From Desulfobulbaceae bacterium (lineage in GTDB: Bacteria > Desulfobacterota > Desulfobulbia > Desulfobulbales > BM004), in assembly GCA_002868955.1 (NCBI GenBank), contig PKTW01000150.1, positions 1 through 32,088 of the forward strand: DNA of 32,088 bases, read 5' to 3'. The position numbers and the translations under genes were made by a program. The notes under the pieces are model-generated. The model was not told where the DNA came from and made no database searches. It worked only from the letters and a program-made list of their open reading frames with translations. Shown here piece by piece: positions 1 through 32,088 of the stretch. Positions within the stretch are counted from its first letter, which is position 1. Each line of letters starts with the position of its first letter.

Positions 1-371
1 AATGCCTAAATAGTTTTCCCCGATATATCAGTGCAGGAAACTACCTTCCCATATAAAATTCTTAAGAATTTTTTCTCCTTTCAAAAATAAACTTTTATTT
101 TTTTTCCTGACAATATCGACAGAGAAAAAAATATCGGCTATAGTCTAAAGCTTTTGCATTTGATACCTCCAATCCCTGCCAATGATTGCGGGTGTTGGAA
201 TATGATCATCCTGTAAGCACGGAAGTAGACTCTAATCACAAGGTTTATATTGGACAAGTTCCAATAGCATAAAAAAATCAAAACTAATTCTCTGAAAAGA
301 AACATACACTGCAAACTGAAGCCGGAACATAAGCAGCGCAGTATACCACCCGGCTTATATTATCCATAAAC
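1..371. other. AT-rich non-coding leader of the lipid cluster
   Basis: No convincing gene is seen here. The stretch is AT-rich and precedes the ketosynthase gene, so it probably holds that gene's promoter. A small inverted repeat, TTGGA..TTCCAA, lies at 250-264 and could be an operator, but this rests only on symmetry. No ribosome-binding site is obvious before the ATG at 372. The upstream neighbour lies outside the window. Confidence 0.4.
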
Positions 372-1625
372 ATGCCGCAACTTTCAGAAAAACAACGAAT
401 CGTTATAACCGGTGTGGGGCTGGCAGCTCCCAATGCCGATAATCTGCAGGATTATCGCAACAGCCTCCTGGCAGGCAGAAGTGGTATTGGCGAAATTGAA
501 CTGCGTTATGTCGGCAAGGTACCGGCAGGCATATGTTCTTTCCCGGAGACGAAATACCGCAAGAAAAAGGAAAACAAACGCGGGACCCGGGCGGGATGCC
601 TGGGGGTCTATGCTGCCAATGAAGCCATGCAGGATGCCGGCCTTGCCGATTTCTTGAACTACAGGCAAAACAGGACCGGAGTATATATTGGCTTAACCGA
701 ACACGGCACGGTTGAGACAGAAAACGAAATTTATAATTTAAGCCAGTTTGCATTTAATACCGACTTCTGGAGTCATCACCATAATCCACGCACGGTACTG
801 AACAACCCGGCCGGTGAAATCACCATGAACCTTGGCATAACCGGTCCGCATTACTCCATCGGCGGAGCCTGTGCAGCCGGCAATGCTGCTTTGATTCAGG
901 GAGCGCAGATGCTTAAACTCGGCGAAGTCGACATGGCTCTTGCCGGAGGCATCTCGGAAAGCACCGGGTCTTTCGGGATTTTTGCAAGTTTTAAGGCAGA
1001 AGGCGCCCTTGCCGTGCATCATGACCCCACAAAGGCATGCAGGCCCTTTGATATCGGGCGCAATGGCATCGTGGTTTCTGAGGGCGCATGTGTTTTTGTA
1101 TTGGAAAGACTCGATAAGGCGCTTGCCCGAAATGTGCGCATCTACGGCGAGCTTGTCGGTTATGCCATGAATTCGGATGCCAGGGATTTTGTGCTGCCCT
1201 ATGGGCCGAGACAGGCTGAATGCATGCAGTTGGCCATAGAACGGGCCGGACTGACGCCAAAGGACATCCATATTATCAACACCCATGCAACAGGTACAAA
1301 GCAGGGCGATATTGAAGAATGCAACGCCATAAGCTCCCTTTTCAAGGATTGCCCTGATACTTATATTAACAATACAAAAAGCATCATTGGGCATGCCATG
1401 GGTGCGGCAGGAGTCCTGGAGCTGGCAGGAAATCTGCCGGCCTTTACAGACAATCAGGTGCATCCTACGATTAACGTGGATACACTTGATCAGGCCTGCG
1501 CCTTACAAAATCTCGTGACAAATAAACCGAGGCGCCTTGCGACAGTCAATACCATACTGAACAATTCTTTTGGTATGGTTGGTATAAACTCGGTGGTTAT
1601 CGTCAGGAAAATGACCGCTGCCTGA
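372..1625 (+). CDS. Beta-ketoacyl-ACP synthase (KAS I/II-like condensing enzyme)
   Basis: A 417-residue thiolase-fold condensing enzyme that would extend an acyl chain by decarboxylative condensation with malonyl-ACP in the cytoplasm. The catalytic set is complete: Cys167 in GGACAAG, His305 in NTHATGT, and Lys336 and His341 in TKSIIGHAMGAAG. Length matches FabF/FabB. It is the first gene of a + strand cluster with its own acyl carrier protein, reductase, dehydratase and two CrtI-like desaturases, so it probably serves a specialised lipid rather than housekeeping synthesis. A 210-nt gap with a possible promoter separates it from the ACP gene. The substrate cannot be read from the sequence. Confidence 0.9.
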   Translation: MPQLSEKQRIVITGVGLAAPNADNLQDYRNSLLAGRSGIGEIELRYVGKVPAGICSFPETKYRKKKENKRGTRAGCLGVYAANEAMQDAGLADFLNYRQNRTGVYIGLTEHGTVETENEIYNLSQFAFNTDFWSHHHNPRTVLNNPAGEITMNLGITGPHYSIGGACAAGNAALIQGAQMLKLGEVDMALAGGISESTGSFGIFASFKAEGALAVHHDPTKACRPFDIGRNGIVVSEGACVFVLERLDKALARNVRIYGELVGYAMNSDARDFVLPYGPRQAECMQLAIERAGLTPKDIHIINTHATGTKQGDIEECNAISSLFKDCPDTYINNTKSIIGHAMGAAGVLELAGNLPAFTDNQVHPTINVDTLDQACALQNLVTNKPRRLATVNTILNNSFGMVGINSVVIVRKMTAA

Positions 1626-1782
1626 TAGATAAATCAGGTGAAACGGTTAAAATTAAGATTTTACTGAAGATTGTCGGCATTGCAAAAAGCACGATGCGTA
1701 AAGGTAATGCTCACTTAACACATTGATATTATTAGGCCCTGTTGCCGACTGAGGAACTTTTTAAGATTTAATCAAGATTCAA

Positions 1783-1811
1783 TTGAAAGAATAAAGTTAT
1801 TCATATATATT
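1783..1811 (+). promoter_or_regulatory. Candidate sigma70-type promoter before the ACP gene
   Basis: TTGAAA at 1783-1788 and TATATT at 1806-1811 are separated by 17 nt. They sit just upstream of the AAGGAG ribosome-binding site (about 1823) of the acyl carrier protein gene. This would let the ACP and downstream genes be transcribed separately from the ketosynthase. The leader would be very short. The call rests on consensus match alone. Confidence 0.4.
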
Positions 1812-1835
1812 ATTTGATTCTTAAGGAGATAATTA

Positions 1836-2087
1836 ATGACAATCGATGAAATTAAAAAAGTGCTCCTGGAGATAATCCAGGATATAGATGACGAAGCTGA
1901 CCTTGAGAACCTGAACCCCGCCGATGCATTACGGGATCAGTTGGACCTTGATTCCATGGATTTTCTTGACATCGTCATGGAACTCCGCAAACGATACCAG
2001 ATTCAGATCCCGGAGGCGGACTATCCCCAACTCGCCACCCTGGACAGTTGCGTCAATTATCTTATACCCCGCCTGAAAGCCGCTTAA
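1836..2087 (+). CDS. Acyl carrier protein
   Basis: An 83-residue acidic protein with the 4'-phosphopantetheine attachment motif LDLDSMDFLD, modified serine at Ser40. It carries growing acyl chains as thioesters between the cluster's enzymes. A strong AAGGAG ribosome-binding site lies 8 nt before the ATG. The GTG start of the next gene lies 9 nt past its stop codon, so the two are probably co-transcribed. The pairing with a ketosynthase and CrtI-like oxidoreductases suggests a dedicated ACP rather than the housekeeping AcpP, which normally sits with fabD/fabG/fabF. Confidence 0.93.
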   Translation: MTIDEIKKVLLEIIQDIDDEADLENLNPADALRDQLDLDSMDFLDIVMELRKRYQIQIPEADYPQLATLDSCVNYLIPRLKAA

Positions 2088-2096
2088 TAATGCACG

Positions 2097-3518
2097 GTGA
2101 GAAAATATCCCCTATTGATCATTGGCGGCGGTCTGTCAGGATTGGCCGCCGGTATACGTTTCGCCCGTTTTGGTCAGAAAGTACTCATCCTGGAAAAACA
2201 CTCTAAAGCAGGTGGTCTCAACTCCTACTATTATCGAAAGGGCAGACTGCTTGAAACCGGCCTGCACGCCATTACCAACTATGCCCCGCCTGAAGATAAG
2301 CATGCACCCCTGAACCGCTTACTGCGGCAGCTAAAAATTCCACGACGCACCGTAAAACTTCGGCAACAGAAAACTTCTGAAATTCTCTTCCCGGGGAGAG
2401 CAAACCTCTGTTTTTCAAATGACTTCAGTATGCTGCAGTTGCAGATTGCAAAACGTTTTCCCGGTTCAGTCAAGCAGTTTGCACAAATGCTTACAGAAAT
2501 TGATGCATACGATGCTTTCGCCCCGCGCCCCAAAGTCTCGGCACGAACATTTGTTGCAACCTTTCTGCAAGACCGGCTGCTTCTGGAAATGATTTTCTGC
2601 CCTTTAATGTTTTATGGCGGCAGCGATGAGGATGATATGGACCTCAGCCAGTTTATTATTCTCTTTCGTGCCATATTCCAGGAGGGATTCTTCAGACCTG
2701 AAGGGACGATAAAGGATCTGCTTGGTCTTCTCCTGCAGCAATATAAGAATTTTGGCGGCGAAATAGAATTTTCTTCCGGTGTTAAGGAAATTCTTACAGA
2801 AAATAACAGAATCTCAGGGATTCGGACTGATGCAGGTGAAGTGATCAGCTGTGATGATCTTATATCAACGGCAGGATTCCCGGAAACAAAAAGACTGTTC
2901 TCAGTTCCAGAAGCAGCAGCTGCTTTCTCAGAGTTGCCCGAGGACAAAACTTCCGGCCGCTTAAGTTTCCTGGAATCGATCTACCTTTTTAACAAATCGG
3001 CCCGCAATCATCTTCCGGAAGACCGTACTATCATATTTTATAACCTGTCGGAGAAATTCTCATACAGACGTCCTGATGATGCCGTAGATCTCAACAGCGG
3101 CGTCATCTGTTTTCCCGACAACTTTGAGAGAAACCGGCAAGGCGATACCATTCAGATGCGGGTCACTCATCTTGCCAATTATGAAAAATGGCTGCATGCT
3201 TACCAAGATGCAGACACATCACGTTATCCAGCCATGAAAACAGACTGGACTGAACGCTCCAGGAAAGTTCTCGGCAAAATTATTGGGAATTGTAGTGAAA
3301 ACATTGTATATGAAGACTCTTTTACACCTGTGACTATTGAACGGTTTACTTCCCGGACACAGGGCGCGGTTTACGGAAGTTCAGAAAAAATAAAGGACGG
3401 CAGGACATACTTTGCGAACCTGTATATAGCCGGAACCGATCAGGGATATTTGGGAATAGTTGGCGCCCTGCTCAGCGGTGTTACCATGGTCAACCAGCAC
3501 ATCTTCAACAAGATGTAA
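2097..3518 (+). CDS. FAD-dependent phytoene-desaturase-like oxidoreductase (first copy)
   Basis: A 473-residue flavoprotein of the CrtI/carotenoid isomerase superfamily. The N-terminal dinucleotide fold is visible at residues 5-35 (IIGGGLSGLAAG, ending in the acidic LILEK), followed by GGLNSYYYRKG. The C-terminal AGTDQGYLGIVGALLSGV region closes the FAD site, as is usual in this family. The start is GTG at 2097; the ATG seven bases earlier is in another frame. No carotenoid genes such as crtB are adjacent. Instead it sits in a type II fatty-acid cluster, so an acyl-ACP or lipid substrate (desaturation or isomerisation) is likelier. It is a distant paralogue of the next gene. Confidence 0.85.
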   Translation: MRKYPLLIIGGGLSGLAAGIRFARFGQKVLILEKHSKAGGLNSYYYRKGRLLETGLHAITNYAPPEDKHAPLNRLLRQLKIPRRTVKLRQQKTSEILFPGRANLCFSNDFSMLQLQIAKRFPGSVKQFAQMLTEIDAYDAFAPRPKVSARTFVATFLQDRLLLEMIFCPLMFYGGSDEDDMDLSQFIILFRAIFQEGFFRPEGTIKDLLGLLLQQYKNFGGEIEFSSGVKEILTENNRISGIRTDAGEVISCDDLISTAGFPETKRLFSVPEAAAAFSELPEDKTSGRLSFLESIYLFNKSARNHLPEDRTIIFYNLSEKFSYRRPDDAVDLNSGVICFPDNFERNRQGDTIQMRVTHLANYEKWLHAYQDADTSRYPAMKTDWTERSRKVLGKIIGNCSENIVYEDSFTPVTIERFTSRTQGAVYGSSEKIKDGRTYFANLYIAGTDQGYLGIVGALLSGVTMVNQHIFNKM

Positions 3519-3550
3519 TCGTACCTTTATAAATATTTCATTAATTCGAT

Positions 3551-4960
3551 ATGCTGCATAAATCAATCAAGGGAGCAAATGAGCGCTACAACGTTGTGGT
3601 AATCGGCTCAGGTCTTGGCGGTCTTACTTCTGCAAACCGTCTTGCCAGAAGCGGTCACACCGTCCTTCTGCTTGAGCATCACCATCAGCTTGGCGGCCTG
3701 GCCACATGGTTTAAACGCAAGGGACACATATTTGATGTTTCGCTGCACGGTTTCCCCCACGGCATGGTGAAAACCTGCCGTAAATACTGGAACCGTGAGA
3801 TCATGGAATCCATTGTCCAGCTCAAAAACATCGTTTTTGATAATCCCCAGTTTTCCCTTACCACGACATTTGACCGGCAGGATTTTACCTCTATCCTTAT
3901 AAATGATTTCAAAATCTCGCAGGCAACGATAAATGATTTTTTTAACACAGTTGCCTCCATGAATTTCTACGACGACCAGAGCATGTCAACCCGTGAGCTC
4001 TTTGAAAAATTTTTTCCCGGGCGCGATGATGTCCACCGGCTGCTTATGGAACCTATAACCTATGCCAACGGTTCTACCCTGGAAGACCCTGCTATAACCT
4101 ATGGTATAGTTTTTTCAAATTTCATGAATAAGGGGGTCTTTACCTTCAAAGGAGGAACAGACCACCTTATAGGTATGATGGCAGAAGAACTGGTCAAAAA
4201 CGGAGTGACCATCTGCAAGAATTCCAAGGTGGACAGGATTGTCACTGAGGGCGGAAAGGTTCGGGGTGTCCAGGTAGGTGAGCGTTTCATTGCAGCGGAC
4301 AGCGTGGTGTCAAACAGCGGCATTCTTAATACAATCTATGACCTTACAGGTAAAGACGCCTTTCCGGCTGAATTTCTGGATAAAGTAAAGACAGTTCGCG
4401 TCAATACCTCTAGCTGCCAGGTTTACATCGGCATAAAAAAAGAAGAAACGATTAACGACATCGGCGACCTCCTTTTTGTTTCCGCCGCAGAGCAATTCTC
4501 CTCCGATGAACTGCTGGACATGCATACCAGGAGCAGAACCTTCTCACTCTACTATCCCAAAACCAGGCCCGCCCATAACCGCTTTACAGTCGTTGCCTCA
4601 ATGAACGGCAGATTTGACGACTGGGACAGACTCAATGAAAGTGAATATAACACTGAAAAACAAGCTATGATCGAACGGACCCTGGTTAACCTGGAACGCT
4701 ATATTCCTGGCGTGCGCCAAAAAATTGACTGGCTTGAGGCAGCAACCCCGAAAACCATCCAGCGTTATACTCTGCACACCAAGGGAACTTCTTTTGGAAC
4801 AAAATTTGAAGGGTTGGATATTTCCCGCTCAATTTTTAAGGCTGTGCCGGGACTATTTCATGTTGGCTCAGTGGGAATCATCATGTCCGGATGGCTGGGC
4901 GCCATCAATTATGGTGTCATTGTGGCAAATGATGTTGATGGATACATACGTGGCTTGTAA
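3551..4960 (+). CDS. FAD-dependent phytoene-desaturase-like oxidoreductase (second copy)
   Basis: A 469-residue member of the same CrtI-like family. The FAD-binding fold is at residues 13-45 (VVVIGSGLGGLTSANRLA, then LLLEHHHQLGGLATWF). The C-terminal stretch HVGSVGIIMSGWLGAINYG is the usual second FAD-contact region. It follows its paralogue by 32 nt. Two CrtI-like enzymes together with a ketosynthase, ACP, ketoreductase and dehydratase resemble, from memory, the candidate ladderane-lipid clusters proposed for anammox bacteria and the similar one noted in Desulfotalea. The reaction itself (desaturation, saturation or isomerisation) is not shown by the sequence. Confidence 0.85.
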   Translation: MLHKSIKGANERYNVVVIGSGLGGLTSANRLARSGHTVLLLEHHHQLGGLATWFKRKGHIFDVSLHGFPHGMVKTCRKYWNREIMESIVQLKNIVFDNPQFSLTTTFDRQDFTSILINDFKISQATINDFFNTVASMNFYDDQSMSTRELFEKFFPGRDDVHRLLMEPITYANGSTLEDPAITYGIVFSNFMNKGVFTFKGGTDHLIGMMAEELVKNGVTICKNSKVDRIVTEGGKVRGVQVGERFIAADSVVSNSGILNTIYDLTGKDAFPAEFLDKVKTVRVNTSSCQVYIGIKKEETINDIGDLLFVSAAEQFSSDELLDMHTRSRTFSLYYPKTRPAHNRFTVVASMNGRFDDWDRLNESEYNTEKQAMIERTLVNLERYIPGVRQKIDWLEAATPKTIQRYTLHTKGTSFGTKFEGLDISRSIFKAVPGLFHVGSVGIIMSGWLGAINYGVIVANDVDGYIRGL

Positions 4961-5052
4961 TCATTTCTATGATATATTCCCTGATGTACGATCATTTTGC
5001 GCATCTTGCTTTTTATTAAAACTCAGAAATACAATTATTCCAGGCAACCTAT

Positions 5053-5805
5053 ATGACTGACTTTCATGGAAGAAAAGCCGTAGTATCTGGCGCGACAAAA
5101 GGTATCGGTAAAGCTATTGCCAGAGCTTTCCTTGCAGCCGGCGCCACGGTAATCGGCGTTTATGGTTCCGACCGCAAGGCCGCCGCCGCATTTATGCTGG
5201 AATGGAAGACAGATGCATCCTACCTGGAAAACAGGCTTTTTTTATTTCCCTGCGATGTGTCTGACGAATCCGCAGTGCTGACGTTCTTTGCAGAAGTCGA
5301 AAAAAAATTCGATACCATTGACATCCTGGTAAATAATGCCGGTATCCGGAGAGATGCTGTGCTTGCCATGATGCATTCCGATGACTGGCACCGGGTTATC
5401 GAAGTCAACCTGACCGGCACATTCAATATGTCTAAACAGGCGGTACTGCTCATGATGAAACAGAAATATGGCAGAATAATTCATATCACGTCACCCATGG
5501 CTCATATGGGCTTTGAAGGGCAGGCCAACTATGCTGCTTCCAAGGCCGGCCAGATCGGTATGATGCGGTCCCTGTGTAAAGAAACAGCAAAGCGCAGGAT
5601 CACAGTCAACTGCGTTTCACCCGGCTTTATCGATACCGAGTTGCTTGAAGGGCTTTCTGCTGAGCAATTGGATAAATACAAAAAGATGGTGCCCATGAAA
5701 CGGTTCGGCAAGACGGAGGAAGTTGCTGCGGCAGTGCTTTTCCTGGCCGGGGAGAAGGCATCATATATCAGCGGCTCTGTCCTGGAGGTCACAGGTGGGC
5801 TTTAA
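5053..5805 (+). CDS. 3-oxoacyl-ACP reductase (short-chain dehydrogenase)
   Basis: A 250-residue classical SDR of FabG type that would reduce 3-oxoacyl-ACP to 3-hydroxyacyl-ACP with NADPH. Visible are the cofactor motif GATKGIGKA (residues 13-21), NNAG at 94-97, catalytic Asn119, Ser147, and Tyr160-x3-Lys164 (YAASK). Length is typical. The dehydratase gene begins inside its last codons, so the two are translationally linked and perform successive steps of the elongation cycle. The symbol fabG is withheld because this is a cluster-specific paralogue. Confidence 0.9.
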   Translation: MTDFHGRKAVVSGATKGIGKAIARAFLAAGATVIGVYGSDRKAAAAFMLEWKTDASYLENRLFLFPCDVSDESAVLTFFAEVEKKFDTIDILVNNAGIRRDAVLAMMHSDDWHRVIEVNLTGTFNMSKQAVLLMMKQKYGRIIHITSPMAHMGFEGQANYAASKAGQIGMMRSLCKETAKRRITVNCVSPGFIDTELLEGLSAEQLDKYKKMVPMKRFGKTEEVAAAVLFLAGEKASYISGSVLEVTGGL

Positions 5806-6244
5806 CCGCGAGATTTACGAGGCAATTCCGCACCGGCCTCCTTTTCTCTGGATTGATTCGATCATATCGTTCGATGCAAGGACAATTGTTACGGAAAAAT
5901 TCATTGCACCGGACCTTGATATTTTTAAAGGCCATTATCCGGATTATCCCATAATGCCCGGAGTTCTTCTCTGTGAAGCTGTTTTTCAGACTGGCGCCCT
6001 GTTCATTGCCAGGCTGCTGCAGGAAGCCGGACACACCCATGAGAGCGGAGGGGGGAAACCTTTACTGACCAGGATAAAGCAGGCAAAGTTCAAAAGAGAA
6101 GTGAAACCAGGCGAAACGATCAGGATGCAAGTTACTCTAGATGAAAACATCGGCAAGGCCTGGTTTTTCAAAGGCAAGGTACTTATTGGCAGCAAGACAG
6201 CTGTTAAAGTTGATTTCGGCTGCACCATAACCGATACACATTGA
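5795..6244 (+). CDS. 3-hydroxyacyl-ACP dehydratase, FabZ/FabA-like hot-dog protein
   Basis: A 149-residue hot-dog-fold dehydratase that would remove water from 3-hydroxyacyl-ACP to give the 2-enoyl product. The FabZ signature is clear: the IPHRPPFLWID motif carries the catalytic His, and MPGVLLCEAVFQTGA carries the catalytic Glu. The start is taken as GTG at 5795, because GGAGG lies just upstream and the homology begins directly after it. This overlaps the reductase gene by 11 nt. A longer open frame from 5723 is only a shadow of the reductase. It is the last gene of the lipid cluster. Confidence 0.88.
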   Translation: MGFNREIYEAIPHRPPFLWIDSIISFDARTIVTEKFIAPDLDIFKGHYPDYPIMPGVLLCEAVFQTGALFIARLLQEAGHTHESGGGKPLLTRIKQAKFKREVKPGETIRMQVTLDENIGKAWFFKGKVLIGSKTAVKVDFGCTITDTH

Positions 6245-6307
6245 AGGGCTGACAGCATATGCAATATAATTATTCCCAGCCGTCAATACAGGCGAATGCT
6301 TCGTGAT

Positions 6308-6324
6308 CTCCCCGGTCTTGGGGA
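6308..6324 (+). terminator. Possible weak terminator after the lipid cluster
   Basis: A perfect 5-bp stem, TCCCC / GGGGA with a 6-nt loop, follows the dehydratase gene by about 65 nt. The downstream tract is A-rich rather than a clean T-run, so termination on the + strand is uncertain. Confidence 0.3.
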
Positions 6325-6357
6325 TTTCAAATAAAAAAACAGACTCTTTGCCGCTTA

Positions 6358-6385
6358 TTGACATGTATCATAAAAGCTATATATT
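6358..6385 (+). promoter_or_regulatory. Candidate sigma70 promoter for the tol operon
   Basis: A consensus TTGACA at 6358-6363 is followed after 16 nt by TATATT at 6380-6385, about 105 nt upstream of tolQ. It is the best promoter match seen in the gap between the lipid cluster and the tol genes and would make the tol operon an independent unit. Confidence 0.5.
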
Positions 6386-6491
6386 ATTGTCCGTCTTGCA
6401 ATATCGCAAAAGCTCTACATGGAAGCAACTTCCCTTCCTGTCCTGCAATGACAACTAACTTACTAATACGTTTGAGAAAGGAAATATATTC

Positions 6492-7190
6492 GTGCAAAAT
6501 TTAAGTATTTTCCAAATGATCATAGATGCAGGTCCGATGGTGAAGTTTGTCATGCTTCTCCTCCTTGTTTTCTCGCTGGTTTCATGGACCATAATAATAA
6601 TGAAACATTTATCGTATAAAAGAGCCCGGGCTGAAAGTGAATTCTTCCTCGACATCTTCTGGAAGAGCAAGAACCTTGCCGATGCGTATAAAGCTGCCAA
6701 GGAAATACCGGACAGTCCTGCAGCCTCAATCTTCATCCTCGGGTTTAATGAACTACAGAAACTTGGCCGCAGCCGGGTGTCAAAAAAGAGTTCCGACGAC
6801 ACCCTTGAAATGCAACTGGCCAGCATGGATAACCTGAAAAGAGCGCTGCGCAAAGCGGAAAGCAAACAAATGAACCGTCTGGGCATGTATTTATCCTTCC
6901 TCGCAACCACCGGAAGCTCCGCACCTTTCATAGGCCTTTTCGGTACGGTCTGGGGAATTATGACATCATTCCAGGATATCGGCATGCGCGGCTCTGCCTC
7001 GCTTGCCGTCGTCGCCCCGGGTATCTCCGAGGCGCTCGTTGCCACGGCCGCCGGGCTTGCCGTCGCGATTCCATCGGTTATCTTTTATAACTATTATTCC
7101 AATAAGCTCTCTAGCCTGGAAAATGATATGCAGGGCTTTTCTGCAGATTTTCTGAACCTGGTTGAACGGGACCTGTTGTCCAAAGCTTAA
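6492..7190 (+). CDS. tolQ: TolQ, MotA/ExbB-family proton channel subunit
   Basis: A 232-residue inner-membrane protein with the TolQ/ExbB layout: one N-terminal membrane segment (about residues 15-37), a long cytoplasmic loop, and two C-terminal membrane segments. The motif GLFGTVWGIMTSFQDIG and the ALVATAAGLAVAIPSVIFYNYY segment are diagnostic. With TolR it forms the proton-driven motor of the Tol system, which pulls the outer membrane inward during division. The start is GTG at 6492 after a GAAAGGAA ribosome-binding site. It begins the gene order tolQ-tolR-tolA-tolB-cpoB. Confidence 0.93.
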   Translation: MQNLSIFQMIIDAGPMVKFVMLLLLVFSLVSWTIIIMKHLSYKRARAESEFFLDIFWKSKNLADAYKAAKEIPDSPAASIFILGFNELQKLGRSRVSKKSSDDTLEMQLASMDNLKRALRKAESKQMNRLGMYLSFLATTGSSAPFIGLFGTVWGIMTSFQDIGMRGSASLAVVAPGISEALVATAAGLAVAIPSVIFYNYYSNKLSSLENDMQGFSADFLNLVERDLLSKA

Positions 7191-7214
7191 TTTTCTTTGT
7201 GAGGATTGAAAGCC

Positions 7215-7637
7215 ATGGCATTCAGTAGTACCAACGGCTCAAAAAGACTAGTTTCCGAGATCAACGTAACCCCGCTTGTTGACGTAATGCTCGTGCTTCT
7301 CATTATTTTCATGGTAACTGCTCCCATGATGACTCAGGGGGTCGATGTAGACCTGCCTGAGACGACAGCCAAACCCTTACGGCAGAAGGAAAACCCGCTT
7401 CTTGTCACGATCAAGAAGGATGGCCAGATATACTTTAACAAGATCAAACTGGATCAGACCCTGCTTAAACAGCAGTTGAGCGCCCTGTCAAAGGCTGAGC
7501 ATGAAAAACCCATATTTTTGAAAGCAGACAAGTTAGTGCCCTACGGTCTTGTTGTCTCGGTCATGGCGGATATCAAGGATTCCGGTTTTGACAAACTTGG
7601 GATGATAACCCAGCCGGCTGATGATAAGAAGCGATGA
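7215..7637 (+). CDS. tolR: TolR, ExbD-family motor subunit
   Basis: A 140-residue protein with one N-terminal membrane helix containing the essential Asp (NVTPLVDVMLVLLIIFMV) and a periplasmic C-terminal domain. It partners TolQ in converting proton-motive force into movement. ATG at 7215 is preferred over the TTG nine bases upstream, because the GAGG ribosome-binding site at 7201 is correctly spaced only for the ATG. It overlaps tolA by 4 nt (ATGA). Confidence 0.93.
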   Translation: MAFSSTNGSKRLVSEINVTPLVDVMLVLLIIFMVTAPMMTQGVDVDLPETTAKPLRQKENPLLVTIKKDGQIYFNKIKLDQTLLKQQLSALSKAEHEKPIFLKADKLVPYGLVVSVMADIKDSGFDKLGMITQPADDKKR

Positions 7638-8551
7638 AACTTCTTGCTTCGCACGGCTTAACAACTCCTCTCAGCATGTTATCCAACGAATGGCGCAAGC
7701 CCTTTAATATATCCATTGGCCTGCATGTTATAGTCATGGCAGTTGCCATGCTGGCGCCGAGCCTCTTTGACAGACAGCCAAGGCTGCCGGAAATATACAC
7801 CGTAAACCTGTTCACCGCTACTGAAGTGGCAGAACCCGAAGTGCAGACTGCGGCAAAGCCTGCAGCCAGACAGCTGGAACCGGCGACAAAAAAACCGGCT
7901 GTCTCCATTCAAGCGTCAGAACCTGAAGTTGCCCCCGCTGTAACAACCCCAATTGCCAAACCGGTTTCTCTGCAACCACTCAAGGAGAAGGTCAAGCTCG
8001 GCAAGACCAAGGAAGAGGAAAAACTGGAAAAGGCAAAATTGTCCCAGGTCGTAAAGCGACTCAAAGCGAGCGCCGAACAAAAAGAAACCAGGGAAGCGGC
8101 AGACAAGGCGGCAAAAGATGCGGTGAGCAAGCTGGCCGATACCCTCAAGACAAGTCCCGCCATAACAACAGGGACCTCTGCAAAACCAGGCGGCCAATCC
8201 ACTTCTACTACACAATCAGCGGGAATCACCGGCCCCAGGGGAACCGGCATCGAACCTGATTTTTACATGAAACAGTACCTGGCAACCTTTTATCAAAAAA
8301 TTCATGAACATTGGGTCTTGCCAGACCTGCAAAATTGGGATAATTCTCTTGAAGCCGTATTGGTTATAACCATCAGGAGAGACGGGGTCGTAACAAACAG
8401 TTTTTTTGAAAAAAAATCTGACAACATCTATTTCAACCAGTTTGTTTTAAAAGCTCTGAAAGATGCTGCACCGCTGCCCCCATTCCCAGATCAATTACAG
8501 GAAAACTCCTTTGAGATAGGTTTGCGATTCAAGCCCGGAGAGCTGTATTAA
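7634..8551 (+). CDS. tolA: TolA / TonB-like energy-transducing protein
   Basis: A 305-residue protein with a short cytoplasmic N-terminus, one membrane segment (about residues 25-45), a long Ala/Lys/Glu/Pro-rich middle region expected to be extended or helical (about 60-200), and a C-terminal TonB/TolA domain (about 210-305, including LATFYQKIHEHWVLP and a closing GLRFKPGELY). It spans the periplasm and links the TolQR motor to outer-membrane partners. Position and 4-nt overlap with tolR support TolA, although the C-terminal domain alone could equally be called TonB. Confidence 0.87.
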   Translation: MKLLASHGLTTPLSMLSNEWRKPFNISIGLHVIVMAVAMLAPSLFDRQPRLPEIYTVNLFTATEVAEPEVQTAAKPAARQLEPATKKPAVSIQASEPEVAPAVTTPIAKPVSLQPLKEKVKLGKTKEEEKLEKAKLSQVVKRLKASAEQKETREAADKAAKDAVSKLADTLKTSPAITTGTSAKPGGQSTSTTQSAGITGPRGTGIEPDFYMKQYLATFYQKIHEHWVLPDLQNWDNSLEAVLVITIRRDGVVTNSFFEKKSDNIYFNQFVLKALKDAAPLPPFPDQLQENSFEIGLRFKPGELY

Positions 8552-8572
8552 CCCCTATTCTGCCGAAACGTT

Positions 8573-9865
8573 ATGAATCTTCGAAAAATAGCATATGTAA
8601 GCGGCCTGGCTTTATTTCTGGGCTTTTTGTTCTCCTCCATGGCTCAGGCACGGGTCTACCTTGATATAACCTCCCCTGATTTCCGCAAGGTTCCCTTTGC
8701 TGTCCCTTATTTCACTGATAAAAACAATCCTGACAGAATTGACAAGGCTGATCGGGACATGACAGCCCTGCTTACAAAAGCCCTCGAATTCCATGGTTTT
8801 ATTTCAGTGGTTCCACCGGACAAATATGGCGGCTACACGAACATCGATTGGTCCAAGCTGGGCGTTGATTTCGCTATCATCACCGATTACAAAACCTCAG
8901 GAGAGACCATGTATTTTGAGTTCAGGCTGATTGATGTAGCTGAGGACAAAATGCTTATCGGCAAACGCTACAAGGGCTCTCCGGACATTCGGGATAAAAT
9001 GATACTGCGGTTTTGTGATGAGGTCATTTACCAGCTCACCGGCGAACCGGGCATCAGCATGTCTAATATAACTTTTGCTTCAGACGTACCCGGCGATTAT
9101 AAGGAAATTTTTGTCTCAGATGTTCTGGGCAGGAATATCAAGCAGATAACAAAGCACAAAAACTTGACGGTCTCTCCTAAATTCTCCCCTGACGGCAAAC
9201 TGCTTGCCTATACGACCTATCACCCAGGAAACCCGAATCTTTATATCACTGACTGGCAGGAAGCTAAAACCACCAAGGCCATTTCCCGCCGTCCCGGGCT
9301 CAATCTTGCACCTGCCTGGTCCCCTGACGGTAAAAACATGGCCATTACCCTCAGTAAAGACGGCAATCCCGATCTCTACCTGATAAATATCAATGGCACC
9401 ATTCTCGAAAGATTAACAAACAATACCGGTATAAATGTTTCCGCGGACTGGTCCCCGGATGGCAAACATATTACCTTTGTCTCCGACCGCAGCGGCACGC
9501 CGCAAATTTATATCATGAATGTGAAGACAAAATCTGTTAGACGTATTACCTTTAAGGGGAATGACAATACAGAGCCAAGCTGGTCTCCTGATGGCGAATG
9601 GATTGCTTACTCTGGGCTGTATGAAGGACAATACCAGATCTTCATAATAAAACCTGAGGGAGGACAGGCCCTGCAACTCACATGGCTTCGAGATGATCAT
9701 GAATCACCTTCATGGTCGCCGGATTCGAGACAGGTTGTATTTAGCCGCCGCCATAATAATGACAGGGACATCTGTACGGTCTTCAAAAACGGCACAGGCT
9801 TTCGCACCCTGTTCCAGCTTGAAGGCCACCAGTCATCACCTGAATGGTCAAGAAGAATGGATTAA
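8573..9865 (+). CDS. tolB: TolB, periplasmic beta-propeller protein
   Basis: A 430-residue secreted protein with a signal peptide (residues 1-26, ending in SMAQA), an N-terminal alpha/beta domain, and a beta-propeller built of repeats with the recurring motif WSPDGK (seen around SPKFSPDGK, PAWSPDGK, ADWSPDGK, PSWSPDGE and PSWSPDSR). Length is typical of TolB. It normally binds Pal and TolA in the periplasm. It follows tolA by 21 nt. Confidence 0.94.
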   Translation: MNLRKIAYVSGLALFLGFLFSSMAQARVYLDITSPDFRKVPFAVPYFTDKNNPDRIDKADRDMTALLTKALEFHGFISVVPPDKYGGYTNIDWSKLGVDFAIITDYKTSGETMYFEFRLIDVAEDKMLIGKRYKGSPDIRDKMILRFCDEVIYQLTGEPGISMSNITFASDVPGDYKEIFVSDVLGRNIKQITKHKNLTVSPKFSPDGKLLAYTTYHPGNPNLYITDWQEAKTTKAISRRPGLNLAPAWSPDGKNMAITLSKDGNPDLYLININGTILERLTNNTGINVSADWSPDGKHITFVSDRSGTPQIYIMNVKTKSVRRITFKGNDNTEPSWSPDGEWIAYSGLYEGQYQIFIIKPEGGQALQLTWLRDDHESPSWSPDSRQVVFSRRHNNDRDICTVFKNGTGFRTLFQLEGHQSSPEWSRRMD

Positions 9866-9892
9866 CATAATTTAATATTGATGAGGACATCC

Positions 9893-11008
9893 ATGAAACG
9901 AGCAGTTTTATATTCCGTAGTGCTTTTCAGTTTTACAACCCTGCTGATCCAGTGTGTTGCCACGCAGCAAGACGTGGAATACACCAATGTCAAAGTACGC
10001 AAAATGGACACGAAAGTTGACGATATTAATAAGGAAATAGAGGACCTGAAGAAACAGACGGTGCAAAGCGTACAGGCCCGCCAGGCTGAAACCGGCGACC
10101 GTCTTGATTATCAGCAGTCAGAAATACTGCGGCTGCAGGGCCAAATTGAAGAGAACAATTTTCTCATGCAGCAAATACAGGAAGAAAACAAGGAACTGAA
10201 AAAGCTGCTGTTAACACGTTTGGATAGTTCTGAACAGGACAGGTCGGAGGAAATCAACAGGCTCAATGAGCGGTTGGCACTGGCTGATGAACAATTGCAA
10301 AAAGCCATGGAACGTATTGCTTATGCCGAGGACGAAATCATGGCTATCAAGGAAGCCCGCAGTCATGAAGCATCGCAACGGGCCATGGAAGCTGCCCAGC
10401 GAGCACGGGAGGCAGAGAGAAAGGCGAGAATGACTGATCAGGAAGTCAAAACGGAGCCACGGCAAATTACGCCTGATAGTTATAAAATTGATGTCAGCAG
10501 CCAGAACATTACCGCACCATCCGTCGATGAAAAAGAAGCCCAAGATGTTGAGCCGCCAGCCGCGGTGAAAACTGCAGCACCTCCACCACCTCAACCAGCT
10601 CAACCACCTTCACCACCTTCACCACCGCCGCCAACCGTTGCTAATTCCTATGAGCAGGGCATGAACCTTTTCAAGCAAAAAAAATACAGGGACGCCTATA
10701 ATAGTTTTGCTGAATACCTCGGTAAAAATCCTTCAGGTTCCAAGGCTGTCGATGCCCGCTATTATGCTGCAGAAAGTCTTTATGAAGACAAGGATTATGA
10801 GCTGGCCATCCTGGAATTTCAGAAGGTGATTATAGAGCACTCAAAGCATGAACTGGCACCCAAGGCCTTATACCGGCAGGGACTCTCCTTTGAAAAGATA
10901 GGTGATCCGGAAACAGCCCGCATTGTGTATAACAAGCTTGTTGATACCTATCCCAAGAGTGCAGAAGTTGCATCTGCAAAAACCAGGCTTGAATCATTGA
11001 AGAGATAA
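9893..11008 (+). CDS. cpoB: CpoB/YbgF-like Tol-system protein, predicted lipoprotein
   Basis: A 371-residue envelope protein with a lipoprotein-type signal (TTLLIQC), a long coiled-coil region (about residues 30-180, heptad-rich), a Pro-rich linker (about 220-245, repeated PPSPP), and a C-terminal TPR domain (about 250-371, with SYEQGMNLFKQKKYRDAYNSF). CpoB/YbgF coordinates Tol-Pal with peptidoglycan synthesis. ATG at 9893 is chosen because GAGG is 6 nt upstream; in-frame ATG 9881 and TTG 9878 are weaker. In most genomes pal lies between tolB and this gene. Here it is absent, and this protein itself carries the lipid-anchor signal. Confidence 0.85.
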   Translation: MKRAVLYSVVLFSFTTLLIQCVATQQDVEYTNVKVRKMDTKVDDINKEIEDLKKQTVQSVQARQAETGDRLDYQQSEILRLQGQIEENNFLMQQIQEENKELKKLLLTRLDSSEQDRSEEINRLNERLALADEQLQKAMERIAYAEDEIMAIKEARSHEASQRAMEAAQRAREAERKARMTDQEVKTEPRQITPDSYKIDVSSQNITAPSVDEKEAQDVEPPAAVKTAAPPPPQPAQPPSPPSPPPPTVANSYEQGMNLFKQKKYRDAYNSFAEYLGKNPSGSKAVDARYYAAESLYEDKDYELAILEFQKVIIEHSKHELAPKALYRQGLSFEKIGDPETARIVYNKLVDTYPKSAEVASAKTRLESLKR

Positions 11009-11023
11009 GCAGGAAACTCTTTC

Positions 11024-12280
11024 CTATTCACCCTGCCTCAGACTCGCATCTATTTCTTGATTGCTGCTGCCCCAAGGGGCAATGCGAATAAGCAGGAGCA
11101 TGCCCGGCAGTGCTACCAGGGCACAAACAATATAAAAGCCGCTCCAGCCAAGATATTCTGCCATATAGCCTGTAATAGCTGCAGCAACTGTGCCTGGAAT
11201 TGCCATAAGGCTTGTCATCATGGCATACTGGGTGGCAGTAAACCGCTTATTCGTCTGCACAGCCATGTAACTGGCATAGGCCGCCTGCCCCAGACCCGTG
11301 GCCAGAAATTCAAATGTTACAATCCCTGTGAGAAGAACGTGATTTTTGCCGACGACAACCAGGAGTGCAAAGCAGGCCGTTGAAATTGCCTGGAGAATGC
11401 CAAAAACCCAGAGTGAATTTGCGATTCCGAGCCGAATCATAACGATTCCGCCCAAAAAGGCCCCGCCAAACAGGGCAAACATCCCAATGCCCTTGACAAT
11501 GACGAAATACTCCTGCTTGGTAAATCCCATCTTCAGAATAAACGGGATGTTCATGGCCCCGGCCATGTTGTCCCCTATCTTGTAAAGTAAAATGAAGATA
11601 AGCACCCACCAGGCGCCGCCGCGGCTGAAAAATTCGCGAAAAGGCTCAATGACCGCCTCCTGAAGGGTTTGAGGAGCAGCTACCCCAGTATCGGGCTCAG
11701 ATACGATCAGGGTTGTTATGATTCCTATACCCATCATGAGACTCAACACCAGATGCACATTGGGATAGCCGATACTGTCGGACAGGAGAAATGCCGTCCC
11801 TGTTGAGGCAAACATGCCAAAACGCCAGGCATTCATCCATATTCCTGTGCCAAAGCCGAGTTCTTCGTCTGTCAGATATTCGCGCCGAAAGGCGTCCAGG
11901 ACTATATCCTGGGATGCGCTGAAAATGGCTATACAGAAAGCGACCACAGCCATCATTTTCAGGGATTTTGTCGGATCAAGTTGCCCCATTGCGGCAATGA
12001 GGATGAGCAAACCAGTCTGGGTCATGAGCATCCAGGCGCGCCGCCTGCCGAGAAAAGGCGGGGTGACACCGTCCATGACAGGCGACCAGACAAATTTCCA
12101 GGTGTAAGGCAAGGCAACTGCTGAAAAAAGACCAATGGTGCCGAGGTCGATATTGGCATCGGTGAGCCAGAGTTTGAGAACATCACGCACAATATAAAAT
12201 GGAAAACCGGATGCAAAACCGAGTGTAAACATGGCGAGCATCTTCGGGGAAAGAATAATTTTAATTGTGCTCCTGGACAT
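11024..12280 (-). CDS. AmpG-like MFS permease
   Basis: A 418-residue inner-membrane protein with about 12 hydrophobic segments and the AmpG-type sequence FTLGFASGFPFYIV...LKLWL near the start, then GRRRAWML between helices 2 and 3, and SQDIVLDAFRREYL. AmpG proteins import anhydro-muropeptides for cell-wall recycling. The substrate of this copy is not certain, since the family also includes other transporters. It is convergent with the tol operon, with only 15 nt between stop codons and no clear terminator. Confidence 0.8.
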   Translation of the reverse strand: MSRSTIKIILSPKMLAMFTLGFASGFPFYIVRDVLKLWLTDANIDLGTIGLFSAVALPYTWKFVWSPVMDGVTPPFLGRRRAWMLMTQTGLLILIAAMGQLDPTKSLKMMAVVAFCIAIFSASQDIVLDAFRREYLTDEELGFGTGIWMNAWRFGMFASTGTAFLLSDSIGYPNVHLVLSLMMGIGIITTLIVSEPDTGVAAPQTLQEAVIEPFREFFSRGGAWWVLIFILLYKIGDNMAGAMNIPFILKMGFTKQEYFVIVKGIGMFALFGGAFLGGIVMIRLGIANSLWVFGILQAISTACFALLVVVGKNHVLLTGIVTFEFLATGLGQAAYASYMAVQTNKRFTATQYAMMTSLMAIPGTVAAAITGYMAEYLGWSGFYIVCALVALPGMLLLIRIAPWGSSNQEIDASLRQGE

Positions 12281-12635
12281 GGTAAGAATATATAAGTGCT
12301 ATTACTCTGTAGGTTTTTTTAAAATTCCCAGGTGTAGGTGCTTTCAAGTTTTGGTTGCACGATTTATAAAATGCAAGTTGCTGAGAAGTTTGGCATTTCA
12401 ACCAGTCTGAACACGGAACGTCTTAGTTTGAAATGCAGCGCAGCAGGCCGTAGAATTTGAAAATAACTTCGTCCGCTAGTAAAAGCTTTCACTCAAATTT
12501 ACACTGAAAATGCGTTATCATAACCTGCAGGTTTTCATACTGCCATGGTTTATAACAAAACATGCAATGCCTTAGCAGTTTTGCACTGAAAACGGAAGAA
12601 AAGAATAAAACAAAGATGTCAGGAAACCCTGTCCC
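12281..12635. other. Non-coding gap between divergent ampG-like and tlyA-like genes
   Basis: No gene, repeat or RNA is recognised. The two flanking genes point away from each other, so both promoters should lie here, but no strong consensus site stands out. Confidence 0.5.
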
Positions 12636-13385
12636 ATGAAAATACGCCTTGATAAACTGCTGCTGGAAAAAAACCTGGCCCCAAGCAGACAGAAGGCCCA
12701 GGCCATGATTGCAGCAGGGCAGGTCATGGTAAATAACAGGCTTGCTGATAAATCGGGTACACTCGTAGAAGATTCCGTAACCATTGCGGTCAAGCAATCA
12801 TGTCGTTATGTCAGCAGGGGCGGCTATAAGCTTGAGGCAGGCCTTGAGTATTTCAGGATTAAACCTGAAGGGCTTGTCTGCCTTGACATAGGTGCTTCCA
12901 CTGGAGGCTTCAGCGATTGTCTCCTGAAAAATGGGGCCGCAAAAATCTATGCTGTTGATGTGGGGTATGGCCAACTGGCCTGGGAGCTGCGCCAGGATCC
13001 CCGGCTTGTGGTAATGGAGCGCACCAATGCCCGTTATCTTACAGCTGAAAATTTTGCCGACCTGATTGATTTGGCTGTTATTGATGCCTCCTTTATTTCG
13101 CTTAAATTGCTTATCCCACCATTACTGCCATTATTCAGAAAGCAGGTTTCAATCCTGGCCCTGATAAAACCTCAATTTGAGGTAGGCCGCGGCAAGGTCG
13201 GTAAAAGAGGGGTTGTACTTGATCCTGCTTTGCACCAGGAAGTTATCGATGAAATAGTAGCTTTTTGCAAAACTCTGGGATTACAAAGCCACGGTGTTAC
13301 CCCCTCCCCTATCCTGGGGCCCAAGGGCAACAAAGAATTCCTCATTCACCTGGTTTCAGATCCGGGATCTGCGGGAACAAACTAA
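12636..13385 (+). CDS. TlyA-family rRNA 2'-O-methyltransferase / hemolysin-like protein
   Basis: A 249-residue protein with an N-terminal S4 RNA-binding domain (residues 1-60, MKIRLDKLLLEK...RQKAQAMIAAGQV) and an FtsJ/Rossmann methyltransferase domain (from about 80, SAM motif LDIGASTGGFSDCLL, then YAVDVGYGQLAWEL). The family includes TlyA, which methylates the ribose of 16S and 23S rRNA; the label hemolysin is historical. Length is typical. A weak AGGAAA ribosome-binding site precedes the ATG. It lies 14 nt before the DUF3047 gene. Confidence 0.88.
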   Translation: MKIRLDKLLLEKNLAPSRQKAQAMIAAGQVMVNNRLADKSGTLVEDSVTIAVKQSCRYVSRGGYKLEAGLEYFRIKPEGLVCLDIGASTGGFSDCLLKNGAAKIYAVDVGYGQLAWELRQDPRLVVMERTNARYLTAENFADLIDLAVIDASFISLKLLIPPLLPLFRKQVSILALIKPQFEVGRGKVGKRGVVLDPALHQEVIDEIVAFCKTLGLQSHGVTPSPILGPKGNKEFLIHLVSDPGSAGTN

Positions 13386-13399
13386 AAAGAGAAAAATCC

Positions 13400-14074
13400 A
13401 TGTCCAGACTCATTGCGGTCTTATTTATACTTCTTACAATCCCCTCCGGCATACTGGCTGAGAATTTAACAGCAACACCGGAGTGTGAAATTGTCATTGA
13501 TGATTTTGCCAATGGCATCAAGCCCGACTGGAAGACCAAATCATTCAAAGGAACAACAGAGTACACCTGGATCAAAGAGGAGAACAGAGCGTATGTCAAG
13601 GCAACCAGCAGGGGCACGGCCTCCGGACTCTATTACGAGATTGAGTTTGATCCACAGCAGTACCCTTACCTCTCTTGGCAGTGGGAGGTGGACAATATCA
13701 TTGCCAGTGGCGATGCCTCACGGAAATCAGGTGATGATTATGGAGCCAGAATCTATGTTATCTTCCCCTCCTTTTTCTTCTGGAACACCAAGGCAATAAA
13801 TTATATCTGGGCCAACAAGTTGCCGAAAGAACAGGCTGTGCCGAACCCGTATACTTCTAATAATATTATGATCAGTGTTGAATCCGGCCGAGCCGAGGTC
13901 GGCAAATGGATTACAGAAACAAGAAATATTTATGAAGATTACAAGCGGTTCTTTGGTAATGAACCGCCAAAGGTCGGTGCCATTGCAATAATGACCGACA
14001 CCGATAATACCGGGGAAAGTGCTTCAGCAGGGTACGGACCGATAGTACTGTGTAGCCGCGATCCGCAAAAATAA
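13400..14074 (+). CDS. DUF3047 domain protein with signal peptide
   Basis: A 224-residue predicted periplasmic protein. A signal peptide is clear (residues 1-20, ending in SGILA). The rest matches the pattern I know for DUF3047: an early IDDFANGIKPDWKTKSFKG segment, SWQWEVDN, DDYGARIYVIFPS, and a late IAIMTDTDNTG. The function of the family is unknown to me. ATG at 13400 is chosen because it begins the signal peptide; the frame is open further upstream into tlyA but without homology. It is probably co-transcribed with the tlyA-like gene. Confidence 0.75.
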   Translation: MSRLIAVLFILLTIPSGILAENLTATPECEIVIDDFANGIKPDWKTKSFKGTTEYTWIKEENRAYVKATSRGTASGLYYEIEFDPQQYPYLSWQWEVDNIIASGDASRKSGDDYGARIYVIFPSFFFWNTKAINYIWANKLPKEQAVPNPYTSNNIMISVESGRAEVGKWITETRNIYEDYKRFFGNEPPKVGAIAIMTDTDNTGESASAGYGPIVLCSRDPQK

Positions 14075-14219
14075 AGTTTTTTCTTCATTTATTCATCAAG
14101 AACTGATTTGACTTGATGACCTTATGGTGCTATACATTTGTGCAATAAAAAACCGTTTTAAAAAGTCTGATGATGAGCAGACAGATCAACCTAAAAAAAC
14201 TTTCAGGAAGAGTTTTACT

Positions 14220-14690
14220 ATGAAGACTACGACTTTCCAAAGGCTATTTCTTGGTACTGTTGTTGCCCTGTTTATTGTGTCACTCTCTGCAACCGGCATA
14301 GCAGCAGAATATGTCAGTGTAACAAAAGACGGCGTGAACATGCGTTCTGGGCCTGACACCACGAACAACGTGGTCTGGCAGGTTTTTCAAAGCTATCCAC
14401 TTGAAGTTATAAGAAGGGAAGGCAAATGGGCCTACGTTGTTGACTTTGAGGGAGACAAAGGGTGGATTTACGAAACCCTCATCTCAAGTAAAAAAACCGT
14501 TATCGTAAATGTTGAAACCGGCAATATGCGCTCTGGTCCAAGCACGAGCGATTCTATTATCGCCATAGTCAAAAAAGGTGTGGTTTTTGAAGTGCTGGAG
14601 ATAAAAGGCGACTGGATAAAAGTCCGCTACAAAAATGAAATTACGGGCTGGCTGTATAACTCTCTGCTTTGGCCCAGCAACCCCAGGTAA
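14220..14690 (+). CDS. Secreted protein with two bacterial SH3 domains
   Basis: A 156-residue protein with a signal peptide (about residues 1-29, ending in GIAAE) and two SH3b domains in tandem, each opening with the typical GVNMRSGPDTTNNVVWQV or GNMRSGPSTSDSIIAIV and closing with GWIYE or GWLYN. Such domains usually bind cell-wall peptides or act as extracytoplasmic adaptors. ATG at 14220 is supported by AGGAAGAG just upstream. The gene stands alone, convergent with the helicase gene. Confidence 0.82.
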   Translation: MKTTTFQRLFLGTVVALFIVSLSATGIAAEYVSVTKDGVNMRSGPDTTNNVVWQVFQSYPLEVIRREGKWAYVVDFEGDKGWIYETLISSKKTVIVNVETGNMRSGPSTSDSIIAIVKKGVVFEVLEIKGDWIKVRYKNEITGWLYNSLLWPSNPR

Positions 14691-14778
14691 ATAAAAAATT
14701 CTCCCCTTCCCGTTTTCTTTTATCTTAAGCGAACGTCTGCCCCAAGAGATATACGCATTGGTCCTTCTTTTATACGGT

Positions 14779-17682
14779 TTAGCGCGAGAAGTCTACCGGT
14801 AAGCGAACAATGGAACCTGCCTTATTTTTAAAGAGAAGGTAACGGTTTTCCAGCCCGTACAGGAAAATATCCCGGGTAATTTTTACATCCTGGCGGCAGT
14901 AGCGTATTATTTCCTCCATCCTGCCTTCCTTATACCACTGGAGAGCCTGGAGTCCGTTGGCTGACTTTTTAATCCCCAGGGTATGCTCGGCCAGACGATC
15001 AAGACTCAAGCGGTATCCCAGCCTGTTGGTAATCTTCTCCATGATATCCAGTGTCGGCAGTGTTGCGAGATTGAATAGCGAATACGCTGAGAGCACCTTG
15101 TTATCAAAGCGCTTGTTGTTAAAGCCGACCACCAGGTCAAATGTCTGGAGATCATTGATCAGGGCCGGGATATCCTTCTCAAGGTAAGTTTTAAAGCTGT
15201 CTGATACTGAGTCGTAGAGAATTGCTACAGAGATACCCATCCTGTCAGCCCGGTGCCAACCGCCGACTTCTGCGGCACTCCGCTGGGTCTCAACATCAAA
15301 GACGCCATAGCGTGCCGGCGGCTCAGCCTTGGCTATTTTCTTTTCAGGCCCTGCTGCCCTGAATTCTTGCGGTATACTTCTTGCTGTTTGGATGCGGCCA
15401 TCTGCGGCTGTTTTGTTTTGCAACAGGGCCGCAAGGATCTCCAGGGCGGACTGCTTATCTATCGGCCTGTTGCCTGAGCCGCATTTCGGGGAATGCACAC
15501 AGGATGGACAGCCAAGTTCACAGGGACAGCCGCTGATCGTTCTTTGTGTCAGGTGCAGGAGTTCCTCAATTTTTTCAAAGGCCTTGCGAGCCAGCCCTAC
15601 CCCACCGGGATAACCATCGTAAATAAAAACCGCAGCTTTCGAGAGCTGTTCATGGAATGGATGGGCAATACCCCCGACATCATTGCGGTCGCAGAGGACC
15701 AGCAGAGGAAATATGGATATTGCCCCATGCTCGAGAGCATGGATACCACCCATGAAATGATACTGCTCGCGCTCGATGCGCTTCTGCACTGCTTCCGGTA
15801 TTTCAATCCACAAACCTTCTGTTTCAAAGACCAGGGGCGGGAGATCAAGCTGCTCCCTGCTGATCAGTTTCTGTCCTGCCACCAGCCGCCGCTGAAAACC
15901 GGTCACAGTATCGGTAACCCGGAGAAACCCAAAGGACACTCGGAAATTATGCATTTCTGCTGATTCGTAAGTTTTAAGGATTTCCGTGGTCTTGTTGCCC
16001 ATGGTCCGGGTGAAATAATTGACGTTCTTCCTGACAGCGGTTACCTCATGGGATTCAAGATCAAGGTCGGTTATAAGCCAGGTCTTGCCGCGGTGCAGGT
16101 AGACCGCCCCGGGATGACATTCCTTGAAACAGCGCATGAAATCTATTTCACCCAGCGCACTTCCGTCAGTATTGTTGCGGATAACAAATGTCTGCCCGGT
16201 GCCCCGCAGATCCACCTCCCGGTGCGGATACTTCCGAGACCCTACCCAGTAGTTTTCATCTGCGGTCAAAAGCAGAGATGCTTCCGCAACAAGTTCATTC
16301 ACCACTTCAAGCACAGCAGCATCCTGAACCAGGCGTTCATCTGTCTTTATGGGTTGTTCAGCCGCAGCACAGATAAGATGCCGCTTGACGATTGTTTTGT
16401 TTAAAGGATTCAAGACAGTTGCTTCAACCTCACGGCTGAAAAAATCCTGCGGGTTACGCATGAAATGCTGATCCAGGCTATCTTCAAGCGCAACCAGGAT
16501 AATAAGAGATTCATTCTGCTTGCGCCCCACCCTTCCACCGCGCTGCCAGGTTGTCATAATGGTACCCGGATATCCGACCAGGATACAGATATCCAGATCG
16601 CCAATATCTATTCCCAATTCCAGCGCGCTGGTGGCTATGACGCCAAGCAGCGACCCATTTGACAGCCGGGCTTCAATCTCCCGCCGTTCTTCCGGCAGAT
16701 ATCCGGCCCGGTAGGAAGTCAGCTTGTTCGACAATTTGCCTAAACGCTGTTGTGTCCAGATGGAAACCAGTTCTGTAAGCTTTCGTGACTGTGTGTAGAC
16801 AATGGTGCGCAGCCCTCGTTTCAAGCTTGCTTCGATCAATTGACTGGCTGCGGTTGCAGCACTATCCAATGGATTTAAGAAAATAAAATTCCTTTTTGCC
16901 CGTGGGGCCCCTGATTTGCTGATAACCGTTGCCTCTTCACCGAGAAGATCGCGGGCCAATTCATCCGGATTTGCCACTGTAGCCGACGAAAGGATAAACT
17001 GAGGCCTGGAGCCATAATAGGCGCATATGCGTTGCAATCGCCGCAAGACCCAGGCCATGTGTGAGCCAAAAATCCCCCGGTAGGTATGAACCTCATCTAA
17101 AATGACGTGGGTCAACCGGGCAAAAAAACCGGACCAGGCGGAATGGTATCCCAGCATTGAAAGATGCAGCATATCAGGATTGCTTATGAGAATATTGGGC
17201 GGCCTGTCCCGAAGTTTTTTCCGCTTGTAGGCAGTTGTGTCACCGTCATAAATCGCCGCTGACGGCACTAATTCTTCCGGAAGCATGGAAGCCAGTTCCT
17301 GGATTGCGCGCAGCTGGTCCTGGGCCAGGGCCTTTAAGGGAAAAAGATAAAGGGCCGTGGAATCAGGAGCCCGCATGATCTGCTCAAACACCGGCAGGTT
17401 ATAAATCAAACTCTTACCACTGGCAGTGGGTGTTGATACAATGACATTTTCTCCCCTGCGCACTGCATCGGTGGCGCTTGCCTGATGCTGATATAATGCA
17501 TCTATCCCCATCTCTTTAAGTGCTTCTTCCAGGGCCAGGGGCCAACCGATCCTGTTTTTTCCAAAAACTGCAGGATGGGCTGCCAGTTTCTCATGGTGCA
17601 CCACCTGCTGGCCTAAACGGGGAGAAGATTTCAGGGCAGTGAGATAGTCTGCTACAGATTTATTTTCTTTGAGATCATCCAT
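14779..17682 (-). CDS. DEAD/DEAH helicase fused to DEDDy exonuclease (MrfA-MrfB-like fusion)
   Basis: A 967-residue protein counted from the ATG at 17682. Residues about 50-420 form a superfamily 2 helicase: Walker A TPTASGKS (85-92), DEVH box (196-199), SSAT (motif III), and GGRVGRKQ (motif VI). A DUF1998-type region follows with a four-Cys cluster (CPCELGCPSCVHSPKCGSG), as in Bacillus YprA/MrfA. The C-terminal about 170 residues are an RNase H-like exonuclease with YGVFDVET, FNNKRFDNKVL and YCRQDVKITRD, as in YprB/MrfB. In Bacillus these are two genes acting together in mitomycin-damage repair; here they are one chain. The frame stays open to 17802, but those residues look untranslated. No good ribosome-binding site fixes the start. 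Confidence 0.88.
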   Translation of the reverse strand: MDDLKENKSVADYLTALKSSPRLGQQVVHHEKLAAHPAVFGKNRIGWPLALEEALKEMGIDALYQHQASATDAVRRGENVIVSTPTASGKSLIYNLPVFEQIMRAPDSTALYLFPLKALAQDQLRAIQELASMLPEELVPSAAIYDGDTTAYKRKKLRDRPPNILISNPDMLHLSMLGYHSAWSGFFARLTHVILDEVHTYRGIFGSHMAWVLRRLQRICAYYGSRPQFILSSATVANPDELARDLLGEEATVISKSGAPRAKRNFIFLNPLDSAATAASQLIEASLKRGLRTIVYTQSRKLTELVSIWTQQRLGKLSNKLTSYRAGYLPEERREIEARLSNGSLLGVIATSALELGIDIGDLDICILVGYPGTIMTTWQRGGRVGRKQNESLIILVALEDSLDQHFMRNPQDFFSREVEATVLNPLNKTIVKRHLICAAAEQPIKTDERLVQDAAVLEVVNELVAEASLLLTADENYWVGSRKYPHREVDLRGTGQTFVIRNNTDGSALGEIDFMRCFKECHPGAVYLHRGKTWLITDLDLESHEVTAVRKNVNYFTRTMGNKTTEILKTYESAEMHNFRVSFGFLRVTDTVTGFQRRLVAGQKLISREQLDLPPLVFETEGLWIEIPEAVQKRIEREQYHFMGGIHALEHGAISIFPLLVLCDRNDVGGIAHPFHEQLSKAAVFIYDGYPGGVGLARKAFEKIEELLHLTQRTISGCPCELGCPSCVHSPKCGSGNRPIDKQSALEILAALLQNKTAADGRIQTARSIPQEFRAAGPEKKIAKAEPPARYGVFDVETQRSAAEVGGWHRADRMGISVAILYDSVSDSFKTYLEKDIPALINDLQTFDLVVGFNNKRFDNKVLSAYSLFNLATLPTLDIMEKITNRLGYRLSLDRLAEHTLGIKKSANGLQALQWYKEGRMEEIIRYCRQDVKITRDIFLYGLENRYLLFKNKAGSIVRLPVDFSR

Positions 17683-17795
17683 GTGGTAGTTGCTGCTATT
17701 TGTAAATTTCTCTGTAATGACAAGTATTTTGAATTGAATAGCGTCCGGGTTATATAGAAAGTATAAATATTTTATTCGATAATGTGTAAGAAAAA

Positions 17796-17815
17796 CTGGC
17801 AATCACTCCAGGTGC
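17796..17815 (+). repeat. Left 20-nt direct repeat of the island (putative att site)
   Basis: CTGGCAATCACTCCAGGTGC recurs at 24338-24357 in the same orientation with one mismatch (C to T at position 5). One copy lies beside the helicase gene and the other beside the pheA-tyrA gene, bracketing an accessory block with an integrase tail. This is what a tyrosine-integrase insertion leaves behind (attL/attR). The match is read directly; the att role is inference. Confidence 0.7.
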
Positions 17816-17855
17816 GAATCTTATATAACAAAAGTAAACAAAAGTAAAAACAAGT

Positions 17856-17896
17856 AAAGCCGAAGACCTATATTAGAACTGGGTTCTCGGCTTTTT
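17856..17896 (+). terminator. Hairpin terminator at island left end
   Basis: AAAGCCGA-AGACC pairs with GGTTCTCGGCTTT around a short loop and is followed by TTTTT. The arms also allow function on the opposite strand, downstream of nothing obvious, so it may instead be part of the element end structure. Confidence 0.6.
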
Positions 17897-17954
17897 CTGT
17901 GCCAAAAGTAAAAACAATGAAAATGAATGAAAAAGGGGGGTATTTATTGTAATT

Positions 17955-17985
17955 TGTTGACCAAATGTTGACCAAAATGTTGACC
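17955..17985 (+). repeat. Three TGTTGACC(AAA) direct repeats, candidate integrase arm sites
   Basis: TGTTGACC starts at 17955, 17966 and 17978, the first two followed by AAA. The same word starts at 24276 and 24288 near the other island end. Short direct repeats at both ends of an element, near its att sites, are what arm-type integrase binding sites look like. Confidence 0.55.
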
Positions 17986-17997
17986 TGCACCAAGGAC

Positions 17998-18027
17998 ATA
18001 AAAAACCCCGCCCGAAGGCAGGGTCGT
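17998..18027 (-). terminator. Rho-independent terminator, minus orientation
   Basis: Read on the - strand, ACCCTGCC-TTCG-GGCGGGGT forms a stem with a TTCG tetraloop followed by a T-run. Nearly the same hairpin sequence occurs on the + strand at 20337-20362, next to the third hairpin repeat. No minus-strand gene remains for it to end, consistent with deletion in this region. Confidence 0.6.
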
Positions 18028-18219
18028 ATTTTCATCTGACACATGATTATTTTCAGAAAATTATATTAACGGAACACTCCCCATGTAAATGATGATAGCC
18101 CAACTTAATAACACAGAGGGATAAATGTCATTGGTATATTTTGTAGAAATGATGATGAAGGATGCTCTGATCACTCAATGATAATTATGGAAGTTGTCCG
18201 ATAATAATACTACCCGAGG

Positions 18220-18345
18220 TCTTTTTCTCTCTGTCTTTCGACGGTCACACTCCGCAGGGCACCGTCACTTTCCACGAAGGATTCGAGGCTGATGGCCCCA
18301 AAATTGCTCCAGCAGAGGGCTGATCTCCGCCGCTGAGCTTTGTGT
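18220..18345. other. GC-rich patch, possible gene remnant
   Basis: This stretch is markedly richer in G+C than its surroundings and reads as open frames on both strands: + strand ending at a TGA at 18321-18323 and containing FDGHTPQGTVTFHEGFEADG, and - strand containing RRRSALCWSNFGAISLESF. Neither has a start codon with a ribosome-binding site, and the minus frame is stopped just upstream. It could be the 3' end of a lost gene or a structured RNA; I do not recognise it. Confidence 0.3.
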
Positions 18346-18380
18346 TAAAGTTTTTGCTAATATCTGTTAACTCGCAAATG

Positions 18381-18458
18381 ATTCTTAAAAGGTTGCCAAA
18401 TACACTGGCAACCTTTACTTGTTTTTAGAGATTGAAAAGTTAAGATGTTGGCAAGCAA
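18381..18458 (+). repeat. Hairpin repeat R1 (18-nt-loop family)
   Basis: The core is TTTACT - 18 nt - AGTTAAGATGTTGGCAAG. It is preceded by a perfect 10-bp stem, AAAGGTTGCC / GGCAACCTTT (18388-18416), that may also act as a terminator. It is the first of a family that separates genes through the rest of the accessory regions. Confidence 0.65.
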
Positions 18459-18464
18459 TATGAT

Positions 18465-18494
18465 TTTACATGGGTGTTAATTAGGGGATATAAT
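18465..18494 (+). promoter_or_regulatory. Candidate promoter of the universal stress protein gene
   Basis: TTTACA (18465-18470), an 18-nt spacer and a perfect TATAAT (18489-18494) lie about 60 nt upstream of the start codon, just after repeat R1. Confidence 0.42.
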
Positions 18495-18552
18495 AAAGCT
18501 CTCATTTATAATTCAATTAAATAACCTTCCAAAGAAATATATAGGTTACTAT

Positions 18553-18993
18553 ATGGAATTCCTTGTAGCGGTTGATCTTTCAGATTTGTCAGAAATTGTA
18601 ATCGAGGAAGCAAAAAAAATAGCAAAACCTTTAAATGCTAAAATATGGTTAGTTCACATTGCTGAACCTGATCCATATTTTGTCAGCTGGGAAGCCGGCC
18701 CAGATACGGAACGTGATTCAGTTGCAAGTAAATTTCATGCCGAACACGTTACTTTACAGAAATACGCAGAAGAATTACGAACTGATGGTATTGATTGCGT
18801 TGCACTCTTAATCCAAGGCGAAACGGTAAAAAACATACTGAAAGAAGCAAAGAAGCTGTCGGTAGATATGATTATAATTGGTACGCACGGAAAGGGGGCT
18901 GCAATGAGGTTGTTATTAGGCAGTACTAGTGAAGGAATTTTGCATAGTTCACCCATTCCCATGCTTATTATACCAACACATAAACGTGCCTAA
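18553..18993 (+). CDS. Universal stress protein, UspA-like
   Basis: A 146-residue single-domain Usp. It opens with MEFLVAVDLSDLSE, has the long helix-loop region expected after strand 2, and ends with the ATP-binding signature GTHGKGAAMRLLLGSTSEGIL, then VPMLIIP-like SPIPMLIIPT. The presence of G-2x-G-9x-G(S/T) suggests the ATP-binding subclass. Its stop codon lies inside GCCTAACAAAATAAGC; similar sequence follows the gene near 27390. It is the first cargo gene of the island, between repeats R1 and R2. Confidence 0.9.
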   Translation: MEFLVAVDLSDLSEIVIEEAKKIAKPLNAKIWLVHIAEPDPYFVSWEAGPDTERDSVASKFHAEHVTLQKYAEELRTDGIDCVALLIQGETVKNILKEAKKLSVDMIIIGTHGKGAAMRLLLGSTSEGILHSSPIPMLIIPTHKRA

Positions 18994-19072
18994 CAAAATA
19001 AGCAAAATGTAATTTTTTACTATGTGGTATATAAAATCAAGTCGAAGCAAAATCGCCTAGTTGTGACTGCTG

Positions 19073-19180
19073 CTATCAATTGACACTCCTGAATGATTCC
19101 TAAAGTGTAAAGATGTCCACTACACATCTTAACTCGTAATCTCGGCTGGATAAGTTAAGATTGTGGCAAGAAATCTACAG
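19073..19180 (+). repeat. Hairpin repeat R2 (best-preserved copy)
   Basis: It has three alternating copies of one word: AAGATGT (direct), ACATCTTAACT (inverted), 18 nt, then AGTTAAGATTGTGGCAAG (direct). The two inner arms form an imperfect stem of about 13 bp. Its left 50 nt (19073-19122) recur at 24142-24191 with two mismatches. Confidence 0.75.
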
Positions 19181-19212
19181 TTTGCCTCTCCGAAAGTGGT
19201 TTTTCAAAAATC

Positions 19213-20091
19213 TCACCCGGAATCGAGGCTTCTACAGTTTTTGGTTATCTCATCCCTACTAGTCATGCCAATCAAAAACGAATCAATGAAGGGAAGATTT
19301 CTCACATACCTTATGGATTCATCTGTCTTTTCTTGAAGATGACCTTCGGCCAACACTTTCATACCCACAACACCTTTTGTCTTGGAATGGATAACTTTGA
19401 GCGTCTCTTCTACTTCCCTACGGTTTGTCTCTGAAAGAGAATCGGTGTCGATTTTCGGGCGGAGAGCAGCAGTCAGATTCTTGGGTAGAATCACTTTTGC
19501 AAGCTTCTTCAGACAGGAAACAGAGGCAAGTTGATCATAGAGCCCCATTCTGTCTGAATCCATACAAAGCCCAGCAAAATTTATCCGTGCCCAAACCAAA
19601 TCAATCTCCGGGACCTCCGCGGCTGCTTTTAGGGCGCTCAAACCATGAGACGAGAGCCCCACTGCTCTCACTTTCCCCGCTTTTTTGTATTTAAGCAGCT
19701 CATTGAGAGCTCCTTGTTTGTAGGACAACTCGCGCTTGGTCCTGAGCCCGTGCATCAAGCAAACATCTACATATTCAACTCCGAGTTCCTTGAGGGAGGT
19801 GCTAAACATCTTTTCCGTCTCCTTCTCATGGGAACTTACTAGTTTAGTAGCTATCACAACATCCTGACGTCTTACATGACGAAGGGCCTCTCTGATATGT
19901 CGATGAGTTCCGTATTGAAATGCCGTATCCCAAAAATTTACACCATGTTCAAAAGCGTAAAGGAGAAGTTCGGCCATCTCCTTCTTATCCATCAAAGCCT
20001 GAGAGCAGCAACCGGATGGATGCGCGGTTCCCGTCCCAAAACCGAGCTTCGAGACTTTAATACTTGTCCTGCCTAGTTTTACCTTTTCCAT
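19213..20091 (-). CDS. Aldo/keto reductase
   Basis: A 292-residue NADPH-dependent oxidoreductase with the family tetrad visible: Asp55 (WDTA), Tyr60 (FQYGTH), Lys83 (ATKL) and His114 (CLMHGL). The order of segments fits the short aldo/keto reductases related to YccK/Tas-type proteins. Many members of this group have uncertain substrates, so only the enzyme class is called. It reads opposite to the flanking hairpin repeats R2 and R3. No clear ribosome-binding site is seen before the ATG. Confidence 0.87.
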   Translation of the reverse strand: MEKVKLGRTSIKVSKLGFGTGTAHPSGCCSQALMDKKEMAELLLYAFEHGVNFWDTAFQYGTHRHIREALRHVRRQDVVIATKLVSSHEKETEKMFSTSLKELGVEYVDVCLMHGLRTKRELSYKQGALNELLKYKKAGKVRAVGLSSHGLSALKAAAEVPEIDLVWARINFAGLCMDSDRMGLYDQLASVSCLKKLAKVILPKNLTAALRPKIDTDSLSETNRREVEETLKVIHSKTKGVVGMKVLAEGHLQEKTDESIRYVRNLPFIDSFLIGMTSRDEITKNCRSLDSG

Positions 20092-20336
20092 GTTGAGTTG
20101 CTTGAAAGCATAATGTCTTCTATTCTAGTAACTGGTAATTACAACCAATGTTTATAACATATCACCTTTTTAATTAAGAAACCAGACTGATAGCGATGGA
20201 TACAATGACTGCGAGGACTCAAGATAAAGGGTAGGGTCAATAATGGTTCTACCTTTTTATTTCACGAATCCAGATGTCTGCTCCATTGTAAGTTGTGATT
20301 GATTCTTAATATTCCCAATCTTCCATTGGATACATT

Positions 20337-20362
20337 AACCCTTCCATCGGGCGGGGTTTTTT
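20337..20362 (+). terminator. Terminator-like hairpin fused to repeat R3
   Basis: AACCCTTCCATCGGGCGGGG followed by TTTTTT. It differs from the minus-strand terminator at 17998-18027 at only a few positions, but its stem is imperfect. Its T-run continues directly into R3, as it does at R9 (30386). Confidence 0.5.
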
Positions 20363-20438
20363 ATTTGATATTTAAGATGTACAGCGGATATATTTAATCA
20401 GATTTTGAGTTTCAAAACTGTAGATTGTGGCAAGAAAT
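20353..20438 (+). repeat. Hairpin repeat R3 (CAGATTTT-loop subtype)
   Basis: GGGTTTTTTATTTGATATTT, then AAGATGT, TTTAAT - 18 nt starting CAGATTTTG - ACTGTAGATTGTGGCAAG. It matches R9 on the opposite strand along its whole length, including the GGG-T-run at its left edge, and resembles R4 in loop and right arm. Confidence 0.68.
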
Positions 20439-20500
20439 GTAGAATAGGCCATTATTATAATTAATGATTGTCTTACGTTATAAATATAAAGGAGATTAAA

Positions 20501-20740
20501 ATGATAGAAATGGTAGATATCGGATTTGATAAAGCAGTTGCATATCGTATTGAAGGAAAAGTAACTGAGGAAGAAATCACTTCTATTTTTGCAAAATTTA
20601 AAGAAAAGATTAAAAAAGGCGAAAAGCTGATTCTATATCAAGAAATTACAAGCATTGGTGGGGTTGAGTTTGATGCGGTAGTTGAGAAATTCAAATTTTT
20701 ATTTGATTTTGGAATTTCACATTTCAGCAATTCAACTTGA
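20501..20740 (+). pseudogene. SpoIIAA-like (STAS-related) protein, C-terminally truncated
   Basis: A 79-residue product starting at ATG 20501 after a good AAAGGAG site. The sequence (MIEMVDIGFDKAVAYRIEGK...ILYQEI...FKFLFDFGISHFSNST) matches the N-terminal two thirds of the SpoIIAA-like family, whose members are about 120 residues. The family normally continues after GISHF with a strand and two helices, which are missing. The next gene begins 12 nt later, so the end was lost by deletion rather than frameshift. It lies in a group of three damaged small genes between R3 and R4. Confidence 0.6.
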
Positions 20741-20752
20741 GAGGTAAAAAAC

Positions 20753-21022
20753 ATGGGAATTGAAACTGTTCTTTTTAAAAGCGAAGAAAAGAAATCAGCT
20801 AAAGAAATCGCTGAAATTTTACGTCAGATAGCCGATAAGATCGAAAGCGGCTCCATGACCCTAATGCAAAGTGGCAATGAAACTATTCTCGATTTCCCTC
20901 AGAGCATGATTTTATAGATGAAAGTTGAAGAGGAACAGGCCAGGAAACTAAAAAAATCCTTTGAAATAGAACTGGAATGGATTCCAGGCGAAGCTCAAGA
21001 AGGAGGTGCAACAATCCGATAA
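20753..21022 (+). pseudogene. Amphi-Trp domain protein interrupted by an in-frame TAG
   Basis: The frame reads MGIETVLFKSEEKKSAKEIA... to FPQSMIL, then TAG (20915-20917), then MKVEEEQARKLKKSFEIELEWIPGE... to a TAA at 21020-21022. Together the two halves (54 and 34 residues) make one amphi-Trp domain of normal length, with the typical KKSFEIELEW end. The TAG stands where relatives as I recall them have a Glu, so a single GAG-to-TAG change explains it. GAGG lies before the first ATG. An ATG directly after the TAG could restart translation. Amber suppression with pyrrolysine is possible but less likely among decayed neighbours. Confidence 0.6.
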
Positions 21023-21037
21023 ATTGGAGAACGAACA

Positions 21038-21154
21038 ATGCAACAAGAAAAAAGTAAATCACGGGTAGGGTTGTCTATTCTCACAATACTGGTAGTGATG
21101 GCGTTTGGGTTTGAGGCTTATGCCCAGTATCAAGATGTACAGTGGATTTTTTGA
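21038..21154 (+). pseudogene. Signal-peptide gene cut short at repeat R4
   Basis: A 38-residue frame starts at ATG 21038 and reads as a convincing signal peptide (hydrophobic core VGLSILTILVVMAFGF, cleavage site EAYA) but then stops after nine more residues, YQDVQWIF being encoded by repeat R4. The mature protein is missing. The most direct reading is that the gene once continued and was replaced by the repeat. Confidence 0.6.
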
Positions 21155-21193
21155 CTCAGATTTTATCTGATGAAACTGTAGATTCTGGCAAGC
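21127..21193 (+). repeat. Hairpin repeat R4
   Basis: TATCAAGATGTACAGTGGAT, then TTGACT - 18 nt starting CAGATTTTA - ACTGTAGATTCTGGCAAG. Same subtype as R3 and R9. The left part is inside the truncated signal-peptide gene; the right edge is 5 nt from the stop codon of the membrane-protein gene. Confidence 0.68.
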
Positions 21194-21197
21194 TATC

Positions 21198-22295
21198 TTA
21201 ACTATAACCTTCCTCCCCCATCACCTTGCCAAACATCAGACTTACTACCATGCACTCAAGCCCGAAGGGCAGATATCCAGCATATCCCAGGATCGGCATT
21301 TCAAAGATATGGAAACGCTGGACAAAGGGCACCGAGTATTCCCAGTGGGCTAAGCTATTAACATTCCACAGCTCCCAGAAAAAACCACAGAATAAGGCAG
21401 CAAGGGCCGGCAACCAGACCATTCTCCAGTCACCGTTCTGCAGATCACTAAACAGGGTCGTTTCGGAACAGAGCAGCTGAATTCCGGTGATGATCAGGAA
21501 CGGGGCCACCCAGAGCATAGAAAAGAGAAAGTTCGGATAGATACTGATTGCTCCCAGGGAGGGCGCGGCAAGGAGCAGGAGAAGCCAGCCCCACATCTTC
21601 GGCCTATGCAGAGTAATCCTTCGCCAATTCTGCAGCGGTCTAGTGAGTCGGGGAAATGAGGCCAAGAATTCCTTGGTACTCATTACGGCTGGCAAAACCG
21701 TTGAAAAACATAGGCTGGCATGAAGGACATATTGTCCAGTGGAGAAATTCTCCACTCCCAGGTAATGCCAGTTCTGGACAAAACGGTTCAGGTATTCAAA
21801 AAACCACCAAAAAATGGAGCTCAGCAGGAACAGAGCAAGGAAAAAGCGGGGCCGGTTGACAAGCAGGCAGCGACCGCTGCGGGTCCAAGTCAGACTGTTG
21901 ACGCTGATGATGAAACCCAACCACAGCGGGAAAAAAGTATAGGGCTGCATGGGAATAAACCATTGGAACCTGGTCCAGGCTAACAACCAGGAAAGTGCTG
22001 TCAGCAAGAAACCAGCATATCCCCACCAGGGGAAGGGTTTTTGGGGAAGGAGCGGAACCTGGGCCGGGCCTTTATATATGAGAAAGCGTCGGATGAGCGG
22101 CATCAGGATTGAAAAGAGTAGTAGTCCCAAGAGCAGGAATGCCATCAAGGAAAAAGGGGCATGTTGCACATAGACGGTCAGTGGCGGGAACTCCAGATAT
22201 GCCCCCAGTGGCCTGTCCTGCAGTATGACTCCAGCCAGAGGCAGCAAGATCAGGAGCAGGGGCAAAAACACCATGCTAATCCAAATATGTTTCAT
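21198..22295 (-). CDS. Multi-spanning membrane protein of unknown function
   Basis: A 365-residue, strongly hydrophobic protein, rich in Leu, Trp and Phe, with roughly nine to ten predicted membrane segments and short loops. Two segments carry conserved-looking aromatic clusters (FWWFFEYLNRFVQNWHYLG and FFWELWNVNSLAHWEY). I do not recognise the family. It fits exactly between repeats R4 and R5, reads opposite to both, and has no clear ribosome-binding site. Its compact fit between repeats supports the view that repeats delimit mobile units. Confidence 0.72.
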   Translation of the reverse strand: MKHIWISMVFLPLLLILLPLAGVILQDRPLGAYLEFPPLTVYVQHAPFSLMAFLLLGLLLFSILMPLIRRFLIYKGPAQVPLLPQKPFPWWGYAGFLLTALSWLLAWTRFQWFIPMQPYTFFPLWLGFIISVNSLTWTRSGRCLLVNRPRFFLALFLLSSIFWWFFEYLNRFVQNWHYLGVENFSTGQYVLHASLCFSTVLPAVMSTKEFLASFPRLTRPLQNWRRITLHRPKMWGWLLLLLAAPSLGAISIYPNFLFSMLWVAPFLIITGIQLLCSETTLFSDLQNGDWRMVWLPALAALFCGFFWELWNVNSLAHWEYSVPFVQRFHIFEMPILGYAGYLPFGLECMVVSLMFGKVMGEEGYS

Positions 22296-22300
22296 GTGTG

Positions 22301-22400
22301 TAAGCCTAAAGTTTCAGAGTGTAAGGTGCAAGGTCAACATGTCCATCGCACATCTTAACTTTAATTTCTACCCGAAAAAGTTAATATTGTGGCATGTAAT
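22301..22400 (+). repeat. Hairpin repeat R5
   Basis: CCTAAAGT, then CACATCTTAACT - 18 nt - AGTTAATATTGTGGCATG. The left edge is about 6 nt from the membrane-protein start codon, and the right edge opens straight into a headless patatin gene. Confidence 0.72.
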
Positions 22401-22408
22401 GTTCATTT

Positions 22409-22800
22409 TATGTTCAAACCCCCCAGCCACCACATTGAGGTTTTGTTATTGGCAACGCTACAGTAGTTTTCTTTCCGATAGTATATATGAAAAGTGGATT
22501 GTAGGGCTCAATGCTGCCGGGCATAAGGTTAGTTTTCACTTTATTGAAGTAAACTTTGCCGGTGTGCCAAACGTGGATGACCGGGACAGGCTGTACTGGA
22601 TCGGCACGAATTTCGACCTGAGCGATGAAGATGTTGATTTTCTTATTACTTCTGCTCACAAGGCTTTACGCCAATCTGCAGACTTCCAGGATTTCCTGGC
22701 GGAAAACAGGAAGATTATGGAGAGAAAGAGAAGAGGCTTGTGCAGAATTATTAATTATAATAGCTTTAGAGAAGTGTTCAGGGCGTCAAATAAAGAATAA
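22409..22800 (+). pseudogene. C-terminal fragment of a patatin-like phospholipase
   Basis: About 125 residues resemble the C-terminal end of patatin-like phospholipases: RYSSFLSDSIYEKWIVGLNA, FHFIEVNFAGVPNVDDRDRL, the IGTNFDLSDEDVDFLITSAH segment and LRQSADFQDFL. The catalytic part (GxSxG serine and DG aspartate) is absent. The homology begins just right of repeat R5, so the N-terminal two thirds have been lost at the repeat. It ends 18 nt before an outer-membrane phospholipase gene, suggesting a former two-phospholipase operon. The frame has an ATG at 22409 but probably encodes nothing functional. Confidence 0.6.
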
Positions 22801-22818
22801 AGGAAAAGGAGATGGGGG

Positions 22819-23871
22819 ATGAAAGGACGAAGTAAAAAGAAACACATTGGGACTTTTTTCAAAGCTGGAATGATTTTGGCCGTCTTACTGGTAATGCGTG
22901 CTGGTTATGGTCAGGCTGCTGCCACAGAAACTACACCTAACAAGACAGCTGTACAGGAGTGTTTACTCAGGGAATTGGAGTCTGCCCAGAGCGGCACGAC
23001 CGTTGATCAACTCCGGAACAAGTGCCAGGCTGGGCTGATGGCCTCTGCAGAAAAAGAGGAGGATGCAGGAATAGTAGATGTCAGATACTATACCGATAAG
23101 GGGAATATCCTGCGGCCTTTTACCCTTATGGCACACAGGCCCAATTATATCCTGTTGGCATCCTATAATAAGGATCCCAACAATAAACCGTATCAAGAAG
23201 CGACCGGAGACCCGAATTTAGAATTGGATAATGTTGAGTCCCAGTTCCAGGTCAGCATCAAGATCCCACTGGCAGTTGACCTGTTCAAAAAAAAGGTGGA
23301 CATATTTAGTGCCTTTACGATGCGTTCCTTCTGGCAGGTATACAATAACGATATTTCATCCCCCTTCCGCGAGACAAATTACGAACCGGAAGCCTGGGTG
23401 CAGTTCCGCCCCAACTGGACTTTCTGGGGCATCAGGAATATTGCTAACGTGATCGGGATCAACCATCAGTCCAACGGCAGGACTGAGCCGTTATCAAGGA
23501 GCTGGAACCGCATCATTGCCAGTTTCGTCTTTCAAAAGGGAAACCTGGCATTTGCCATCAAGCCCTGGTATAGGCTACCCGAGGATGACGAGGACGATAA
23601 CAACCCTGATATAACCGATTACCTGGGACATTACGAGATCCGGGCGGGCTATAAATGGAAAGAAAATGTATTTTCTGTCATGTCGCGCAACAACCTGGAA
23701 TCCGGTTTCAGTAAAGGGGCTGTTGAGCTGACCTGGAGCTTTCCCCTGGGGAGCTACAAGTATCTCAAGGGCTATGTTCAAGGCTTTACCGGCTACGGGC
23801 AGAGCATGATTGACTATAATTACTATCAAAACAGCATCGGCATCGGCTTTGCGGTAACCGACTGGCTGTAG
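22819..23871 (+). CDS. pldA: Outer-membrane phospholipase A (OMPLA)
   Basis: A 350-residue secreted protein with a signal peptide (about residues 1-35, ending in GQAAA), an N-terminal extension with two Cys (48 and 69), and a beta-barrel domain of alternating strands. The OMPLA active site is intact: His216 and Ser218 in GINHQSNGR, and Asn230 in RSWNR. The His-Asn spacing of 14 equals that in E. coli. The enzyme hydrolyses phospholipids that have strayed into the outer leaflet. AAGGAGA precedes the start. It follows the patatin fragment and is intact island cargo. Confidence 0.92.
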   Translation: MKGRSKKKHIGTFFKAGMILAVLLVMRAGYGQAAATETTPNKTAVQECLLRELESAQSGTTVDQLRNKCQAGLMASAEKEEDAGIVDVRYYTDKGNILRPFTLMAHRPNYILLASYNKDPNNKPYQEATGDPNLELDNVESQFQVSIKIPLAVDLFKKKVDIFSAFTMRSFWQVYNNDISSPFRETNYEPEAWVQFRPNWTFWGIRNIANVIGINHQSNGRTEPLSRSWNRIIASFVFQKGNLAFAIKPWYRLPEDDEDDNNPDITDYLGHYEIRAGYKWKENVFSVMSRNNLESGFSKGAVELTWSFPLGSYKYLKGYVQGFTGYGQSMIDYNYYQNSIGIGFAVTDWL

Positions 23872-23974
23872 AGTTATTACCAATAAATTAGGCATTGAGG
23901 GCGGTGAGCGCTATTAAGAAAGATAAATGATTAATTCTGGTCACTATTCCGGCAGGATAATTGGTTAATTTTTC

Positions 23975-24172
23975 ATGAAATATTTTGCAAAAAAAATTCT
24001 ACTTTATTGTTTACTGGCAGTAAAAATACTGCCAGTAAACAATTCGGTTCAGGCCCAATCCAACGAAAATAAAGCATTGCCCCTGTTTTATTGGGGTTTT
24101 CCTTTCATGTGCAGCGTATCAGCAATTGATGGTTGCTGCTTCTATCAATTGACACTCATGAATGATTCCTAA
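23975..24172 (+). pseudogene. Signal-peptide gene running into repeat R6
   Basis: A 65-residue frame with a good signal peptide (MKYFAKKILLYCLLAVKI, cleavage after SVQA) and a short mature part (SNENKALPLFYWGFPF), after which the last residues (FYQLTLMNDS) are encoded by the repeated sequence also found at 19073. As with the gene at 21038, the rest of the protein is missing and the repeat supplies the stop. I do not recognise the family. Confidence 0.5.
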
Positions 24173-24191
24173 AGTGTAAAGATGTTCACTA
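24142..24191 (+). repeat. Truncated hairpin repeat R6
   Basis: This 50-nt segment matches the left half of R2 (19073-19122) with two mismatches and then switches abruptly to integrase-tail coding sequence at GATGTTCACTA. The 18-nt loop and right arm are absent. Confidence 0.75.
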
Positions 24192-24303
24192 TATGCAACC
24201 GTCAGAAGATAACCTGAAAACAGCCATGCAAAATTATACGAATTGGCTTGACGAACAGCACCACAAATTGCAAAATGTTGACCAAACTGTTGACCAAAAA
24301 TAA
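24181..24303 (+). pseudogene. C-terminal tail of a tyrosine (phage-type) integrase
   Basis: The frame reads HYMQPSEDNLKTAMQNYTNW, then LDEQHHKLQ and a NVDQTVDQK end. This has the look of the last residues of integrases that end with a YTNWLD helix and VDQ repeats, with the HYMQ tyrosine as a possible catalytic residue. Everything upstream is replaced by repeat R6. The stop lies 34 nt before the right att-like repeat, the usual position of an integrase gene. The VDQ codons coincide with the TGTTGACCAAA arm-like repeats. Confidence 0.6.
24276..24300 (+). repeat. Two TGTTGACCAAA direct repeats at island right end
   Basis: Copies start at 24276 and 24288 and match those at 17955-17985 in sequence and direction. 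They overlap the integrase tail and encode its VDQ repeats. Confidence 0.55.
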
Positions 24304-24337
24304 TTTTTTCAAGCTATAACAAGGCAAAGAAGCCCAT

Positions 24338-24357
24338 CTGGTAATCACTCCAGGTGC
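24338..24357 (+). repeat. Right 20-nt direct repeat of the island (putative att site)
   Basis: CTGGTAATCACTCCAGGTGC, 19/20 identical to 17796-17815. It lies between the integrase tail and the pheA-tyrA start codon, 25 nt upstream of the latter. Confidence 0.7.
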
Positions 24358-24382
24358 ATTTCAGCAATTAAAGGACAAGTAC

Positions 24383-26062
24383 ATGAAATCCTTAGCTACA
24401 TTAGGTCCAGAGGGGTCATCCTCATGGCAGGCAGCCAAACAGTTTGCCCCTGAGGCCGGAATAAAGCTTTTTCCGAATACGCCTTCAGTAATAAAAGCGT
24501 TTGCGGAAAAGCTGACAGACCTTGCCCTGATCCCGGTATACAATACCCGGGAAGGCGAGAGTATTGAGTATTTCCGCATCATGGAAAAACTCAGCAAGGC
24601 GAACTGGATTGACAATGTAGTTCTGCCCGTTCATCTTTCACTCGGTGCCATTGATGATGGGCATCCACTTTCCATGCTCATTGGTAAAAGCAACAGTTTC
24701 AGGCAGTGCGAAGAATATATAACGAACTACTATCCCCTGCTGCCGCAGTTAGCTGTAACCGATCTTCAGCAGGCGATTAATGAAGCCAGGGGAAAAAATA
24801 AGCTTGATCAAGGCTTTGTTGCCACAGAAGAATTTCTCGTGGCAAACGGCCTGCTGATCCGGGAAAGGGAATTGGCGCCACATAACCAGACCCGATTTGC
24901 CGTCATCAGTGCAACCCCTTCCGAACCAAGCGGGTATGATGCCACTGCCCTCCTGACCCTGCCCCTGAACGATCGGGTCGGCCTTCTTGTTGATATTCTT
25001 GGGGAATTCACCAGACGCGGTATCAATATTATAGATATGCGGACAGAAAGCGATATCAAGACCCAGAAACTGCAGATCTATATTGAAGCTGAAGGCCATA
25101 TCAAGGATAAAAACCTTGCCGATGCAGTAAAAGCCATAAGTGAGCATATCATTCAAGAGCCCGGCTCTTTCCAGGTTCTGGGCAGCTTTCCAAGGGTTGA
25201 CATGCGCACCAAACACATATCCTCTTTTGGCTTTATCGGCACAGGGGCTATGAGTAAATGGTTTGCCAAACGGCTGGGGAACGAAGGTTACAAATCACTG
25301 CTTACAGGCCGTACAAGTGAAATGAAACCCGAGGATATGGTCAGCCAGGTTGATGTGGTGGTCATCTGTGTGCCTATAAGCGCAACAGCCGAAGCAGTTA
25401 ACAAATACGGACCGCTCCTGGAAGACGGACAGGCCCTGATTATCCTGGCAGGAGTGGCTGAAAATGCTCTTGATGCAGCCCTTGAAAAGACCCGCCCCGG
25501 CGTCGAAGTCATGCTTGTCCATAACCTCTGGGGACCCCAGGCAAAAACCATGAAGGACAAGAATGCCACCGTTGTGCGGACAAAAAGAAGCGGCCTTCTC
25601 TGCAGTGAATTTGAGGCCTTTTTATACAAGCACGGTGCACTGATCAATCAGGACAGTCCCTCCAAGCATGACCTGCTGATGGGTGTTGGCCAGAAACTGC
25701 CCACAACGGTTTCCGTGGCACTTGCCATGACACTGAAGGACAACCAGATCCCCCAGGATGAGATCGGCAGCCATTCAACCCTCACATCACTGTACGGTAT
25801 TCTGGCCATGGCCCGTGTGCATACCCAGAACCCCAGAACCTATGCGGAGATAATGGCTACCACAGGGGACGGCCGCAAGATTGTCAAGAGCTTTGCTGAA
25901 AACCTGATCAGGCTAATGGACATGGCTAATGAGGGAAAAATTGACGCCCTTTGTACGATCATCGATGATAACAGGCATTACCTGACAGATGAGTTTTTAA
26001 AGGCCAGGATGCTGCAGTCCCTTGCCGTTGATGAAACCCTGAGCAAGATTATCCGTTCCTGA
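24383..26062 (+). CDS. Prephenate dehydratase-ACT-prephenate dehydrogenase fusion
   Basis: A 559-residue protein with three parts: a PheA-type dehydratase-like domain (1-175), an ACT regulatory domain (about 185-265, DRVGLLVDILGEFTRRGINI) and a TyrA-type dehydrogenase (about 280-559, GFIGTGAMSKWFAKRL; catalytic His380 in HNLWGP). These steps make phenylpyruvate and hydroxyphenylpyruvate for Phe and Tyr. The dehydratase keeps the TRF motif (170-172), but the usual P-I-E-N-S is PVYNTREG and the ACT ESRP motif reads TESD, so its activity or feedback control may differ. AAGGA precedes the ATG. The island's right boundary is only 25 nt upstream, so insertion may have changed its promoter. Confidence 0.85.
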   Translation: MKSLATLGPEGSSSWQAAKQFAPEAGIKLFPNTPSVIKAFAEKLTDLALIPVYNTREGESIEYFRIMEKLSKANWIDNVVLPVHLSLGAIDDGHPLSMLIGKSNSFRQCEEYITNYYPLLPQLAVTDLQQAINEARGKNKLDQGFVATEEFLVANGLLIRERELAPHNQTRFAVISATPSEPSGYDATALLTLPLNDRVGLLVDILGEFTRRGINIIDMRTESDIKTQKLQIYIEAEGHIKDKNLADAVKAISEHIIQEPGSFQVLGSFPRVDMRTKHISSFGFIGTGAMSKWFAKRLGNEGYKSLLTGRTSEMKPEDMVSQVDVVVICVPISATAEAVNKYGPLLEDGQALIILAGVAENALDAALEKTRPGVEVMLVHNLWGPQAKTMKDKNATVVRTKRSGLLCSEFEAFLYKHGALINQDSPSKHDLLMGVGQKLPTTVSVALAMTLKDNQIPQDEIGSHSTLTSLYGILAMARVHTQNPRTYAEIMATTGDGRKIVKSFAENLIRLMDMANEGKIDALCTIIDDNRHYLTDEFLKARMLQSLAVDETLSKIIRS

Positions 26063-26114
26063 TCCTACTGGGCGTGTTTATTGACTTTTTTACTATCATG
26101 CTTACTCTAAATCT

Positions 26115-26228
26115 ATGGAAAAAAATCCCGAGAAAAAAAAGAGTGAACACCCTGTTGTTGTTCTCATTATTTTTATTTTGCTCCTGATTCCAATTCTTAT
26201 CCTGTTTGGCGGTAAACCCTATACCTGA
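26115..26228 (+). CDS. Small single-span membrane protein, hypothetical
   Basis: A 37-residue frame with a charged N-terminus (MEKNPEKKKSEH), one hydrophobic helix (VVVLIIFILLLIPILILF) and a short GGKPYT tail. The layout is that of real small membrane proteins, with positive charges on the inside. There is no strong ribosome-binding site, so it is tentative. Confidence 0.45.
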   Translation: MEKNPEKKKSEHPVVVLIIFILLLIPILILFGGKPYT

Positions 26229-26331
26229 AATGTGAATCAGAGATTGCCCCAGTTAGGAGCAGACACAACCATTTCTACGCCAAAGTAGTTTTTTATTAAC
26301 TTCTCTACGTGCACCCCATTGGAGGATATTC

Positions 26332-26982
26332 ATGTTAAATACCTGTAAGAAGTACCTTGATGAAAAACATTTCTGCCCCCACTGCAAAGAACAACTCTCC
26401 TGCTGCAGCACGCCGCCCATCCATGTTGGCGATGGACTGGGCTGGGGCACCGAGGCCTATTTTATCTGCTTAAACGATGAATGTTCTCTCTTTAAAAATG
26501 GCTGGGAGCACATCGAGATGCAGTTCGGCCACCGGGCCTCCTATCGTTATATGCTTCTGCCAGGCAATACAGAAGGTACGCCGATGATGGTCGGCAGTAA
26601 AGACGCTTTCAAGGGCTGTGTCATTGATTCTGAAAGCATAAAGCTGCAGGATGAGCGCTATGCCAGAGAAAAAGAAGCCCTGGCCAAGCTGGATACCTGC
26701 GTAGCAGAAAAAAATCTGGAGCCGGTTCTTTATTTGCTTCTCGATGAAGCTGCAGACAGGAAAAACCGCGAACGGGCTGCTGATCTGCTGGTCGAGCTCA
26801 ATGATCTTTTATGCATAGATCCTCTCCGCAACCATACTTTCAGGGATGACAACCTGGTCCAAAAGGTGAATCTGGGCATTAAACAGCTGCTGAAGACAAA
26901 TTTCAAAAAAGAATGCCCAGACTGCGCGGAAATAATAAAAGCCCAGGCCCATAAATGCCAGCACTGCGGTAAAGAATTTTAA
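26332..26982 (+). CDS. Zinc-ribbon protein, hypothetical
   Basis: A 216-residue cytoplasmic protein with putative zinc-binding Cys pairs at both ends: CPHC...CC near residues 17-28 with a later CLNDEC, and a C-terminal CPDC-x12-CQHC ribbon (about 197-213). The middle part is helical and rich in charged residues. A good GGAGG site precedes the ATG. I do not know a specific function; C-terminal ribbons of this kind are common in regulatory or scaffold proteins. It lies upstream of tRNA-His in backbone sequence. Confidence 0.7.
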   Translation: MLNTCKKYLDEKHFCPHCKEQLSCCSTPPIHVGDGLGWGTEAYFICLNDECSLFKNGWEHIEMQFGHRASYRYMLLPGNTEGTPMMVGSKDAFKGCVIDSESIKLQDERYAREKEALAKLDTCVAEKNLEPVLYLLLDEAADRKNRERAADLLVELNDLLCIDPLRNHTFRDDNLVQKVNLGIKQLLKTNFKKECPDCAEIIKAQAHKCQHCGKEF

Positions 26983-27082
26983 GTACTGGTTTTTTGCTGC
27001 AACACTCTATAGTTTCCGTCCAGACTGCAGTAAAAACTTGCCAAAATAATGAGCATCTATTATAAGAGATGCCTTGCTGTAT

Positions 27083-27160
27083 GGTGAGCGTAGCTCAGCT
27101 GGTGGTAGCACCGGGTTGTGGCCTCGGCGGTCGTGGGTTCAAGTCCCATCGCTCACCCCA
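27083..27160 (+). tRNA. tRNA-His (GTG)
   Basis: A full cloverleaf: acceptor GTGAGCG / CGCTCAC, D-arm GCTC AGCTGGTGGTA GC-type, anticodon stem CCGGG / CTCGG with loop TTGTGGC (anticodon GTG), T-arm GTGGG TTCAAGT CCCAT-type, and encoded CCA. The extra G at position -1 (27083) opposite C73 is the histidine-tRNA hallmark. A long minus-strand frame across it is an artefact. tRNA 3' ends are common integration targets, and accessory DNA begins right after this one. Confidence 0.97.
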
Positions 27161-27206
27161 GAAATACAAAGGGATTGCGGTCAATCTGTAGTCCCTTTTT
27201 TTTTGC

Positions 27207-27240
27207 CACTTTTTCATTCCCCATACCATTCCCCATATAA
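27207..27240 (-). pseudogene. Possible end of a second integrase gene next to tRNA-His
   Basis: On the - strand, tandem TATGGGGAATG units encode LYGEWYGE followed by a stop, pointing toward tRNA-His about 50 nt away. Repeats of this kind at the end of an integrase frame parallel the VDQ tail at 24276-24303. Only these few codons remain, so the call is weak. Confidence 0.3.
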
Positions 27241-27345
27241 AAAACACCCAAAAAGACAATAAAAAAGCCCCTCCGGGTGATAGCAACCGGTTTCCTCTAC
27301 GGTGTATGTTGGTAATATTAACTTTTCGCTTCCTATATACCAAAT

Positions 27346-27386
27346 ACAAAAAGCCAGGGAGGGAATTATGATTCCAGCCCTGGCTT
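27346..27386 (-). terminator. Bidirectional hairpin terminator
   Basis: AAAGCCAGGG pairs with CCCTGGCTTT around a loop containing a further GAAT/ATTC pair, with T-rich sequence on either strand. It would end the minus-strand gene at 27430-27888. Confidence 0.7.
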
Positions 27387-27390
27387 TATT

Positions 27391-27429
27391 TGTTAGGTTT
27401 ACAATAGCAATCTTGACTAAGCTATCAAT
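27391..27429 (-). repeat. Half copy of the hairpin repeat (R7)
   Basis: On the - strand, AGTCAAGATTGCTATTG matches the right arm of R8 up to GATTG. The left arm and loop are replaced by the 3' end of the adjacent gene. ACCTAACAAATAAAGC follows, resembling the sequence at the stress-protein stop codon (18987). Confidence 0.4.
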
Positions 27430-27888
27430 CTATTTTTTGCCACTGCCTTTCTTTTTGCTTTTTCCATGATCGTTGCTGCTGTAAAGAACTTCGATGTGCC
27501 TATTGCCGCCGTTTAGATCATGGCCGCTTTTCAGGGCATGGAACTCTTCTGATCCTGGTTTTATCCCTAAACTCTTGGCCAGTGCGCCCCAACCTTTCCC
27601 TTTGCTATGCCTGTACTTCTCAAAAACATAATCAACTTGCTTTCCTGACATTTCACCAAGCCGCAGCATTAAATAAGCGTCTGCCGGCTCATCAACATTA
27701 CTGAGCACGGCGTCAATTTGCACGTTGCCAATTTTAAATCGTGTTGCAAGCCGTGCTCTGAATCCTGACGGGTCCGACTGAGCTTGTATATTGAAATCCT
27801 CGGTCCACCCAAAATCACTTGCCATTGCAGCAGATGAAACAACTAATATAGCTATCAAGGAAATGAGAAAAATTTTAAATAGTTTCAT
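27430..27888 (-). CDS. Secreted protein of unknown function
   Basis: A 152-residue protein with a signal peptide (residues 1-23, ending in AMA). The mature part contains FGWTEDFNIQAQSD near the start, a helical region with LMLRLGEMSGKQVDYVFEKY, and GKGWGALAKSLGIKPGSEEF, then a Lys/Gly/Ser-rich tail. Secreted proteins with the GWGALAKSLGIKPGS motif occur in many Desulfobacterota as far as I recall, but I know no function. GGGGGAG precedes the ATG. It is the first gene after tRNA-His. Confidence 0.72.
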   Translation of the reverse strand: MKLFKIFLISLIAILVVSSAAMASDFGWTEDFNIQAQSDPSGFRARLATRFKIGNVQIDAVLSNVDEPADAYLMLRLGEMSGKQVDYVFEKYRHSKGKGWGALAKSLGIKPGSEEFHALKSGHDLNGGNRHIEVLYSSNDHGKSKKKGSGKK

Positions 27889-28271
27889 AACTCCCCCTAA
27901 TGTTTTGTCATTAATTTTACTAATAAGTAAAAATTCTGTTCGTTAAATATTAAGCAAAAATTGTGCCTAGTATTTAAAAGTGAAAAAGATGAAAGTGTAC
28001 AAAAAATTTCAGAAACAGATTATAGACGTAAATACATGATAATAATGAATTAAATTGGCGTAGGGGAAAATTAATTTTTTTGAGTTGGGTATTTATATTT
28101 AAAATCAATTCTTCTTGGGAGAAAAATATCACAACAGGGAATAAAGGTTTGACGGTGAATTATGCTTATTGGAAACAAGGTTTACTTCATTGTTTTCAAG
28201 TGCGAGAGTAACGTTGGTAACGGGTTGAAAAATATTTTCACCCATTATCCCAAACTACAGCCTTTTCACAT
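27889..28271. other. AT-rich gap between secreted-protein and MscS genes
   Basis: No gene, terminator or full hairpin repeat is seen. It is the only junction in this block where I could not find a copy of the repeat. A short + strand frame starting at 28162 runs into the MscS gene and is not supported. Confidence 0.45.
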
Positions 28272-29522
28272 TCACATTTCACCTAACCTCGAAAAATCAT
28301 ACCCTGAAGGATTCTGGAATAACCGTAGGTCAAATTCAGGAACAGCGGCCAACAGATGGTCAAAGACATCTGCCTGGATTGCTTCGTAATTGGCCCAGAC
28401 TTGGTCGTTGCTAAAGACATAGATTTGGACTGGCAGGCCATACTGGGTCGGTTCAAGATGTCTGACCAGGAAAGTCATGCTCTGATGGATTTTGGGATGA
28501 TTTTTCAAGTAGGCAATGATATAAGCCCGAAAGACACCAATGTTGGTCTGGCGCCTGCCGTTTATCAGCTGCTCTGGATTTGAGGTGTGCTCCTTGTTGT
28601 AGATAGCTATTTCCTTCTGTTTTTCTGTTATGTAGTGTTTTATGAGGTCGAACTTTCGAAATCGCTCTAGCATTTCATCGGTGCAGAATTTTATTGAACT
28701 CATGTCAATATGCAGGGCTCGCTTGATACGGCGTCCGCCTGACTCGCTCATGCCTCGCCAGTTCTTGAAAGCATCAGAAACAAGGCTGTAAGTGGGTATG
28801 GTGGTTATAGTCTTGTCCCAATTGCGGACCTTGATTGTATGTATCGTCACATTGATCACATCACCATCAGCTCCGTATTTAGGCATTTCTATCCAGTCTC
28901 CAACACGCACCATGTCATGCCCGGATAACTGAATGCTGGCGACAAATCCCAGGATGGTATCCTTGAAGACGAGCATGAGCACGACGGTGAACCCGCCAAG
29001 AATGCTAAGAACTCCCCAGGGAGACTTGCCTGTGAGAATGGAGACAATGAAAATGCCTGCCATTGCATAAGCGATGATCTTGATTCCATCCAAATATCCT
29101 CTTATGGGACGGCGGATTGAAACGTCTGACTTATTGTAGATTTCCCGAATGGCTAGTAAGATCGCATCAAGCATCCATACCCCGGCAAAGACAAAGAATA
29201 CCATGGCGAGCCGTTTGAACAGTTCAGAGGTCATGGCCTGACCGGGCAACATGAGATCCGCTGACATGTAAACAACGATGATAGGCATGAGCAAGGAAAG
29301 CCGCCTGACAAAACCGTGTTGGACCAAGGCGTCGTCCCAAGTGTTCTTGCTGCGTTGGAATATAATTTCAATAGCATGGACCATGTAGCGTTTGGTGATC
29401 CAGTATGATGCATATGCCAATAAAAGGATTAGAATAATAGTTGCAGTAATACCAATAAAATTGGCTGTTGGCTCTGTCATGCCATTAGCAATAAGAAAAT
29501 CAGTGATGAAACGATCGTTCAT
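28272..29522 (-). CDS. MscS-family mechanosensitive channel
   Basis: A 416-residue membrane protein with about five N-terminal membrane segments, a pore-lining helix region rich in Gly (TGKSPWGVLSILGGFTVVLMLVFKDTILGFVASIQL), and the soluble MscS beta domain (DMVRVGDWIEMPKYGADGDV, VRNWDKTITTIPTYSLVSD). The length and the FKNWRGMSESGGRRIKR motif fit the YbdG-like subgroup of MscS channels, which release solutes under osmotic down-shock. ATG at 29522 is preferred to the upstream TTG at 29540. It lies between the gap and repeat R8. Confidence 0.9.
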   Translation of the reverse strand: MNDRFITDFLIANGMTEPTANFIGITATIILILLLAYASYWITKRYMVHAIEIIFQRSKNTWDDALVQHGFVRRLSLLMPIIVVYMSADLMLPGQAMTSELFKRLAMVFFVFAGVWMLDAILLAIREIYNKSDVSIRRPIRGYLDGIKIIAYAMAGIFIVSILTGKSPWGVLSILGGFTVVLMLVFKDTILGFVASIQLSGHDMVRVGDWIEMPKYGADGDVINVTIHTIKVRNWDKTITTIPTYSLVSDAFKNWRGMSESGGRRIKRALHIDMSSIKFCTDEMLERFRKFDLIKHYITEKQKEIAIYNKEHTSNPEQLINGRRQTNIGVFRAYIIAYLKNHPKIHQSMTFLVRHLEPTQYGLPVQIYVFSNDQVWANYEAIQADVFDHLLAAVPEFDLRLFQNPSGYDFSRLGEM

Positions 29523-29601
29523 TTTGTTGTCAGGGTCCAAGGATTAAGAAGTTAAAGTAGTTAAGATTTAAACAAACAAGTTAAAGGTATTTTAAAATTC
29601 A

Positions 29602-29670
29602 CATTGCTTGCCACAATCTTGACTTTAAAATGAAAAATTACCAGTTAAGATGTGCACTGGCAATAGCAAC
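29602..29670 (-). repeat. Hairpin repeat R8, minus orientation
   Basis: On the - strand: GCACATCTTAACT - 18 nt - AGTCAAGATTGTGGCAAGC. It is nearly identical in its arms to R2 and R5 although on the other strand. It sits upstream of the MscS gene and downstream of the next secreted-protein gene. Confidence 0.75.
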
Positions 29671-29723
29671 TTTCTTGGATAGTACTGCTAGTCAAGATTC
29701 ATAGGCATTGATAGTTACTAAAT

Positions 29724-29759
29724 AAAAATGGCAGGACCATTTCTGACCCTGCCATTAAA
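29724..29759 (-). terminator. Hairpin terminator of the 29778-30269 gene
   Basis: AATGGCAGG pairs with CCTGCCATT; on the - strand it is followed by a T-rich tract. It lies about 20 nt past the gene's stop codon and just before R8. Confidence 0.75.
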
Positions 29760-29777
29760 TTTCATAAAGGAAGTACT

Positions 29778-30269
29778 TCACTCCTGACATAATTTTATAA
29801 GATGAACAAAAGCATCTATAATACTTGTCTCTTCAGGCACCTCGGAAGTTATAAAAATAGGAAATGCTTTCTCACTGCTACTGAATTTTTCATTATTGTA
29901 TTCTCTCTTAAAATAGTCTCCGTATTTATTAAATCCATTAACAGTGATACATTTTTCATTATGAAAACACTCAAGATATATGCGTCTCCGTCCTTCACTT
30001 TGTTTTTGGATAATTTCTGCATTTAAATCCTTAGCATTTGCAGATACTGTTACATCCTTTTCGCCCTTATCACTTTTTGTATGAAATCTGTATGCTATAT
30101 CACAATCATCATCAATTTTTAAGCTACTTGGACCGCCTGCGAATCTACTTTCTAAAAAATTTATAGTTATTCCTATTGAAGGTCCCAACTCACCAGGTCC
30201 ACAACCCAAGGTCAAACTGGGACTTAAAAAAACGATAATAAGTATTAGGGAAAATAGGATTCTATGCAT
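29778..30269 (-). CDS. Secreted or lipoprotein-like protein of unknown function
   Basis: A 163-residue protein with a signal peptide ending at SLTLG-C, close to but not a perfect lipobox. The mature part is polar and has three further Cys (in DDDCD, ECF and EKC), which may form disulfides. I do not recognise a family. Low G+C and a weak ribosome-binding site are as in its neighbours. It is bounded by R8 and R9 on its two sides. Confidence 0.62.
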   Translation of the reverse strand: MHRILFSLILIIVFLSPSLTLGCGPGELGPSIGITINFLESRFAGGPSSLKIDDDCDIAYRFHTKSDKGEKDVTVSANAKDLNAEIIQKQSEGRRRIYLECFHNEKCITVNGFNKYGDYFKREYNNEKFSSSEKAFPIFITSEVPEETSIIDAFVHLIKLCQE

Positions 30270-30303
30270 GGTTGTTCCGCAGTTGGTTAGAATTGCATAA
30301 CTA

Positions 30304-30386
30304 TCTTGCCAACATCTTGAGTTTGGTCATACAAAATCTGACTCAACATATCCAACGGACATCTTAAATATCAAATAAAAAAACCC
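30304..30386 (-). repeat. Hairpin repeat R9, minus orientation
   Basis: On the - strand: GGG, T-run, ATTTGATATTTAAGATGTCC, then TTGAGT - 18 nt starting CAGATTTTG - ACTCAAGATGTTGGCAAG. It aligns with R3 over its whole length although R3 lies 10 kb away on the other strand. Confidence 0.72.
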
Positions 30387-30412
30387 ACCATTTCTGGCAG
30401 GGGCTCTGGGGT
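30377..30412 (-). terminator. Terminator of the cytochrome gene
   Basis: On the - strand, AACCC...CCTGCCA-GAAA-TGGTGGGTT is followed by seven Ts. It lies about 15 nt past the cytochrome stop codon and merges with R9. Confidence 0.7.
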
Positions 30413-30428
30413 TTGAATAAAATTAAGG

Positions 30429-30776
30429 TTATTTGCCGAGTGATTTGATGTAACTTACTATCTCCTGCATCTCGGTTTCGAGAACCTTGAGTGCATCGCC
30501 TTTATTTGCATTGACAATGCACATATTAATCGCTTCTTCAAGGCTAGCCTGTTGGCCACCCATTATGGCAAAACTGCTTTTTGTCCCTGCGCCTTCCAAG
30601 CCTCTTCCATTGGGATGGCAGGAGTTACATGCTTTTTTCCCACCCGCAAACTCCGGATTATTAAAATGAGTCTTTCCCTTGTCTGCAGGGGTCTGATGCT
30701 CTGCAACAGCCAACGTAAATGCGAGAGGCAGGGTCAGAGTTGAAATGATTATTAGAAACACTGTTTTCTTCTTCAT
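30429..30776 (-). CDS. Small c-type cytochrome
   Basis: A 115-residue periplasmic protein with a signal peptide (about 1-25, ending in AVA) and one haem c site, Cys50-x2-Cys53-His54 (CNSCH). The rest (LEEAINMCIVNANKGDALK, then EMQEIVSYIKSLGK) fits a single-haem class I-like cytochrome whose C-terminal helix ends in YIKSL. A Met, probably in the middle part, would be the second ligand. ATG at 30776 is chosen because TTGGAG lies 8 nt upstream and the signal peptide starts there; the frame is open upstream to 30875. It would carry electrons in the periplasm; the partner is unknown. Confidence 0.88.
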   Translation of the reverse strand: MKKKTVFLIIISTLTLPLAFTLAVAEHQTPADKGKTHFNNPEFAGGKKACNSCHPNGRGLEGAGTKSSFAIMGGQQASLEEAINMCIVNANKGDALKVLETEMQEIVSYIKSLGK

Positions 30777-31173
30777 AATTTTGTCTCCAAGAAAATTTAC
30801 GGAAAACAGAGGGATCAATACTGTAATAAATACCTTATTATCTATACATACATTACTATCTATACATACATTCAAACTGCGGAAAAGGCAAACTCCATAA
30901 TTTAAGAATGCGACAAAGTGTGTTAGGAAGGTGAATTTAGGTGAAGTGTAAATATCTTGCCAAAATAGAAACTATTTTGGGATAGAAATCGAGTGAAGGT
31001 GTGTACTGTCAATCTAAACTGTGTTGCCAGGCCGTTTAGTTGGGGTTTATCAGCAGAAACCTTAAATCGTAAAATAAAAACGGGTCTTTTCTGCTTGATA
31101 CTGTCAGACATATCAGCAGAAATATAAAATTATAAATAAAAAACAGCTTTTTTATTAGCTTCCCTTAAGCAAA
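30777..31173. other. Gap with 18-nt tandem duplication and repeat R10
   Basis: No supported gene. A direct duplication of TCTATACATACATT with an 18-nt period lies at 30841-30872. Repeat R10 lies at 30951-31013. The word TTTCTGCTGATA occurs twice on the - strand between R10 and the next gene. A minus frame of 62 codons overlaps R10 and is not supported. Confidence 0.45.
30951..31013 (-). repeat. Hairpin repeat R10, minus orientation (diverged)
   Basis: On the - strand: CACACCTTCACT - 18 nt - AGTTTCTATTTTGGCAAG. Both the 18-nt spacing and the terminal GGCAAG are kept although the arms no longer pair well. Confidence 0.55.
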
Positions 31174-31833
31174 TTATTCTTCAAACTCCAATGTTTCTGT
31201 TTTTAAGTTAAATTTACTTATCTTAGTGTCTGGACTTGCGATAATTAATATTCCCCATGAACCAAATTGTGAAAAATGTCCAAAACTGTAATCTTCACCT
31301 TTGAAAGATTCACCGTTTATGTTCATTGTTACTCTTCCATCAAATTTCGATATTTTTTTTATATTAATATCTAAATCGTACTCCCCAAGAGAAAACTTAC
31401 CTATTTTTTCATAAGATGTTAATGCGTTGTTGTTATTAAATCCAATAATTTCGTAGGTGTACAAATCTGGGACATACCCATATTGAGCAAGAACTTCTAA
31501 TTGATTTGGGTCAACAAAAAACATATTAAATGGTGCCTTATCTTCTGATATTTTTTGTATATCTAATTGAAGTTCAATTTCGATATTTCTAAACTCATTT
31601 AGCTTTTTAAGGCCAATAATATAAATTTGCCCCTCTGAAGTAACTTGTGACCCGACATTAGAATCTTGTAAATTTCTAATAATATATGGAATATAAACAT
31701 ATTTACCATCTGCCTTTGCATTGGCAGATTCAGCATTGTTTTCGACTTCCTGAAGTGTGGCATCATCTACCGCCAAAGCAATTCCTGCAGTTAAAAGAAC
31801 CAAACAAACGCCAATCGTTATGATATTTTTCAT
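31174..31833 (-). CDS. Secreted protein of unknown function
   Basis: A 219-residue protein with a signal peptide (residues 1-21, ending in GIALA). The mature part is rich in Asn, Asp, Ile and Lys with alternating hydrophobic residues, suggesting a beta-rich fold; there are no cysteines in it. I do not recognise a family. AAGGAC precedes the ATG. Low G+C compared with the backbone genes suggests recent acquisition. It is the outermost cargo gene in the window, between R10 and R11. Confidence 0.62.
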   Translation of the reverse strand: MKNIITIGVCLVLLTAGIALAVDDATLQEVENNAESANAKADGKYVYIPYIIRNLQDSNVGSQVTSEGQIYIIGLKKLNEFRNIEIELQLDIQKISEDKAPFNMFFVDPNQLEVLAQYGYVPDLYTYEIIGFNNNNALTSYEKIGKFSLGEYDLDINIKKISKFDGRVTMNINGESFKGEDYSFGHFSQFGSWGILIIASPDTKISKFNLKTETLEFEE

Positions 31834-31864
31834 GTTGTCTGTCCTTTACTTAAATTTATTGTCT

Positions 31865-31920
31865 GGCGATATTGACGCTATATCCTGTATATCGGGCAAA
31901 AGTCAAGATGTCTTGCCACA
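31865..31920 (-). repeat. Diverged hairpin repeat R11
   Basis: On the - strand: GACATCTTGACT - 21 nt - AGCGTCAATATCGCCAG. It keeps the arm words but with 21 rather than 18 nt between them. Because it is nearly symmetric, its orientation is less certain than for the others. Confidence 0.45.
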
Positions 31921-31959
31921 AGTGTGCCACGAACGCACCAAAGGATTTTATACCCCAAA

Positions 31960-32088
31960 GTGCGGTGCTGCGCAAGAGCTGAGGGTAGGTCCCTCGAAGC
32001 CGCCATACAGGTGGAGGCTTCAAACCACCTTAAGCTGCGCTGGTAAAGAGCCAGGGTGGTGAGCGTTAAGGAAAAGGCCCCGCAGGAC
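31960..32088 (+). ncRNA. Structured RNA, probable 5' part of a group II intron (partial)
   Basis: The sequence starts with GTGCG, the 5' consensus of group II introns, and then has nested hairpins: GAGGG/CCCTC (about 31982-31998), GAAGCC/GGCTTC around CAGGTGGA, CCACC/GGTGG, and CTGG/CCAG, closing with AAGGAAAAGGCC and CGCAGGAC. The layout resembles domain I of bacterial group II introns as I remember it. The reverse-transcriptase frame and 3' end would lie beyond the window. Its G+C content is far above that of the flanking cargo. Another structured RNA cannot be excluded. Confidence 0.5.

Follow-up and report, generated by a model that had tools for sequence, protein, structure and literature searches.

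Putative crossover sites of an integron-like gene cassette system in Desulfobulbales

To our knowledge, only one well-known platform, the integron, accumulates and reshuffles cassettes of single genes. Their attC sites serve in turn as targets for IIC-attC introns, which insert in the opposite orientation (PMC7923331). The repeats described here come from a 32,088-nucleotide stretch of a Desulfobulbales genome (the window) and are very probably the crossover sites of an integron-like cassette system. The original prediction described them as gene-separating hairpins and offered three possible roles: a cassette recombination site, a palindromic mobile element or a transcriptional boundary. No Rfam family matches over the sites at the gathering score, in agreement with the initial impression that no named element has this layout, and searches of open-licence papers found no account of such a site, or of cassettes bounded by it, from these bacteria. 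The system works like an integron, yet it lacks the neighbouring IntI, the attC boxes and the conserved top-strand hairpin of one; the silence of the literature is weak evidence of novelty.

Searching the 2.66-Mb genome that contains the window (G000) with a sequence-only model made from 15 repeat copies (R1) yields 83 matches at E<=0.0014. These matches are spread over 38 contigs, the best having an E value of 1.5e-19, so the family is real and larger than first listed. At E<=1e-5 among 58 genomes, copies are present in all nine members of the genus (68 in G000 and 1-43 in each of the others), and two of the 49 genomes outside the genus have one weak match each. The window holds eight full copies, arranged in two arrays at 18.39-22.41 kb (+) and 29.59-31.02 kb (-), together with two partial copies. 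As originally reported, the backbone at 1-17.7 kb and 24.4-27.3 kb has none.

Positions within a site are numbered here from the first G of GGCAAG (position 0). Conservation begins at about -61, preceded by a weaker motif that reaches -76, and stops abruptly on the right at +18. Each copy carries four short half-sites whose directions alternate: A (AAGAT at -55), B (ATnTTGACT at -39), C (AGTTAAGAT, to about -3) and D (ATnTTGACTT from +8). They form two tandem inverted pairs, A-B and C-D, each around about 7 bp, with 18 nt between B and C. This constant interval, first taken for a hairpin loop, is thus the spacing of two core sites; almost every copy preserves it with no insertion or deletion. 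The additional AAGATGT word noted ahead of the arms is also present, but it is reassigned here as half-site A. Contrary to the view that loop sequences differ freely, large subfamilies have CAGATTTTGTATGACAA in common. The most conserved part of the site is the heptamer TGGCAAG between C and D, rather than the arms. Each of its bases is 93-100% conserved; the corresponding overlap of A-B lacks such conservation, and a trinucleotide in arm C varies (GTT, CTG, CTC or CCA). Many sites have an extra upstream stretch, CTGCTATnAATnnACACTCGTGAATGATTCCTAAA, about 60-90 nt ahead of TGGCAAG (for example, window 19067-19122), and a subset have about 110-160 bp of upstream sequence in common.

Selection on a hairpin structure was not borne out. 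RNAalifold returns no consensus pairs for the site alignment. Ten single copies, folded as the top strand, each adopt a different fold that is no better than those of shuffled sequences (z from -1.7 to +0.7), and a clear compensatory change is seen in one column pair only (-32/-11). The hairpin or RNA reading was rejected on the lack of consensus pairs and of any excess stability over shuffles. A protein that binds both arms, which had been named as the other possibility, fits better. The conserved hairpin that typifies an attC strand is likewise missing from the top strand of these sites.

In G000, neighbouring sites less than 3 kb apart point in the same direction in 32 of 34 cases (p 3.5e-8). 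The median gap between neighbours is 978 bp, and most gaps enclose one gene, which may run in either direction. Mobile cassettes between same-direction sites, as in integrons, are found here, and in the window their cargo consists of ordinary accessory genes. Neither a transcriptional boundary nor a palindromic mobile element is supported. Genes run both ways against a fixed site direction, the right edge of the site is sharp, the 80-95 nt are not bounded by terminal repeats, which are one mark of a MITE, and the combination of GC-rich sequence and a T tract is missing from all four arms. One partial site of the window (24136-24191) is 95% identical to 19067-19122 and unrelated beyond. The other is interrupted by a group II intron that matches RF01999 with 94.9 bits at 31981-32088. 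Another RF01999 intron occupies the same site position as that at window 31922, on the opposite strand, in contig C146 of G000 (L095). Separately, c-di-GMP-I riboswitches lie in or beside arrays at four places in G000.

Table 1. Coordinates of sites, cassette genes and associated elements (window positions unless another locus is named)
Feature	Position	Strand	Match or score
Cassette site 1 (array 1); heptamer TGGCAAG 18449-18455	18392-18466	+	R1 54.4 bits
Cassette site 2 (array 1); heptamer 19164-19170	19106-19183	+	R1 65.9 bits
Cassette site 3 (array 1); heptamer 20428-20434	20371-20445	+	R1 62.9 bits
Cassette site 4 (array 1); heptamer 21186-21192	21129-21205	+	R1 62.2 bits
Cassette site 5 (array 1); heptamer TGGCATG 22390-22396	22332-22409	+	R1 58.8 bits
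Left-part site: upstream motif, half-site A and left spacer, cut at spacer	about 24136-24191	+	
Cassette site (array 2)	29594-29666	-	R1 66.4 bits
Cassette site (array 2)	30298-30368	-	R1 55.7 bits
Cassette site (array 2)	30944-31019	-	R1 55.6 bits
Right-part site: TGGCAAG and half-site D, interrupted by group II intron	31899-31921	-	
Group II intron, 5' part, between half-site C and TGGCAAG	31922-32088	+	RF01999
Left 20-bp direct repeat of array-1 island; core once in empty site	17796-17815		
Right 20-bp direct repeat of array-1 island	24338-24357		
Cassette gene, universal stress protein	18553-18993	+	PF00582
Cassette gene, aldo/keto reductase	19213-20091	-	PF00248
Cassette gene, SpoIIAA-like	20501-20740	+	PF11964
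Cassette gene, unknown membrane protein	21198-22295	-	
Cassette gene, phospholipase A1	22819-23871	+	PF02253
MscS-type channel gene, adjoins array 2	28272-29540	-	PF00924
Cassette gene, unknown secreted protein	29778-30269	-	
Cassette gene, SoxA/TsdA-type cytochrome c	30429-30875	-	PF21342
Cassette gene, unknown secreted protein	31174-31833	-	
c-di-GMP-I riboswitches	L098 9853-9927; L102 1342-1416; L100 2050-2125; L101 3780-3854		
15-bp inverted repeats CTATACGTAACAAAA of apparent recombinase-pair transposon, CTGCTAT on both sides	L186 (G008:C200) 2134-2148, 4310-4324		

Exchange of cassettes between species is seen when the two sides of 179 sites from eight genomes are compared separately. 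Thirteen strong pairs of sites have only the downstream flank in common, and nine have the upstream flank in common. Among the pairs in which the opposite flank could be compared, it is homologous in none of nine downstream-sharing pairs and in one of seven upstream-sharing pairs, and this single case is a tandem duplication inside one contig. In the best pair (L098 on G000:C112 and L230 on G006:C188), the two sequences are unrelated until TGTTGGCAAG/TTGTGGCAAG and then match at 99.8% over 481 bp downstream; in the window region, the backbones of these genomes are about 76-79% identical. Such pair alignments flip from unrelated to identical at TGGCAAG, as predicted if recombination occurs in the heptamer and D goes with the downstream cassette. 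The change-points of the best-resolved downstream pairs fall at -1, 4, 6 and -5, where the heptamer occupies -1 to 5, and some others lie 10-16 nt off it. One upstream-sharing pair (L124/L213) breaks at a CTGCTAT motif about 88 nt upstream, within the upstream stretch mentioned above, which may be a second exchange point.

These are the properties expected of a cassette recombination site: units of few genes, copies in the same direction, units in differing contexts across species, and breaks at or near the heptamer. The sites are the opposite of scattered elements unconnected with the gain and loss of genes. It is very hard to attribute this pattern to homologous recombination between dispersed REP- or MITE-like repeats that serve some other purpose, for instance as targets of a nucleoid protein. 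Although rearrangement may start from any repeat, these sites are diverged and, at about 80 nt, too short for efficient exchange. Homologous recombination also accounts neither for breakpoints that centre on a 7-bp overlap nor for same-direction arrays with new genes between the copies.

The full explanation that we consider probable is one of integron-like sites with crossover in the C-D heptamer, catalysed by a tyrosine recombinase that is likely to be Rec278 (see below) or a lost close relative. Each site of about 80-95 nt would consist of two tandem cores, A-B and C-D, each with half-sites of about 11 bp around about 7 bp. The working crossover would fall within TGGCAAG, the 7-bp overlap in the C-D core, and the near-invariance of this heptamer would be explained because an overlap region must be so. 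A cassette would span TGGCAAG, D, one or more genes, A, B and C up to the next TGGCAAG. A site-specific enzyme, presumably acting by tyrosine-recombinase chemistry through a circular cassette, would excise and insert cassettes at these sites. Such events could build arrays of unlike genes with the sites all one way, and could pass cassettes between species. Most present arrays would then be orphans with no adjacent enzyme.

The most likely enzyme would come from the Rec278 family, or would be a lost close relative of it; we rate the family itself at slightly better than even. Rec278 is a 278-aa tyrosine recombinase and the third recombinase on contig C5 of G000 (7138-7974), where it is intact, with R142, K165, H224, R227, H251 and Y260 all present. 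Relatives at 53-70% identity are found across Desulfobacterota. In those from Desulfobulbales, a site of the same layout lies about 45 nt 3' of the Rec278 stop codon and reads ACATATCAACT ... AGATATTCGAT TGGCAAT nTTAA, that is, B-loop-C-TGGCAA(T)-D. A model of this site built from gene 3' flanks (R2) detects it again downstream of Rec278 genes, or what is left of them, that had not gone into the model (L289, L290, L294, L370 and L339), and finds further copies in one direction around single- or few-gene units. Among 15 genomes of the order picked by Rec278 presence or absence, R2 sites occur in all eight with Rec278 and in none of the seven without it (exact p 1/6435). An A-B-type motif, AAGATTCAATATAGGTATCTTGACT, is also found upstream of Rec278 in L185 and L284.

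Several observations weigh against Rec278 as the enzyme of the R1 sites. Of the nine genomes in the genus, one has intact Rec278 and one more has pieces of it, most of these MAGs being incomplete. The copy in G000 is followed by only a partial site, and the first 8.2 kb of its contig carry no full-length sites. Half-site scoring around Rec278 is too weak to decide: the half-site motif is AT-rich, and matches near the gene are therefore weak evidence. R1 has no matches around Rec278 relatives in other genera, and R2 has almost none in G000. Because the two models barely cross-match, what links the site families is their layout and heptamer rather than close sequence. Outside Desulfobulbales, a TGGCAA site follows only some Rec278 relatives, and plain repeat finding for Rec278-linked repeats in L283 and L286 gave chance repeats only.

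A recombinase tree separates Rec278, as a distinct clade, from IntI, Xer and a two-gene recombinase pair (SH-aLRT 100), although the deep branches are long and their order is unsure. Its score of 41.9 bits against TIGR02249 is below the IntI threshold (cut-off 265). It is improbable that the repeats are instead divergent attC sites of a true integron array (a CALIN) whose IntI was lost. The cassette logic is identical, the sites harbour opposite-strand group II introns, and intact IntI is encoded by G004 and G008. However, the GTTRRRY/RYYYAAC boxes are missing, with variable bases at the box positions in 57+47 aligned copies, and the top-strand fold is neither stable nor conserved. The IntI loci of G008, G004 and G010 lack R1 sites, R2 sites occur without IntI in G055 and G043, and IntI occurs without sites in G014, G040 and G020. 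No IntI gene lies beside the arrays. G000 has only an internally deleted IntI pseudogene (C13:21454-21682), with no site there. IntI was rejected as the enzyme after a TIGR02249 search of 58 genomes and reading of the loci.

Host XerC/XerD, acting as they do on Acinetobacter pdif modules, are an equally unlikely means of moving the cassettes. The half-sites resemble Xer targets in forming inverted pairs with 11-bp arms, and half-site B is often ATATGTTGAGT, close to the E. coli XerD arm, TTATGTTAAAT. This likeness to the E. coli arm is partial, and the spacer is 7 bp rather than the 6 bp of dif; moreover, the sites all face the same way and each has two cores. Although Xer occurs in nearly all bacteria, R1 sites are genus-specific and R2 sites track Rec278. 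The two-gene tyrosine recombinase pair (G000:C5 and G008:C200) is a very doubtful candidate too. It is present in the two genomes with most sites, and in G008 it has inserted into a site's upstream motif. There, however, it lies between perfect 15-bp inverted repeats of its own around CTGCTAT, rather than TGGCAAG. The pair was set aside as an apparent transposon that uses the site region as a target.

Array 1 constitutes a 6.5-kb island that is missing from relatives. Window 17815-24337 is absent from G008, which retains a single CTGGCAATCACTCCAGGTG in place of the two 20-bp end repeats. The block is also missing at the same junction in G007, G001 and G002, and from G004 and G006, which have other local sequence. 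The empty site and the end repeats thus place array 1 in a site-specifically inserted block. An integrase gene is no longer present in the island. Its 20-bp core, CTGGCAATCACTCCAGGTGC (17796-17815), contains TGGCAAT, the heptamer of the Rec278-associated site, which could be a coincidence or a secondary target. Inside both island ends are TGTTGACC repeats (17963-17985 and 24273-24295), which look like arm-type integrase sites. Many other arrays adjoin tRNA genes; in several of these, a truncated phage-type integrase separates the 3' end of the tRNA from the first site. The same geometry, with N-terminally truncated phage-type integrases, recurs in four species (L128, L131, L173 and L174).

The chances seem evenly balanced that Desulfobulbales possess a second, independently evolved cassette-capture platform, defined by the Rec278 clade and a double-core TGGCAA(G/T) site read as duplex instead of as a folded strand, with about a hundred cassettes per genome being exchanged. 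If so, cassette capture evolved more than once, with an unrelated site and probably an unrelated integrase. A simple rule, TGGCAAG flanked by AAGAT and ATCTTGACT, would find cassettes that integron software misses, and the system would offer a clean test of whether cassette traffic needs folded single-stranded sites.

Integrons and CALINs are among the closest known systems. They and these arrays have in common one- or few-gene cassettes with one site of about 80 nt each, a constant site direction irrespective of how the genes run, cassette exchange among species, a tandem pair of simple sites in every site, and orphan arrays. The sites here differ in lacking GTTRRRY and a conserved single-strand fold and in their near-invariant overlap; the arrays differ in having no adjoining IntI, the candidate enzyme belonging to a separate tyrosine recombinase clade. 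Acinetobacter pdif/dif modules, which depend on XerCD (PMC6449649), are also small gene modules with short inverted half-site pairs at their borders. In contrast, each boundary here has a double core with a 7-bp overlap, the sites are direct rather than alternating, and the system is chromosomal and unlinked to Xer distribution.

tRNA-targeted islands and tycheposons resemble the tRNA-adjacent arrays, several of which include a truncated integrase of phage type, and array 1 with its 20-bp direct repeat and empty site. The difference is that the cassette sites found within the islands here form a distinct feature, which has a crossover of its own. Like IIC-attC introns (PMC7923331), the RF01999 group II introns found here are inserted in a cassette site in the opposite orientation, but beside TGGCAAG rather than at TTGT/T in R''. 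This insertion is an independent sign that other mobile elements treat the sites as attC-like.
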